64,000 nucleotides of DNA from Gammaproteobacteria bacterium AqS3 (GTDB lineage: Bacteria; Pseudomonadota; Gammaproteobacteria; MEIF01; AqS3), in NCBI GenBank assembly GCA_001750645.1, contig MEIF01000003.1:36001-100000 (forward strand), read 5' to 3'. The first letter of the stretch is position 1, and each line of letters opens with the position of its first letter. The translations under genes were made by a program, and so were the position numbers. A model generated the notes under the pieces. It made no database searches. It was not told the DNA's origin and worked only from the letters and a program-made list of their open reading frames with translations. Positions 1 to 64,000 of this stretch are shown here, in pieces.

Positions 1-3000
1 TCGTCTATCGCGGTGACGGTGACTGTCTGCGGCTGACGGTAGTTCGATGGGGTGAACTTCATTTCAGACGGGGAGACCCTGATGCTGCTCATGTCAGAGC
101 TCAACAGCAAGACCTCCACATCCGATTGCGGCTGCTGTTCATTCAATGTCACCGTAAAGGTTGCGGTGCCCCGCTCAGTCAGCATCAGGCTGGTTGAGGA
201 GAAATCAAAGCCGGTGCTGACATCGACCACCGACACCGCCACTGTGCCCGTGAAATAACTCCCGATGCCCAATGCAACGAGGTTGATGTTGGCGTTCTCG
301 CTGTAACTGTCACTGTCCTCAATCGCGGTGACAGTCACTGTCTGTGTCGTGTTGTAGTTGTTCCGGGTGAAGGTCAGCGAGGACGGGGAGACCGTGACAT
401 TGCTCGTGTCAGAACTCACCAGTGAAACCGTTACGTCAGAGCTCAGGGCTCCGGGCCTGGTAGAGCCGCCGCCAATGATCGGCACGGTGGTGGGCGACGG
501 CGGCAGCGGCGGCTGGGTATTCAGCTTCACTGTGAAAGTCCCGGTGGCCCCTTCGTTGATGCTCAGGCTGGTCGAGGACAAATCGAGGCCACGGTCGTCA
601 TCATCCTCAACCGCAACCGCGACACTGCCAGTGACGCTGCCATAACCGCCGCCCGACGAGGTCAGAGAGATGCGCAAGCTCCTGTCACCAGGATTGTCAT
701 CCTGCACCGGGGTGACTGTGACCGTCTGAGCCGTGTCGTAGTTTGACGGGGTGAAGGTCAGCGAGGCTGGCGATACTGTGGCCGCTCTCGAATTGCCGCT
801 TGCCAGCGAAACCGTCACATTCGCAGTCGGTAGGGTCGCCAATGCCACGGTAAAGTTGCCGGCGCTGCCGCCCTCAGTCAACGACAGATTGACTGAGGAG
901 AGAGCAAAACCCAAATCACCCACGCTCACCGACACGCTGCCGGTAGCTTGGTTATAGCCGCCTCCGGTTGCTGAGAGATTGATGCTCGCAGTCTCATCTC
1001 CTGAATTCGCAGCCTTCGTGGTGGCGACGGTTGCCGTCTGAAAGCGACCGTAATTCAACGGGGTGAATGTCATCGAGGCGGGGGAGACCGTGACAACGCT
1101 GGTGTCGCTGCTTACCAGCGAAACGGTCACATTCCCGCTCGGTCTCGCCTGCAGCCCGACCCTGAAGGTGTTGGGATGGCCGGCCTTGCGCAGCAGCACA
1201 GAGGTCGTGGGGAGCTCAAGCTTCCTCAGCTCGTCGTCATTCACTGATACCGTCACGCTGCCGGTGACATCGTCGTAACCGCCGTCCGATGCGGTAAAGA
1301 AGATCTGCACGGACTCATCCACAGAGTCGCTGTCATCCACCGGGGTGACGGTCACTGTATGCACCACCGGGGTGATGACGTTCACATACTCACCCTTCTT
1401 CAAGGAGGATTCCACCCTGGTGTAGTAGTCTTGCAGGACGAAGGTCAGCGAGGCGGGCGATACCGTGACTGCACCGGTATCGCCGCTTGTCAGCGAAACG
1501 GTCACATCCGCAGCCGGAAGCGCAGCCAGCGAGACTGCAAAGGTTTTGGCGCCGCCGCCCTCGTCCAGCGACAACCTGCTCGGCAAAGTAAAGCCGGGGC
1601 TGTCGTCGTCGGTCACGTTCACCGACACGCTGGCGGTGACATCGTCATAACTGCCGGGCTCAATGGCGTTGTCAAAGATGACGGGATTGATGGAGATGGT
1701 CTCACTATCGTCCTGCGCATCCGGATCGTGCCCTGGAGAGACAGTCACCGTCTGTGGCGTGTCGTAGTTCGACAGGTTGAAGGTCAGCGTGCTTGGGGTG
1801 GCCGTGATTGCACCACCTGTATCGCTGGTTACCAGACGAAACGACGCCGCTCTATTGGGCTTGGCCGTCAGCGCCACCGTAAAGGTGCCAGCACTGCCGC
1901 CCTCGGTCAGCGACAGACTTGTTTCAGAGACATCCAAACTGTACGTTTCGTCATCGTCCACCGACACCCGCATACTGCCGGTCGCCCTGCCGTAGCCACC
2001 GCCCGATGCAGTGATCGAGATGGGCCTTAACGTGATGTCATCGGCATCATCATCCTCAAGCGCAATGTCATCGGCATCATCATCCTCAAGTGCATAGACA
2101 GTCACCGTCTGAGTCGTATCCCAGTTGTCCGGGGTGAAAGTCAGCGTGTTTTGATAGCCCGTGACACTGGTATTCGTGTCGACCCTCACACCGGGGTTGC
2201 TCGGCTGTGCCAAGGTCACGGTCACATCTTCGTGAGGTTTGGTAGCCAGCCGAACTGTAAAGGTGTCGTCCTCTCCCTCGTCCAAACTCAAAGAGGATGA
2301 GGACAGCCTGAATGCATTTTCAACCAGCGTGACCGCAATGCTTTCGGATATGGACACTATGGAAGAGCCGTTGTCGCAGGTCGGCGTCTTGTTGGAGCAG
2401 TAAGGGTGGTAGTCCGCACCGGAGGCTGACAGCTCGATTGTCGCACTGAACTGACTGGCATTGACAGTTGAATCGACGAAGACAGTCAGGTACTGAGTCT
2501 GGTTCCAATTCGACTGCGTAAAAGTCATATTGCCTTTATTCAGTGTGACATCAGCGCTGTGCGTGCCCGCTTTCGTTATTCCCACATTAACCTCGCCGGT
2601 GGGTTGAGTGGCCAGCCGAATGCCAAGCCTGCTGCCAGCGCCTTGCGCCACCGTTAAGCCACTGTCCGGGGAGGTGACCAATGCGCGCGTGTCGTTATCA
2701 GTTGATGTCAGCTTGATGCTGCTTGTGACACCGGAGTACCCGCCGCCTTTACCAAACATATAGATGAATGCGCTTTCATCCCCGGCATCTGAATCCTCCA
2801 CAGGGGTTACAGTCACCGTCTGTGCTCCATAACTTGACGGCGTGAAGGTCAGCCTGGAGGGGCTGACCGTGACCCAGTCGCGGCGAGCTTCGCAGTCCTG
2901 CGGTGACCCTGCTGCCGTAATCTGCCTGCAAAGATACAGCGAAACCTCCGCATCTGCGGCTGGCGCAGTCGTCAGCGCCACGGTAAAGGTTCTGGCATTG

Positions 3001-3878
3001 CCGCCCTCGCTTAAGCTGATCGAATTGACAGAGGCTGTCATGCCCCGGGGGATCGGGTTGTCGTTGTCAACAGCCAGAACAGAAATGCTGCTGCCGGCGT
3101 AGCTGCCCGTGGCAGTTACGGAAATCCTTTCAGTGCTGGAGGCACGATCCACATTATCTTCGGGCACCGAAACCACCACCGTTTGGAAGGTGTTCCAGTT
3201 TGAGTTGGTGAAAGTCAGCGAGGTCTTGTCAAGCGTCAAAAGCGCCGAGCTCTCTGAAAAGGTTACGGTCACATTTGATGAGGGCTGCGAAGTCAGACGA
3301 ACCCTGAAGTCTTTGCTGGTTCCCTCGTTTATAGCCAGCGAGGTGGCAGACTCACCCAAAGACAGCGAGGCCACAGAGAGAAAGACGGCGTTTCTGTCAT
3401 CGTCGACCACCGTTACACGAAAACTGGTGTAGGCCAAGGTGAGATCATTGCCGTTTTCGGTTCTGCTATAGCCGCCACCCTTTGGGCTGAGGCGAATGCG
3501 TGCGAAGTCATCGTAGCTGTTGGTATCTGTAGCGGTGGTGACCCGAACCGACTTGGCGGTGTTCCAGTCTGAGGTCGAGAAGGTCAGCGTGTTTTGATTG
3601 CCACTGTCGCTGGTGTCCGTGTCAACCGTCACATCGGTGTTGGACGGCTGCGCTATGGTCACGGTCACGGTCCCGGTCGGCTGCGACCCCAGCGCCACCG
3701 TGAAGTCGGCGTTGCTGCCCTCATTTATGAACAGGTGCTCTGTCGAGACAACCAGCTGACGCGTCTGCCCCCATGCCGAACCCGCCACCAGGACAGACAA
3801 AAATGCCAGCCCCAGCAGCCGAGAAAACCACGCGATCCCTGAACGCCGAGCGCAAAAATCAACCTTTCGGTACGTCAT
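1..3878 (-). CDS. Large secreted/surface repeat protein with about 11 Calx-beta-like (Ig-like/cadherin-like) repeats; partial, C-terminus beyond window start
   Basis: Minus-strand frame is open from ATG at 3878 (GGGGGAGCAGGTT upstream) to base 1, at least 1292 codons. Signal peptide-like N-terminus MTYRKVDFCARRSGIAWFSRLLGLAFLSVLVAGSAWGQ. Recurring LTFT..NWNT.QTVTVT...DDD....I.LSASGGGY.G...S..VTV.DDD units. Absent from the ORF track because no stop lies in the window. Confidence 0.9.
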   Translation of the reverse strand, partial: MTYRKVDFCARRSGIAWFSRLLGLAFLSVLVAGSAWGQTRQLVVSTEHLFINEGSNADFTVALGSQPTGTVTVTIAQPSNTDVTVDTDTSDSGNQNTLTFSTSDWNTAKSVRVTTATDTNSYDDFARIRLSPKGGGYSRTENGNDLTLAYTSFRVTVVDDDRNAVFLSVASLSLGESATSLAINEGTSKDFRVRLTSQPSSNVTVTFSESSALLTLDKTSLTFTNSNWNTFQTVVVSVPEDNVDRASSTERISVTATGSYAGSSISVLAVDNDNPIPRGMTASVNSISLSEGGNARTFTVALTTAPAADAEVSLYLCRQITAAGSPQDCEARRDWVTVSPSRLTFTPSSYGAQTVTVTPVEDSDAGDESAFIYMFGKGGGYSGVTSSIKLTSTDNDTRALVTSPDSGLTVAQGAGSRLGIRLATQPTGEVNVGITKAGTHSADVTLNKGNMTFTQSNWNQTQYLTVFVDSTVNASQFSATIELSASGADYHPYCSNKTPTCDNGSSIVSISESIAVTLVENAFRLSSSSLSLDEGEDDTFTVRLATKPHEDVTVTLAQPSNPGVRVDTNTSVTGYQNTLTFTPDNWDTTQTVTVYALEDDDADDIALEDDDADDITLRPISITASGGGYGRATGSMRVSVDDDETYSLDVSETSLSLTEGGSAGTFTVALTAKPNRAASFRLVTSDTGGAITATPSTLTFNLSNYDTPQTVTVSPGHDPDAQDDSETISINPVIFDNAIEPGSYDDVTASVSVNVTDDDSPGFTLPSRLSLDEGGGAKTFAVSLAALPAADVTVSLTSGDTGAVTVSPASLTFVLQDYYTRVESSLKKGEYVNVITPVVHTVTVTPVDDSDSVDESVQIFFTASDGGYDDVTGSVTVSVNDDELRKLELPTTSVLLRKAGHPNTFRVGLQARPSGNVTVSLVSSDTSVVTVSPASMTFTPLNYGRFQTATVATTKAANSGDETASINLSATGGGYNQATGSVSVSVGDLGFALSSVNLSLTEGGSAGNFTVALATLPTANVTVSLASGNSRAATVSPASLTFTPSNYDTAQTVTVTPVQDDNPGDRSLRISLTSSGGGYGSVTGSVAVAVEDDDDRGLDLSSTSLSINEGATGTFTVKLNTQPPLPPSPTTVPIIGGGSTRPGALSSDVTVSLVSSDTSNVTVSPSSLTFTRNNYNTTQTVTVTAIEDSDSYSENANINLVALGIGSYFTGTVAVSVVDVSTGFDFSSTSLMLTERGTATFTVTLNEQQPQSDVEVLLLSSDMSSIRVSPSEMKFTPSNYRQPQTVTVTAID
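2035..2094. repeat. 30-bp tandem direct duplication (2035-2064 / 2065-2094), one mismatch
   Basis: atgtcatcggcatcatcatcctcaag(c/t)gca twice; encodes ALEDDDADDI x2 on the minus strand. Confidence 0.95.
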
Positions 3879-4049
3879 AACCTGCTCCCCCACCCTTGCT
3901 AAGTGACTATCGGAAGTTGATGGAAATAAAAAGTGCCATCCCGCTGCTGCATGACAACCCATGCAACATAAAGCCGCCGATTATATACACGCCCCGCACG
4001 GTCAATGCGTAGCGGGATGGCCGGCTGCCTAAAAAATCTACCCCCGCAC

Positions 4050-4490
4050 TCAGGCCACCTCCAGCAGGAAAGTCAGCGGGCCGTCGTTGACCAGGGCGAC
4101 CTGCATGTCCGCCCCAAAGCGGCCCGCCTGAACCTCTGCGTGCAGACCCCTGGCATGCCGCAGGGCGTGCTCGTAGATCGGCTCGGCCGCCTCGGGCGGG
4201 GCCGCCGGGGCAAAGCTCGGGCGCAGGCCCTTGCGCGTGTCGGCAGCCAGGGTGAACTGAGAGACCAGCATCAGGGCGCCGCCGGCCTCGATCAGGCTGC
4301 GGTTGAGGCGCCCGGCCTGATCGGGGAAGATGCGGTAGTTCAGGGTGCGCTCAATCAGCCGCTCGGCGACGGCCCCGGTGTCGGATGCCTCCACCGCCAG
4401 CAGGGCGAGGATGCCGGCGCCGATGCGCGCAACCTCCTCGCCGCCGATCGACACCGAGCAGGAGCGCACCCGCTGCAGCAGGCACTTCAA
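4050..4490 (-). CDS. dtd: D-aminoacyl-tRNA deacylase
   Basis: MKCLLQRVRSCSVSIGGEEVARIG...LMLVSQFTLAADTRKGLRPSF. Confidence 0.95.
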   Translation of the reverse strand: MKCLLQRVRSCSVSIGGEEVARIGAGILALLAVEASDTGAVAERLIERTLNYRIFPDQAGRLNRSLIEAGGALMLVSQFTLAADTRKGLRPSFAPAAPPEAAEPIYEHALRHARGLHAEVQAGRFGADMQVALVNDGPLTFLLEVA

Positions 4491-5555
4491 TCAGCGGACC
4501 AGCGGATCGAGCGAGCCCGAGGCATAGCGCAGGTGCATGTCCTCGAGCGAGATCGGGCGAATCTTGCCGGCGTTGCCGGCGGTGCCGAAGGCCTCGTAGC
4601 GGGCCTCGACGATGGCGCGCATCGCCTCGGTGGCCGCCGACAGAAACTTGCGCGGGTCAAACTCTGCGGGGTTTTCCCCGAGCGCGCGGCGCATCGCCCC
4701 GGTTGAGGCGAGGCGCAGGTCGGTGTCGATGTTGACCTTGCGCACGCCGTGCCGGATGCCCTCCTGGATTTCCTCAACCGGGACGCCGTAGGTCTCCGGG
4801 ATGTCGCCGCCGTGTGCATTGATGACCTCAAGCCACTCCTGCGGAACGCTGGAGGAGCCGTGCATGACCAGGTGGGTGTGCGGGATGCGCGCGTGAATCG
4901 TCCGGATGCGCTCCATGTCGAGGATGTCGCCGGTCGGCGGGCGCGAAAACTTGTAGGCCCCGTGGCTGGTGCCGATGGCGATGGCCAGGGCGTCGACGCC
5001 GGTCCTGCGGACAAAGTCGGCGGCCTGCTCCGGGTCGGTCAGCAGCATCTCCCGGCTGAGGCTGCCCTCGGCCCCGACCCCGTCCTCCTCGCCGGCCTGG
5101 CCGGTCTCGAGCGAGCCCAGGCAGCCCAGCTCGCCCTCGACCGAGACGCCGCAGGCGTGCGCCATCTCGACCGCCTGGCGGGTGACCCGCAGGTTGTATT
5201 CATAGTCGGCGGGGGTCTTCTGGTCCTCCAGCAGCGAACCGTCCATCATCACCGATGAGAAGCCCAGCTGGATCGAGCGCTGGCACACCGCCGGGGAGGC
5301 GCCGTGATCCTGGTGCATGACGATGGGAATGTGCGGAAACTCCTCGATGGCGGCGAGGATGAGATGGCGCAGAAAATTGGGCCCGGCGTATTTGCGCGCC
5401 CCGGCCGAGGCCTGGACGATGACCGGGCTGTCGGTTGCATCCGCCCCCTCCATGATGGCGCGCATCTGCTCGAGGTTGTTGACGTTGAAGGCTGGAACGC
5501 CGTAGTCGTTCTCGGCGGCGTGGTCCAGCAGCTGGCGCAGGCTAATCAGTGCCAC
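4491..5555 (-). CDS. fba: Class II fructose-bisphosphate aldolase
   Basis: [48 protein letters not shown]...MHQDHGAS; complete class II aldolase pattern. Confidence 0.95.
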
Positions 5556-5617
5556 TCTGGGTCTCCCAGTCTGATGCGGCCGGCATTGTAGTGCCGCGCA
5601 TCCGGCGGGTCGGCCGG

Positions 5618-6250
5618 CTAGCTCGGGCGCCGCCTCAGCGCCCCCAGCGTGCCGACCTGCTCAAGCGGCTCGAACGCCCCGGAGGCCAGGGCGCGCTCGT
5701 AGATCAGCCTGGGCGCCTGGCCGCCCTGCTCGGGGCTGGCGAAGATGTCGTGGATGAGCAGCATCCCGCCGGTGAGAATGTGCCCCGCCCAGCAGGCCAG
5801 GTCGGTTTCGGCGGCCTCGAGGCTGTGCCCGCCGTCGATGAACACCAGGCTGAGCGGGGTCGCCCAGTCGCGCGCGGCGACCCTCGATGCCGCCACCACC
5901 GGCACCACCGTGTCCTGCAGGCCGGCGCGCAGGATGGTGTCGCGCAGGTGCGGAAAGCTGTCGATGCGCCCGCGCGCACCGTCGTAGAGCTCGGGGTCGT
6001 GATAGGCCTCGCCGGGCTGGTGCTCCTCGGAGCCCAGGTGGTGGTCGACGGCGAACAGGCTGACCCCCCGGCGGGCGCAGGCGGCGCCGAGCCACAGGGT
6101 CGATTTGCCGCAGTAGGAGCCGACCTCGAGGCCGGGACCCAGCCCGCCGGCCTCGAGCATCAGCTCGTGCAGCCGGGCGCCCTCGGCGTCGTCCAGAAAA
6201 CCCCTGACGCTGCCGGGGTCGACTCCGGCGGTGCGCTCAAACCCGCTCAC
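5618..6250 (-). CDS. Class I SAM-dependent methyltransferase
   Basis: [17 protein letters not shown]...FAVDHH...[17 protein letters not shown]. Confidence 0.75.
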
Positions 6251-7320
6251 GGCTCCGCCCCCAATACGTACTCGCGCCGAAAGCGCGCCCCGATGCCGGT
6301 CAGGATGTCGTAGCTGGAGCGGCCGGTGAGGCGGGACAGCTCGGGGACGGTCAGCTGGGCGTCGGCGAGCGCGACCGGGTCGCCGGGCTGCACCTCGAGC
6401 CCCGTGACATCGAGGGTGATCAGATCCATCGAAACCTCGCCGACCATCGGCACCCGGACGCCGCCCACCCGCGCCCAGCCGCCGTCAAACAGCCAGCCGT
6501 CGGCGTAGCCGGCCGCGATGACGGCGATCTGCGCCCCGCCGGCCGGGGCGCACCAGCGGGCGTTGTAGCCGACGCTCTCGCCGGCCCGCAGCCGGCGCAC
6601 CTGCAGAACCTGGGTGTGCAGCTCGACCACCGGAGCGATGCGCTCGTGAAGAATTCCGCCGTAGAGTCCGATGCCGCAGCGGCAGATGTCAAAGCGGTAG
6701 TCGGCGCCGAGCAGCACGCCGCCGGTGTTGGCCAGGGAGATCGGCGCCCGGTGCGCTGATCCCAGCCGCCCGGCGGCCCGGTGCAGCCGCGCCAGCTGCT
6801 CGGCATTCTGCGCCGAATCGGGGCGGCCGGATGAGGCCAGATGGCTCATCAGCGCGTGCAGCCTGAAGGCGATGACCCCGGGGAGCTGCCCGGGGTCGAC
6901 GCCGAGCCGGTTCATGCCGGTGTCGATGTTCAGCACGGCCGGGTGATCCGCGTGGGAGCTGGACCAGCGGGCGATCTGATCGGGGTCGTTGAGCACCGGG
7001 ATCAGGCCGCGAGCGCTGCACTCGTCCTGCCCGCCGGGCTCGACCCCGTGCATGATCCAGATCTCGGCATCCGGCCCGAGGCGCTCGCGCAGGGCAATGC
7101 CCTCGTCGAGCCAGGCGACCAGGAACAGGTCGCAGCCCGAGCGCGCCAGGTGCTCGGCAACCGGCAGCAGCCCCAGACCATAGGCATCGGACTTGACCAC
7201 GGCGCCGAGGCGGGCCGGGCCGGCCAGGTCGCACAGCGCCGCGTAGTTTTCCGCCAGCATCGGCAGGCTGACGCGCAGCAGCGGCTGCGCCCCGAGGCCG
7301 CCGCCCCCGGAGGATGCCAT
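6247..7320 (-). CDS. alr: Alanine racemase
   Basis: Start chosen at MASSGGGGLGAQPLLRVSL (7320), not the upstream ORF-track M; VVKSDAYGLG, NIDTGMNRLG, AVIAAGYADG, VGEVSMDLITLDVT. Confidence 0.92.
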   Translation of the reverse strand: MASSGGGGLGAQPLLRVSLPMLAENYAALCDLAGPARLGAVVKSDAYGLGLLPVAEHLARSGCDLFLVAWLDEGIALRERLGPDAEIWIMHGVEPGGQDECSARGLIPVLNDPDQIARWSSSHADHPAVLNIDTGMNRLGVDPGQLPGVIAFRLHALMSHLASSGRPDSAQNAEQLARLHRAAGRLGSAHRAPISLANTGGVLLGADYRFDICRCGIGLYGGILHERIAPVVELHTQVLQVRRLRAGESVGYNARWCAPAGGAQIAVIAAGYADGWLFDGGWARVGGVRVPMVGEVSMDLITLDVTGLEVQPGDPVALADAQLTVPELSRLTGRSSYDILTGIGARFRREYVLGAEP

Positions 7321-7331
7321 TCGATTCGGGT

Positions 7332-8474
7332 CTAGTCGGCCAGCGTTGCGCTGAGGCGCTCGCAGGCGTTGAGGTAATCCTCCCTGAACTCCTGCACCAC
7401 GCTGCGCACCGACTGGCTGGACTCGAGCAGGCCGACCCCCTGGCCGACCCAGTAGGTCGCCAGCCGCTTGGCGCCCTCGTGGCCGCCCTCGGCCAGCTTG
7501 CCGACCTTGGCGAGCGCCGGCTCGCTGACCAGTCCCTGCAGCGGCATGGGCAGCGGCTCCGGGCTGTCCTCCCGCTCCCAGGCGTCGGTCCAGCTGGACT
7601 GCAGCTGGCGCGAGTGCTTGCCGGTGCGGCTCTTGGAGCGCACCGTGTCGCTGCTCGACGCCGCCAGCATCTTCTCCTTGACGACCGGGTTGGTCTCGGC
7701 CTCGGCGGTGGTCAGCCAGACCGAGGCGGTCCAGGCGCCCGCAGCCCCCATGCTCATGCAGGCCGCCATCTGCCGGCCGGTGACGATGCCGCCGGCGGCC
7801 AGGATCGGCACGTCGCCATAGGGCTGAATCGCCTGGTGAACCTCGGGCACCAGCACCAGCGTTGAGACATTGCCGCAGTGCCCGCCGCCCTCGGTGCCGG
7901 AGACCACCAGGATGTCGACCCCGGCCTGCACCTGCTTGACGGCGTGCTGCTTGGCGCCGACCAGGGCGGCGACGACGATGCCGCGCCGCTTGCCCTCGTC
8001 CAGCATGTACTGGGGCGGCACCCCCAGGGCGTTGGCGATCAGCTTGATCGGGTGCGAAAAGGCGACGTCCATCAGCTCCTGGGCGCCCTTGGGGCGGATG
8101 TTTTCGTTGAAGCGCAGCCCGCCCTGGCGCACGCCGTCGTCGATGTCGCCGCTGTCGATTTCGTGCTCGGCCAGGATCTGCGCGGCAAAGCGCTTGTGCT
8201 GCTCGGGGACCATGGCCAGGATCTCCTCGGCCGAGAGCTGCTGCCCCTTGCCGACCATCGAATTGGGCACCAGCAGGTCGACGCCATAGGGGGCGCCGCC
8301 GATGTTGGCGTCGATCCACTGCAGCTCGCTCTCGAGCTTTTCAGGGGTCAGGCCGGCGGCGCCGAAAACCCCGCAGCCGCCCGCCTTGGAGACCTCGACC
8401 ACGACATCCCGACAGTGCGTGAAGGCCACCAGGGGAAATTCAATATCCAACAGATCACAGATGGGAGAGCGCAT
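7332..8474 (-). CDS. Nitronate monooxygenase family (2-nitropropane dioxygenase-like) protein
   Basis: MRSPICDLLDIEFPLVAFTHCRDVVVEVSKAGGCGVFGAAGLTPEKLE...VSGTEGGGHCG...ILAAGGIVTGRQ. Confidence 0.8.
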   Translation of the reverse strand: MRSPICDLLDIEFPLVAFTHCRDVVVEVSKAGGCGVFGAAGLTPEKLESELQWIDANIGGAPYGVDLLVPNSMVGKGQQLSAEEILAMVPEQHKRFAAQILAEHEIDSGDIDDGVRQGGLRFNENIRPKGAQELMDVAFSHPIKLIANALGVPPQYMLDEGKRRGIVVAALVGAKQHAVKQVQAGVDILVVSGTEGGGHCGNVSTLVLVPEVHQAIQPYGDVPILAAGGIVTGRQMAACMSMGAAGAWTASVWLTTAEAETNPVVKEKMLAASSSDTVRSKSRTGKHSRQLQSSWTDAWEREDSPEPLPMPLQGLVSEPALAKVGKLAEGGHEGAKRLATYWVGQGVGLLESSQSVRSVVQEFREDYLNACERLSATLAD

Positions 8475-8608
8475 ACTCGCAGGCCGTCGCCGGAGGCCGG
8501 CGAGTATAGCCAACCGGCTCTCGGGAAATTGCGCCCCTGTGCTAGACTCCGCGCCCTCCTTGCCGCACCGCAGTCTCGCGGGCGGCTTTTATCCACGGGG
8601 AGCGCGGC

Positions 8609-9058
8609 ATGCGACACTACGAATTGATGCTTCTGGTGCATCCGGATTACAGCGAACAGGTCTCCGACCTGGTCGACGAATACCGCAAATTGATCATGGA
8701 AAGCGGCGGCAAGGTACACCGCTTTGAGGACTGGGGACGGCGTCCGCTGGCCTACCGCATCGAGCGGGCGCAGAAGGGGCACTACCTGCTGTTCAACATC
8801 GAGTGCGACCAGTCGACCCTCAGCACCTTTAAAGAGAAGCTCGACCTCAGTGAGTTCGTTCTGCGCTACCTCGTGGTGCGCACCGAAAAAGCCGAGACCG
8901 AACCGACCCCCTACCTGATCGCCCTGAGCAGCAAGCGCCAGGAGCGCTCCGGCGCCTCCGATCGGCGGGGCGTTGAGCGGGGCGATCAGCCAGCCGGCGA
9001 TGAGCCTGAAGAGGAGACCCCGTCGCTTGAACCCGAACCCGTCGAGGAGGAGGTCTAG
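8609..9058 (+). CDS. rpsF: 30S ribosomal protein S6
   Basis: MRHYELMLLVHPDYSEQV...WGRRPLAYRIERAQKGHYLLFNIE. Confidence 0.97.
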   Translation: MRHYELMLLVHPDYSEQVSDLVDEYRKLIMESGGKVHRFEDWGRRPLAYRIERAQKGHYLLFNIECDQSTLSTFKEKLDLSEFVLRYLVVRTEKAETEPTPYLIALSSKRQERSGASDRRGVERGDQPAGDEPEEETPSLEPEPVEEEV

Positions 9059-9061
9059 ACC

Positions 9062-9283
9062 ATGCCACGCCCCAGCTACAGAGGATCCGGAGAGCCGCTC
9101 AAGGACTCGGATATTGACTACAAAAACGTCGACGTGCTGAAAAAGCGCTTCCTGTCCGAGACCGGAAAGATCGTTCCGAGCCGGCTGACGAGCTGCAACG
9201 CCGCCCAGCAGCGCGCGGTCAGCCGTGCCATCAAGCGGGCGCGCTATCTCGCCCTGCTGCCCTACACCGACCAGCACCGCTGA
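9062..9283 (+). CDS. rpsR: 30S ribosomal protein S18
   Basis: [52 protein letters not shown]. Confidence 0.97.
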
Positions 9284-9286
9284 GTC

Positions 9287-10162
9287 GTGCTCAAAGAATT
9301 GCCCCGCCGGCTCCTGCGGACGCCGCTGAGCGCCGCCGCCGCAGCCATCGTGCTGTGCAGCCTGCCGCTGGTGTGCGTGCTGGGCATGGCGCTGGCGGTG
9401 AGTGTGCTGCTGCGTCACGGGGTGCGCTCCTGGCAGGTTCAGGCGGCCATGCTGGCCGGCTGTGCAATCCAGTGCGGCTTGAGCGGCGAGCCCACGCCCC
9501 TGCTGCTGGGGGGTTCGGTGCTGCTGGCAGCCTGCACCCTGCGCATCGCCGGGCTGGACAAGGCCGTTCTGGCGCTGCCATTCCTGGGACTGCTGGCCGG
9601 GGCGCTGCTGGGCGAGTGGATCGGCACGGACTACCTGGAGCAGCTGCGCACCGTCATCGAGACCCTGAGCCCCAAGGCCGGCTCGGCGCTGCCGAGCGAT
9701 CCGAATGAGCTGCTGGGGCTGCTCGTCCAGGGGATGGGCTTGACCACCGCCCTGCTGACCCTGGCCGTGCTGCTGCTGGGGCTGCACTGGCAGGACGATG
9801 ACGAGGAGTCCAGCGAACTGGGCGAGAGCTGGCGGGCGCTGCGTCTGCCGATGCTGCCGGCGGTCGGCCTGACCGCCGCCTTCGTGCTGGGATCCTGGGC
9901 CGAGATCGCCCTGCTCAGCAGCCCGCTGATCCTGCTGCCGCTGCTGCTCGGCGGCCTGGGCCTGCTGCACTGGCTGGGGCATCGGCTGAAGCTGGGCGGC
10001 TGGGTGTTTTTGATCTACCCGCTTGTGCTGCTGGTGCAGCCGGTGGTGGGCTGGGCGATCAGCGCCGTCGGGCTGGCCGATGCGCAGTTCGACCTGCGCG
10101 CGCAATTGGTTTCGCAGTCGGCCGAGGAGGCCGAGGAAGAGGAGGATCAACGATGGAAGTGA
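9287..10162 (+). CDS. Multi-pass membrane protein of the rpsR-rplI intergenic position (possibly DUF2232-like)
   Basis: GTG start; many hydrophobic segments; overlaps the rplI start; same genomic slot as in Pseudomonas-type rpsF-rpsR-X-rplI operons. Confidence 0.7.
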   Translation: MLKELPRRLLRTPLSAAAAAIVLCSLPLVCVLGMALAVSVLLRHGVRSWQVQAAMLAGCAIQCGLSGEPTPLLLGGSVLLAACTLRIAGLDKAVLALPFLGLLAGALLGEWIGTDYLEQLRTVIETLSPKAGSALPSDPNELLGLLVQGMGLTTALLTLAVLLLGLHWQDDDEESSELGESWRALRLPMLPAVGLTAAFVLGSWAEIALLSSPLILLPLLLGGLGLLHWLGHRLKLGGWVFLIYPLVLLVQPVVGWAISAVGLADAQFDLRAQLVSQSAEEAEEEEDQRWK

Positions 10163-10596
10163 TACTGCTGGAAAAAATCTCGAACCTGGGGGATCTGGGC
10201 GAGATCGTCAAGGTCAAGAACGGCTATGCGCGCAACTACCTGCTGCCGCAGGGGCGCGCCCTGCCGGCGACCGAGGCGCACCGCAAACAGCTCGAGGCGC
10301 GTCTGGAGGAGCTGCGCAGCGAGGCCTCCGAACGGCTCGCGACCGCCCAGCAGCGCGCCGACACCCTGCCCGAGGAGGTCGCCATCAGCGCCCACGCCAG
10401 CAGCACCGGCGTGCTCTACGGCTCGCTGGGCGCCCGCGAGATCGCCGAGGCGATCTCCGGCACCGGCCAGGCCGTCGACCGGCGCGAGATTCACCTGCCC
10501 GAGGGCTCCCTGCGCGCCCTGGGCGAATACGAGATCGAGGTCAAGCTGCACCCGGATCTGAACAAGCCGGTCAAGGTGACGGTCATCTCCGCATGA
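10153..10596 (+). CDS. rplI: 50S ribosomal protein L9
   Basis: [36 protein letters not shown]. Confidence 0.97.
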   Translation: [147 protein letters not shown]

Positions 10597-12029
10597 ACCC
10601 GCTCACAGCGCCGCAGGCTGAGCAGGCCGAACGCGCTGTGCTGGGGTCTCTGCTGGTCGACCCGCGCAGCATCAGCGAGGTGCGCCAGCGCCTGGCCCCC
10701 GAGGACTTCTACGACTCGCGCCACGCCCAGGTGTTCGAGGCTCTCGAGAACATCACCGGCGAGAACCCCGACCGCGAGCTGGCGCTGGATGCGGTGCTGC
10801 AGTGGCTCGAGCGCGCCGCCCAGATCGAGCGCTCCGGCGGGCGCGACTACATCGCCGAGCTGCTGCAGCACGCAGTCCCGGCACGGCACGTCCACCACCA
10901 CGCCGTCACCGTGCGCGACGCCTCGATGCGCCGCAGCCTGCTGCAGTCGGCGCTGCTGATCCAGGAGATGGCGCTCAATCCGGGTGACGAGACTCCCAAG
11001 AACCTCATCGACAGGGCCTCGAAATCTCTGCTGGATATCGAGCAGCGCGGCCTCGGCAGCAATGAGCCCGAACCGGTACACCGGGCGCTGCGCGACAACG
11101 TCGAGGAGATCGGGCGGCGCAGCCGGGGCGAGGGGCAGAAGTTCATCGGCACCGGCTTTCGGGACCTCGACAGCAAGATCATCGGCCTGCTGCCCTCCAA
11201 TCTGGTGATCCTGGCGGCACGGCCGGGCATGGGCAAGACCGCCCTGGGGCTCAACATCGCCAGCAACGTCGCCGAAAGCGGCCACGGCGTGCTGTTCTTC
11301 AGCCTGGAGATGTCCAAGGACGAGCTGGCCCGGCGGCTGCTGTCCGAGCGCGCCGAGATCGGGCTGCACGAACTGCGCGTCGAGCAGCCGGTGCTGACCA
11401 AAAGGCAGTTCGACAGCATGGACCAGGTGGTCAGGAAATGGAGCGCCGCGCAGATGTACATCGACGACACCTCGGGGCTGGAACCCATCGATCTGCGCGG
11501 CAAGATCACCCGGCACCTCAACCAGCGGATCGACAGCGGCGAACCCTCCATCGGGCTGGTCGTGGTCGACTACCTGCAGCTGATGCGCGTCCCCGAGCAC
11601 GCCGACAACCGCGTGCGCGAGGTCTCGGAGATCTCGCGCAGCCTCAAGGAGATCGCCCGCGACTTCAAGGTCACCGTGCTGGCGCTGGCCCAGCTCAACC
11701 GCGATGTCGAGAAGCGCGGCTCGAGGCGACCGGTGCTGCAGGACCTGCGCGAGTCGGGCTCGATCGAGCAGGACGCCGACACCGTGCTGATGATCCACCG
11801 CCCCGACGTCTACGGCGAGTCCGACCAGAGGGCGCCGGCGCCGGGCGAGCCGCCGCGGGCACCCGAGGGCATGACCGAAATCCTGATCCGCAAGCAGCGC
11901 AACGGCGAGCTCGGCATCATCAAGCTGCAGTTCGACAGCAAGCGGACCGCCTTTCTCGACTACACCGAACCCGACATCGACAGGGGCTTTGAGGACGAGT
12001 TCGCAGGGGAGAGCGCCGGAGGGTTCTGA
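10593..12029 (+). CDS. dnaB: Replicative DNA helicase
   Basis: Start at MNPLTAPQAEQAERAVLGSLL (10593), inside the longer track ORF; LVILAARPGMGKTALGLNIA, VVDYLQLM, QDLRESGSIEQDAD. Confidence 0.96.
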   Translation: MNPLTAPQAEQAERAVLGSLLVDPRSISEVRQRLAPEDFYDSRHAQVFEALENITGENPDRELALDAVLQWLERAAQIERSGGRDYIAELLQHAVPARHVHHHAVTVRDASMRRSLLQSALLIQEMALNPGDETPKNLIDRASKSLLDIEQRGLGSNEPEPVHRALRDNVEEIGRRSRGEGQKFIGTGFRDLDSKIIGLLPSNLVILAARPGMGKTALGLNIASNVAESGHGVLFFSLEMSKDELARRLLSERAEIGLHELRVEQPVLTKRQFDSMDQVVRKWSAAQMYIDDTSGLEPIDLRGKITRHLNQRIDSGEPSIGLVVVDYLQLMRVPEHADNRVREVSEISRSLKEIARDFKVTVLALAQLNRDVEKRGSRRPVLQDLRESGSIEQDADTVLMIHRPDVYGESDQRAPAPGEPPRAPEGMTEILIRKQRNGELGIIKLQFDSKRTAFLDYTEPDIDRGFEDEFAGESAGGF

Positions 12030-12033
12030 CGCA

Positions 12034-13398
12034 ATGGCCAGGTCGAGAACCCAGTATCGATGCGGCAGCTGCGGGACCGTCCACAGCCAGTGGATGGGCT
12101 TCTGCACCCAGTGCGGCGAGGGCGGCCTGATCGAGGAGCGCTCTGCCCAGGCTGCGCGGCCGGGGCGCTCCCCCCGGCAGCAGTCGAGCCCGGGGGCGGG
12201 GGCGCCGGCGGGACAGTCGCTCAACTCGATCCAGGTGCGCGAGCAGCTGCGGCTGTCGACCGGCATCGCCGAGCTCGACTGGGTGCTCGGCGGCGGCGCC
12301 GTCGAGGGGGCGGCGGTGCTGCTGGGCGGAGTCCCCGGGGCCGGCAAGAGCACGCTGCTGATCCAGGCCTGCGTCAACATGTCGGTGCAGTTCGACGTGC
12401 TCTACGTCAGCGCCGAGGAATCGCTGCAGCAGATCGCCCTGCGCGCCCAGCGGCTGAGGCTGGACTCGGAGCGGCTCAAGCTGCTGTGCGAAACCCAGGT
12501 CGAGGCCATCCTCGCCGCCGCCATGCGCGACCGGCCCAAGGTGCTGATCATCGACAGCATCCAGACCGTCATGACCGGCGAGGGCGGCACCCCCGGCGGG
12601 GTCAGCCAGGTGCGCGAGAGCGCCGGCGCCCTGATCCGCCACGCCAAGGACACCGGCACCGTGCTGTTCATGGTCGGCCACGTCACCAAGGAGGGGGCGC
12701 TCGCCGGCCCGCGCGTGCTCGAGCACCTGGTCGACTGCTCGCTGATGCTCGACACCCCCGGGGAGACGCGCTACCGCACCCTGCGCGCGCACAAGAACCG
12801 CTTCGGGGCCGCCAACACCCTGGGGATATTCGCCATGACCGAGACCGGCATGCGCGGGGTCAAAAACCCCTCGGCGATCTTTCTGGCGCGCAGCGAGGAG
12901 ATTGTCAACGGCAGCGCCGTCACCATCACCTGGGAGGGCAACCGCGCCCTGCTGCTGGAGCTGCAGGCGCTGTGCGACATCGGCGCCGGCTACCACCGCC
13001 TGGCGGTCGGCACCGACACCAACCGGCTGCACCTGCTGCTGGCGGTGCTGCACCGACACTGCGGCATCGAGCTGGCGCAGGCCAGCGTCTACACCAATGT
13101 GGTCGGCGGCATGCGCATCGAGGAGACCGGAGCCGATCTGGGGCTGCTGCTGGCGGTGCTCTCAAGCCTGCAGCAGCGCCCGCTGCCGCGCGATCTGGCG
13201 GTCTACGGCGAGATCGGCCTGACCGGCGAGATGCGCCCGGTGCCGGCCGGGCAGGAGCGCCTCGCCGAGGCCGCGCGCCACGGCTTTCGCCACGCCATCA
13301 TCCCCAAGGGCAATGCCCCGCCCAAACCCCTCAAAGACATTCAGGTGCGCCCGGTCGAGACCCTGGCCGAGGCGGTCGACGCCGCCCTGGGGAAATAG
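12034..13398 (+). CDS. radA: DNA repair protein RadA
   Basis: Zn finger YRCGSCGTVHSQWMGFCTQCGEGG; GGVPGAGKSTLLIQ; KNRFGAANTLGIF. Confidence 0.96.
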   Translation: MARSRTQYRCGSCGTVHSQWMGFCTQCGEGGLIEERSAQAARPGRSPRQQSSPGAGAPAGQSLNSIQVREQLRLSTGIAELDWVLGGGAVEGAAVLLGGVPGAGKSTLLIQACVNMSVQFDVLYVSAEESLQQIALRAQRLRLDSERLKLLCETQVEAILAAAMRDRPKVLIIDSIQTVMTGEGGTPGGVSQVRESAGALIRHAKDTGTVLFMVGHVTKEGALAGPRVLEHLVDCSLMLDTPGETRYRTLRAHKNRFGAANTLGIFAMTETGMRGVKNPSAIFLARSEEIVNGSAVTITWEGNRALLLELQALCDIGAGYHRLAVGTDTNRLHLLLAVLHRHCGIELAQASVYTNVVGGMRIEETGADLGLLLAVLSSLQQRPLPRDLAVYGEIGLTGEMRPVPAGQERLAEAARHGFRHAIIPKGNAPPKPLKDIQVRPVETLAEAVDAALGK

Positions 13399-13440
13399 TC
13401 GTCTGTATACTTGCCGCACCGCTGCACGGGGCCTGATCTG

Positions 13441-14271
13441 ATGGGTTCATCCAGAAAATCCGTGAAAAAGTGGCACAACAAAATCCACTGCGGCGACTGT
13501 CTCGACATCATGAGAAAAATGCCGGACGATTGCGTCGATTTAATCGTGACTTCCCCGCCTTATGCAGATGCCCGGGCTCATACCTACGGCGGCATTTCTC
13601 CCAAAGATTATGTTAAATGGTTTGGCGTGAGAGCCGTTGAGATGAAAAGAATATTGAAACCCAGCGGGTCGTTCATTCTCAACATCAAGGAAAAGGCCGT
13701 CGATGGAGAGCGCCACACCTATGTGCTGGAATTGATTTTGTCGCTGAAAAAAGATGCGGGTTTTCGCTGGGTTGAAGAATATATATGGCACAAAAAAACC
13801 TCCGCTCCCGGAAGGTGGAAATATCGCTTCAGAGACGCCTGGGAGCGCATCATTCATTTCAGCAAGGACAAGAACATAAAAATGAATCAGGAGGCGGTGA
13901 AAATTCCCATAGGCGATTGGAAGGACACCCGCCTTAAAAACATGAGCCAAAACGATATGGAGCGGAGAAACTCTGCGACCCAATCCGGAATAGGGAGAAG
14001 GATTTCAGCTTGGGAGGGAAGGGACACGGTGTTTCCCTCCAATGTGCTTCACAAATCCCCGGTTGCCCACAATACCGGCCACAGTGCGGCCTTCCCGGAC
14101 TGGCTGCCGGAATTTTTTATCAAATTGTTTACCGATGAGGGCGATGTCGTGCTGGATCCCTTCTCCGGGAGCGGGACGACATTCAGGGTCGCAAGTGAAT
14201 TGGGACGCATTCCGATTGGAATCGAGATCAATCAGGAATATATTGATGCCTTGCTGGAAGCGTCTTCATGA
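13441..14271 (+). CDS. Site-specific DNA methyltransferase (type II, N4/N6 class)
   Basis: IHCGDCLDIMRKMPDDCVDLIVTSPPYADAR ... VVLDPFSGSGTTFRVASELGRIPIGIEI. Confidence 0.9.
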   Translation: MGSSRKSVKKWHNKIHCGDCLDIMRKMPDDCVDLIVTSPPYADARAHTYGGISPKDYVKWFGVRAVEMKRILKPSGSFILNIKEKAVDGERHTYVLELILSLKKDAGFRWVEEYIWHKKTSAPGRWKYRFRDAWERIIHFSKDKNIKMNQEAVKIPIGDWKDTRLKNMSQNDMERRNSATQSGIGRRISAWEGRDTVFPSNVLHKSPVAHNTGHSAAFPDWLPEFFIKLFTDEGDVVLDPFSGSGTTFRVASELGRIPIGIEINQEYIDALLEASS

Positions 14272-14945
14272 GCCGACTGAGTTGGATCGATGACGATCAA
14301 TTAGAAAAAATTGTCTCGGAAATGCTGTCCCGTGCTGAAAAAGCCAAAGACAAAGCCCACAAAAGAATCAAAACAAACGTTATAGACCCCTTTGCCTCTC
14401 TGGTCACTTCTGCGGTGGTCAATATTAATAACAAAGACCAGCTCTCAAGGGCATTGCAAGATACGTCTGCGATATCTGCCACATCAAATGCTGTTGGCAA
14501 TTTTCATCAAGAAATTCTAGGTGCCATAGAAGGTTTTCGCAATCACGATGCAGGCTATGATTTGGAATGTGCCGAGAAAAAAATCTTGGCAGAAGTGAAA
14601 AACAAACACAACACGATGAATTCGTCTAATCGTGAAAATGTTATTAATAAATTAGCAACAGCGATCAGTCAGAAGCCAAGCAGAGATTGGGCGGCTTATT
14701 TGGTCATCATCATTCCGAAAAAACCTGAGCCGTATAAAAAGCCCATTCCAGGCAAAAGAAATGTGTATGAAATTGACGGCGTGTCCTTCTACAAATTAGC
14801 CACTGGTTCCCCGACAGCTCTGCACGATTTATATCGTGCCGTTGAAAAAATAATCATCGAAAGATATCCCCTTATCAATTCAAAAGATGCCACTGCTCTT
14901 GGCTATTGCCAGGAAGCTTTGGCAGAGGCTTTTGGGACGGAATAA
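14268..14945 (+). CDS. Eco47II-like type II restriction endonuclease
   Basis: 4-bp overlap with the methyltransferase (ATGA); GNFHQEILGAIEGFRNHDAGYDLECAEKKILAEVKNKHNTMNSSNRENV resembles the Eco47II family; lower GC than neighbours. Confidence 0.75.
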   Translation: MSRLSWIDDDQLEKIVSEMLSRAEKAKDKAHKRIKTNVIDPFASLVTSAVVNINNKDQLSRALQDTSAISATSNAVGNFHQEILGAIEGFRNHDAGYDLECAEKKILAEVKNKHNTMNSSNRENVINKLATAISQKPSRDWAAYLVIIIPKKPEPYKKPIPGKRNVYEIDGVSFYKLATGSPTALHDLYRAVEKIIIERYPLINSKDATALGYCQEALAEAFGTE

Positions 14946-14973
14946 TCCCGGCAAAAACTGATTGGGCAGTCCC

Positions 14974-15570
14974 CTATTCGGGCAGCGGGATGTCCCGGCC
15001 CATGCTGTAGAACTCGGCGTTGGGCTTGATGCCGACCAGGTTGGCCATGCGGTTGCTCATCGCGAAGAAGGCGGCGATGCTGCCGATGTCCCAGATGTCC
15101 TCGTCGTTGAAGCCGCACTCGTGCAGGGCGGCGAAATCGGCCTCGCCGAGGGCGGCGGAGTCATTCGTCACCTTGACGGCGAAGTCGAGCATGGCCCGCT
15201 GGCGGGGGGTGATGTCGGCCTTGCGGTAGTTGGTGGCGATCTGGTCGGCCAGCAGCGGATGCTTGGCGCGGATGCGCAGGATGGCGCCGTGGGCGATGAC
15301 GCAGTAGAGGCAGTTGTTCTCGCCCGAGGTCGCCACCACGATCATCTCGATCTCAGCCTTGGTCAGCACCGACTCGCGGTACATCAGGGCATCGTGGTAG
15401 ACGCTGAAGGCGCGCAGCTCCTCGGGGCGGTGCGCCTTGGCCAGGAATACGTTGGGGATGAATCCGGTCTTTTCCTGAATCTTCAGCACCATCTGCTTCA
15501 GGTCGTCCGGCAGCTCGTTGAGGTCGGGGACGGGATAGCGGCTGAAATCGGTGTTGGCGGCTTGGCTCAT
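14974..15570 (-). CDS. Peroxidase-related / carboxymuconolactone decarboxylase (AhpD-like) family protein
   Basis: SGENNCLYCVIAHGAILR; DEDIWDIGSIAAFFAMSNRMANL. Confidence 0.82.
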   Translation of the reverse strand: MSQAANTDFSRYPVPDLNELPDDLKQMVLKIQEKTGFIPNVFLAKAHRPEELRAFSVYHDALMYRESVLTKAEIEMIVVATSGENNCLYCVIAHGAILRIRAKHPLLADQIATNYRKADITPRQRAMLDFAVKVTNDSAALGEADFAALHECGFNDEDIWDIGSIAAFFAMSNRMANLVGIKPNAEFYSMGRDIPLPE

Positions 15571-15649
15571 GGGGGACTCCTGACTGAGGGCGCACAGGGC
15601 GGGCAATATACCCGCTGGCGCCGGTGCGATAAAGCGCCCGCCGCCCGGG

Positions 15650-16147
15650 TCAGTCCTCGATGCGGGTCAGGCCGGCCTGCATCCAGCGCAGGTTGATGCC
15701 GATGCGGCGGCTGTCCGGCGCCGCCCAGGTGTAGGCCAGCGCCATCTCAACCCCCTCCCGGTAGACCGCCAGCTTCAGCACCGGGACGCGCCCGCCGTAG
15801 GAGACCTGGTGCAGCTCGACCTCGTATCCGGTCGCCTCCCCGTCAATCACCACCGGCACCCTGGAGCCGGCGCTGCTCCACCGCAGGCCGGTAATGCGCG
15901 CCCAGCCCTCGCCGCCCTCGAGCTCCTCCCTGCTGAAATACCCGGGCGCCAGGGCCTCGTCCGTCAGATCCCTGCGCACGGCGATCCAGCCGGTGAACTC
16001 GGCCGGCGCCTCGGCCAGGTGCGACTCATCCGGGCTGCCGCCTGGTTCGGCAGATTCGGGGGCGCCGCCGCAGCCGGCGAGCACGAGCGCCCCCAGCAGC
16101 AGCGCCGCACCCGCCGCCCCGCCCCTGCATTGAGCTGTCCATTTCAC
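15650..16147 (-). CDS. Hypothetical lipoprotein
   Basis: GTG start overlapping the upstream gene stop; ALLLGALVLAGCGG lipobox. Confidence 0.65.
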   Translation of the reverse strand: MKWTAQCRGGAAGAALLLGALVLAGCGGAPESAEPGGSPDESHLAEAPAEFTGWIAVRRDLTDEALAPGYFSREELEGGEGWARITGLRWSSAGSRVPVVIDGEATGYEVELHQVSYGGRVPVLKLAVYREGVEMALAYTWAAPDSRRIGINLRWMQAGLTRIED

Positions 16148-17592
16148 AATCCCCTCCCGGAGCGCTGTGCGGTCCCAGCGCTGACATTCAACATCTGCAT
16201 GACCTCGCCGGCTGCGCGCCGACCCGAGACGAGCGCGGCCTCGACCCCCGGCTGGTGCAGCTGGGTGTGCTCCCCGGCAAACGCCAGCCGCCCCTCGGGC
16301 CTGGCCATTGCAGCGGCAAAGCGCTTCTGGCTGCCGACCGGAAAGTGCGAAAACGCCCCGAGGGCGAAGGGGTTGGCACCCCAGGAAATGGCCGCCTCCT
16401 GCCGCAGCGCTCCCTGCGTCGAGGGGCGCAGCTGCCCCAGCAGATTTTCTGCGGCGGCGGGGTCCTCGGCGAGCAGGCGGTCCAGCCGGGCAGCCGCCTC
16501 GCCCATGGCAAAGACCCCGGCGCGCGCACCGCCCCCGGGCAGCGGCGAGACGAACACGCGCCCGAGCGGGGCGTCGCTCCACAGGTGGGGCGGCAGCCCG
16601 TCCTTCAGCCAGAATTCCTCCTCGGCCCTGAACAGCACCCGGGTCACCGGAACGTAGGCCAGGCTGCGGATGGCGTCGACCTTGGCGGGACTCAGCGGGG
16701 CGTCGATGCGCACCCGACGCAGGGTCGAGAACGGCAGGGTCGAGATGGCCGCCCGGGCGCGCACCCCGGAACCGTCGCTGCAGCGCACCTCGATGAACTC
16801 GCCGGCCTCCGAGATGCGCTCGATGCGGCGGTTGAGCTGCAGGGCGTCGCCGACCTCGGCGCCCAGCCCCTCGGCGACCTGGCTCAGTCCGCCGGCCACC
16901 TGAAAGGTTCCGGCCGGCCTGGAGTTGCGCCGGATCAGCAGCGTGCGCAGCAGGTCGGTCCAGGAGATGTCGCGAATGTCGTGGGCGTTGAGGTTGGCGG
17001 CGATCAGGTGCAGCGCCGCCTCGGATGCCCCCCGGCCTTTCAGATAGTCGGCGAGCGGGATGTCCCACTGCTGCCAGTCGGGGCCGCCCCAGCCGTCCAG
17101 ATCCGCAGCCGGCAGCTGCCTGGGCAGGTAGCGCTGCAGCAGCCGCCACGGCTGCGCACCGCGCTCATCCTCGGTCAGATCGGCGCTGAGCTCGCTCGCC
17201 GCCCACTGCTCCTGAGACATCAGCTCGCCGCCGATCGAGAGTGCATAGCCGCGCGGATACGCCCCCTCCAGAGAGGCCTCGCCGATGCCATAGCGCTGCA
17301 TCAGCCCGAGCAGCTCGGCGTAGCTGCGCCCCATTTCAGTGGCTCCGGCCTCGGGCGCCCCGGGCAGCTCCGTCAGCGAGCGAACCCGTCCGCCGATGCG
17401 GTCCGATCCCTCCAGCAGCACGACCTCGAGCCCGGCCTCTCGCAGCAGGGAGGCGGCATGCAGTCCGGCCATGCCGGCCCCGAGCACGGCGACGTCGGCG
17501 CTCTGCGGCGGGCGCGCACAGCCGAACGGCATCGAGGCGGCGCCCAGCAGCGCCGCCGAGCCCAGCAAAAAATGCCGGCGATCGGGGCTCAT
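16144..17592 (-). CDS. FAD-dependent amine oxidase-family oxidoreductase, probable Tat or lipoprotein signal
   Basis: MSPDRRHFLLGSAALLGAASMPFGC; VAVLGAGMAGLHAASLLREAGLEVVLLEGSDRIGGRVRS. Confidence 0.85.
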   Translation of the reverse strand: MSPDRRHFLLGSAALLGAASMPFGCARPPQSADVAVLGAGMAGLHAASLLREAGLEVVLLEGSDRIGGRVRSLTELPGAPEAGATEMGRSYAELLGLMQRYGIGEASLEGAYPRGYALSIGGELMSQEQWAASELSADLTEDERGAQPWRLLQRYLPRQLPAADLDGWGGPDWQQWDIPLADYLKGRGASEAALHLIAANLNAHDIRDISWTDLLRTLLIRRNSRPAGTFQVAGGLSQVAEGLGAEVGDALQLNRRIERISEAGEFIEVRCSDGSGVRARAAISTLPFSTLRRVRIDAPLSPAKVDAIRSLAYVPVTRVLFRAEEEFWLKDGLPPHLWSDAPLGRVFVSPLPGGGARAGVFAMGEAAARLDRLLAEDPAAAENLLGQLRPSTQGALRQEAAISWGANPFALGAFSHFPVGSQKRFAAAMARPEGRLAFAGEHTQLHQPGVEAALVSGRRAAGEVMQMLNVSAGTAQRSGRGL

Positions 17593-18764
17593 TCGCTCCC
17601 CTCCTCCAGCAGCGTTCCGCGCTCCGTCAGGGCGGCGATCTGATCGGCCGTGTAGCCGATCTCGGCCAGCACCTCGGCGCCGTGCTCGCCGATCCTGGGC
17701 AGGCGAAAATCGGCCTCGGCCGGCTCCTCCCGGTAGCGGATCGGCACGCCGAGATGCGGGTTGCCGGCATCGTCATGAACCAGCATGCCGCGCTCCGCCA
17801 GGTGGGCATCGCCCAGTGCGCTGTGCAGGTCGCGCACCGGGGCGTAGCAGACGTCCTTGTCGGCAAACCAGTCGTTCCAGTAATCCAGGGTCTGCCCCGC
17901 AAACACCTCGCGCAGAAACTCCCTGACCGGATCCTGAACCGGCCCGGGCGGCTGCCGGCACAGCTCGACCAGGTCGTCCCGACCCAGCGCCCCCAGCAGG
18001 TTTTCGGCGAACTTGATCTCGGAGCCGCCGATGACGATGTGGGCGCCGTCGGCGGTGGCGTAGAGCTGATTCATGGCGGCGCCGCCCCAGGAGCGCTCGT
18101 GCTTGGGCACCGGCGATCGCCCCTCGGCAAACACCGGCCCGAGCGCATTCGGCAGCCACGCCACGGCTGCATCCTGCATCGAGATGTCGAGGCAGTCCCC
18201 GGCGCCGGTCTGGGTGCGGCGGTAGAGCGCCATCAGAATGCCGCCGAAGGCCATCAGCGACGCCGCCATATCGCTGACCGGCATCCCCGGGGCGGCCGGG
18301 GCGTCATCGGCGCCGAGGTTGAGGCTGATCAGTCCCGAGTCGGCCTGCACGACCAGATCGTGCGCCGGCTTGAGGCGCTTGGGTCCGCTCTGCCCGTAGG
18401 CCGAGATCGAGCAGTAGATCAGACCCGGGGCGCGCGCCCTGACGGTTTCATAGTCAAACCCGAGGCGCTCGGCCACCCCCGGGCGAAAGGCCTCGATCAG
18501 CACGTCGGCCTCTTTGCACAGATCCAGCAGCGCCCGCAGCCCCTCCGGGTGCTTGAGGTTCAGGCAGATGCTGCGCTTGCCGCGGTGGGTGTTGCGGAAC
18601 CAGACGCTGTGGCCGTCCCGCTCGAGCCCGATCCGGCGGTTGGGCTCGCCGCCGGGCGGCTCAACGGCGATGACGTCGGCGCCGTGGTCGGCCATCATCA
18701 TGCTCAGGTGCGGACCGGGCAGGAAGAGCGAGAGGTCCAGCACCCTGACCCCCTCGAGCTTCAC
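17589..18764 (-). CDS. CaiB/BaiF (family III) CoA-transferase
   Basis: MKLEGVRVLDLSLFLPGPHLSMMMADHGADVIAVEPPGGEPNRR. Confidence 0.9.
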   Translation of the reverse strand: MKLEGVRVLDLSLFLPGPHLSMMMADHGADVIAVEPPGGEPNRRIGLERDGHSVWFRNTHRGKRSICLNLKHPEGLRALLDLCKEADVLIEAFRPGVAERLGFDYETVRARAPGLIYCSISAYGQSGPKRLKPAHDLVVQADSGLISLNLGADDAPAAPGMPVSDMAASLMAFGGILMALYRRTQTGAGDCLDISMQDAAVAWLPNALGPVFAEGRSPVPKHERSWGGAAMNQLYATADGAHIVIGGSEIKFAENLLGALGRDDLVELCRQPPGPVQDPVREFLREVFAGQTLDYWNDWFADKDVCYAPVRDLHSALGDAHLAERGMLVHDDAGNPHLGVPIRYREEPAEADFRLPRIGEHGAEVLAEIGYTADQIAALTERGTLLEEGSE

Positions 18765-19972
18765 GCGCCCCTCGCCCCGATGACGCCGGCGGCGGCGAGG
18801 TCGTCAATCTCGCCGTCGGAATAGCCCAGCTCGGCCAGCAGTTCGGCGGTGTCGGCTCCGAGCGCCGAGGCCGCGCACGCATCCAGGCGCGCACCGTCGA
18901 TGCGCAGCGGATTGGCCAGGGCGCGCAGCGGGGACTGCCTCTCGGGGTGGGCGAACTCGGTGATCGAGCGGTTGGCTTCCAGCCAGGGGTTGTCCAGCGC
19001 CCTGGGCAGGTCGTAGATGGGGGCGACCGGCACGCGACCCGAGAGCCGCTCGACCCAGTCGGCCGTCGGGGCGCGGGCGAATTCGCCGTCGAGGATTTCG
19101 GTCAGCGCCTCCCTGTGCTCTCTCCGGGCGGCGACATCGGCAAAGCGGGGATCCCGACCGAGGGCCTCGCACCCCAGCACCTCCAGCAGGGCGTCCCAGA
19201 ACTTGGGGGTCATCGCCATCACAAACAGCCAGCCGTCGGCGCTGGTGTAGAGCTGGCAGGGCACGGTGGCCGGGTGCGCCGAGCGGCTCAGGCGCTCGGT
19301 GACGTGACCGCCGTTGAGATACCAGGTGGCGGGATAGCTGAGCTGGTGCAGGGCGACGTCGAACAGGCTGACATCGATATCGCCGCCGTCGCCGCCCCGG
19401 CTGACGCGCAGCAGCCCCGCCAGCAGACCGAGCGAGCAGACCGCCCCGGTCATGAAATCGACCATCGACAGGCCGAAGCGCGCCGGCGGCGTCCCCGGCT
19501 CGCCGGTCAGGTGCATGAAGCCGGCCTCGGCCTGCATCAGGTAGTCGTAGCCGGGCCAGTCGGCGCGCTCGCTGCCGCGCCCGTAGGCCGACAGATGGGC
19601 GCAGATGATCTTGGGGTTGACCGGGCCGAGCCCGGCGTAGTCGATCCCCAGCTTGGCGGGCTGGTCGCCGCGCAGGTTGTTGCTGACGGCGTCGGCTTTT
19701 TCGACCAGGCGGTGCAGGATTTCGCGCCCGGAGTCGGACTTGAGGTTGAGCGCCAGGCTCTTCTTGTTCTGGTTGAAGGTCTGGAAAAACTGGCTGTCGC
19801 CGTCGCCGAGAAAGTGCGGGCCGGTGATGCGCGAGATGTCGCCGGCGCCGGGCGGCTCGATCTTGATGACCTGGGCGCCGAGCTGGGCGAGGTAGAGCGT
19901 GCCGTAGGGGCCGGCGCCGTACTGCTCGACGGCGATGATGCGCACCCCGTCCAGCGGCAGCGGGCGGCTCAT
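18761..19972 (-). CDS. CaiB/BaiF (family III) CoA-transferase
   Basis: Start at MSRPLPLDGVRIIAVEQYGAGPYGTLYLAQLGAQVIKIEPPGAGD. Confidence 0.9.
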   Translation of the reverse strand: MSRPLPLDGVRIIAVEQYGAGPYGTLYLAQLGAQVIKIEPPGAGDISRITGPHFLGDGDSQFFQTFNQNKKSLALNLKSDSGREILHRLVEKADAVSNNLRGDQPAKLGIDYAGLGPVNPKIICAHLSAYGRGSERADWPGYDYLMQAEAGFMHLTGEPGTPPARFGLSMVDFMTGAVCSLGLLAGLLRVSRGGDGGDIDVSLFDVALHQLSYPATWYLNGGHVTERLSRSAHPATVPCQLYTSADGWLFVMAMTPKFWDALLEVLGCEALGRDPRFADVAARREHREALTEILDGEFARAPTADWVERLSGRVPVAPIYDLPRALDNPWLEANRSITEFAHPERQSPLRALANPLRIDGARLDACAASALGADTAELLAELGYSDGEIDDLAAAGVIGARGA

Positions 19973-21132
19973 GCCGGATTGCGCTCGATCAGCTGGCGGG
20001 CGATGATGATGCGCTGCATCTCGTTGGTGCCCTCGCCGATGCACATCAGCAGCGCATCCCGGTAGTAGCGCTCGATGTCGTATTCCTTGGAGTAGCTGTA
20101 GCCGCCGAAAATCCGCATGGCCTCCTCGGCGCAGAACACCGCCGCCTCGCTGGCGAAGTACTTGGCGATGCCGGCCTCCATGTCGCAGCGCTCGCCGGCG
20201 TCAAAGGCGGCCGCCGCCGAGCGCACCAGCAGGCGCGCGGCCTCGACGCGGGCGGCCATCTCGCCGAGCTTCAGCTGGATCGCTTGGTGCTGGGCAATGG
20301 GCTTGCCGAAGGTCTTGCGCTCCTGGGCGTAGCGCACCGCCAGATCGAGCGCGCCCCTGGCCATGCCCGAACCGCGCGCGGCGACGTTGATGCGGCCCAG
20401 CTCCAGCCCGCCGACGGTCTGGTAGAAGCCCCTGCCCTCCTCGGCGCCGATCAGGTTCTCTGCCGGGACGCGGAAATCCTCAAAGGCCAGCTCGCAGGTG
20501 TCGATGGCCCGGTAGCCCAGCTTCTCGAGCTTGCGGATGCGCAGGCCGGGTTTGGGGGCGCCGGCAGCGTCCCGGGTCTCGACAAACAGCAGGCTCATGC
20601 CGGCCCGCGGCGGCGCCGCATCGGGGTCGGTCTTGACCAGCAGCCCCAGGCAGTTGCCGTGCAGCGAGTTGGTGATCCAGGTCTTGCCGCCGTTGACGAC
20701 GTATTCGTCGCCGTCCCGCCGGGCGTGGGTGCGAATGCCGGCCAGGTCGGTGCCGGCGTCCGGCTCGGTCAGGGCGATGCCGCCCCTGAGCTCGCCGCTC
20801 GCCATGCGCCCCAGCCAGCGCCGCTTCTGCTCCTCGGTGCCGGTGCGCTGCAGGCAGGATGCGGCGATCAGGTGCGAGTTGAAGATGCCGGTCGGGGCCA
20901 TCCAGTGCCGGGCGATCTCCTCGACGATGCCGCTGTAGACCGACGCCGGCAGGCCGAGCCCGCCGTGCTCGGCATCAATCGTGGCACCGAACAGCCCGAG
21001 CTCCTTCATCTGCTCGACCAGGTCGTGCGGGTAGCTGTCCTCGTGGTCGTGCTGCATGGCCCGGGGGCGCACCTCGGCCGCAGCCCACTTGGCGATGGCG
21101 TCCAGGATGAGGGCGTGTTCGTCTGCCGCCAC
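19969..21132 (-). CDS. Acyl-CoA dehydrogenase
   Basis: IALTEPDAGTDLAGIRTHARRDGDEYVVNGGKTWITNS; YSKEYDIERYYRDALLMCIGEGTNEMQRIIIARQL. Confidence 0.93.
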   Translation of the reverse strand: MAADEHALILDAIAKWAAAEVRPRAMQHDHEDSYPHDLVEQMKELGLFGATIDAEHGGLGLPASVYSGIVEEIARHWMAPTGIFNSHLIAASCLQRTGTEEQKRRWLGRMASGELRGGIALTEPDAGTDLAGIRTHARRDGDEYVVNGGKTWITNSLHGNCLGLLVKTDPDAAPPRAGMSLLFVETRDAAGAPKPGLRIRKLEKLGYRAIDTCELAFEDFRVPAENLIGAEEGRGFYQTVGGLELGRINVAARGSGMARGALDLAVRYAQERKTFGKPIAQHQAIQLKLGEMAARVEAARLLVRSAAAAFDAGERCDMEAGIAKYFASEAAVFCAEEAMRIFGGYSYSKEYDIERYYRDALLMCIGEGTNEMQRIIIARQLIERNPA

Positions 21133-21136
21133 GGCG

Positions 21137-21679
21137 CTATGCCCCGCCGGAGCGGCTCTGCCCCTCGCGCAGCCTGTCCTCGACGCCGTGACCCCGCTTG
21201 GGGATCAGCATCTTGCGCACAAAGCTGCAGACCAGCGCGCCGTCCTGGTTGTGGCCGAGCGTCTTGATCGTGACGATGCCCTGGTTGGGGCGCGAGGCGG
21301 ACTCGCGCTTTTCGAGCACCTCGGATTCGGAGTAGAGCGTGTCGCCGGCGAACAGCGGGTGGGTCAGGCGGATGTCGTCCCAGCCCAGGTTGGCAATGGC
21401 CTTCTGGCTGACGTCGGAGACGCTCATGCCGACCATGATCGCCACGGTCAGCGGGCTGCAGACGATGCACTTGCCAAACTCGCTGGCGGCGGCGAACTCG
21501 GCGTCAAAGTGAATCGGGTGCGTGTTCATGGTCAGCAGCGTGAACCAGGTGTTGTCGGCCTCGGTGACGGTGCGCCCGGGGCGGTGCTCGTAGATATCGC
21601 CGATGACGAAGTCCTCGTAGTAGCGTCCGAACGATTCGCGGTAGCGGTTTTCTCCGACTGGATCTGCTTGCTTGACCAT
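21137..21679 (-). CDS. MaoC-family dehydratase
   Basis: YYEDFVIGDIYEHRPGRTVTEADNTWFTLLTMNTHPIHFDAEFA. Confidence 0.88.
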   Translation of the reverse strand: MVKQADPVGENRYRESFGRYYEDFVIGDIYEHRPGRTVTEADNTWFTLLTMNTHPIHFDAEFAAASEFGKCIVCSPLTVAIMVGMSVSDVSQKAIANLGWDDIRLTHPLFAGDTLYSESEVLEKRESASRPNQGIVTIKTLGHNQDGALVCSFVRKMLIPKRGHGVEDRLREGQSRSGGA

Positions 21680-21721
21680 GGGTGCTCTCCTCAGTGCGTG
21701 GGCGGATAGTAGATGAAGGCC

Positions 21722-22615
21722 TCAGGTGACCGGGCGCAGCGGGGGGCGCACCGGCCTGTCCGGGTGCAGCTGCTGCCAGCGCTCGGCAATGGCGCGCCGG
21801 GTCGCGATCCAGACGTCCGGGTGGCGGTGCACGTGGGCGAAGAACTCATCGAGGGCGCCGATGCGGCCCGGGCGGCCGATGATGCGCAGGTGCAGGCCGA
21901 GGGACATCATTCGCAGCGCCCCGGCGGCGGCCTCGGCGTAGAGCACGTCAAAGGATTTTTTGGCGTAGTCGAGCCAGTCCGAGACGCCCAACCCGGGGTC
22001 GATCCACATTTTCATGTCGTTGGAATCGAGCGCGTAGGGGACGATGAGCAGGGGCTGATCCGAGCCCTCGACGGCGGTCCAGAACGGCGCATCGCCGCTG
22101 TAGTCGTCCATGCAGTAGAGAAAGCCGGCGCGCTGCAGCAGCCTGCGCGTCGCCGGGGTGTGCAGGTAGCGCGACAGCCAGCCGACCGGGCGCTTGCCGG
22201 TGCTGGCCTCGATGCTGACAGCGGCACGCTCGATGAAGTCGCGCTCCTGAGCCTCGTCCATGCCGAATTGGTGTACCCAGCGGTGGCCGTGCGCACAGGG
22301 CTCGTGCGCCCCCTCGGCAATGTATTCGGCGATGTGGCCGGCGCGCTCCAGCGCCACTGCGGCGGCGGCGAAGGTCGCCGTGATGCCGTGCCGGTCGAGC
22401 AGGCCGCGGACGCGCTCGAAGCCCTCCCGGAGGCCGTATTCGTAGTTGCTCTCATTGCCGTAGTTGCGGATCGAGCGGCGCAGTGCAATGCCGAGCTCGT
22501 CGACCGGCTCGGGGTGCTCGTCGCCGTCGGCGATGCTGGCCTCGGCGCCCTCCTCGACATTGACGACGATCGAGACCGCAAGGTGCGAGCCGTCGGGCCA
22601 GGCCGGCTGGGTCAA
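21722..22615 (-). CDS. Polysaccharide deacetylase family (PuuE-like)
   Basis: TTG start overlapping the SDR stop; VSIVVNVEEGAEASIADGD...YGLREGFERVRGLLDRHGITATFAAAAVALER. Confidence 0.8.
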   Translation of the reverse strand: MTQPAWPDGSHLAVSIVVNVEEGAEASIADGDEHPEPVDELGIALRRSIRNYGNESNYEYGLREGFERVRGLLDRHGITATFAAAAVALERAGHIAEYIAEGAHEPCAHGHRWVHQFGMDEAQERDFIERAAVSIEASTGKRPVGWLSRYLHTPATRRLLQRAGFLYCMDDYSGDAPFWTAVEGSDQPLLIVPYALDSNDMKMWIDPGLGVSDWLDYAKKSFDVLYAEAAAGALRMMSLGLHLRIIGRPGRIGALDEFFAHVHRHPDVWIATRRAIAERWQQLHPDRPVRPPLRPVT

Positions 22616-23439
22616 TGGTATTCCTCGCCGCCGGAGACGTTCATGCACTCGCCGGTGACGTAGCACGCCTGATCCGACGCCAGAAACGCGCAGGCGTCGG
22701 CGATGTCCCGCTGCCGGCCCGGCCTGCCGAGCGGAATGCGCGCGCGCATCGCCGCCAGATAGTCGTCCTCGCTGAGCCCCTGCAGCTGCGAAAAGTGACT
22801 GTTCTGCCAGGCCCCCAGCCCGGTCGTGATGTGGTTCGGGCAGACCGTGTTGACGCGCACGCCGCTCTCGCCCAGCTCGAGCGCCGCCGAGCGCGTCAGC
22901 CCGACCAGGCCGTGCTTCGAGGCCGTATAGGCGCTGGCGTGGCCGAAGCCCGACTTCGAGGCCTGGCTGCCGATGTTGATGATGCTGCCGGCGCCCTGCT
23001 TCTGCATCTGCGCACCGGCGTATTTGATGCCGAGGAAGGCCCCGCGCAGGTTGACGTCGAGAACTGTGTCCCACTCCTGCACCGACATCTCGACGATGGG
23101 CTTCATCAGGTAGCCGACCCCGGCGTTGTTGACCCAGATATCCAGCCGCCCGTGGGTGGCGACGACGGCCTGCACCGCAGCGGCGACATCGGTCTCGCTG
23201 GTGACATCGCAGGCCAGGGTCAGCGTGTCCTCAGCGCCCAGTGCATCGGCCAGCCGGCGCATTTCGTCGAGCTCGCCAATGGCGCCGCTCGGGAAGTGCT
23301 CGCCCCTGGGGGCGCCGATGTCTGTCAGGACGACGCTGCAGCCCTCCTCGTGCAGGCGCCGTGCGATCGCAAAGCCGATGCCCGCCTCCCGGCCCGAGCC
23401 GGTGACGACGGCGACCTTGCCGCTGAGGTCTTGGTACAC
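22612..23439 (-). CDS. SDR-family oxidoreductase
   Basis: KVAVVTGSGREAGIGFAIARRL; YTASKHGLVGLTRSAALELGESGVRVNTVCPNHI. Confidence 0.92.
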   Translation of the reverse strand: MYQDLSGKVAVVTGSGREAGIGFAIARRLHEEGCSVVLTDIGAPRGEHFPSGAIGELDEMRRLADALGAEDTLTLACDVTSETDVAAAVQAVVATHGRLDIWVNNAGVGYLMKPIVEMSVQEWDTVLDVNLRGAFLGIKYAGAQMQKQGAGSIINIGSQASKSGFGHASAYTASKHGLVGLTRSAALELGESGVRVNTVCPNHITTGLGAWQNSHFSQLQGLSEDDYLAAMRARIPLGRPGRQRDIADACAFLASDQACYVTGECMNVSGGEEYH

Positions 23440-23442
23440 GCC

Positions 23443-23757
23443 TCAGACCGGTTCGGTCAGGATGAAAATCGGGTTGTCGGTCCACTCCTGGTACTGCGCG
23501 GCGACCTGCTGCATGGCCTCGCTGGCGGCCATCTCGCTCGCCAGACCCTCGACGCTGTTGACCTCGAGCACCTCGATGTACTGATAGGGCGGGGCCTCGT
23601 CCGAGCCGAATATCCCGGTCGCGCGCAGCAGGTCAAAGCCGTCGATGGATTTCAGGCTGGTGGCCGACGGAATGTCGACCTCCCTCGCCCACTTCTCATA
23701 AGCAGCCGGGTCCTTGCCCGGCTTGAGATTGCAAATCACGATGATCTTGGTTGACAT
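23443..23757 (-). CDS. HapK-like (REDY-like) small protein
   Basis: KIIVICNLKPGKDPAAYEKWAREVDIPSATSLKSIDGFDLLRATGIF, recalled family pattern only. Confidence 0.5.
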   Translation of the reverse strand: MSTKIIVICNLKPGKDPAAYEKWAREVDIPSATSLKSIDGFDLLRATGIFGSDEAPPYQYIEVLEVNSVEGLASEMAASEAMQQVAAQYQEWTDNPIFILTEPV

Positions 23758-23826
23758 GGACTGATCCTCCCAAATAGGTCAAAGCCGGGCGGAATGGTAT
23801 AACAATATGGCTTTTGACTGGTGCGC

Positions 23827-25158
23827 TCAGACCCGCAGACGCAGCGCCGCCCAAGCCGATATCAGCAGCGGCGCCGCGAATATGAAGAACAGCCAGGGCA
23901 CCGACAATTCCAGCGCCAGCAGCTGGCCGGCCAGGTAGGGGCCGACCACCCCGCCGATGCGTCCCAGGCCAATGCCCCAGCCGACTCCGGTGGCGCGCAC
24001 CTCGGCCGGATAGAGGATCGTCCCGCAGACGTAGAGCCCGACCACCGCCCCCTGAATCAGCCCGCCCATCAGCCCGCACACCAGCAGAATGACGTCGCCC
24101 TGGACAAAGGGGAAGACCATCATCGAAGCCGCACAGGCGACGAAGAACACGCCGACCATCAGCGAGGTTCGGCCCTGCCCCGACAGCACGCCGAGCAGCA
24201 GGATGCCGGCCACCGCCCCGACGTTGAATGCCGTCAGTGCGTAGATCGAAACCGTCTCGCTGGCCCCGGCCGCGTTGACGATCTGCGGGATCCAGTTGAG
24301 CAGGAAGTAGAGCCCGCCGTAGGAAAACCCGAAGCTGAGCCACAGCAGCAGCGTGCGCCCGCGCCACTCGGAACTCAGCAGCTGGCCCGGGCCGCCGCTC
24401 AAAAGTCCCTTCTGGGCTTCCTCTCTGGGGGGATCGAGCCGCTCGAGCGGCTGCATGTCCAGCTTCGCCAAAATCCGGTTCAGGCTCTCCAGCGCCCCCT
24501 GGGGCCTGCGGCTCAGCAGAAACTCCGGGGACTCCGGCAGCCCGATCCAGACCAGCAGCACCAGCATCAGCGTCAGCGCCCCGCCGCCGTAGAAGATGCT
24601 GCCCCAGCCGTAGACGCCGATGATCTCGGCGGAGACGATCCCGCCGACCACGGCGCCGAATGCAAACCCCGCCAGCGAGGCGTTGACCATCAGGCTGCGC
24701 CAGCGCACCGGGGCAAACTCGGCGACGATCGTGGCCACCGTCGCCAGCAGCACGCCGACGCCGACGCCGGTCAGCAGGCGCAGGGCGGCAATCGCCCAGA
24801 GCGATTCGGGCAGCGGCGTCAGCACCATGCTGACCCCGGACAGGGTCAGCGCCGCCAGGATCATGCGCCGCCGCCCCAGCAGGTCCGACAGCAGGGTCAG
24901 CATCATCGCCCCGAGCATCATCCCCAGCAGACCCGAGCTGAACAGGATGCCCATCTGATCGGGGGTCAGGTTCAGCTCCCGCTGGATCGAGACCGAGGCG
25001 AAGGCGATCGCCAGGACGTCAAAGCCCTCGAGCATTGACAGCACGAAGCCGATGACGAATACGCCGATCTGCAGCGGGCCGATCGGGGCGTGGTGAATCG
25101 CATCGGTCACACGCTCCGACACAGAGGTGTCGGCGGGCGAATGGGCGTTTTCTTCCAC
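23827..25158 (-). CDS. MFS transporter (aromatic acid:H+ symporter-like)
   Basis: 12-TM-like; MLEGFDVLAIAFASVSIQRELNLTPDQMGILFSSGLLGMMLGAM...DLLGRRRMI. Confidence 0.88.
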   Translation of the reverse strand: MEENAHSPADTSVSERVTDAIHHAPIGPLQIGVFVIGFVLSMLEGFDVLAIAFASVSIQRELNLTPDQMGILFSSGLLGMMLGAMMLTLLSDLLGRRRMILAALTLSGVSMVLTPLPESLWAIAALRLLTGVGVGVLLATVATIVAEFAPVRWRSLMVNASLAGFAFGAVVGGIVSAEIIGVYGWGSIFYGGGALTLMLVLLVWIGLPESPEFLLSRRPQGALESLNRILAKLDMQPLERLDPPREEAQKGLLSGGPGQLLSSEWRGRTLLLWLSFGFSYGGLYFLLNWIPQIVNAAGASETVSIYALTAFNVGAVAGILLLGVLSGQGRTSLMVGVFFVACAASMMVFPFVQGDVILLVCGLMGGLIQGAVVGLYVCGTILYPAEVRATGVGWGIGLGRIGGVVGPYLAGQLLALELSVPWLFFIFAAPLLISAWAALRLRV

Positions 25159-25423
25159 AGTTTCTTCAGATGTTGTGCTAATGAGATTTCCCCCTCGACC
25201 GTCCGAATCGGCGGGGCTGCTCCGCCGCAGGCGGCGAATGATAAGGGTTCAGAGTGTTTCCGCTCGGGTGCGGCTCCGCCGCTACTCGCCGTCGATGACC
25301 GAGGGGTCCCTGGGCTGCTCCCGCCGGTAGCGAAGCAGGTTTTTGATGATCAGAAAAATCCCGGCGATGAGCACGGCCGGCAGCGAAAAGCTCGGGTCAA
25401 ACCGAAGGGGTGGCTTTTGCGGA

Positions 25424-25780
25424 TCAGCTCGGCGGATCGCTGCGCCGCGAGCGCAGCCACTGAACCAGCAAGGTTAGCCCGCCGCCGAGTCCGGTGGTCA
25501 GCAGATAACCCAGTATCGAAGTCCACCGATCCAGCTCCGACCAGCGGACGACATCCTCACGCTCGGCCTTGACCTCGGCTATGAGAGTTCTCACCTCATC
25601 CTCGATGCGCAAGGTCGCCGCCTCCACATCGCGCCTGATGTCCTCGGTTGTTTCTTTAATGTTGCGGACATCCGCCTTCAGCTCGCCGAACTCCTGCGGA
25701 TCGATCTCACTCGCCGGCAGGTGCACCGGTGCGAGGACCAGTGCGGCGAGGATCAGAACAGCGGGGGTGACGGCGGACAC
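25424..25780 (-). CDS. Hypothetical coiled-coil protein with N-terminal signal and C-terminal TM
   Basis: MSAVTPAVLILAALVLAPVHLPAS...KADVRNIKETTEDIRRDVEAATLRIEDEVRTLIAEVKAERED...ILGYLLTTGLGGGLTLLVQWL. Confidence 0.5.
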   Translation of the reverse strand: MSAVTPAVLILAALVLAPVHLPASEIDPQEFGELKADVRNIKETTEDIRRDVEAATLRIEDEVRTLIAEVKAEREDVVRWSELDRWTSILGYLLTTGLGGGLTLLVQWLRSRRSDPPS

Positions 25781-26137
25781 AGCGGCAAGCCTGGCGGCGC
25801 GGTGCAGCGTAAGTATAAAGGCTTAGGTAGAACAGCGCCCCGACCGCACAGGCGATCAGGATCGCCCTGACGATGACCCAGACCACCGGCCAGAAATGCC
25901 GCCTGCGGACCGAGGGCACGGTGCGAAACTGATGGGACACCTCCCGCTGCTGTCGTCCCGGCTGCAGCACCAGCGCTGCATTAGCTGCCGGTGCTCGCCG
26001 CCGCCGCTGCGGTGAGATTCTTACTTATAGCGCAATCCGCATAAATGGCCGCCGCGCTGGCCAGAATGCAGCAAATCGGTGCGCGTCCGGACAAGCATGC
26101 AAGCCCCCGACAGCCCGCTCAGACCGGGGAAACTCCG

Positions 26138-27682
26138 CTAGGCCGCCTGCTCGGCAACCGGCTCCCGGCGGGCGGGCGGGACTTCAGCCCGCTCGGCGGC
26201 GCCGGCATCGGGCGCTGCCGCCGCACCGGGCGGATTGGAGAAAGTCAGCCGGCCGTCTTCCAGCGGGGCGTTGCGGATCATCTGCTTGTCCAGATGGTAG
26301 TTCTGCGTGTTGAGCCACGGCTCCCGATCGCCCTGCTTGGGGAACAGGTGCATCTTGCGACGCATGTAGCCCGGCTGGAATTCCTCGCTGATCCACGTGG
26401 TGACGTCCATGTCGACATCCTCGGGGGACAGCCTCGGCGTCACCTGGCGCATGCCCAGCTCATCCATGCGATTGACTAGGCGGCAGGAGTACTCCGCCGT
26501 CAGGTCGGCCCGCAGCGTCCACGAGGCGTTGACATACCCGAAGGTCTGCACCAGGTTCGGGATGTCCGAGAACATCATGCCCTTGTAGGCAATGGTCTCG
26601 GGCATGTCGATGTCAAGGCCGTCCACATTCAGACGGACATCGCTCAGCACCACCAGGTTCAGCCCGGTGGCGGTGACGATGATGTCGGCCTCGATCTCCT
26701 GGCCCGACTGCATCTTCAGCCCCCTCTCGGTGAAGCGCTCGATGTGATCGGTGACGACATCGGCCCTGCCCGAGTTGATGGCGTCGTAGAGATCGCCGTT
26801 GGGGATCAGGCACAGCCGCTCATCCCAGGGGTTGTAGCGGGGCACGAAGTGCTCGTCGACGTATTCATCGGGCAGGTTCTTGCGCACCATCTTGAGCAGG
26901 TTCTCCTTGACCTTCTCGGGCTTGGTGCGGGTGCGACCGTAGGCATAGCGCTGCAGGTTGATGTTCTTCCAGCGCGTGATGGCATAGGCCCACGAGTCCG
27001 GCAGGATCTTGCGCAGGGTGTTGGCGATGAAATCGTGATCGGGCATCGAGATGACGTAGGTCGGCGAGCGCTGCACCATCGTGACCCGCTCGGCCCCGCT
27101 CATGGCCATCGCCGGCACCAGCGTCATCGCCGTGGCGCCGGAGCCGATGACGACGACCCTCTTGCCGGCGTAGTCCAGATCCTCGGGCCACTTCTGCGGA
27201 TGCACCACGGCGCCCTGAAAATCGGAGACCCCCTCAAACTCCGGCGTAAAGCCCTCGTCGTAGCTGTAGTAGCCGCCGCACATCAGCAGCATGTTGCCCG
27301 TGTAGCTCTCCCCGCCGTCGGTCTCGACCGACCACTCAGCACGCTCGCTCGACCAGGCCGCCGAGCTGATCCTGGTGTTGTAGCGGATGTGCTGCTCCAG
27401 GCCGTTCTCGGCAACGGTCTCGTGCAGATATTTCATGATGGCGGGGCCGTCGGCGATCGATTTGGGGTCGTTCCACGGCTTGAAGCTGAAGCCGAGCGTG
27501 TGCATGTCGCTGTCGGAGCGGATGCCGGGGTATCGGAACAGATCCCAGGTCCCGCCGATGCTGTCTCGCCCCTCGAGCAGCGCAAAACTCTTGCCGGGAC
27601 ACTGCCGCTGCAGATGGCAGGCGGAGGCGATTCCCGATATGCCCGCCCCGACGATTAAAACATCAAAGTGATTGCTGCTCAT
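26138..27682 (-). CDS. Flavin-containing monooxygenase (Baeyer-Villiger-like)
   Basis: FDVLIVGAGISGIASACHLQRQCPGKSFALLEGRDSIGGTWDLFRYPGIRSDSDMHTLGF. Confidence 0.92.
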   Translation of the reverse strand: MSSNHFDVLIVGAGISGIASACHLQRQCPGKSFALLEGRDSIGGTWDLFRYPGIRSDSDMHTLGFSFKPWNDPKSIADGPAIMKYLHETVAENGLEQHIRYNTRISSAAWSSERAEWSVETDGGESYTGNMLLMCGGYYSYDEGFTPEFEGVSDFQGAVVHPQKWPEDLDYAGKRVVVIGSGATAMTLVPAMAMSGAERVTMVQRSPTYVISMPDHDFIANTLRKILPDSWAYAITRWKNINLQRYAYGRTRTKPEKVKENLLKMVRKNLPDEYVDEHFVPRYNPWDERLCLIPNGDLYDAINSGRADVVTDHIERFTERGLKMQSGQEIEADIIVTATGLNLVVLSDVRLNVDGLDIDMPETIAYKGMMFSDIPNLVQTFGYVNASWTLRADLTAEYSCRLVNRMDELGMRQVTPRLSPEDVDMDVTTWISEEFQPGYMRRKMHLFPKQGDREPWLNTQNYHLDKQMIRNAPLEDGRLTFSNPPGAAAAPDAGAAERAEVPPARREPVAEQAA

Positions 27683-27791
27683 TGGAAACCCCCGTGCAAT
27701 GCTGCAATGCAGTGCGGCATTCTACTCATATAGGGAATGAAATTTTGGCGCTAAGATTACCGCCGCAAAACTGCACCGAGGGAAGACCCCC

Positions 27792-28688
27792 ATGAGTTTT
27801 GAAGATCACGCGATTGCACCCGTCAAGGAGGAACAGATCGCCCAGTGGCTCGGCGGTCGAAGCTTTGAAGATGTCTACCGCGACTACAGCGAGACCGGCT
27901 ACGCCATCTTTGAGCGCGTCCTCAGCGATGAGCAGCTCACCGAGATCCGCTCCGCACTGAGGCCGCATCTGGAGGCCGACATCAGGGGGCGCGGCGATTT
28001 CGAGGGCCTCAAGAGCAATCGCGTCTACGCCATGATGGCCAAGTCCGACGTGTTCTCGCACCTGGCCGCCCACCCGCTGCCGCTGGCCTTCTCCGAGGCC
28101 GATCTGGGGACCAGCTGCCAGCTCTCGGCGATGCTGGCGATCAACCTGCACCCCGGCGAAACCCCCCAGCCCTGGCACCACGACGACTCGCACTGCAAGC
28201 TGCCGCGACCGCGCGAGGCGCTTCAGGTCAGCGCCTTCTGGGCCATTGACGCCATGACCGAGGACAACGGCGCCACCGAGTTCCTGCCCTGCAGCCACAA
28301 ATGGACCGAGGATCGCATCGAGGGCACCGCCAGCGCCGAGTCCTATACCGACCGGAGCGAGAAGACCCAGGATGTCGGCGCCCGTGACGACGCCGTCAAG
28401 GCGGTGATGCCGGCCGGCTCGCTGATGCTGCTCAACGGCCTGGTCTGGCACCGCGGCGGCGCCAACCGCTCAGACAATCCGAGACTCATCATCACGCCGC
28501 AGTACTGCGTCGGCTGGATGCGCCCGCTGGAGAACTTCCTGCTGGCGACGCCGAAGCACGTCGTGCAGCGCATGCCGAAGCGCGCCCGCGAGCTGATCGG
28601 CTACTCGATTCACCCGCCCTTCATGGGCTATGTCAACGGCATGCACCCCAGCCGCGCGCTGGAGCGGGCCGAGGACGAGGCCGCCTGA
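27792..28688 (+). CDS. Phytanoyl-CoA dioxygenase family protein
   Basis: YSETGYAIFERVLSDEQLTEIRSAL; PWHHDDSHCKLPRPREALQVSAFWAIDAMTEDNGATEFLPCSHKW. Confidence 0.88.
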   Translation: MSFEDHAIAPVKEEQIAQWLGGRSFEDVYRDYSETGYAIFERVLSDEQLTEIRSALRPHLEADIRGRGDFEGLKSNRVYAMMAKSDVFSHLAAHPLPLAFSEADLGTSCQLSAMLAINLHPGETPQPWHHDDSHCKLPRPREALQVSAFWAIDAMTEDNGATEFLPCSHKWTEDRIEGTASAESYTDRSEKTQDVGARDDAVKAVMPAGSLMLLNGLVWHRGGANRSDNPRLIITPQYCVGWMRPLENFLLATPKHVVQRMPKRARELIGYSIHPPFMGYVNGMHPSRALERAEDEAA

Positions 28689-28794
28689 GCGGAAACCAGT
28701 CGGGGGCAGAGCGCCTCGGTGAAGGTGCGCCTGAAGTGGGGGCGGCGACCAATTTCCTGCGGATATTCCGCATCATTTAACGAGGATTTCACTT

Positions 28795-29025
28795 ATGAAC
28801 ATCAAACTCAAACCCATTGTTTTAGTCTCGCTGACATCGCTTGCGGGACTGCTCTTTCCCACCTTTACGCTGCATGTGATTTTTCCTGTGCTGGATTGGA
28901 TCAGCGCTCTTTTTGATGCGTGGGGAATTTCGTTCCTCTTCATTTGGCTTTCAATATGTTGCGGGTTGATGGGATTCGGCTTCGGCATGATGTGCATATC
29001 CGCCGCCAGCAATGCCCGTAAATAA
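28795..29025 (+). CDS. Small hypothetical membrane protein
   Basis: 76 aa, two hydrophobic segments, AACGAGGATTTCACTT upstream. Confidence 0.5.
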   Translation: MNIKLKPIVLVSLTSLAGLLFPTFTLHVIFPVLDWISALFDAWGISFLFIWLSICCGLMGFGFGMMCISAASNARK

Positions 29026-29071
29026 TCAGTTTCAATCAGATATGCAGATATAGATACGGGAGCTCATTGAC

Positions 29072-29935
29072 ATGTCCAAGAAAAAATCGCCTGTGCGCAA
29101 AACCCGGCTGAACTGGCGCAGCCTGCTGTTCGTCCCCGCCCACCGCCCCGACCGCTTTGAGCGGGCGCTGAATTCCGGCGCCGATGCCATCTGCATCGAC
29201 TGGGAGGACGCCGTCGGCGCCGAGGAGAAGCACCGCAGCCACGAGCACACCGCCCGATTTTTCGCCGGCCTGGGGGGCGCACCGCCGGTCGGCTGCACCG
29301 TGCGCATCAACTCGGTTGACAGCCCGTGGTTTGGCGACGACCTGGCCGCCGTGCGCGCCCTGCCCTCCTACGTGATGGCGATGCCGGCCAAGGCGCGCTT
29401 TGACCACATCGACACGGTCTGCGGCCAGCTGGACGGGCGCCCGTGCCTGCCGCTGCTGGAGGACGCCGTCGGCATCGAGCAGGCCTATCAGATCACCGCC
29501 ATCCCCCAGGTGCTCGCCGTCATGCTGGGCGGGGTGGATCTGGCTGCGCAGCTGGGAGCCGGGATTGACTGGGACGCCCTGCTCTACGCCCGCTCCCGAA
29601 TGGTGATGGCGGCGGCGGCCGGCGAAGCCCTGGCGATTGATGTGCCCTCGCTTGAGCTGGACAACGCCGACAGGGTCTGCAGCGAGACCGAGCGCGCCAA
29701 AAGCCTGGGCTTTCGCTGCAAGGCGGTCATCCACCCGAAGCAGATCGAGCCGGTGCATCGGGGTCTGGCGCCCAGCGAGGCCGAAGTCAACCGCGCCCGG
29801 GGCATCCTCCAGGCCAGCGCCCAGAGCGGCGGCAATGCCGTGGCCTACGAGGGCATCATGCTGGACGAGGCCGTTCTGCTGGTCGCCCGCAGCACGCTGC
29901 GCCGCGCCGGGATCAACCCCGACGATCCGGCCTGA
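29072..29935 (+). CDS. CoA ester lyase (HpcH/HpaI aldolase / citrate lyase beta family)
   Basis: RSLLFVPAHRPDRFERALNSGADAICIDWEDAVGAEEK...GFRCKAVIHPKQIEPV. Confidence 0.9.
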   Translation: MSKKKSPVRKTRLNWRSLLFVPAHRPDRFERALNSGADAICIDWEDAVGAEEKHRSHEHTARFFAGLGGAPPVGCTVRINSVDSPWFGDDLAAVRALPSYVMAMPAKARFDHIDTVCGQLDGRPCLPLLEDAVGIEQAYQITAIPQVLAVMLGGVDLAAQLGAGIDWDALLYARSRMVMAAAAGEALAIDVPSLELDNADRVCSETERAKSLGFRCKAVIHPKQIEPVHRGLAPSEAEVNRARGILQASAQSGGNAVAYEGIMLDEAVLLVARSTLRRAGINPDDPA

Positions 29936-29951
29936 GCTGGATCAGAGATTG

Positions 29952-29976
29952 TCGGCTCGGTCGACTCCGGCGCCGT
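29952..29976. repeat. 25-bp exact direct repeat, left copy (partner 35647-35671)
   Basis: tcggctcggtcgactccggcgccgt. Confidence 0.9.
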
Positions 29977-30002
29977 AGCTGGGGCAATGGGGCCTTGCAC
30001 AT

Positions 30003-33000
30003 CTAGTCTTCAATCTGAATCCTGACACGATGAAGCCTGTAGTCCTTTCGAACAGCGACAACCTCTCCGGTTTTACACCCCCATACAGCTTTGGCGATCG
30101 GAGAATCCGGGCTGATGACCCCTCTCAATGGGGCAGGTGTCTGTCCTTTTTCAGCGATCGCCAAATTTTCATCGTCAAAACTCGCCTCCAGATAATGGAG
30201 AGTGAATCGAGTTCCAAACCCGACTTGGTCTGAACCCGATGCAGAATCATTTGCTCCTGCATGACTCGGTGATTCAGAGAGATCCAGATTCTCCAACTCA
30301 TCATCATCAACATTTTGATGAAGCTCATCCGCTGCGGCAGAGGAAACATTGGGTTGGGTTTTCGCCTGCATCAATCTTTTACTGATCGCTCGCTGGAGCT
30401 TTTCAAACTCGTGCTTGGGATTTTGAAACCAGTTGGTCGACCAAATCCTGTGTATGCACCACCCCCGTTCCTTCAATATCTGCTGGCGCAACCTGTCCCG
30501 CTCCCGAGCCGATTTGGATGAATGATATTTGGCCCCGTCGCACTCCACTCCGAGCAGATAACCATAAGGATATTCAGGATGTTTGATTCCGATGTCAACG
30601 AAATATCCGCTTACTCCAACTTGAGGATCCACCTCATACCCGGCATCCCTTAACAGAGAGATGACATGTTCCTCAAACGGGCTTTCCGGCTCTCTCTTGG
30701 TGACCTCGCCGGCTTCCAAAATCCCTGTCTTGCTGTAAGACAGCCAACCCGACAACATGGCCGTCCCTGGATTATTTTCGTTGACATCCCCGGGTTGTAG
30801 GCTGGTATAGGTCACCATCTGGCACTTGGCGCGTGAAAACAGAACATTCAGGCGGCGTCTGCCATTAATGCCCGCAATGGGGCCAAAGCGTTGATGCACT
30901 TTTCCGCCCGCCTCCTCTGGGCCATAAACCGTGCCAATGAAAATCACGTCTCTTTCATCGCCCTGGACTTTTTCGATATTTTTGATGAAGAACTTCTCCA
31001 GGCCGCCGTTTTTCTCTTCCCAAGCTTCGCAGTAAGCAGCAATTTCTGTGTCAGTGACTTGGAGCTGGTCAAACATTTGCTGCAAGAGTTCCTGCTGCTT
31101 AATGTTCATCACAACGACTCCAAGAGATTTATTGCGATGCGCCTTCATGAACTCGGCAATTCCATCCAGCATGGCTTGAGCCTCAAGCGGATTGGTGCCC
31201 GAACGATAAACCGCATTTTCAACAGGAATTTGATGGACGCCGAGGGAGCTGCCTTCAGGATTAGAGTGGGGGAAAATAATCAGATCACCGTCATACATCT
31301 TTTTGTTTGAGTAGGCGATCAGGCGCCCGTCCCGGGAACGGTAGTGCCAGCGCAGGCGCCGTTTGGGATGAAACGCCAGATTGGCCATCTGCAGGATGGA
31401 CTCCTCCTGAGTTTGCAGATCTTCATCCACCTCATCGCTGTCGCTGTCCCGGACAAAGAAATCAGTCGGCGGAAGCTGATTTTGATCTCCGACCACCACA
31501 AGCTGCTTGCCCCGCATGATGGCGCCCATGGCCATATAAGGCTCCATCTGAGACGCTTCGTCAATGATTACGAGATCAAAACTCAGATTGTTCTTATCGA
31601 CATACTGGGCCACTGCAAGAGGAGACATCATCCAGCAGGGTTTGAGTTCCAAGAGCGCATCTCTGGCCTTTGAAACAATGTGCCTGGGTGATTTGTATCT
31701 TTTTTCCAATGAAATTTGATGGTTAATAAGGCTCATATCAGTCCATTCACTTCTGCGACCTCTGCCAATGCCGGGCGGCGGGCTGCATTGTTCTTGAATC
31801 TGCAAAGCCAAGATTTTTCGATTCAACTTAATTACCTGCTCATCCAATTCAGCAAACTTGACTCTGGCGCCCTCCACCAAGTCATGTGTTTTGAACTTCT
31901 CCAATTCTCTCGGACATTCATTAGCCAAGACCTGTGCAACGGAGTGGACTGCCATCAATCGTCCCGCCTCGGTCAGGCTGTGACCCTCGGGCGTGTTATA
32001 TGTCTCAATGGCTTTCACGACCTTGCTGACCGCCTCGTCCGCAGAGAGCCTATTGCGGAGTGAGTTTTTATCTGACGCCAACAGCAGCGGTTGTGCTCCC
32101 TCAGCCATGCATCCATCAAGTGTGGCCTTGATCTCGGCAAAGGTTTTTTGCTGGAAATCAAGTATTTTCTTCAGGCCCTCAGTTTCATGCAGCTTTTTAA
32201 CCTTTTCTTGAAATGATGCATGGAGGGCGCCCAGCTCCTTCAATTCCTCCAACACATCGCGCCCTTCCCTGCAGTTCAAGTGCGAAGCCAAAAATTTCCT
32301 TTTTTCTGCCGGCCCAAGCAGTTCTTCATCCAGTTGTTTGACCGCCCGCAAAACAGCAGTTATTTCTTCAATCGTGTTGTTGTCAACGTCAATTAACTTA
32401 TCCAGAAAATCTGTTTCTGTCAGAACCTGTTCAATAGACAGACGACATCTTTCAATATCTGATACCAGTGAAGAAAATGTCTCATAGCCTATCGGCCCGC
32501 CGATTTCTTCCGCAAACCCTATCCCATTCAAGGCATTCTGGTGCAGCTGCTGATATTCGCTCTCAGCCTCATTCAGCCACTCTGAAAAGACTTGATATGG
32601 ATCAGTGAATGGGTTCTTTTCCAGAAAACGAACATTTCGCGGGATAGAGGCCAGCAGCGACAGGTCCCTGAACAGATGATCCTGCAGCTTATTGACATTT
32701 TGATCATCCCGTATCAACCCTATCAGCTCAAGGACATTCAAATAACCCTCTTCATCTTCGGAGTCGAAGGCAGCCAGCACCTCAGGCAGGCTGCTTCTGA
32801 GATCTTCCGACATCTTTTGGTGCTCGGCAAGTTCAAACAGATCTCCAGCGGCCTGCTCCCGATCAAAGGGAGCTGTTTTGTTCTTGTTGATTGAAAGGTA
32901 GAAGTTTCTGGCCTTTCGGTATTTGAAGTCAAGGAATGAAAAGAAATGCTCGGGCTGGGAGAGTTTGCTGACATGCTGCAGAAGCATGCCCAGCGGCGGC

Positions 33001-35528
33001 ATCAAGAAGAAACTGAACTTTGGGGTCAGTGAATCTTTCAGTTTTTTCAACTCCCTTGCCCTCCTGATCAAGCCGGCAAGCTTCCTAACATCTTGGGCAT
33101 CTATTTCAAACTCGCCCAATCTCGAAGAGATTTCATCCGGCAAATTTTTCGCCAATTCAGCAGCCGCCCTAAATTCATCAAGCCCGACACTTTTGAGTTC
33201 AGCAGATTGCCGCTCAAAAAATGGTTCGAATTCAGCCTTGCACTCCCGGGCAATTTCAAGCTCATGCCTCTTTTCTTGGTCAGCCCTGATGAGATCATTT
33301 AAGATGTCATGCGTTGCATGAACTGGAGGGTGAAGATCAAGATGCTCCAGCGTATCAAGGATGCCCTTCAGTTCGGAAAGTCTTTCCCGGCTGGGAATGT
33401 TTTGAAAAAACCTTGAGAGGTTTGACAATGACTCTAGGATGGATTCAATCGATTCAATATCTATGTTGTGATTCTCCTCGCTGACAGCAAGTTCTTTCAG
33501 GGCATCCCCCAATACTGCCTCCAAGTTTGCAGCCAAGCCAATGATCTCAATTTCTGCCGATGCATTTTCCCCAATAAAATTATCCTCCTGTTCAAGCATT
33601 AGGCTGTCTTGCTCTAGGTTTATCTTTAAATCATTTATTGCTTCTATAGACTCCGATATATCCACGCATTCATCAATTATTTCTTTTGCTTGAAAGACTG
33701 AAACAGAGCCGGCAAACCTGTCCCAGATCGTGCTGGCCTTTTCAACCTCAATACATGCAGATTGGTACTTTTCAAGCAGCTCACCAACTGAATCGCTCTC
33801 ATAATATTGTCGTGCAAATTCAGAGTGAATTTCTTCTCTCAACTCTCGGGGAAGCTCAGAAACCTTGCCTTCTTCCTTGATATATTCCGACATGGCATCA
33901 AACCGGCTCATCTCTCCGAACCCCGATTTGCCGCCAAGGAATTTAATATGGTCGGACAAGTATTCTTGTAATTTCGAGAGCTCTTTTTTTCTTCTATCAA
34001 AATAGGCTCGCCTGTCCTCAACCGGATCCATATTCACCCGCTTGGCCAAAGACTGAACAAACTCCTTTCGACTCTCATTGGGATGAATCGGCAGGACAAA
34101 CTCCCCCAAACCGCAGGCCTTGAGCCTGCTTTCAACCACTTCAATCGCAGCTTTTTTCGAGGCAACAAAAAGCACCTTCTTGCCACCATGCAGCGCGCTG
34201 GCGATGGCATTCACAATCATCTGCGATTTGCCGGTTCCGGGCGGCCCCTCAACGGCAAGATTTTTGCCATCTGCAATGTCCACCAGGGCGCTAAATTGTG
34301 AGGCATCGCTGTCAAGAACAAGACGAGGGACTTTCTTTGCAATATTAGGATCATCGGTCTCATACTCGTTTGCAGTGCCAGAAGAATCAGCCGATGATTC
34401 TGACCCATTTAATAGCGCATCGACAATATCCGTGACAATGATTTCATTCGGATCAAGATCCTCATAAATGGCGATCTGCAGGGCGCGAAAGTCTCCGAAA
34501 CAGACCAATCGCCTGACACGTCCCTCGATTTTGTTCAGGTCCAATTCTGACTGAACCCGCTTCAGATAATCCTCCAGCCCATCCTCTTCCCCATCAAAAA
34601 CAGGCAGATCAAGACCGAATTCATTCTTCAACTTATGCAAAAGAAACCGGTTATGGGAGGCGCCGTCCCCGGCGCTGGTGACTGAAAAACGAAAGCCTCC
34701 CCTGGAAGCTTTCTTCTCAAGGCTTACCGGCAATAAAATCAGGGGGGAGCAGAACTTTTGGTCGTCGTTCTCGACATCCTTCCACTCCAGAAAACCAAAT
34801 GCACCCCGCACAATGTTGACACCGGTCTCATCCAGAAAAGACTGGCCTCTGGAATACACGCCCTGCGCCACTCGCTCCAGATCCTTGGGCAGCAGCAGAG
34901 TTTGTATTTTCCTGTCTTCATGTCTGCCGTCTGGACTCACTTCATCGGGCGGGGGCAATTCATAGTCAGGGTTTATGCCGTTCTGTCGGGCATGGTCTGC
35001 AAGGTTTTGGTGGGCTTTGTCTTGGGCGCGCGCCGGCATTCCCAACTGTTCACGCACTTTGTCTTTGAGTTGACGATCCAATTCTCTCTTCTGTTCTTCA
35101 GCATCCTCCGCTGAGGCATCTATCGCTTCAAGCGCATGGCTGTAGTCCTCGTCAATGATTTGGGCTTGGAGAAAAGCGTAATTGAAATCAGCCTCGTCTT
35201 CATCAGCGGGATCGCTGTCAAGTCGCGGAAGGGGGTCAAACGAAAGTTTTTTGTCGTCTATCAGTTTTGCAAACAGGATCCCCGGCTGCTCATCAACCAC
35301 CCTGATCAGCCGGGTGGTGTTTCCATAAAGCTGGGTGTTGATATATCTATTTTTTCTCGTGAGATCCAGGGCCCCCGTTCTCAGCTGCTCAATCTTGTCT
35401 TTTGTGAATTGAAGCAGCCCTTCATCCATATTTTCCATGTGGGAAAAGCCAGGCAGGTGTGCTGATGCCTCCGCTGCTGAGGCTTCATTCTCTGATTCAA
35501 ACTCTTCCGGCATATCGAACAGCTTCAA
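30003..35528 (-). CDS. DUF4011 - SF1 helicase - Vsr/MTES_1575-like endonuclease protein, 1841 aa; Hhe-type defence candidate
   Basis: KIEQLRTGALDLTRKNRYINTQLYG (DUF4011-like); AVEGPPGTGKSQMIVNAIASAL (Walker A); DLVIIDEASQMEPYMAMGAIMRGKQLVVVGDQNQLPP; C-term FVDIGIKHPEYPYGYLLGVECDGAKYHSSKSARERDRLRQQILKERGWCIHRIWSTNWFQNP. Confidence 0.88.
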   Translation of the reverse strand: MKLFDMPEEFESENEASAAEASAHLPGFSHMENMDEGLLQFTKDKIEQLRTGALDLTRKNRYINTQLYGNTTRLIRVVDEQPGILFAKLIDDKKLSFDPLPRLDSDPADEDEADFNYAFLQAQIIDEDYSHALEAIDASAEDAEEQKRELDRQLKDKVREQLGMPARAQDKAHQNLADHARQNGINPDYELPPPDEVSPDGRHEDRKIQTLLLPKDLERVAQGVYSRGQSFLDETGVNIVRGAFGFLEWKDVENDDQKFCSPLILLPVSLEKKASRGGFRFSVTSAGDGASHNRFLLHKLKNEFGLDLPVFDGEEDGLEDYLKRVQSELDLNKIEGRVRRLVCFGDFRALQIAIYEDLDPNEIIVTDIVDALLNGSESSADSSGTANEYETDDPNIAKKVPRLVLDSDASQFSALVDIADGKNLAVEGPPGTGKSQMIVNAIASALHGGKKVLFVASKKAAIEVVESRLKACGLGEFVLPIHPNESRKEFVQSLAKRVNMDPVEDRRAYFDRRKKELSKLQEYLSDHIKFLGGKSGFGEMSRFDAMSEYIKEEGKVSELPRELREEIHSEFARQYYESDSVGELLEKYQSACIEVEKASTIWDRFAGSVSVFQAKEIIDECVDISESIEAINDLKINLEQDSLMLEQEDNFIGENASAEIEIIGLAANLEAVLGDALKELAVSEENHNIDIESIESILESLSNLSRFFQNIPSRERLSELKGILDTLEHLDLHPPVHATHDILNDLIRADQEKRHELEIARECKAEFEPFFERQSAELKSVGLDEFRAAAELAKNLPDEISSRLGEFEIDAQDVRKLAGLIRRARELKKLKDSLTPKFSFFLMPPLGMLLQHVSKLSQPEHFFSFLDFKYRKARNFYLSINKNKTAPFDREQAAGDLFELAEHQKMSEDLRSSLPEVLAAFDSEDEEGYLNVLELIGLIRDDQNVNKLQDHLFRDLSLLASIPRNVRFLEKNPFTDPYQVFSEWLNEAESEYQQLHQNALNGIGFAEEIGGPIGYETFSSLVSDIERCRLSIEQVLTETDFLDKLIDVDNNTIEEITAVLRAVKQLDEELLGPAEKRKFLASHLNCREGRDVLEELKELGALHASFQEKVKKLHETEGLKKILDFQQKTFAEIKATLDGCMAEGAQPLLLASDKNSLRNRLSADEAVSKVVKAIETYNTPEGHSLTEAGRLMAVHSVAQVLANECPRELEKFKTHDLVEGARVKFAELDEQVIKLNRKILALQIQEQCSPPPGIGRGRRSEWTDMSLINHQISLEKRYKSPRHIVSKARDALLELKPCWMMSPLAVAQYVDKNNLSFDLVIIDEASQMEPYMAMGAIMRGKQLVVVGDQNQLPPTDFFVRDSDSDEVDEDLQTQEESILQMANLAFHPKRRLRWHYRSRDGRLIAYSNKKMYDGDLIIFPHSNPEGSSLGVHQIPVENAVYRSGTNPLEAQAMLDGIAEFMKAHRNKSLGVVVMNIKQQELLQQMFDQLQVTDTEIAAYCEAWEEKNGGLEKFFIKNIEKVQGDERDVIFIGTVYGPEEAGGKVHQRFGPIAGINGRRRLNVLFSRAKCQMVTYTSLQPGDVNENNPGTAMLSGWLSYSKTGILEAGEVTKREPESPFEEHVISLLRDAGYEVDPQVGVSGYFVDIGIKHPEYPYGYLLGVECDGAKYHSSKSARERDRLRQQILKERGWCIHRIWSTNWFQNPKHEFEKLQRAISKRLMQAKTQPNVSSAAADELHQNVDDDELENLDLSESPSHAGANDSASGSDQVGFGTRFTLHYLEASFDDENLAIAEKGQTPAPLRGVISPDSPIAKAVWGCKTGEVVAVRKDYRLHRVRIQIED

Positions 35529-35646
35529 ACTGCCTCTTATTTTTATCGCATTAATTCTAGACTATGGAAAATTCAGAGATTAGGGTGACGATTGCCTGAG
35601 AAAAGGCTTCTCCGGGGTCGCCCGCAGCACGCAGCACCCGAAATCA

Positions 35647-35671
35647 TCGGCTCGGTCGACTCCGGCGCCGT
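35647..35671. repeat. 25-bp exact direct repeat, right copy (partner 29952-29976)
   Basis: tcggctcggtcgactccggcgccgt; similarity continues as (a/t)gctg. Confidence 0.9.
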
Positions 35672-35704
35672 TGCTGCCGCTGGAAAATCGGGATGGCTTT
35701 GGCT

Positions 35705-36484
35705 TTAGAGCAAACCGCCGTGGCTGCCGCCGTCGAGCAGGATGTTCTGCCCGGAGATGTAGCCGGCCTGAACCGAGCACAGAAACGCGCAGGTGTCCCC
35801 GAACTCGGACAGCTCGCCGAGCCGCGCAGCCGGAATTTCGGCCTCCATTTCTGTGCGCACGTCCTCGTAGCTGAGCCCCCGAGCCTGCATCGTGAACTCC
35901 ATCAGCTGGCGCAGGCGGTCGGTTTCGAATCGCCCCGGAAGCAGGTTGTTGACGGTGACGTTCTCCCTGGCGACCTCCCTGGACAGCCCCTTGGTGAAAC
36001 CGGTCAGACCCGCGCGCGCCGCCGTCGACAGCCCCATGCTCGGCGTCGGCGATTTGACCAGCGCCGAGGTGATGTTGACGATGCGGCCAAAGCGGCGCTC
36101 GCGCATGCCGTCTATCACCCTGCGGATCAGCAGGATCGGGGTCAGCATGTTGCCGTGCAGCGCCTGGTTCCAGACCGGCTCGTCCCAGTCTCGGTAGTGC
36201 CCCGGCGGGGGGCCGCCGTTGTTGTTGATGAGAATGTCCGGCTCCGGGCAGGCGGTGCAGAGCGCGTCCAGCCCCGCCTCGGTGCCGACGTCCGCACAGA
36301 CCGCCTTGACCGTCCCGCCGCCCAGCCGCCCGAGCTGGCTGGCGGCCTGCTCAAGCTTCTCGGCGTCGCGACCGTTGATGACGATGTCGGCGCCCTCGCG
36401 CACCAGCGCCTCGGCGCAGGCATAGCCCAGCCCGCGCGACGAGGCACACACCAGCGCCTTTCTTCCTGTCAGTCCCAGATCCAT
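35705..36484 (-). CDS. SDR-family oxidoreductase
   Basis: MDLGLTGRKALVCASSRGLGYACAEALVREGADIVINGRD. Confidence 0.9.
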   Translation of the reverse strand: MDLGLTGRKALVCASSRGLGYACAEALVREGADIVINGRDAEKLEQAASQLGRLGGGTVKAVCADVGTEAGLDALCTACPEPDILINNNGGPPPGHYRDWDEPVWNQALHGNMLTPILLIRRVIDGMRERRFGRIVNITSALVKSPTPSMGLSTAARAGLTGFTKGLSREVARENVTVNNLLPGRFETDRLRQLMEFTMQARGLSYEDVRTEMEAEIPAARLGELSEFGDTCAFLCSVQAGYISGQNILLDGGSHGGLL

Positions 36485-36528
36485 TTTTCCTCCCGTTTCT
36501 GTCCGATGCGCCCCTGGATGTCACCATG

Positions 36529-37161
36529 TCACCAGCGGATGACTTCGGCGAGTTCTGCCCGGCTGCGATACCGCTCGTCCCAGGTGCGCAGATGAGGCCG
36601 GTCGCCGATGACATCGACCTCGATGAAGCGCACAAACTGCATGACGGACTGCAGGGTGCAGTCGCCCAGCGTCGGGGCGTCGCCCGCCACAAAGTCGCGA
36701 CCGTCCGAGAGCAGTTCCTCAACGTAGTCGAGCGGGAGGGGAAGGCGCTCCTCAATCTCGGCGGCCTTGACCGGGTCGGGCGGGTAGCCGACCGGAGACT
36801 TGACGGTGTGGACGTAGATGCCCAGCGGTTCGAAAATGCGCAGGTCGATCACCTGCTCGATGTCGCGCTCCACCGCCCTCGTCTCAATGTCGTCGCTGCC
36901 CAGCCGCCGCTCGGGAAAGCGCTCGTCCAGATAGCTGATGATGCTGCGCGATTCGGTCAGATGGGAGCCGTCGTCACGCTCCAGCACCGGCAGCGTCCCA
37001 AACCGGTTGCGCGCCAAGTGCTCGGGCTCCTTGTGACGACCCTTGAGGGTGTTGACGACGACCTGCTCAATGCCCATGTCCGCCCCCAGTGCGGTGCGCT
37101 CGGCGATGTAGAGCATGACTTTGGTCGGGTTGGGCGCCAGCGGTACGATGTAGAGTTTCAT
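36529..37161 (-). CDS. Glutathione S-transferase family protein
   Basis: MKLYIVPLAPNPTKVMLYIAERTALGADMGIEQVVVNTLKGRHKEPEHLARNRFGTLPVLERDDGSHLTESRSIISYLDE. Confidence 0.88.
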   Translation of the reverse strand: MKLYIVPLAPNPTKVMLYIAERTALGADMGIEQVVVNTLKGRHKEPEHLARNRFGTLPVLERDDGSHLTESRSIISYLDERFPERRLGSDDIETRAVERDIEQVIDLRIFEPLGIYVHTVKSPVGYPPDPVKAAEIEERLPLPLDYVEELLSDGRDFVAGDAPTLGDCTLQSVMQFVRFIEVDVIGDRPHLRTWDERYRSRAELAEVIRW

Positions 37162-37371
37162 GCTTGATTCAGGCCTCCCTCTTCGGCTTTCTGCCCGAGG
37201 TGGCGGGCATTGCGGCGACAAAATTATAATGATGCCTTCGCAGGACCCTGCACCAGTCATCAAGGGAGGCTCAGAGAGACCGGTCGCACAGCGGCAGCTG
37301 GTCGGCGCTCTGCACTTCCCCCTTCGAGGATTTTTCTGCAAAATGTCCCTTCCTGACCGAGAATCCATGCG

Positions 37372-38247
37372 ATGAGCTCAACCGCTTTTTGGCATCAAGT
37401 CGTCGATAAGTCCAGGGAATTGACCCTTTCAAGAGGGTTCCAGAACGGCATTCTCATCCTGATCTGCATCAGTGCGGCCATACCGGGCATTGAGACATCC
37501 AAGACCGCAGTCGAGGCGTTTGGACCCTGGCTCCATATCGTCGATAGGATCATTCTCGTGATCTTCGTCTTCGAATTGGTCATCCGCATCACGGCCATCG
37601 GCAAGATATTTTTTCGCCAGCCCGGTGCCGATTCCTGGCTGATGTTTGACCTCAGCATTGTGGTGATTGCCCTGATTGCCAACGAGCTTCTGATGCTGCG
37701 CGCTCTGAGGGTGCTTCAGGCCCTGCGTATCGCCTCGAGGATCACCCCGCTGCGCAATGTGGTCAGCGCCCTGCTCTCATCGATACCCGGCTTCAGCTCT
37801 GTTTTGGTGATTCTCCTGCTGGTGTTCTATGTCTCCGGGGTGATGACCACCCACCTCTTCGGGCCGACCTTCCCCGACCTGTTCGGGGATTTGGGCAAGA
37901 GCCTGATCTCGCTCTTCCAGGTCATCATCTTTGACGGCTGGTCGGCCGAGGTCGTGCGCCCGGTGATGCACGCCCACCCCTGGGCGTGGGCATTCTTTCT
38001 CCCATTCACCCTGATCACAGCCTTTACCCTGCTGAATTTCTTTGTCGCGATTGTCGTCAATGCGATGCAGCACAACTACTTTGAAGCCGATGCGCAGCAG
38101 GAGGCCAGGGAATTCAAGGCGGCACGCGATGAGCGCGCGGCGCTGATGCGCGAGATCCGCACCCTGCGCAGTGACATGAACGCCCTGACGGAGCGCGCGC
38201 GCGAGCAGGAGCGGCGGGAACAGGACAGAGACAAAGGCTCAGGCTGA
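37372..38247 (+). CDS. Single-domain voltage-gated cation channel (NaChBac/NavAb-like ion transport protein)
   Basis: S4 LMLRALRVLQALRIASRITPLRNVVSALLSSIPG; pore FGDLGKSLISLFQVIIFDGWSAEVVRP; C-terminal coiled-coil. Confidence 0.88.
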   Translation: MSSTAFWHQVVDKSRELTLSRGFQNGILILICISAAIPGIETSKTAVEAFGPWLHIVDRIILVIFVFELVIRITAIGKIFFRQPGADSWLMFDLSIVVIALIANELLMLRALRVLQALRIASRITPLRNVVSALLSSIPGFSSVLVILLLVFYVSGVMTTHLFGPTFPDLFGDLGKSLISLFQVIIFDGWSAEVVRPVMHAHPWAWAFFLPFTLITAFTLLNFFVAIVVNAMQHNYFEADAQQEAREFKAARDERAALMREIRTLRSDMNALTERAREQERREQDRDKGSG

Positions 38248-38379
38248 GGCATCCGAGCGGGCGGGCTTGGGTGTCCGGGAGGCTCGGGGAAAACTTTTTT
38301 GCTCTGTGTGTGCGGCGGCCTATTGACGGCGGACCTAAATGAGAGCCCCCCGCTGAAATTCCCCCCTGAGTTGGTTCTT

Positions 38380-39042
38380 TTAGTCCTTCGGCTGCGGGAC
38401 GATGCGCAGGTAGGGCTTGGGCGCCCGCCAGCCGTCGGGGAAGCGCTTTTTGGCGTCCTCGTCCGAAACTGCGGGGACGATGATGACTTCCTCGCCCTGC
38501 TTCCAGTTGACCGGCGTGGCGACCTGATGCTTGGCGGTCAGCTGGCAGGAATCCAGCAGCCTGAGGACTTCGTCAAAATTGCGGCCGCTGCTCATCGGGT
38601 AGGTCAGCATGGCCTTGATGCGCTTGTCGGGACCGATGATAAAGACCGAGCGAACCGTGGCGTTGTCCACAGCCGTGCGCCCCTCGGAGCTGTCGCCGTC
38701 ATCCTCCGGCAGCATGTCGTAGAGCTTGGCGACGTTGAGCTGCGGGTCGCCGATCATCGGATAGGTGACCGCATGACCCTGGGTCTCCTCGATGTCCTTG
38801 GCCCAGCCCTCGTGCGACTCCACCGGGTCGACCGACAGGCCGAGGATCTGGCAGCTGCGCTTTTCAAACTCGGGCTTCAGACCGGCCATATAGCCCAGCT
38901 CGGTGGTGCAGACCGGCGTGTAATCCTTGGGATGGGAGAACAGAATCGCCCAGCCGTCGCCGATCCAGTCGTGAAAACGGATCTCACCCTGGGTGGTCTG
39001 GGCGGTGAAGTCGGGGGCGATGGAATTGATGCGAAGGGTCAT
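38380..39042 (-). CDS. 1-Cys peroxiredoxin (Prx6-type)
   Basis: ILFSHPKDYTPVCTTELGYMAGLKPEFEKRSCQILGLSVDPVESHEGWAKDI. Confidence 0.93.
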   Translation of the reverse strand: MTLRINSIAPDFTAQTTQGEIRFHDWIGDGWAILFSHPKDYTPVCTTELGYMAGLKPEFEKRSCQILGLSVDPVESHEGWAKDIEETQGHAVTYPMIGDPQLNVAKLYDMLPEDDGDSSEGRTAVDNATVRSVFIIGPDKRIKAMLTYPMSSGRNFDEVLRLLDSCQLTAKHQVATPVNWKQGEEVIIVPAVSDEDAKKRFPDGWRAPKPYLRIVPQPKD

Positions 39043-39157
39043 GACAGGCCTGATCTGGCTGAATTGGCGGGGCGCATTATATGGATGGCGCTGTCACTCT
39101 CAACCCGCCGCCCGCGCGGGTCAGATGCGTTGAGATTTGCGGGCTTTTTTGGAGGGC

Positions 39158-40009
39158 TCATTGCAGTTTGGGCTCCTTGCTGTAGAAGTCTTCAAGCTGT
39201 TCGTACCATTCCGGCTGCAGCCTGGATTTGATGATTCCCGTGAGCTCCTCGCAGAGCTCAAACTTCACGTTTGCAGACTGCACTCGACGGCGCACTTCGA
39301 TATGTTTGATGTCACCAGGGGTGTCTCTGCCCTTGGGAACATAAAACAACACGGCGTATTCCTGTTTCCAGCGAGCCTCGTGCCATCTGAGCCATCTCCG
39401 GGGGCGCTCAACGGGAAGCACGCTGTAAAAAGCATCCTTTTCATTTTCAGGATGCTCGTTAAAGTATTGCGATAATTCATCCTCAATATCAGCCTCAGAC
39501 GGAGGTTTTGGATATTTTAAAAATTTCGCCGATGAAGCCTTCTTGGGCTTTTTCCCAATAACAATTTCATCAAATGAATCGGATAATTCTCCCGAGGCAC
39601 AGTCCCATACAAAGAGGTATGGCTTTGATGTTTGTCTCGACCGTTCCTCAATCCTCTCCTCTTTATGCTCGCCCTTTTCAAAATCATCTCCGAGTGCGGT
39701 CAGCTGATAAGCCCCCGCCTGAGAGAGTTCAACATAGCCCTGATCAGCCATGAGACCGAGGTGCTGAAATATGAATTCTCGATCATCCACGCCCAGCACC
39801 TTGGCCAATTCTTTTTTGGTGTTGACCCCATTTTTAATCAATCCCATAAACACCTTGTCCAAAGTGTCGGGGCCCGACCTTGTCGAAACCAAAATATCGG
39901 CTTCATACTTCCAGCAGGGAAATTGCACCGGAATAATTTTGCTGCACTCCAAGTCATGGTGCTCCCCTTGGACATCCCTCTGTAATTTCAGCTGCTCTTG
40001 TCTGTTCAT
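39158..40009 (-). CDS. Hypothetical protein with probable winged-helix segment; last gene of the helicase/kinase-fold locus
   Basis: GLIKNGVNTKKELAKVLGVDDREFIFQHLGLMADQGYVELSQAGAYQLTALG; ATGA overlap with the upstream helicase gene. Confidence 0.65.
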   Translation of the reverse strand: MNRQEQLKLQRDVQGEHHDLECSKIIPVQFPCWKYEADILVSTRSGPDTLDKVFMGLIKNGVNTKKELAKVLGVDDREFIFQHLGLMADQGYVELSQAGAYQLTALGDDFEKGEHKEERIEERSRQTSKPYLFVWDCASGELSDSFDEIVIGKKPKKASSAKFLKYPKPPSEADIEDELSQYFNEHPENEKDAFYSVLPVERPRRWLRWHEARWKQEYAVLFYVPKGRDTPGDIKHIEVRRRVQSANVKFELCEELTGIIKSRLQPEWYEQLEDFYSKEPKLQ

Positions 40010-42630
40010 TGCAAAGCCTCCTCAAGCGAGTTAAACACAAAGCCCTGTTCCGCGATTTCATCGGCGATCAGCCCCAGCAGCGGCTTTTGTCGCTCCTTGT
40101 CGCCCGGAATATCGGGATCCGGAATAGGCCCCGCCTTCTTGGACAAAAACTCAAGGTCCCCGACGATAATCAGCAATTCCCTGGCGCGGGACAGCGAGAC
40201 ATTCAGGCGGCGGCGGTCGTCCAAAAAGCCGATTTTTCCGCCCGTGGCACTGCGCACCACGTCAAAGATGACGATGTCATTTTCTTTTCCCTGAAAACCG
40301 TCAACCGTATTCGGCTCAATGCCCCCCTTGAACTGTCTGAGTTTTTGAGCGGGCTTTAATCTGCGGATTCTATCCCGCAGCAATCCCACCTGACTTCGAT
40401 ATCCCGCAATGACGGCAATATCCTTTTCCTCCCCCAGTTCCCTCAACTTTTCATTCAAAGTTTTCAGCGTTTCCTCGATGACCCTGGCGTTGCACCTGTT
40501 CTGACGCGACGTGCTCTTCCCATTGTCGTGACGATCCTTGTGGTGCGAGGTATCGATAAACACAATCGAGGTGGGGCGCCTGAATCTCAGCGGCGGGTTG
40601 GCTGTTTTCTTCTTGTCAAGCTCCTCGTCCGATGCCAGTTCGCCGCCATAGAAGTGCCTCGAAATCAAATCGCCTATCTGCTTGGGCATGCGCCTCTGCA
40701 CTTTCAGCATCTGCTGCAGCTGCCCCTGTTCCGGCTTCTGAAAGTTTTCGATCAGGATCTCAAACAGGCTTTTTCCATATTTCCTGCGCAAGGTCTCGTC
40801 CGGATATTCGAACTCCTCTGAAGAATCCGCCCTGACCTTTTCCAAAACATCCTTGTCGGTGGTCACAAAAGGCGGCAGCTGTTTGTGGTCGCCGATCAGA
40901 ATCGCCCGCTTGGCGCGCAGGATGGGAATCAGCGATTCAGCCGGCGTCGCCTTGCTGGCCTCATCCATAATCACGAAATCAAACGTCCCCTTGAACAGGC
41001 TGCGATACCGCGCCGCCGCCATGTGTACGCAGGTGGCGCCAATCACATTTCTTGAGCGCAGAAAAGCCTCCTCAAACGACTCAAGTCCATAGCCGTCATA
41101 TCCGCGAATCAGACAACGATCTTTTCTGTTTGGGGCGCCCGCCTCCCTGAGAAATTGATGATATTTTTTCAAAATTCTCTCGATTTTCCGAGCCTTTTCC
41201 GGGGCTCTATCTTGCAGCTGCTTGAAATATTGATTGGAGCGATTGATTTTATCCTTGCCCCAAGACTGAAGGGACTTGTCAAGCCATAGCGGCTTGACCG
41301 GCTGATCAATCTTGTTCTCGTCCGCAGCAAGCCTGACGGGCCGAATTCCGGATTTCTCAGACCTGCCGAGACGTTCCAAGACGTTATCGACAGCCAGGTT
41401 GGTCTGCGAGCACACCAAAATGCGTTTGCGGTCATCCCCGGTCAAAATCCGACGGATGATCTCTTCAATAACCGTGGTCTTGCCGGTCCCCGGCGGGCCG
41501 TGAATCAGAAATATCGGTTTCTGAGTCAGGGCGCCCTGAACCGCCTTTTCTTGGTTTTCATCCAGCCGTGTGCCTTCAGATTTCGCACCGGTTGATTTGG
41601 AAAAATATGAATCCGGATCAGGGTCGCCTTCTCCCCAATCATCGTCATCTTGGAAGAGTGAATATCCGTCCTCAGGAGTTTCATTCACCTCATCGGAAAC
41701 ATCCAGCGAAACAATCTGCGGAAGGTGCCCTCCCGGATTCAGCAGCACACTCTCAAAACCGGGCTCAACCATTTCCCGCCGGCTAAAGTCCTCAACCGCC
41801 TCGATCTGCCGGCGCAGGGGAACTGTCTCACGGCTGACATCTTCATACAGTTCGCCGGGATAGCCGCCGGGTTTGTCCTTGAAATCGCGCATGACGACCT
41901 CAAAGCAGGTTTTCACCGAATGCAGCCTGCCCTTGGCATTGATGCCAGATTCAATCAGAACTTCAGTGTTCGACTCGCCGTCCTGCAAAAGTTCTGAGAT
42001 CTCCTGATGCCTCTCTTCAAATTCATGATCGTGATCTCTGGAGACCGCAAAGTAAAAAAGCTCTCCCGAGCGCCAGCAAAATTCATAATCCAAATCTGCG
42101 AGGCCGCCATCCAGGACCAGCGTTCCGGCTTGATGGCTTTGCGGTGACTCGCCTCTTATGTTTTTCAGAACGATGACCAGGCGCGGCTGCTCTGGTGCAT
42201 CAAAAACATAGCCGACATTTACGGCCTGCTGATCAGATGAATTTCCGGAGGACTCCGCCTTGGCTTTGAAGTCGACGGCTTCCAGCGTGCGGGAGTGTTC
42301 CCACATTTCATCTATTCTGGTTTTCAGATCGCTGCGAGAGGTTTTGTCTTCATCCAAGAGAAAGTTCAATTTGGGGATTTTGTCCCCATCTCTTCTTAAT
42401 TCCTGAATATAGATATACCGCTCCTTGAACGCATTTTCTTCCAGGTGCTCTTTTTCCTGCTCGGGCACCCTCTTCCATTCATCCAGTTTTTCTATCCTGC
42501 TGTCACGCTGCTGCGTCAGATGGTGGTGTTTGTTGATATCGTCGTTCAGGACATCCTCTGAGGAGTATTCAAACCGAGCCTTAAACACTTCCCCTGAAAT
42601 TTTTCTGCTGTTTCGGTGGAAAAAAGGCAC
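40006..42630 (-). CDS. SF1 (UPF1/DNA2-like) helicase, 874 aa (helicase 1)
   Basis: KPIFLIHGPPGTGKTTVIEEIIRRIL; DFVIMDEASKATPAESLIPILRAKRAILIGDHKQLPPF; NTVDGFQGKENDIVIFDVVRS; RRRLNVSLSRARELLIIVGD. Confidence 0.92.
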   Translation of the reverse strand: MPFFHRNSRKISGEVFKARFEYSSEDVLNDDINKHHHLTQQRDSRIEKLDEWKRVPEQEKEHLEENAFKERYIYIQELRRDGDKIPKLNFLLDEDKTSRSDLKTRIDEMWEHSRTLEAVDFKAKAESSGNSSDQQAVNVGYVFDAPEQPRLVIVLKNIRGESPQSHQAGTLVLDGGLADLDYEFCWRSGELFYFAVSRDHDHEFEERHQEISELLQDGESNTEVLIESGINAKGRLHSVKTCFEVVMRDFKDKPGGYPGELYEDVSRETVPLRRQIEAVEDFSRREMVEPGFESVLLNPGGHLPQIVSLDVSDEVNETPEDGYSLFQDDDDWGEGDPDPDSYFSKSTGAKSEGTRLDENQEKAVQGALTQKPIFLIHGPPGTGKTTVIEEIIRRILTGDDRKRILVCSQTNLAVDNVLERLGRSEKSGIRPVRLAADENKIDQPVKPLWLDKSLQSWGKDKINRSNQYFKQLQDRAPEKARKIERILKKYHQFLREAGAPNRKDRCLIRGYDGYGLESFEEAFLRSRNVIGATCVHMAAARYRSLFKGTFDFVIMDEASKATPAESLIPILRAKRAILIGDHKQLPPFVTTDKDVLEKVRADSSEEFEYPDETLRRKYGKSLFEILIENFQKPEQGQLQQMLKVQRRMPKQIGDLISRHFYGGELASDEELDKKKTANPPLRFRRPTSIVFIDTSHHKDRHDNGKSTSRQNRCNARVIEETLKTLNEKLRELGEEKDIAVIAGYRSQVGLLRDRIRRLKPAQKLRQFKGGIEPNTVDGFQGKENDIVIFDVVRSATGGKIGFLDDRRRLNVSLSRARELLIIVGDLEFLSKKAGPIPDPDIPGDKERQKPLLGLIADEIAEQGFVFNSLEEALQ

Positions 42631-42717
42631 GAAGAAACTTGCATTTCCTATCTCATTGGAAAATCTTCCGAAAAACTCTCCCGCCTGGAAATCACATGAA
42701 CGCTGCTTCCTGCCTTT

Positions 42718-44244
42718 TTACTTTTCTTTTTCGTTGACTTCCCACGGCGTCGTGAAGCAGTCATTGGTGTTTAGGCAGTGCAGCAGTTCCTCTATTTCCT
42801 CGTGTGCGGGCGGCTTCTCTCCTTTCATAAACGAAAGCGGGATCACATCCCTGTACTGGGGATGGAAGCCCTCGTGATTTCGCATAGCTTTGAGCAATTC
42901 ACGATATTCAGGCCGCTCCGATGGATTGGGAGACAGGCAGCTTGAAATGGTTTCGTCCCCCAAACCCGCCAGCTCCTGAGAAAAAATCTGGCCCAACTCG
43001 TAGACATCATCAAGCCAGCTGCGTCTGCCCTGAAAGCCCTGCGGCATCACTTCCAATGCCGTGAAAATATCCGCCAAGCCCATAAACGCCAGGCGCACCT
43101 CATGGCGCCGCTCATCCACAAAGATGGCGCCAGCCCCTGCAAAATGTCCGGACAGGCGGCGGCGGTAGAAGTTCTCCAGCAATTCCGCAGTTGCCCGCAT
43201 GACCCAAAGCGGGCAGGTGCCGCCCTCTTGTCTTAGGTGTTCCAATGGAACCCATTCCTCGTTCCCTTCGTATACGAGACACAGATGCCCGCCCTCCTCA
43301 TAGTCGGCCACCCAGGGCAGCAGCGAGGGCTGATTGCGCAGAGCGGACAGGCGGGAAAGCGCCCTAGAGTAAGCATCGGGATGCTGAGTGCGTCTGTTGG
43401 GAATTCGAAGCACCCAGCAGGGCTCAAAATCCTGCGAATCTTCCGCCTCCCAGAGCTCAATCCCTTCGAAAATTTCAAGGGTTTTTCTGATTAAATCGTA
43501 TCCACTGTTATTAGCAGTGCTTTCACTTGAATCCAGTAAAGGCATAACCATTTCCTCCTCGTATTGGGGATGAAAATCCTCGTAATCTTGCATGGCTTTG
43601 AGCAATTCACGATATTCGGGTCGATTAGACGGATCGGAAGAGAGGCATCTTGAAATCGTCTCGTCCCCCAAACTCTCCAACTCTTGAGAAAAAGTCTCAC
43701 CCAACCCGTAGACATCATCAAGCCAGCTGCGTCTGCCCTGAAACCCTGACGGCATCACTCCCCGAGCCGTAAAAATATCGGCCAGGCCCATAAATGCAAG
43801 GCGAACATCTTGGCGCCTCTCATCCACAAAGATGGCGCCAGCCCCTGCAAAATGTCCGGACAGACGACGGCGGTAGAAGCTCTCCAGCAATTCAGCGGTT
43901 GCCCGCATGACCCAAAGCGGGTAGGTTCCGTCCTCTTGCCTCAGATACTGCAAGGGCACCCATTCATTGCTCCTTTCATATACGAGACACAGATGCTCGT
44001 CATACTCATAGTTGGCCGCCAAGGTCAATAGCGCAGGCTCGTTGCGAAGAGCAGACAAACGGGAAATCGCCTTGGCGTAGGCATCGGGATGTTGGAGGCG
44101 CCCATTGGGAATGCAAAGTACCCAATAGGGCGCAGAGTCCTGAGATCCTCTCGCCTCCCAGAGCTCAACCCCTTCAAATAGGTCAAAAGTTTTTCTAATT
44201 AAATCGTATCCACTGTTATTAGCAGTGCCTTCGTTTGCAGCCAT
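42718..44244 (-). CDS. Tandem-duplicated kinase-fold (apparent double pseudokinase) protein, 508 aa
   Basis: Two ~236-aa copies. Each has a kinase-like hinge (LCLVYE), a GAGAIFVDERR..VRLAFMGLADIF segment at the HRD/DFG position without catalytic Asp residues, and a C-lobe LDDVYGLGETFSQEL...CLS.DPSNRPEYRELLKAM. Confidence 0.65.
   Translation of the reverse strand: MAANEGTANNSGYDLIRKTFDLFEGVELWEARGSQDSAPYWVLCIPNGRLQHPDAYAKAISRLSALRNEPALLTLAANYEYDEHLCLVYERSNEWVPLQYLRQEDGTYPLWVMRATAELLESFYRRRLSGHFAGAGAIFVDERRQDVRLAFMGLADIFTARGVMPSGFQGRRSWLDDVYGLGETFSQELESLGDETISRCLSSDPSNRPEYRELLKAMQDYEDFHPQYEEEMVMPLLDSSESTANNSGYDLIRKTLEIFEGIELWEAEDSQDFEPCWVLRIPNRRTQHPDAYSRALSRLSALRNQPSLLPWVADYEEGGHLCLVYEGNEEWVPLEHLRQEGGTCPLWVMRATAELLENFYRRRLSGHFAGAGAIFVDERRHEVRLAFMGLADIFTALEVMPQGFQGRRSWLDDVYELGQIFSQELAGLGDETISSCLSPNPSERPEYRELLKAMRNHEGFHPQYRDVIPLSFMKGEKPPAHEEIEELLHCLNTNDCFTTPWEVNEKEK
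42811..43518. repeat. Intragenic tandem duplication, second unit (708 bp)
   Basis: TANNSGYDLIRKT... unit offset by 708 bp from the first copy at 43519-44226. Confidence 0.85.
43519..44226. repeat. Intragenic tandem duplication, first unit (708 bp)
   Basis: See partner 42811-43518; long near-identical stretches such as ctcatccacaaagatggcgccagcccctgcaaaatgtccggacag. Confidence 0.85.
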
Positions 44245-44276
44245 GGCCCACTGGTTGTTCCTGTCCCCCTGAGCCG

Positions 44277-44468
44277 TATATGGGGACTCCCGGCCCTATT
44301 TCAAGGCCGCCTGCAGGACCTCGATGACATCGTCCGGGCTTTTGACGGGTCTGGGGTTGTTGGCGATCGACATGTCGCTGCAGACGTGTTCGGCAATGCC
44401 GGCGAAGTCGTCCCCGCCGATGCCGACGGCCTCCAGCGTTCCGGGTATGCCGAGCTGTTCGATCAACC
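44277..44468. repeat. Direct duplication of the ADH 3' end, left copy (partner 46902-47093)
   Basis: Offset of exactly 2625 bp; 3 mismatches in about 190 bp by eye. Confidence 0.95.
44296..44466 (-). pseudogene. Fe-ADH C-terminal fragment (56 residues plus stop)
   Basis: LIEQLGIPGTLEAVGIGGDDFAGIAEHVCSDMSIANNPRPVKSPDDVIEVLQAALK*, matching the intact ADH C-terminus (…VLQTALK*). Confidence 0.9.
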
Positions 44469-44491
44469 TCTAGATATAGATGCACTCGGCT

Positions 44492-46864
44492 TCATTTCAA
44501 AGCCTTATCAAGCGATTGAAACATAAGTCCTTTACTTTTTATTTCATCGGCGATCAACTTCAATAATGGCTTTTTTCTTCGCTTCTTATCTTTTGGATCA
44601 TTGGCATCCCAAACAGGCTTGGCTCTATTTGATAGAAAATCAAAGTCACCAACAATAATTAGTAGTTCCTTGGCTCGCGACAGAGCGACATTCAGCCGTC
44701 GGCGGTCATCTAAAAACCCTATAGAACACTTATAGGGGCTGCTTCGAACCATGTCAAATATGACGATGTCATTTTCGCGCCCCTGAAAACTGTCAATTGT
44801 GTTGACCTGAATATCTCCCTTAAATTTTTTAGAGAGTTTCAATTCATCAACTCTATTTTCCAGTAATTCCACTTGGCCTCGATACCCAGCAATAACTGCC
44901 ACATCTTTTTTATCTTTATTGTTTTTTACAACCAGCCTTCTATTCAAGGTTTTCAGTGTTTCTACAATAACTTCCGCACTACACTCGTTTTGGCGGTTTT
45001 TTGGATCATCATTATCTTTGGGGTCACTGCTCTTCGAAATATCAATAAACAGAATCGATGCGGGATGTTTTTTAAATGGCAGAGGTTGATCATTTCTTTG
45101 ATGTTTGGGAGATGCTAATTTTCCTTCATAGAAATATTTGGAAATCAAATCGCCTATCTGACTCGGCATTCGTCTTTGAATGTTTAGCATTTGGTAGAGC
45201 TGTCCCTCTTCTGATCGAAAATGTTCTTTCTCTGATTCCTCAAAACCTTTGATTAGAATTTCAAATAAGCTTTTTCCATATTTGTTACGCAATTTATTGT
45301 CTGAATACTCCAATACTTCCGGAGAATTTTCTCTTTCTATATCCCAAACCTTTTTATCACTTGTGACAAAAGGCGGCAGCTGCTTGTGATCGCCGACTAA
45401 AACCAGCTGCTGCTTTGCACGCAATATAGGAATCAAAGCTTCTGCCGGTGTCGCAGTACTTGCCTCATCCATGATCACAAAATCAAAGCCTTGCTCGTAT
45501 AGCTCGCGATACTGCCCATGCGCTATATGCACGCAAGTTGCACCTATCACATTTCTTGAGTGCAAAAAGTTCCTTTTGAAAGACTCCTCTTCACTGTCTA
45601 AATGCCTATTTAAATGAGTCCTTTCCAAAGTAGCCTTCCTTTGAAGCCAAAAATTATCAAGCCAAATTTGTTGAACGAGGTCGCTAATTTTGGATTCTTC
45701 CGCAGCCAGCCGAACCGGACGAATGACATCGCCTCCGAGGTTTGCTGTTTCCTTCATGAGTCGCTCTAGAACGTTGTCCACAGCTAAGTTGTTCTTTGAA
45801 CAGAGCAAAATACGCTTGCCATCGTCCCTGTTCAAAATCTTACGAATAATTGTCTCAATGACTTTGGTCTTTCCAGTACCCGGTGGCCCGTGAACCAAAA
45901 ATATTGGGCTTTGATTTAGAGATTCGTAAACTGCTTTCGCTTGATTTCCATCCAAGTCGTTTTCTTCAGTGCGCAAAGTATCCAGATCAAAATAGCCATC
46001 GATCTTGCCTTTCTCGGTATTTATAGGCAACCGAAGATCTCCGTACATCACATAGTTTGGTTCCGGTTCTTGGTTCGATATCTCTGGATACAGCAGTATA
46101 TTTTCAAGCTCCGGGTTGGCTATTTTGCCGTCCCGCAATTTTTCAACGGCATCAATTTGCTTCTTTAGACCCTTAATTTCGCGATGAACATTTCGATAAA
46201 GCCTGCCCGGAATTTCCGGAATTTTCTTAAAACCATGCATCACCACCTCTAAACACATTCTTGCAGAATTAAGTTTCCCCGTGGTATTAAATTGCGCACC
46301 AGAGCTGGGTTCAATGCTAATTTTGAGATCAGGCTTATTTTTATCCAAAAATCCTAGTATTTTTTTGCCAACTTGTTCAGGTTCAAAACTATTATCTTTT
46401 GAAGCAATCAGAAAATATGAAATATTTTCACATAGCCAGCAAAATTCATAGTCTAAAGGTTCGATATCAACACCTTTCAAATTAAGCTTGCCCGGCTGAT
46501 CTTCCTTCATTTTCCACCCCGATAAGGATAGGTCTTCTAGGGCTATTACTAGGCGCGCTTTTGATTTTTTAGGCGGAATATAGATGCTTCCGAAGGCGAG
46601 CTCATCCGACGAACTGATCTCTAAAGCTTTACCCTGCTCCCATATATCCTTTATTTTTTCTCTTATGTGATCAGAAGAGGCCTTGCTGTCAGCAAAACTG
46701 TCCAAGAGAAAACGCAACTCGAGTTGTTTATTTTTATTCTTTTTTAATTTCCGAACATGGATGAATGGAACTTCAAATTTACTTCGTTTTAGGTGCTTAA
46801 TTTCTAACTCAGGAACTTTTTTCCATTCATCTAATATTTCATCCTTGCTGCGGCCTTTTATCAC
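44492..46864 (-). CDS. SF1 (UPF1/DNA2-like) helicase, 790 aa (helicase 2), paralogue of 40006-42630
   Basis: SPIFLVHGPPGTGKTKVIETIIRKIL; DFVIMDEASTATPAEALIPILRAKQQLVLVGDHKQLPPF; NTIDSFQGRENDIVIFDMVRS; GTG start; low GC; lacks the N-terminal ~45 aa of helicase 1. Confidence 0.88.
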   Translation of the reverse strand: MIKGRSKDEILDEWKKVPELEIKHLKRSKFEVPFIHVRKLKKNKNKQLELRFLLDSFADSKASSDHIREKIKDIWEQGKALEISSSDELAFGSIYIPPKKSKARLVIALEDLSLSGWKMKEDQPGKLNLKGVDIEPLDYEFCWLCENISYFLIASKDNSFEPEQVGKKILGFLDKNKPDLKISIEPSSGAQFNTTGKLNSARMCLEVVMHGFKKIPEIPGRLYRNVHREIKGLKKQIDAVEKLRDGKIANPELENILLYPEISNQEPEPNYVMYGDLRLPINTEKGKIDGYFDLDTLRTEENDLDGNQAKAVYESLNQSPIFLVHGPPGTGKTKVIETIIRKILNRDDGKRILLCSKNNLAVDNVLERLMKETANLGGDVIRPVRLAAEESKISDLVQQIWLDNFWLQRKATLERTHLNRHLDSEEESFKRNFLHSRNVIGATCVHIAHGQYRELYEQGFDFVIMDEASTATPAEALIPILRAKQQLVLVGDHKQLPPFVTSDKKVWDIERENSPEVLEYSDNKLRNKYGKSLFEILIKGFEESEKEHFRSEEGQLYQMLNIQRRMPSQIGDLISKYFYEGKLASPKHQRNDQPLPFKKHPASILFIDISKSSDPKDNDDPKNRQNECSAEVIVETLKTLNRRLVVKNNKDKKDVAVIAGYRGQVELLENRVDELKLSKKFKGDIQVNTIDSFQGRENDIVIFDMVRSSPYKCSIGFLDDRRRLNVALSRAKELLIIVGDFDFLSNRAKPVWDANDPKDKKRRKKPLLKLIADEIKSKGLMFQSLDKALK

Positions 46865-46901
46865 GAGATGGCAACACTGTTTCTATCCCCCATAAGAACC
46901 C

Positions 46902-47093
46902 TATATGGGGACTCCCGGCCCTATTTCAAGGCCGTCTGCAGGACCTCGATGACATCGTCGGGGCTTTTGACGGGTCTGGGGTTGTTGGCGATCGACATGT
47001 CGCTGCAGACGTGTTCGGCAATGCCGGCAAAGTCGTCCCCGCCGATGCCGACGGCCTCCAGCGTTCCGGGTATGCCGAGCTGTTCGATCAGCC
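46902..47093. repeat. ADH 3'-end duplication, right (intact gene) copy
   Basis: See partner 44277-44468. Confidence 0.95.
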
Positions 47094-48108
47094 CCTCGAT
47101 GTGCCTGATCAGCTCCTCGGTGGCGGCGGTGTCGTCGTCCTGGGCATCCAGTCTGAGGGAGCGGGCAATGCGGGCGTAGCCGGCGGAGGCCGCAGGGGCG
47201 TTCCAGCGCATGACATGCGGCAGCACGATCGCGCTGGCCTCGCCGTGTCCAACCCCGTGGGCGCCGCCGAGCTGGTGCCGGATGGCTGCCACCAGCCCCA
47301 GGCTGGAATTGAGCACGACGCTGAGCGACAGGTAGGCGGCGTAGAGCAGTCGCTCCCGACTGTCCAGGCGCCCTGCATCGCCGTGCGCCCCCTGCACCGA
47401 TGCGGGCAGTCCCTCGGTCAGGATCGTGGCCGCCTCAAAAGCGTATAGATCGGTGAAGCGCCCGGCCCGATTGGAGACGATCATCTCAAGGCAGTCGGAC
47501 AGTATCTTCATGCCGGTGGCGGCCCAGAGTGCATCGGGGGTCTGGCTGCAGATCACCGAGTCGTGGAACACCACCTTGGGAACCACTTTGGCGTCGACAT
47601 AGCCGTGCTTCTCGCCGGTCTGCCGGTCGGTGATGCCAATGCCCGCTGTGTACTCGCTGGCCGAAAGCGTCGTCGGGATCGCCAAGATCGGCAGCTTGGG
47701 CTGCCCCAGCCTCGGAATGACCGGCACCTCGCCGGGGCGGTAGCGGATGCGCATCGACTCAAAATCCGCACCCTCGGCCACCACCATGGCAACGCCCTTG
47801 GTCAGGTCAACCACCGAGCTGCCGCCCAGGCAGATCAGCGCATCGACATCGGCTTGGGAGACGGCCCGGGCGGCCCGCAGCACAACGTCCCTGGGGGTGT
47901 GGGCGACCGACTCGCCAAAGCTGCCGGCATGGGCGGCGCCGAGCGCCCGTTCAACCTGCTCGGCGATGCCGTTTCGAACCAGGCTGGGGGTGGTCAGCAG
48001 AAAGGCCCGGCTGAGACCGTGCTGCAGCAGGACCTCGGGCAGCTGCTGCTGGACGATGTTCGGCCCGTGGCAGATCATTTCCGTGCGGGGCAGAATCAAA
48101 TTTCCCAT
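46921..48108 (-). CDS. Iron-containing alcohol dehydrogenase / maleylacetate reductase-like
   Basis: DALICLGGSSVVDLTKGVAMV; LPILAIPTTLSASEYTAGIGIT; RHQLGGAHGVGHGEASAIVLPHVMRWN. Confidence 0.88.
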   Translation of the reverse strand: MGNLILPRTEMICHGPNIVQQQLPEVLLQHGLSRAFLLTTPSLVRNGIAEQVERALGAAHAGSFGESVAHTPRDVVLRAARAVSQADVDALICLGGSSVVDLTKGVAMVVAEGADFESMRIRYRPGEVPVIPRLGQPKLPILAIPTTLSASEYTAGIGITDRQTGEKHGYVDAKVVPKVVFHDSVICSQTPDALWAATGMKILSDCLEMIVSNRAGRFTDLYAFEAATILTEGLPASVQGAHGDAGRLDSRERLLYAAYLSLSVVLNSSLGLVAAIRHQLGGAHGVGHGEASAIVLPHVMRWNAPAASAGYARIARSLRLDAQDDDTAATEELIRHIEGLIEQLGIPGTLEAVGIGGDDFAGIAEHVCSDMSIANNPRPVKSPDDVIEVLQTALK

Positions 48109-48141
48109 GGCTTCGGCTCCTGTCTCTAAGGGTGCCCCCGT

Positions 48142-49185
48142 CTACCCCCGAACTGTGACGGTGAAGTCAAAGCGCGGGCGTATCGCACCGGAGGGCGCCT
48201 CGGGCCGGGTCATGTAGTTCGCCTCAAGGGCGGCGATCTCGTCCTCGGAGAGCTCGATATCCAGCGAGGCAACGGCGTCAGCCAGGTGCGACTCCTTGGC
48301 GATGCCGACGATGGGGGCGGTGACCGCCGGTTTGTGATGATGCCAGGCCAGGCCGATCTGGGCGCGGCTGACCCCGCGCCGCTCGGCCAAGTCCGCAACC
48401 GCCTGGACGACCCTGCGATCCTGCTCAATGACGATTTCGCGCTGCCGCTCGTCGAGGTTGGAGTAGATCTGCGCACCGTAGTAGTCGCCCTCGGAGCGCT
48501 TCGAGGTCGCCCCCCAGTCCCGCGTCAGCACACCGCGGGCGAGCGGCGACCACGGGATCGAACCGACATTCTGATCGATGCACAGCGGCATCATTTCGCG
48601 CTCCTCCTCCCGGTAGAGCAGGCTGTACTGGTTCTGCATCGAGATGAATTTGCTCCAGCCATTCTGCTCGGCGACGAACTGCATCTTCTGAAACTGCCAG
48701 GCCGACATGCTGGAGGCGCCGATGTAGCGCACCCGACCGGATTTGACCAGGTCGTGCAGGGCCTGCATGGTTTCCTCAATCGGCGTGTCCTCGTCAAAGC
48801 GGTGGATTTGGTAGAGGTCGACGTAGTCCATGCCGAGCCGCCTGAGGCTGTCGTCAAACTGCTGGAACAGCGCCTTGCGCGACAGGCCGTTGCGGTTGGG
48901 GCCGCGCCCGAGGCCGAAGAAGCCCTTGGTGGCGATGACGACCTCGTCGCGCCGGGCGAAGTCCTTGATGGCCCGGCCGAGGTGCGTCTCCGAGCCGCCG
49001 GCGGCGTAGGCGTTGGCGGTGTCAAAGAAATTGATCCCGCTCTCAAGCCCCAGCCGCACCAGGCGGCGGCCCTCGTCCTCATCGACTGTCCAGCTCATCA
49101 GCGGGTTGTCCCCGCCGATCGACATGCAGCCGAAGCAAATTCTCGAAACTTTCAGCCCCGAGTGACCCAGTGTGGTGAATTTCAT
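48142..49185 (-). CDS. Aldo/keto reductase
   Basis: [29 protein letters not shown]...[21 protein letters not shown]. Confidence 0.93.
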
Positions 49186-49248
49186 GATGGTGATCCTTGC
49201 ACAGGCAAACTGCGGGATTATAGAAAAGCGCCGGCTCCTGCGATAGGG

Positions 49249-50178
49249 CTACTGACGCTTGGCGACGAGGTCGTAGAGCTCCCTCAGAATCTCCTGCACC
49301 GAGTCGGAACCGGCGAGATGCCCGGCGCCGACTGCGATGAAGTAGCTGCCCGAGCCGTCCATGAGCTCCTTGATCTGCTCGGCCCAGTCCTCGTTGCGCT
49401 TGCGCAGCATGGCATCGCGGAGCGAATCCATGCCCGACATGCTGGCCTGCATCATTTCAGCCAGCTGGTCCTGCTCGGCATCGAGCCACAGCTGCACCAG
49501 TGCATCGAGCATGTCCGGCTGTTCGGCCAGCTGCTTGACGGTGTCCTCGAACATGCGCATCTCCTCGGCATCCTCCAGATCCGCAAAGATGTTGAACTGA
49601 TCCTCGACGGTTTCCAGATAGGCCAGCGTCTTGCCCTGAGCCTTGGCCTGATTCCAGAGGACGCTGTCGACCCCGGCATTGGGATCGGCGCCCCGCACCT
49701 GAATCGTCATCACCGTGATCATCGTGGCGGCAAGCCAGGGGCGCATCTGCGCCATGGAAGCCTTGACGGCCTCCTCGGGCAGGCCGAGCATGGCGAGCAC
49801 TTGGGTCAGATTGGCGTCCGCCTCGGGGCTCAGCCGCTTGAGAAAACTGCGCTTGGACTTGCTGAAACCGTGCCGCATCGTGAGACGCTGCATTTTCTGC
49901 GGGCTGACCTCATTGGTCGGGGCTTCGGTGATCAAAGTGTCTGCCGATTCAAAGGCGTTCCGGATCTGCCGGTTCTGCCACTGCACATCCGGATTGAGGA
50001 TGTGTACGGTGCCGAACAGCCAGATTTCGCTGTCGTCATCCGACAGTTTCCACAGTGCCGGCTTGGACTCCCCGATAGAGACGGGCGCCCCCGTCATGAG
50101 CAGGACGAGCACTGCCGACCATGCAAGCAGGCTGCGCCTCCTGAGAAGTGCAAAAGGGGTTGTTGCAGAGATGTTCAT
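49249..50178 (-). CDS. TraB/GumN family protein
   Basis: KPALWKLSDDDSEIWLFGTVHILNPDVQW...FESADTLITEAP...FIAVGAGHLAGSDSVQEIL. Confidence 0.88.
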   Translation of the reverse strand: MNISATTPFALLRRRSLLAWSAVLVLLMTGAPVSIGESKPALWKLSDDDSEIWLFGTVHILNPDVQWQNRQIRNAFESADTLITEAPTNEVSPQKMQRLTMRHGFSKSKRSFLKRLSPEADANLTQVLAMLGLPEEAVKASMAQMRPWLAATMITVMTIQVRGADPNAGVDSVLWNQAKAQGKTLAYLETVEDQFNIFADLEDAEEMRMFEDTVKQLAEQPDMLDALVQLWLDAEQDQLAEMMQASMSGMDSLRDAMLRKRNEDWAEQIKELMDGSGSYFIAVGAGHLAGSDSVQEILRELYDLVAKRQ

Positions 50179-50381
50179 GAAAAATTCCTCGGCGGAAAAA
50201 AGCGGGCGAGTATAGCCTCTTGATATGGGCAGCCGTATGAGATTGAATGACGCAATTCGCTAAATATTCAGTATTTTCAATGGTTTTTGAGAACACGATC
50301 TGATCGATTGCACCTGGCCTCGCCTCGCTATAATTGCGACCGTTTCACCGCCAGAGAGCACCGCCGAGGGCGGAAAACGCA

Positions 50382-51644
50382 ATGGCCATCAAAGTGAATC
50401 CCGAAATTCTCATCTGGGCGCGCGCGACTGCCGCCCTCAGCGTCGAGGAGGCGGCCCCCAAACTGGGGCTGACGAGCAGCAAGCGGAGCACCGCCGCCGA
50501 CAAGTTGAAGGCTCTGGAGGCCGGCGAAAAACTGCCGACGACAAACCAGCTTGAGGATATGGCAAGGGTCTATAGGCGCCCGCTGACCGCCTTTTACCTG
50601 GCCGCACCGCCCCGCCCGGCACCGCGCGGCCAAGATTTCCGGCAGACCCCGGACAGGCACACCCCCCGGGAGAATGCGCTGCTCGACGCCCTCCTGCGCG
50701 ATGTCAGTGTGCGCCAGTCCACCGTGCGCGACCTGCTGGAGGATGACGAGGACTTTGAGGCGCCGGACTTCGTCGGCTCAATCACCCTTGCACAGGGCGT
50801 CAAGCATGCAGTCTCGGCCATCGCCGAGGGGCTCGGCTTTGATCACACCGATGCGATGTTAAGGCGCGGCAATGCCGACGACTTGTTCAGGCGGCTGCGC
50901 ACGGCCGTCCAGGACGCCGGGGTCTTTGTGCTGATCTTGGGCGACCTCGGCTCGCACCACACGGCCATCCCGGCCAAGGTTTTTCGGGGCTTTTCCATGG
51001 CCGACGACATCGCACCCTTTGTGGTGATCAACGGCAGGGACGCCCGTCCCGCCCGGGCCTTCACGCTCATCCACGAATTGACCCATATCTGGCTGGGGCA
51101 GACCGGCGTGAGCGACTCTGTCTCCATCGCCGATCCGAAGAATGAAAACGCCCAGATCGAACGCTTCTGCGACGATGTTGCCGGCGAATTCCTGCTGCCC
51201 GGGAGGCGGTTCATGCAGGGCGTGGCGAGCTTTGATGGCGGGGATGTCGAGGCTGCCCGATCGGCGACCGAAAAGATTGCGAGGCGCTGGTCTGTCAGCG
51301 AGCCCATGGTGGCCTACCGGTTGAAGCGAACCGGTGATCTGACCTCGGACACCTACAACGCCCTGCACCGCGAATATGCAGGCCGCTGGAATGCAAAACT
51401 GGAAAGAGATCGCAGGAACCGCGAAGAGCGCAAGAGCAAGGGGCCGAGCACCCACGTCGTCAAGACCTTCAATCTGGGCGAGGCATTGATGCAGCTGGTG
51501 CATCGCACGGTTCGGGAAAACACCCTGTCCCACACCAAGGCGGCAATGGTTCTCGGCTCTAACCCAGGATCTGTTGAGCCGCTGCTCAGAAATTTTGAAG
51601 ACAAACGGAGCTCTTTCGTATCCGAAATTGAATCTGGAAATTGA
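50382..51644 (+). CDS. XRE-family HTH plus ImmA/IrrE metallopeptidase domain protein (antitoxin-like)
   Basis: NPEILIWARATAALSVEEAAPKLGL...; FTLIHELTHIWLGQTGVS (HExxH); IERFCDDVAGEFLLP. Confidence 0.9.
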   Translation: MAIKVNPEILIWARATAALSVEEAAPKLGLTSSKRSTAADKLKALEAGEKLPTTNQLEDMARVYRRPLTAFYLAAPPRPAPRGQDFRQTPDRHTPRENALLDALLRDVSVRQSTVRDLLEDDEDFEAPDFVGSITLAQGVKHAVSAIAEGLGFDHTDAMLRRGNADDLFRRLRTAVQDAGVFVLILGDLGSHHTAIPAKVFRGFSMADDIAPFVVINGRDARPARAFTLIHELTHIWLGQTGVSDSVSIADPKNENAQIERFCDDVAGEFLLPGRRFMQGVASFDGGDVEAARSATEKIARRWSVSEPMVAYRLKRTGDLTSDTYNALHREYAGRWNAKLERDRRNREERKSKGPSTHVVKTFNLGEALMQLVHRTVRENTLSHTKAAMVLGSNPGSVEPLLRNFEDKRSSFVSEIESGN

Positions 51645-51865
51645 TCTATCTGCTGGATGAGGAATTGCGGAAGGCCGGGCGCGATCCCTTTCTTGTCGCC
51701 TATGCACTCGCAGAGGCCGGCAGGGTCGTGGTCACCAACGAGGTGTCCAAAAGAACGCAGCGCCTCGGCTCCAGCAAACTGCCCGATGTATGCAGCGATT
51801 TGAAAGTGGACTGCATCAACGATCTCAAGCTGTACCGAAAGCTCAACTTCAACCTCAATCCATAG
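51641..51865 (+). pseudogene. DUF4411-like (PIN-type) toxin remnant, apparently internally deleted
   Basis: MIYLLD fused directly to ..AGRDPFLVAYALAEAGRVVVTNEVSKRTQRLGSSKLPDVCSDLKVDCINDLKLYRKLNFNL; 4-bp-type overlap with the upstream ImmA gene. Confidence 0.6.
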
Positions 51866-52311
51866 CTGCCTAATAGATCCGGCTGCGATGTTTTCCGTCC
51901 GGGGGATGCCCTGTTTCAGCATCTGGGAGTTCGAAAGCAATACCCCGAGAGACTCATCAATTCCGCCCGTTTGATCGCCGATGACACACCGTGACCCAGA
52001 ACACCAAGGAGAGACTCAGCCCCCGCACCACAGCGATGCCGACCCCGCAAAGGCCCCGCCGACCTGCACAGGTGCCCGAGCAATTGCAATGGACGCCGGT
52101 CAGGTTTGCATCTCAGGATCAACCGAGATGCGATCAACGCCGGCAGTCGCCCAATCCTCTCCGGGTTTGCAATGCCAACACCGGAACCGGATCGGCGGGA
52201 ATAAATTGAGCGTGTTATATTTTTTCCGATGCAGCGCCTGCCGCGCGGGCTTTTCTGCGGCAGCAACCGGAAGGTCCCATCCAAGCCTCTGAATCCGACA
52301 AAAACGACTCC

Positions 52312-53628
52312 TTGGAAGACGAAGCCAAAAATCCGGCGCCGGAGCGGGAGCGTCCCGCCCCGCTCTATTCCGGCTATGTGCTCGGACTGCTGGGGCTGAC
52401 TTACGCCTTCAGCATGATGGATCGACAGATCGTGACGATCCTGCTAGGCGATCTGAAGGCCGAGTTCGCCCTCAGCGACACCCAGCTGGGGCTGCTGTCG
52501 GGGACGGCCTTTGCCCTGTTCTACTCGACGCTGGCGATTCCGATCGCCCGCCTGGCCGACCGCCACAACCGGATCACGATCATCTCGATCTCGATGACGC
52601 TGTGGAGCATTGCGACGGCGGTCTGCGCCTTTGTCGGCAACTTCTGGCAGCTGTTTCTCGGCCGCATGGCGGTCGGCATCGGCGAGGCGGGCGGGCTCTC
52701 GCCGGCACACTCGGTGCTGTCCGACTACTTTGACGAGCGCCGGCGCATGCTGGCGATCTCGCTGTTCTCGCTCTGCGGAACCTTCGGCGTCATGCTCGGC
52801 ACCGCCATGGGCGGCTACGTCTCCCAGGAGTACGGCTGGCGCACGGCCTTTCTGGTCGCCGGCCTGCCCGGCATTGCCGTGGCGCTGCTGCTGAAGCTGA
52901 CCGTGCGGGAGCCCCGGCGGGGTGCGATGGACTCGACGACCGCCGCAGCGGCCGAGGCGCCGTCCGAAAAGGAGCCCTTCGCCCAGGCGGTGCTTGGGCT
53001 GATGCGCAACCGCCTCTATCTGCAGGTGCTGATCGCCCACACCCTGGTGATATTCGTCGCCTACGCCCTGGTCAGCTGGCTGCCGGAGCTGATGCTGCGC
53101 ACCTACGAGGTCTCCAAGGCCGAGGTCGGGGTCGTGATCGGCCTGACGTTCTTCGTCGGCGGAGGCGGGGGCATGCTCATCGGCGGCCTGCTGGCGATGT
53201 ACTTTTCAAAGCACGACGCGCGCTGGCAGCTGCGCATTCCGGCGCTCGGGCTGCTGGCCGCCCTGCCGCTGTTCTGGCTGGCCTTCAACGCCGAGACCAT
53301 TCACGGGGCATCGGTGCTGTTCGCCGGTGCCATGATGCTGGGGACGCTGCAGCACGGCCCCTCGCTGGCCGTGGTGCAGAACTGTGTCCCGCCGCACCGG
53401 CGGGCGACGGCGGCGGCATTCAACTTCTTCTCCTCCAACCTGTTCGGGCTGGGGCTGGGACCCCTGGCTGTCGGCTCGCTCAGCGATCTCGGCGCCTCAA
53501 CCTATGGCGGCAGCTCCCTGGCGGTGGCGCTGGGCGCCTGCGTGCTGCTCAACATTCCGGCGCTGATCATTTTTCTGCGCGCCAGCAATGACTTGGGCAA
53601 AGCCGCCAAAGCCGAGCAGGGCAGCTAG
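52312..53628 (+). CDS. MFS transporter (spinster-like)
   Basis: YAFSMMDRQIVTILLGDLKAEFALSDTQLGLLSGTAFALFYSTLAIPIARLADRHNR; TTG start. Confidence 0.88.
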   Translation: MEDEAKNPAPERERPAPLYSGYVLGLLGLTYAFSMMDRQIVTILLGDLKAEFALSDTQLGLLSGTAFALFYSTLAIPIARLADRHNRITIISISMTLWSIATAVCAFVGNFWQLFLGRMAVGIGEAGGLSPAHSVLSDYFDERRRMLAISLFSLCGTFGVMLGTAMGGYVSQEYGWRTAFLVAGLPGIAVALLLKLTVREPRRGAMDSTTAAAAEAPSEKEPFAQAVLGLMRNRLYLQVLIAHTLVIFVAYALVSWLPELMLRTYEVSKAEVGVVIGLTFFVGGGGGMLIGGLLAMYFSKHDARWQLRIPALGLLAALPLFWLAFNAETIHGASVLFAGAMMLGTLQHGPSLAVVQNCVPPHRRATAAAFNFFSSNLFGLGLGPLAVGSLSDLGASTYGGSSLAVALGACVLLNIPALIIFLRASNDLGKAAKAEQGS

Positions 53629-53703
53629 GACCGCCTCCGGATCAGTCGCAACGAGGTGCAGATCAGGGCTTTGCTGACGAAAGACATCCAGGCGGGCGGT
53701 GCA

Positions 53704-54876
53704 TCAGACCAGCTGCCCATACTCCTCGATCAGGCAGCGGGCGATGACGATGCGCTGAATCTCGCTGGTGCCCTCGTAGATGCTGGTCAGGCGGATGTCG
53801 CGGACATGGCGCTCCAGCGGAAATTCGCGCATGTAGCCGTAGCCGCCGAGGATCTGCAGCGCCCTGTGGCAGATCTCATTGCCCTTCTCGGTGCAGTAGA
53901 GCTTGGCCATTGACGCCTCTTTATTGATGGGCTGGCCGGCGTCGCGCAGCCACGCCGCCCGGTAGAGCAGCAGGCGCGCCGCCTCGAGTTCGGTGTGGCA
54001 GTCGGCCAGCATCCACTGCAGCCCCTGATGCTCGGCGAGCTTTTTGCCGAACTGCTCGCGCTCGAGGGCGTAGCACGTGGCATAGTCCAGGGCGGCCCCG
54101 GCGATGCCGAGGGCGAGTGCGGCAATGCCCAGGCGCCCGCCGTCGAGGGAGCCGAACGCCAGGCGCAGACCCTCATGCAGCTCGCCGACGATGTGGTCGT
54201 CGGGCACAAAGCAGTCCTCGAGAACGACCTCATTGGTGTGGCTGGCGCACTGCCCCATCTTCTCATCATGCGGGCCGATCGACAGCCCGTCGGCGCCGCC
54301 CTCGACGATGAAGCAGGTGATCTGCCTCGAGCCGATCTCGCCGCTGCAGGCCCAGACCAGGAAGGTCTCGGCAATGCCGGCATTGGAGATCCACTGCTTG
54401 GCGCCGTTGAGCACCCAGCCGCTCTGCCCGTTCTGCACCGCCGGCCGTGCCGCAGTGCGCATCTCGGCCGGGTTGGAGCCTGCCCCCGACTCGGTCAGGC
54501 AGAAACCGGCAAAGGGTTTTTCGCCGGTGCATATCGGGTGCAGAAAGCGCGCCTTCTGGTCATCGCCGGCGCTCTGATTGAGCATGCTGGTGACGAGATT
54601 GTTGATGCTCATCGCCGAGCCGGTCGAGGCGCAGCCCCGGCCGATTTCGGCAACCGCCAAGACGTAGGCGAGCGCCCCGACCTCGCTGCCGCCCCACTCG
54701 CCGGCGACCATCATGCCGTGGAAGCCCAGCCGGGTCAGCTCGCGCAGATTCTCGACATAGCCCTCGGGGTTCTCGCCCCGGTCGAAGGCCGCCGCATGCG
54801 GCGCCAGCGCCCGGTCGGAAAATTCCCGGGCGCTCTGCTGGATCAGCCGCTGCTCCTCGCTGAGGGCAAAGTCCAC
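53704..54876 (-). CDS. Acyl-CoA dehydrogenase (isobutyryl-CoA dehydrogenase candidate)
   Basis: MDFALSEEQRLIQQSAREFSDRALAPHAAAFDRG; FCLTESGAGSNPAEMRT; in the valine cluster. Confidence 0.9.
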   Translation of the reverse strand: MDFALSEEQRLIQQSAREFSDRALAPHAAAFDRGENPEGYVENLRELTRLGFHGMMVAGEWGGSEVGALAYVLAVAEIGRGCASTGSAMSINNLVTSMLNQSAGDDQKARFLHPICTGEKPFAGFCLTESGAGSNPAEMRTAARPAVQNGQSGWVLNGAKQWISNAGIAETFLVWACSGEIGSRQITCFIVEGGADGLSIGPHDEKMGQCASHTNEVVLEDCFVPDDHIVGELHEGLRLAFGSLDGGRLGIAALALGIAGAALDYATCYALEREQFGKKLAEHQGLQWMLADCHTELEAARLLLYRAAWLRDAGQPINKEASMAKLYCTEKGNEICHRALQILGGYGYMREFPLERHVRDIRLTSIYEGTSEIQRIVIARCLIEEYGQLV

Positions 54877-54877
54877 G

Positions 54878-55759
54878 TCAGGAGTCCTCCCGGTAGAGCC
54901 TGAGAATCGACCCGAAGTCGAGCTCCCCGCCGCCCGCCTCGCAATGCCGCTCGTAGAGTGCGCGCACCAGCGCCCCCAGATGCAGGACGCTGCCGCTCTG
55001 ATCGGCGGCAGCGCCGGCCAGGCTGAGATCCTTGAGCATCAGGTCGCTCTTGAAGCCGCCGCGGTAGTCGGCCCCGGCCACGGCCCCCTCCATGACCCCC
55101 GGCCAGGGGTTGTAGCAGTCCAGCGCCCAGTTGGCGCCCGACGCCTGGTGCATGATCTCGGAGAGCACGGCCTCGTCGAGCCCCAGCCTGTGGCCGAGAT
55201 TCAGCGCCTCGCAGGTGCCGGCCATGCAGATCGCCAGCAGCATGTTGTTGCACATCTTGGCGCTCTGCCCCGAGCCGGTGTCGCCGGCGTGGAACACCCG
55301 GCTGCCCATTGCCTCGAGCAGGGGGCGGGCGCGCTCGATGTCCCCGGCCTCCCCGCCGCACATGAAGGTCAGGGTGCCGGCCTCGGCCGCCCTGATGCCT
55401 CCGGACACCGGGCTGTCGATGGCGCCGCAGCCGTGCTCGCGGGCGCATTCGGCCAGCGCCAGGGCGGTGTCCCGGTCGGCGGTGCTGCAGTCGATCAGCA
55501 GGGCGCCGGCGTTGAGTCGCCCGACCAGACCGGATTCGATCACGGCGCTGCGCACGTGCTCGCCCGCCGGCAGCATCGAAATCAGCGCATCGGCCCCGAT
55601 GCCGACCGCATCATCGCCGAGCACTTCAAGGCCGGCGGCGCCGGCGGCGGTGCGGGCCCTCTCGGAAATGTCGTAAACCTGGACGGCGCGCGCGGCTTTG
55701 AGATTCAGTGCCATGGGCAGCCCCATATTGCCCAGCCCGATGAAGTGAACGGTCTTCAT
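54878..55759 (-). CDS. mmsB: 3-hydroxyisobutyrate dehydrogenase
   Basis: MKTVHFIGLGNMGLPMALNLKAARAVQVYD; DSPVSGGIRAAEAGTLTFMCGG. Confidence 0.92.
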   Translation of the reverse strand: MKTVHFIGLGNMGLPMALNLKAARAVQVYDISERARTAAGAAGLEVLGDDAVGIGADALISMLPAGEHVRSAVIESGLVGRLNAGALLIDCSTADRDTALALAECAREHGCGAIDSPVSGGIRAAEAGTLTFMCGGEAGDIERARPLLEAMGSRVFHAGDTGSGQSAKMCNNMLLAICMAGTCEALNLGHRLGLDEAVLSEIMHQASGANWALDCYNPWPGVMEGAVAGADYRGGFKSDLMLKDLSLAGAAADQSGSVLHLGALVRALYERHCEAGGGELDFGSILRLYREDS

Positions 55760-55769
55760 GTCGATGCCC

Positions 55770-56828
55770 TCATGCCGCTGCCCCCTTGTTCGCCGGATCG
55801 AAACCGGTGACCGGCTCGAACCACTCCCCGAGCGAGTCCGGCAGTTGCGACCATGCGGGGGACTGGTCCTTGTCGATGATCAGGGCGCGCACCCCCTCGG
55901 CAAACTCGCCGTGGCGGGACAGCCGGCAGACCAGGTCGTACTCCAGCCCGAGAGCCTGGCCGATGTCCAGCCCCCGGCTGCGCTCAAGGTGCCCCCAGGT
56001 GAGCCGCTGCGCCAGCGGCGAGGCATAGCCAACGCGCCCGCAGAAGCGCTCGATGTCCGGATTGCAGCCGGCCTGCTCGGCGAGCCGGTCCAAGACCTGG
56101 GTGCAGCTGCCGAGCCCCGCCGCAGCGGCGAGTTCGTCCCGCACACCCTCCATCCAGCCGCCGCCGATGGGCGCATGGCGCCGCCTTAGCCAGTCGCTCA
56201 GCGAGGCGGCATCGGGGCCGGAGGCGGCGAATTCCAGCAGGTCGGAATGCGCCTCGCCGGCGAGGGTGCAGTCGGCCAGCCCGAGGAATACGGCATCGTC
56301 GGCGCCGATCTGGCCGCCGGTCAGCGCCAGCAGCCATTCAAGGCGGTCGCCCCGCCGGTTGAGAAAAAAGCCGGCGCCGACATCGGGCAGAAAGCCGATG
56401 TGCGTCTCGGGCATGGCCATGCGCGTCCTCGGTGTGACGATGCGGTGGCTGCAGCCCTGCATCACCCCCATGCCCCCGCCCATGACGATACCGTCGGTCC
56501 AGGCGATCGTCGGCTTGGGAAAGCGGTGCAGCGCCAGATCCATGCGGTATTCGGTTGCAAAGAAGGCGTCGCAGGCGGCATGGTCGCCCCGCTGCATGTT
56601 GGCGTAGAGGCTCTGGATGTCGCCGCCCGCACAGAAGGCCCGGTCTCCGGCGCCCTGAAACACAACGCAGGCCACTTCCGGATCCTCGGCCCACTGTTCC
56701 AGCAGATTGAGCAGGGCGGCGGCCATGTCCAGGCTGAGTGCGTTGAGCGTGGCCTCGCTGTTGAGCACCACCTGAACAGCGCGCCCCCGGCGGCTGATCA
56801 GAAGGTCGCCCCCGGCGCTCACTTCCAC
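55770..56828 (-). CDS. 3-hydroxyisobutyryl-CoA hydrolase (enoyl-CoA hydratase/isomerase family)
   Basis: AFCAGGDIQSLY; TDGIVMGGGMGVMQGCSHRIVTPRTRMAMPETHIGFLPDVGAGFFLNR; GTG start inferred (56828 or 56822). Confidence 0.88.
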   Translation of the reverse strand: MEVSAGGDLLISRRGRAVQVVLNSEATLNALSLDMAAALLNLLEQWAEDPEVACVVFQGAGDRAFCAGGDIQSLYANMQRGDHAACDAFFATEYRMDLALHRFPKPTIAWTDGIVMGGGMGVMQGCSHRIVTPRTRMAMPETHIGFLPDVGAGFFLNRRGDRLEWLLALTGGQIGADDAVFLGLADCTLAGEAHSDLLEFAASGPDAASLSDWLRRRHAPIGGGWMEGVRDELAAAAGLGSCTQVLDRLAEQAGCNPDIERFCGRVGYASPLAQRLTWGHLERSRGLDIGQALGLEYDLVCRLSRHGEFAEGVRALIIDKDQSPAWSQLPDSLGEWFEPVTGFDPANKGAAA

Positions 56829-57580
56829 TTGGGCGGGCGCTTTTCCAGAAAGGCCTCGCAGCCCTCCCGGCGGTTGTCGTCCCGCCACAGCTTGACAAAC
56901 GCCTCCCGCTCCTGTGCCAGCGCCGAGTCGCGCGGCACCTGCCGGCCCAGCTCGACCAGCCGCTTGCAGTGGCGCAGGCTGGTCGGGCTCTGCGCGGCGG
57001 CCCCCGCCGCCAATTCTCCGGCGCGCACCAGCAGTTCATCGCGCGGGACGACCTCCTGGATCAGGCCGATGCGCTCGGCGGTCTCGGCGTCGACGGTCTC
57101 GCCGCAGAGGATCATGCGCTTGGCCCAGCCCTCGCCGATCAGCGCCGGCAGCGCCTGGGTGCCGCCGCCGCAGGGCAGCAGGCCGACCTTGGCTTCCGGC
57201 AGGCCGAGCTTGGCCTCGGGGCAGGCGATGCGGATGTCGCAGGCCAGCGCCGCCTCCAGCCCGCCGCCCATGGCAAAGCCGTTGATCGCGGCGATGCTGA
57301 CGCCGGAAAAACCGGCGAGCGCCTCAAAGGCCTCGCCGAACAGGCCGGCCATGCGCACGGCGCCGCCCGCATCGGCCGCCGCAAACACCTTGAGATCGGC
57401 CCCGGCGCTGAAGAACCTCTCGCCGGCGCCGGTCAGGATGACGGCGGCGAGGCCGGCTTCACCCTGCAGCGATGCAAACAGATCGCGCAGCTCGGCCAGG
57501 CTGTCCTCGTCCCAGACATTGGCCGGAGGGTTGTCCATGGTCAGATGCCCGACGGCTCCGTCTCTCTCCAGTTTCAGCAT
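56819..57580 (-). CDS. Enoyl-CoA hydratase/isomerase family protein
   Basis: MLKLERDGAVGHLTMDNPPANVWDEDSLAELRDLF; FSAGADLK; GFAMGGGLEAALACDIRIA. Confidence 0.9.
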   Translation of the reverse strand: MLKLERDGAVGHLTMDNPPANVWDEDSLAELRDLFASLQGEAGLAAVILTGAGERFFSAGADLKVFAAADAGGAVRMAGLFGEAFEALAGFSGVSIAAINGFAMGGGLEAALACDIRIACPEAKLGLPEAKVGLLPCGGGTQALPALIGEGWAKRMILCGETVDAETAERIGLIQEVVPRDELLVRAGELAAGAAAQSPTSLRHCKRLVELGRQVPRDSALAQEREAFVKLWRDDNRREGCEAFLEKRPPKWK

Positions 57581-57603
57581 GGTCTTTCAGCCTCCCGCAT
57601 TGC

Positions 57604-59139
57604 TCATTTCAGTGTGATGGCGGTGTTGATCGGCTCTCCCGAGGCCTCCGTCCAGCGCGATGTGACGGTCTTGGTCTCGGTGTAGAAGCGCACCGCCTGC
57701 TTGCCATAGGGATGCAGATCCCCGAAGAATGAACCGCGCCAGCCCGAGAAGTTGAAGAAGGGCAGCGGCACCGGAATCGGAATGTTGACGCCGACGTTGC
57801 CGACCCGCACCTCATGCTCGAAATGCCGCGCCGAGGCTCCGGAGGCGGTGAAGATCGAGGTGCCATTGCCGTTGGGGTTGGCGTTGATCAGCGCAATGGC
57901 CTCATCAAGCGTGTCGACGCTGACGATGCACAGCACCGGGCCGAAGATCTCCTCGGTGTAGATGCTCATCTCGGGAGTGACGTCGGCGAACAGCGTCGGC
58001 CCGACCCAGTTGCCCTGGGGGTGCTCGGGATGGCTCCAGCCGCTGCCGTCGAGCAGACAGCGGGCGCCGGCGTCTTTGCCCTCGCCGATCAGCCGCAGAA
58101 CCCGCTCCCTGGCCGCCGGGCTGATCAGCGCACCGTAGGCGGCGCCGTCCTCGTTCCAGAGTCCGGGGCGCATCCTGCCCATGGCCTCGGCGAGCTCGTC
58201 GACAATGGCGTCGGCCTCGCCGACCAGCACGGCGACGCTGATGGCCATGCAGCGCTGGCCGGCAGCCCCCGCCGCCGAGCCGGCCAGGGCGTTGACAGTG
58301 CCGGTGCGGTCGGCGTCGGGCATGACCACTAGGTGGTTCTTGGCGCCACACATCGCCTGGACGCGCTTGCCGTGGGCACAGCCGCGGGTGTAGATGTGGC
58401 GGCCGACCGGGGTCGAGCCGACAAAGGAGACCGCCTGAATGTCGGGGTGCTCGAGCAACTGGTCGACCGCTGCGGCCCGACCGTGGACCACCTGCAGCAG
58501 ACAGGGGTCGGCGCCGGCCTCGATGAACAGCTCGGCCAAGCGCATCGGCGTCATTGGATCCTGCTCGGAGGGCTTGAGGACGAAGGTGTTGCCGCAGGCA
58601 ATGGCCAGCGGGAACATCCACAGCGGGATCATCGCCGGGAAGTTGAACGGCGTGATGCCGGTGCAGACCCCGATGGGCTGCAGGTAGCTGTGGATGTCGG
58701 CGTCGGAGGCGATGTTCTCAAGCGTCTCGCCCATGCCCAGCGAGCAGATCGAGGCGGCGTGCTCGACCACCTCAATGCCGCGCCAGACATCCCCCATGGC
58801 ATCCTCGAAGGTCTTGCCGGACTCCAGGCTGAGCAGCTCGGCGATGTTCTTCTGCTCGGCCTTGAGCAGGTGCTGGTAGTCGAGCATCAGGCGCATGCGC
58901 TGCTGCGGGGAGGACTTGCGCCACTCCTGGAAGGCCGCAAGCGCACTCGCCACTGCGGCGTCGACATCGTCCGGGTGCGCCTCGGGTGCGCGCCCCAGCA
59001 ATTCCTGGGTGGCGGGGTTGAAAACCTCGATGCTGCCCTGCGAGCGGCCCTGCGTGAATTCGCCGCCAATGAGCTGTGAAATTTCGGACGGGGAAGCAGT
59101 CAATGTTGTTTTCCCTCCCAGTGCAGACAGATGCCGCAA
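57604..59139 (-). CDS. mmsA: CoA-acylating methylmalonate-semialdehyde dehydrogenase
   Basis: [69 protein letters not shown]; start may lie near 59103 (TTG after GGAGGG). Confidence 0.92.
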
Positions 59140-59354
59140 GTCGGATTATGGTGCAGATGGTGCAAATGTGCATCCCGGAACGCTGCCGACCGATGCGGCA
59201 ACGATGTTCGCCCGAATGGCGGGACAGTGCAAAGGCGCTCGAATTTTGCAGCGAGTTTTATTTTCCGACCGGCTGCACCGCGGGCGGGGCGGTCGCATAT
59301 TTCGTATATATTCCCCCCGCAGCGGCGGCGCCGGTTGACGGCCGGCGGATTCAG

Positions 59355-60116
59355 ATGGCCCAGATTGTTTCAGGCGGCGTCGAGATTTACTACGAAGCAC
59401 GCGGATCGGGACCGGCGATCCTGCTCTCGCACGGCTATGGCGAGACCAGCCAGATGTGGCGGGATCAGTTCGAGGCGCTGTCGGTGCATCACAGGCTCAT
59501 CGTCTGGGACATGCGCGGGCACGGGCGCAGCGGCGTTCCGGAGGATCAGGCCGCCTACACGCAGGCGGCGACGGTGGCGGACATGCGGGCCATCCTCGAC
59601 GCCGAGGGCATTGATCAGGCTGTCATCGGCGGGCTGTCGCTGGGCGGGTTCATGTCGCTGGCCTTCCACCTGACGCACCCCGAACGGGTGCGGGCGCTGA
59701 TGCTGATCGACACCGGGCCGGGGTTCAAAAACGACGAGGCGCGCGAGGGCTGGAACCGCTATGCGCTCAAGATCGCCGAGGGGTTCCGGCAAAACGGGCT
59801 GGCGCAATTGGGGCGCGACCTGCAGAGCTCGGGGCGCAATGAGCACGCCTCGGCCGAGGGGCTGGTGCGTTCAGCCGTCGGCATGCTGACCCAGCAGAGT
59901 GGCGAGGTCATCCACTCGCTGCCGGAGATCCGGGCGCCGACCCTGGTGGTGGTCGGCGAGAACGACGAGCCCTATCTCGCCGCGAGCGACTACATGCACG
60001 GCAAGATTTCGGGTTCGCACAAGGTCATCATCCCCGATGCCGCACACCTGGCCAACGTCGATCAGCCCGAGATCTTCAACCGCGAGGTGCTGGGATTTCT
60101 GGAGGGTCTCGCCTAG
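59355..60116 (+). CDS. Alpha/beta fold hydrolase
   Basis: Start at MAQIVSGGVEIYYEARGSGPAILLSHGYGETSQMW; VIGGLSLGGFMSL. Confidence 0.9.
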   Translation: MAQIVSGGVEIYYEARGSGPAILLSHGYGETSQMWRDQFEALSVHHRLIVWDMRGHGRSGVPEDQAAYTQAATVADMRAILDAEGIDQAVIGGLSLGGFMSLAFHLTHPERVRALMLIDTGPGFKNDEAREGWNRYALKIAEGFRQNGLAQLGRDLQSSGRNEHASAEGLVRSAVGMLTQQSGEVIHSLPEIRAPTLVVVGENDEPYLAASDYMHGKISGSHKVIIPDAAHLANVDQPEIFNREVLGFLEGLA

Positions 60117-60156
60117 CGACCCGGATGTCCGCCCGCCGGCTTCCGCCGGTGCGTTG

Positions 60157-60753
60157 TTACCGGTGCTTGCCGACTTCCCAGCCGCTGGTTTCGGCGAGGT
60201 GTCTCTCACCCGCCTCAATGGGCAGGTCCTCGAGCGCCGAGCCCATTGAGTCGTTCCAGCGGTTGAGAAAGCCGAACAGGGCGATGACCGCCGTGATCTC
60301 GACGATGTCGGCATCGCTCCAGTGTGCGCACAGCGCATCGGCTATCGATTCGTCAACCCCGTTGGGCACGCCGGCAGCGGTGCGGGCATAGGCCAGCGCG
60401 GCCTTTTCGGCCTCGGTGAAATGCTCGCTGTGCTCGAAATCCCAGACGCTCTCAAGCCGCTCGGGGGTTGACCCGAAGCGCTCGGCGCCCAGGATGGTGT
60501 GCGCCTGGCAGTAGCGACAGCCCGAGGTGAAGCTGGTCGCATAGCCGAGCAGTCGCTTGAACTCGGGCGTGACCTGTCCGCGGCACTGCATCACGGCGAT
60601 GTTGAGTGCGGTGAAGGCCGCCGCCACTGCCGGTCGGTGTGCCATGGTCTTGACGCTGTTGGGGATCACCCCCAAGGGTCCCTTGAAAAACTGCAGCTGC
60701 TCCAGCAGGGACGCTTCGATTTGCTGCTCCGCAAGCGGTTTGACCAATGGCAT
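60157..60753 (-). CDS. Carboxymuconolactone decarboxylase / peroxidase-related family protein
   Basis: TSFTSGCRYCQAHTILGAERFG; DADIVEITAVIALFGFLNRWNDSM. Confidence 0.82.
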   Translation of the reverse strand: MPLVKPLAEQQIEASLLEQLQFFKGPLGVIPNSVKTMAHRPAVAAAFTALNIAVMQCRGQVTPEFKRLLGYATSFTSGCRYCQAHTILGAERFGSTPERLESVWDFEHSEHFTEAEKAALAYARTAAGVPNGVDESIADALCAHWSDADIVEITAVIALFGFLNRWNDSMGSALEDLPIEAGERHLAETSGWEVGKHR

Positions 60754-60873
60754 GTGACTACTCCTTGTCGGGGTGGACGGCGCCGTCATGACACCGACTC
60801 AAAAGCGGGGCAATGTATAGAGGCGCCAAGCCCGGTGCAACCCTGTTCGGGACGACCGCATGGGGCGCCGATC

Positions 60874-62286
60874 TCAGTGCCGCTCGGGCAGGACCTTGCC
60901 CGGGTTCATGATGCCGTCGGGATCGAGGCTTTCCTTGATGCGCCGCAGCAGGGTCAGCTCCGCGGCCGATTTGTAGCGCGCGGCCTCGTCGCGGCGCAGC
61001 ACCCCCAGACCGTGCTCGGCCGAGATCGAGCCGCCGTGCTGCACGACCAGGTCGTGAACGATGGTGTTGATGTTTTCCTGGCATGTGCGAAATTCGCCGT
61101 GATCCAAGTTCGGCCCCGGGGCGATGTTGTAGTGCAGGTTGCCGTCGCCGAGGTGTCCGAAGGGCTCGATGGAAATGTCGGGGAATGCCTCCAAAAGTCT
61201 GCCGGAGCACTCGGCGTCAAAGGCGGCCAGCTGACTGATCGGCAGCGAGATGTCGTGCTTGATGACGGGTCTTCCCGCCGACTGGGCCTCGGAGATGCCC
61301 TCGCGCAGAGCCCACAGCTCGGCAAACTGTCTCTCAGACTGCGAGACTGCGGCATCGAGGATGCGCCCGCCATCGAACTGCCGCCGCAGCCAGTCGAGGG
61401 CTCTCTCGTGAGTGCGCGCCGGATCACCCCAGCTGGAGATCTCGAGCAGCACGTAGTGCGGGCAGGGTTTCTGCAGCGGCAGCCGCGCCCGCTCCGAGCG
61501 CCCGATGAGGACCTCCAGACACTTTGATGAGATCACCTCGCAGGCGGTCAGCTCCGGGCCCAGATATTGCTGCACGGAGGCGAAGACATCGCAGGCGCCC
61601 TGCAGATCCGCGACGCCGGCGAACACCGCCGCAGCGGATTCGGGCTTGGCAGACAGGCGCAGCGAGGCGGCGGTGATCACCCCGAGCGTGCCCTCCGAGC
61701 CGATGAACAGCTCGCGCAGGGCGTAGCCGGTGTTGTCCTTGATCAGTCCCTGAGCGCCCCGCCAGACCTCGCCCGAGGCCAGCACCACCTCGAGCCCGAG
61801 ACAGAGATGGCGCGCGCTGCCGTAGCGGAAGGCGTGTATCCCGCCGGCGTTGGTGGCCATGACCCCGCCGATCTGGCAGGTGCCCTCGGCGGCCAGACTG
61901 AGCGGGAACAGCCGGCCGTTGTCGGCGGCGAGCTGCTGCACCTGCAGCAGGGTCAGGCCGGCCTCGACTTCAAGCGTTCCGGTGCGTGAATCCAGCCGGC
62001 GGATTTGGGTGAGCCGCTCCAGCGAGAGCACCAGCGCCCGCCCCGATGCATCCGGCGTGGCCCCGCCCGAGAGCCCGGTATTGCCTCCCTGGGGGACGAT
62101 GGGCGCACCCGCTTCCCGGCACCAGTTGACGATCTTGACGACATCCCGCAGGTCGACCGGGCGCGCAACCCCCTGCGCCCTGCCGGTGTAGATGCCGCGC
62201 CAGTCGGTCAGGTAGCGCGCCGTGTCAGACGCATCGGTCAGGACATCGCCGCCGATCTGCCGCCTCAGCTGGCTGAGATCGCCCAC
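60874..62286 (-). CDS. FAD-binding oxidoreductase (FAD-linked oxidase; D-2-hydroxyacid dehydrogenase-like)
   Basis: VPQGGNTGLSGGATPDASGRALVLSLERL; GHLGDGNLHYNI; GGSISAEHGLGVLRR. Confidence 0.92.
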   Translation of the reverse strand: MGDLSQLRRQIGGDVLTDASDTARYLTDWRGIYTGRAQGVARPVDLRDVVKIVNWCREAGAPIVPQGGNTGLSGGATPDASGRALVLSLERLTQIRRLDSRTGTLEVEAGLTLLQVQQLAADNGRLFPLSLAAEGTCQIGGVMATNAGGIHAFRYGSARHLCLGLEVVLASGEVWRGAQGLIKDNTGYALRELFIGSEGTLGVITAASLRLSAKPESAAAVFAGVADLQGACDVFASVQQYLGPELTACEVISSKCLEVLIGRSERARLPLQKPCPHYVLLEISSWGDPARTHERALDWLRRQFDGGRILDAAVSQSERQFAELWALREGISEAQSAGRPVIKHDISLPISQLAAFDAECSGRLLEAFPDISIEPFGHLGDGNLHYNIAPGPNLDHGEFRTCQENINTIVHDLVVQHGGSISAEHGLGVLRRDEAARYKSAAELTLLRRIKESLDPDGIMNPGKVLPERH

Positions 62287-62388
62287 GCCTTGTTCAGCCT
62301 TTCGGACCTATCCGCACCCGGCGATTCGATTTGATAAAAATCAGCGGGGCAGAGCACTGCCCGATCACCGGATGTCGAATGCGCGCGC

Positions 62389-63076
62389 TCAGCCTGATCT
62401 CCAGCGGTTGAGCTGCTGGATGGTCTCGTAATAGGTGCTGGCCTCGGTCACCGCAGAGGCGTCGGTGACCCAGAGGGCGAACCCGGCAGCGCTCAGCCCC
62501 GCCCCGGTTCCCAGCAGTGTCATGTTGAGCCGCCAGTACGCATACAGTCCCGCTATGGCACCCAGTGCCACCATGACCAGCTGGCCGATCTTATAGGCCG
62601 GAAAATTCGCAACGACGAGGGCCATGCGCTCGGTCTCCTCGGCGAAAAAAGCGGCCTGGTCGGTCTGCAGCTGTGCCAGCAGGCTGCTGACCTGATCGTC
62701 GGTGCGGAAATAAATCGTCCCCCCGACGATGAACTCGATCACGCCGATGGCCACCAGGGGATAGGACAGGCCGCGTCCGAACGGACCCCTGCGGTAGAAA
62801 ATCAGGGCGCCGAGCAGGCAGAGCAGCGCCAGGATCAGCTTGGACATGCCGACGGTTTTCTCGTTGTCAAAATAGGTGTTGATGGCCGACTGCATGATCA
62901 TCGTGATGGCATTGGACTGGGCTGAGTTCGAGCCCTCCAGCCCCGAGGCGTATCCGGCACTCAGCAGCAGACCGCCCAAGATCAAAAAAGCACCGCCGAT
63001 GGCCGGGTTTTTCAAGACATCTGTTCGGTCTTGTTCTCGGGCAGTATAAAGGGCGGTACATCGGACCAGCCTCATC
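62389..63076 (-). CDS. Hypothetical membrane protein (start uncertain; track ORF extends to 63411)
   Basis: Hydrophobic segments AIGGAFLILGGLLLSAGYASG, LILALLCLLGALIFYRRG, YPLVAIGVIEFIVGGTIYF; the N-terminal ~100 codons of the track ORF look non-coding. Confidence 0.55.
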
Positions 63077-63895
63077 AAGGCAGGCCTACATACATAACAC
63101 CACAGATGCGCACCAAGAAGAGTCCCTCCGCCTAAAAACTGGCCGGCATTTGCGGGGACATCTGCTGGGCTTGAAAGGATTCGCACAACGCAAAAAATCG
63201 CCCTCGTCGTCAAGATTGACCCGCATTTGGCAAGAATATATGCACCCGGAGACTGGCGGAAATGGCAGGTGGACTGCGGTCTGAGGGAGAAAAATATATT
63301 GCGCAAATGCACCCCGAAAATGCTCATATAGAACATAAAAAACAGGGACTTGTGAGCTTTCAAGAACAGGCCATCCCCACTCTTTTTACGGGTTTTACGG
63401 GCTTGAGCCAAAACCTGCTGTTGTCATACAGCCGCTGTATTGCCGCCTTCTTGGATTTCTCTCTGTCGGCATATTCGTCACTGCCCGTATTGTCCTGAAA
63501 TATATCGCCGGATACTTGCCACTGCCTATCTCCGTCCTCTCAAGTTGCCCAGTCAGAATCATTTCAATGATCTGCAATGCTTGCTTGCCGGCATGTTGCG
63601 GTCAAGATGGATCATGGCATCGTTGTGGCATTCCACAATCGCGTGCCGGCAGCCAAGAATCAGGTTCTGCGTCGAACAACCGGCTTTCTTTCAACAAAAT
63701 GATGTCCTCGCAGCAGCACAATCCCAAGACCGAATCGTGCAGACATCCTGCCGCTGCCACAGCTGCGAAAGAAACCGCTCAGTGTGCGCACCGGGAACCG
63801 ACGCCGGAGAAGGTCTCAAACAAGCTGGCGGCTTAAATTGAATGCCGCATCAATAGCTCCCAGAGCTGCGCACCGCCACGGCAATCGTTCAGGCA

Positions 63896-63931
63896 TAAAA
63901 AAACGCCCCGCAACTCTCGCTGCGGGGCGTT
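63896..63931 (-). terminator. Intrinsic terminator of the rRNA operon (minus strand)
   Basis: 11-bp perfect stem aacgccccgca/tgcggggcgtt with 8-nt loop, followed on the minus strand by a T-run. Confidence 0.9.
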
Positions 63932-63941
63932 CGGCAAAAAG

Positions 63942-64000
63942 GCCTGACAATGTCCTACTCTCACACGGATAACTCCGCACTACCATCGGCGCTGAGCCGT
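63942..64000 (-). rRNA. rrf: 5S rRNA, 3' part (truncated by window end)
   Basis: cctgacaatgtcctactctcacacgg...actaccatcggcgct is the reverse complement of a 5S 3' half. Confidence 0.92.

What the first reader, a model, noticed from the sequence alone, without database searches (positions are those of the whole stretch)
44243..47094. Helicase 2 is bracketed by a ~98%-identical duplication of the ADH 3' end
Seen: 46902-47093 (last ~57 codons, stop and 3' flank of the Fe-ADH gene) recurs at 44277-44468, offset 2625 bp, with 3 mismatches. Weaker similarity (GGGGGA(C/T)AG(G/A)AACA...GCCAT) continues to the start region of each downstream gene. Thus helicase 2 and the kinase-fold gene each sit in the same position directly after an ADH 3' end. 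Inference: recent integration of a helicase-2 cargo by recombination in the ADH 3' end (Campbell-like or site-specific), leaving an intact ADH upstream and an ADH tail downstream; the ADH 3' end may be a cargo hotspot.
Basis: partly seen in the sequence, partly recalled or inferred. Interest (0 to 1): 0.72.

Follow-up and report, generated by a model that had tools for sequence, protein, structure and literature searches.

The report
Defence genes bracketed by duplicated gene ends
A foreign antiviral-type helicase gene sits between an intact housekeeping gene and a broken copy of that gene's tail, and the same scar surrounds many other defence genes in this genome, which suggests that defence genes arrive on DNA that recombines through neighbouring genes rather than by a dedicated integrase.

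Summary
The duplication is real. 46902-47093 (Fe-ADH 3' end plus flank) recurs at 44277-44468 with 188/192 identities, and nowhere else in the genome. Helicase 2 (GC 40% in a 62% genome) lies between the copies. It is an orphan MkoA-type helicase. The next operon (divergent kinase-like gene, helicase 1, MkoB-like gene) is Mokosh-like, and helicases 1 and 2 (46% identity) are sisters in a tree of sampled homologues. Helicase 2 lacks helicase 1's first ~38 residues and joins the ADH tail through a 26-bp non-homologous junction.

The pattern is not unique. A second defence gene in the window (PDC-S37/Hhe, 30003-35528) is bracketed by its neighbour's duplicated 3' end. In 2.18 Mb of the genome, low-GC defence islands repeatedly show duplicated ends of adjacent genes (comM, rsmE, recN, enoyl-CoA hydratase): 16/75 islands have direct flank repeats, 0/75 inverted, 0/225 mismatched flanks. 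Only two strong tyrosine-recombinase matches, no serine recombinase and no Ku were found.

Best explanation: incoming DNA carrying cargo plus flanking gene fragments integrated additively by single-crossover or one-sided homologous recombination, stacking alternative alleles in tandem. Closest known: "insertion with long target duplication" of RM genes in H. pylori, and HFIR. A new variant of a known kind; MAG artefact not formally excluded.

The parts
46921..48108 (-). Intact iron-containing alcohol dehydrogenase (395 aa), host-like gene (GC 66%) whose 3' end is duplicated
   Evidence: Pfam ADH_Fe_C 1e-33 and Fe-ADH 5e-26; GC
46896..47100 (.). Repeat copy attached to the intact ADH: last ~60 codons, stop and 3' flank
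   Evidence: the repeat finder 96% over 205 nt, offset 2625; gapped extension to 46878
44492..46864 (-). Helicase 2: orphan MkoA-type SF1 helicase (790 aa, GC 40%, GC3 38%); helicase motifs intact by inspection; starts ~38 residues short of helicase 1
   Evidence: AAA_11/AAA_12; PADLOC MkoA 4e-125; BLASTP 46% to helicase 1 starting at residue 6 against 44; GC3
44466..44491 (.). Non-homologous junction between the helicase-2 stop (ATGA, as at the hel1/MkoB overlap) and the truncated ADH tail
   Evidence: edge similarity not better than chance; no significant match to the AhpC-side flank or mkoB start
44271..44475 (.). Truncated second copy of the ADH 3' end (no start codon, in-frame stop near its edge), lying upstream of the kinase-like gene
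   Evidence: homology traceable to 44256
42718..44244 (-). 508-aa protein of two tandem ~236-aa units (75% aa, 82% nt identical); weak kinase-like similarity, apparently without canonical catalytic motifs
   Evidence: 708-nt internal repeat; units aligned; PADLOC mad6 1e-6; no Pfam
40006..42630 (-). Helicase 1: MkoA-type SF1 helicase (874 aa, GC 52%)
   Evidence: PADLOC MkoA 1e-140; sister of helicase 2 in a tree of MkoA-like sequences
39158..40009 (-). MkoB-like protein (283 aa, GC 48%), matches only the N-terminal third of the MkoB profile; no PLD domain found
   Evidence: PADLOC MkoB 3e-10, profile 6-198 of 610; no Pfam family
29072..29935 (+). Second case: HpcH/HpaI aldolase gene whose 3' end is duplicated
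   Evidence: Pfam HpcH_HpaI 1e-25
29881..29981 (.). Second case: repeat copy at the intact aldolase gene's 3' end
   Evidence: 23 nt at 91% and 46 nt at 83% (25 exact) in the same order as at 35616-35676, which lacks ~40 bp
30003..35528 (-). Second case cargo: 1841-aa PDC-S37/Hhe-type defence protein (DUF4011, helicase, MTES_1575 nuclease), GC 49%
   Evidence: PADLOC PDC-S37 2e-285, Hhe 4e-203; Pfam
35616..35676 (.). Second case: decayed copy of the aldolase 3' end beyond the cargo

Best explanation
Helicase 2 was added to a pre-existing ADH / Mokosh-like locus by integrase-free, additive homologous recombination. The incoming DNA carried helicase 2 together with a fragment of the flanking ADH 3' end. 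Its far end was joined non-homologously, either by ligation into a circle or directly to the chromosome, and RecA-type recombination through the ADH tail inserted the whole unit. This leaves an intact hybrid ADH, the new cargo, the illegitimate junction, and a truncated ADH tail in front of the old cargo. Because the donor flank came from a related lineage with the same host gene, alternative defence alleles end up in tandem. The same route formed most of the other gene-end-bracketed defence islands in this genome. Shown: the duplicated gene ends, the defence cargo, the direct-only orientation, the truncated junctions, the near-absence of site-specific recombinases, and a synonymous excess in the comM/rsmE copies. 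Inferred: circularisation or one-sided invasion, the donor lineage, and the entry route (for example transformation; a ComEC homologue is present).
For: Repeat and sharp versus fading edges. Only two copies in the genome. Helicases 1 and 2 are sisters but 46% identical with GC 52% against 40%, while the tails are 98% identical, so the cargo was not duplicated together with the tail. Second case in the same window. Low-GC islands: direct flank repeats 16/75, inverted 0/75, mismatched flanks 0/225 (Fisher p = 1e-5 and 6e-11); with other thresholds 11/68, 0/68 and 2/295. Low-GC inserts next to duplicated ends of GC-rich genes: 11 hits at about 10 loci, against 2 for gene middles, both at loci already counted. 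Cargo is overwhelmingly defence. C154 and C134 read A-cargo1-B'A'-cargo2-B, the product expected of a fragment A'-cargo-B' with joined ends. comM/rsmE copies differ mostly at synonymous sites (about 34 of 72 against ~25% expected, p = 4e-5 to 2e-3), so they diverged largely as working genes before being truncated. No serine recombinase, no Ku, two strong tyrosine-recombinase matches, ComEC present. Experimental precedent: linear DNA in E. coli is circularised by ligation and integrates by RecA-dependent single crossover, duplicating 109-950 bp of target (PMC3240628).
Against: No relative with the empty or single-cargo locus exists in the collections searched, so the direction and history of the event are not observed. 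For the ADH locus itself the tail differences are too few for the synonymous test (p = 0.15). No B' fragment is recognisable in the 26-bp junction. recN tail copies show no synonymous excess. The genome is a MAG of 234 contigs, and 31% of it was not scanned. About half of the 16 islands with direct flank repeats are tandem paralogues or low-identity repeats rather than gene-end duplications.
Confidence: 0.62

Rival explanations
1. Insertion with long target duplication by an RM/defence-linked transposition-like process: the recipient's own target is cut with a long stagger and filled in, so the cargo gains ~100-200-bp direct repeats without any donor flank.
For: Same appearance as the H. pylori RM cases (long and variable target duplications, order of 100 bp; PMC3874152, PMC1643837). 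Direct orientation and defence cargo fit.
Against: Copies should be identical at birth and then decay neutrally; comM/rsmE copies carry a synonymous excess. The B'A' order at C154 and C134 needs two genes' ends to travel together. No enzyme is known.
Confidence: 0.13
2. Site-specific integration, as when prophage e14 carries a replacement icd 3' end: helicase 2 is a non-autonomous (CIME-like) element whose integrase acted in trans or was lost.
For: ADH keeps a complete 3' end and a displaced tail lies at the far end; tail sizes of this order are known for integrase sites in protein genes (own knowledge).
Against: Only two strong tyrosine-recombinase matches (the XerC/XerD number) plus one weak one, and no serine recombinase, in the genome. 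Loci use different genes and both 5' and 3' ends with no common sequence. Two-sided B'A' scars are not att products.
Confidence: 0.07
3. Assembly artefact: alleles of different strains in the metagenome (ADH-helicase 2 and ADH-Mokosh operon) were falsely joined in tandem.
For: The genome is a draft of 234 contigs, apparently a MAG; defence loci are exactly where strains differ, and A-allele1-B'A'-allele2-B is what a false tandem would look like.
Against: No runs of N inside the fetched contigs (only nine small contigs fully masked). Longest exact repeat at the locus is 68 nt. Junctions are unique and show no overlap long enough for a spurious join. Copies differ by up to 19%, and one has a 40-bp deletion, more than co-binned strains usually show. 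Many loci are affected.
Confidence: 0.09
4. In-situ tandem duplication of an ADH-tail/helicase segment followed by divergence of the two helicases.
For: Helicases 1 and 2 are each other's closest relatives among sampled sequences; the kinase-like gene also contains a tandem duplication.
Against: Tails are 98% identical and one is apparently unconstrained while the helicases are 46% identical with GC3 62% against 38%; a common duplication cannot give both without replacement of one helicase.
Confidence: 0.06

Closest known systems
Insertion with long target duplication of restriction-modification genes (Nobusato et al. 2000; Furuta et al. 2010; read through PMC1643837, PMC3874152 and PMC3031569)
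   Same: Defence-type cargo without a recognisable mobile element, bracketed by direct repeats of the order of 100 bp made of neighbouring sequence; repeats allow later amplification or excision.
   Different: Described for RM genes by comparing related strains; here the cargo includes Mokosh-like, PDC-S37/Hhe, DRT, Panacea and PDC-S31 genes, repeats are ends of adjacent genes with donor-like divergence, and two-sided B'A' scars occur.
Single-crossover integration of ligated linear DNA and homology-facilitated illegitimate recombination (PMC3240628 and references in it)
   Same: One homologous joint plus one illegitimate joint; experimental products with 109-950-bp target duplications.
   Different: Shown with engineered plasmids; here inferred from natural scars, with cargo of 1-7 kb and homeologous copies.
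V. cholerae T6SS immunity-gene arrays built by successive one-sided insertions (PMC5361080)
   Same: New modules added next to a conserved anchor, with the older module and a truncated gene 3' end pushed downstream.
   Different: There the anchor is the T6SS cluster itself and the cargo effector-immunity modules; here the anchors are unrelated housekeeping genes and the cargo anti-phage-type genes.
[quoted passage not shown] 2017, PMC5635113)
   Same: Cargo turnover through flanking core genes without mobile elements; repair and recombination genes as flanks (here recN, comM).
   Different: Their model is double crossover, which replaces cargo and leaves no repeats; the scars here record additive events.

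Membership tests
Insertion with long target duplication | Defence/RM-type cargo with no recognisable mobile element | tested here: met
   PADLOC/Pfam of cargo; genome poor in site-specific recombinases
Insertion with long target duplication | Long, variable direct repeats (order of 100 bp) of target sequence at both ends | tested here: met
   205-223 nt at ADH, ~60-100 nt at the aldolase gene, 64-397 nt elsewhere
Insertion with long target duplication | Related genome with the uninterrupted, single-copy target | not testable with these tools
Single-crossover or HFIR integration | One homologous joint and one illegitimate joint | tested here: met
   ADH: tail homology at one end; 26-bp junction with no detectable homology at the other
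Single-crossover or HFIR integration | RecA-dependent event with observed recombinants | not testable with these tools
   needs experiment
Integrase-borne island (icd/e14-like) or CIME | Cognate integrase or att core shared between sites | tested here: not met
   two strong tyrosine recombinases, probably XerC/XerD, no serine recombinase; repeats at different loci unrelated
Mokosh type I | MkoA helicase | tested here: met
   PADLOC MkoA 1e-140 and 4e-125
Mokosh type I | Kinase domain fused to MkoA | tested here: not met
   helicases of 874 and 790 aa lack the first ~540-600 profile positions; a separate kinase-like gene precedes hel1, similarity weak
Mokosh type I | MkoB with PLD nuclease domain | tested here: not met
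   283-aa MkoB-like protein matches profile 6-198 of 610 only, no Pfam PLD

The most novel reading that the evidence does not exclude
Defence genes in this lineage travel as integrase-free cassettes whose mobility signal is a fragment of the host's own neighbouring gene: gene-end repeats let the unit excise as a circle by RecA and re-integrate at the same gene in related cells, so allelic defence modules stack in tandem at many core-gene sites. This would be a general, enzyme-less acquisition route for anti-phage systems beyond RM.
Probability: 0.3. Interest if true: 0.8.

Novelty: new variant of a known kind. Interest (0 to 1): 0.6.

Why it matters
How defence genes reach chromosomal hotspots that carry no integrase is an open question; double crossover in flanking genes has been inferred only statistically (PMC5635113). 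Truncated duplicates of flanking gene ends are physical scars of additive recombination that can be counted in any single genome. They identify the anchor gene and the junction, and show that two alleles of a defence locus can be kept side by side. They also extend the H. pylori RM observation to several other defence families.

Tried and rejected
tRNA or RNA targets near the repeat: none. A REP/hairpin signal (GTCCCC-N-GGGGAC by the ADH stop): four sites genome-wide, fewer than the reversed control, so dropped. Phage or plasmid carriage: no relative of helicase 2 in viral contigs; one distant plasmid helicase (34%); no plasmid hit for the kinase-like gene; only distant phage helicases for helicase 1. 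Empty-site search: best ADH hits elsewhere are 29-33% identical, so none. A B' or mkoB remnant in the 26-bp junction: not significant. Kinase fold by structure prediction: confidence too low to use, no fold search run. The RM pair at 13411-14945 showed no significant flanking repeat. Some repeat pairs first listed proved to be tandem paralogues or large repetitive proteins (C185, C195, C78, C190) and are not counted as cases.
Full report
OBSERVATION. A whole-genome search gives only these two places. The fading similarity on the 3' flank, up to the start regions of helicase 2 and the kinase-like gene, is better than chance (p about 0.001), while the opposite edge, in ADH codons about 57-60 from the end, stops abruptly. 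The window is positions 36001-100000 of a 100,000-bp contig of a 3.16-Mb, 234-contig draft genome whose GC is 61.7%.

WHAT THE GENES ARE. On the minus strand the order is Fe-ADH (GC 66%), helicase 2 (40%), ADH tail fragment, a 508-aa gene of two tandem ~236-aa units (53%), helicase 1 (52%), a 283-aa gene (48%), then AhpC. Both helicases are MkoA-type (PADLOC E = 1e-140 and 4e-125) and the 283-aa protein matches the N-terminal third of MkoB, so this is a Mokosh-like locus. It is not canonical Mokosh type I: the kinase part is a separate, divergent gene and no PLD nuclease domain was found. Helicases 1 and 2 are 46% identical over their length, and in a tree of MkoA-like sequences they are sisters with full support. 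Searches of 274 class and 399 phylum genomes found no closer relative at strict thresholds. Helicase 2 starts 38 residues short of helicase 1 (residue 6 aligns with 44) and its ATGA stop is followed by a short junction and then the truncated ADH tail. By inspection ATGA is also the helicase 1/MkoB overlap, so helicase 2 may once have been followed by a partner gene. This is inference; the remnant matches nothing significantly.

A SECOND CASE IN THE WINDOW. A k-mer scan for repeats showed that the 1841-aa PDC-S37/Hhe-type defence gene at 30003-35528 (GC 49%) is also bracketed by the duplicated 3' end of its neighbour, an HpcH/HpaI aldolase gene. 29881-29981 matches 35616-35676 in the same order, with 25 exact bases and a ~40-bp deletion.

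GENOME-WIDE TEST. I fetched 2.18 Mb in 91 pieces. Self-comparison gave many low-GC inserts between GC-rich direct repeats. The clearest gene-end cases are: comM 5' end and rsmE 5' end around a type II RM with DUF2971 and a PDC-S31 array (C154); recN 3' tail in three copies separating two Panacea-domain cassettes (C2); enoyl-CoA hydratase 5' end around a restriction-like ATPase gene (C134); a GC-rich 250-aa gene's 5' end beside a type IIG RM, C5 methylase and DRT4 reverse transcriptase (C167); a 377-aa gene's 5' flank around a second PDC-S37 gene (C165); GC-rich sequence of unidentified genes around a PstI-type RM (C111) and beside DRT4 and ThsB genes (C163). The names comM, rsmE and recN rest on Pfam domains (Mg_chelatase, Methyltrans_RNA, SMC_N) and gene length. 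Controls: among 75 low-GC islands, 16 have direct flank repeats, none has inverted ones, and mismatched flanks give 0 of 225 (p = 1e-5 and 6e-11). With other thresholds the numbers are 11 of 68, 0 of 68 and 2 of 295. Ends of GC-rich genes give 11 low-GC hits at about 10 loci; gene middles give 2, both at loci already counted. Caveat: roughly half of the 16 are tandem paralogues or low-identity repeats, which favours direct orientation, so the exact number of true cases is uncertain (about eight to ten including the two in the window).

MECHANISM. Two loci show both flanks. C154 reads comM - cargo 1 - rsmE codons 1 to ~54-76 / comM codons ~104 to 1 - cargo 2 - rsmE. C134 reads A - cargo 1 - enoyl-CoA hydratase codons 1 to ~28 / A' - cargo 2 - enoyl-CoA hydratase. 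This B'A' order is what results when a fragment A'-cargo-B' has its ends joined and enters by a single crossover. In C154, cargo 1 and cargo 2 contain homologous genes (33-43% identity), just as helicase 1 and 2 are homologous at the ADH locus: the added piece seems to be another allele of the same variable locus. The comM and rsmE copies differ mostly at synonymous positions (about 34 of 72 differences against about 25% expected; p = 4e-5, or 2e-3 with a 30% expectation), so they diverged largely as working genes, pointing to a donor lineage rather than neutral decay of a target duplication. ADH itself has too few differences to test. Only two strong tyrosine-recombinase matches (the XerC/XerD complement, by inference) plus one weak one, no serine recombinase and no Ku were found; a ComEC homologue is present. 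An experimental precedent exists: linear DNA entering E. coli is ligated into circles that integrate by RecA-dependent single crossover, with 109-950-bp duplications (PMC3240628).

ARTEFACT. The strongest mundane alternative is false tandem joining of strain alleles in a metagenome assembly. Against it: contigs without internal N runs, a longest exact repeat of 68 nt, unique junctions without the overlap an assembler needs, and copies that differ by 2-19% with indels. Reads were not available, so it stays at about 9%.

KNOWN OR NEW. [quoted passage not shown] pylori strain comparisons (PMC1643837; PMC3874152; the Furuta 2010 paper was not held). V. cholerae T6SS immunity arrays are explained by a one-sided mechanism (PMC5361080), and integrase-less hotspots by double crossover in flanking core genes (PMC5635113). 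What is added here is the breadth of defence cargo, repeats identified as ends of adjacent genes, two-sided junctions, allele stacking and within-genome controls. I therefore rate it a new variant of a known kind.

Noticed in passing
window 30003-35528 with 29881-29981 and 35616-35676: PDC-S37/Hhe-type defence gene bracketed by the duplicated 3' end of an HpcH/HpaI aldolase gene; a second PDC-S37 gene lies on contig C165 (L090:8489-13273), also between direct repeats.
   Followed up: yes
window 42718-44244: The kinase-like gene is an internal tandem duplication (708-nt unit, 82% identical); one unit ends at the start codon. It has no Pfam family and only a weak mad6 hit.
   Followed up: partly
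window 39158-40009: MkoB-like protein covering only the N-terminal third of the MkoB profile and without a PLD domain; possibly a reduced Mokosh variant with a separate kinase-like gene.
   Followed up: partly
L041 (G000:C2) 13829-16042: recN 3' tail occurs three times, the two extra copies sharing the same variants and each sitting ~60-90 bp upstream of a Panacea (SocA) gene: a small cassette array.
   Followed up: partly
L081/L136 (G000:C154) 15786-24394: comM-RM/DUF2971-rsmE'comM'-PDC-S31 array-rsmE: two defence modules stacked between comM and rsmE.
   Followed up: yes
G000 C111 56672, 61615, 95868; C213 49622; C17 1262; C7 1: A different ~200-bp repeat, 87-98% identical, multi-copy across contigs at 5' ends of low-GC genes; looks like a separate repeat family, unexplained.
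   Followed up: no
window 13411-14945: Eco47II-type RM pair (methylase and REase, GC 50% and 42%) in a GC-rich context, without detectable flanking gene-end duplication.
   Followed up: partly
window 1-3962 (G000:C157:22329-39962): End of a 5877-aa repetitive open frame; several other contigs carry giant frames of thousands of aa with related repeats.
   Followed up: no
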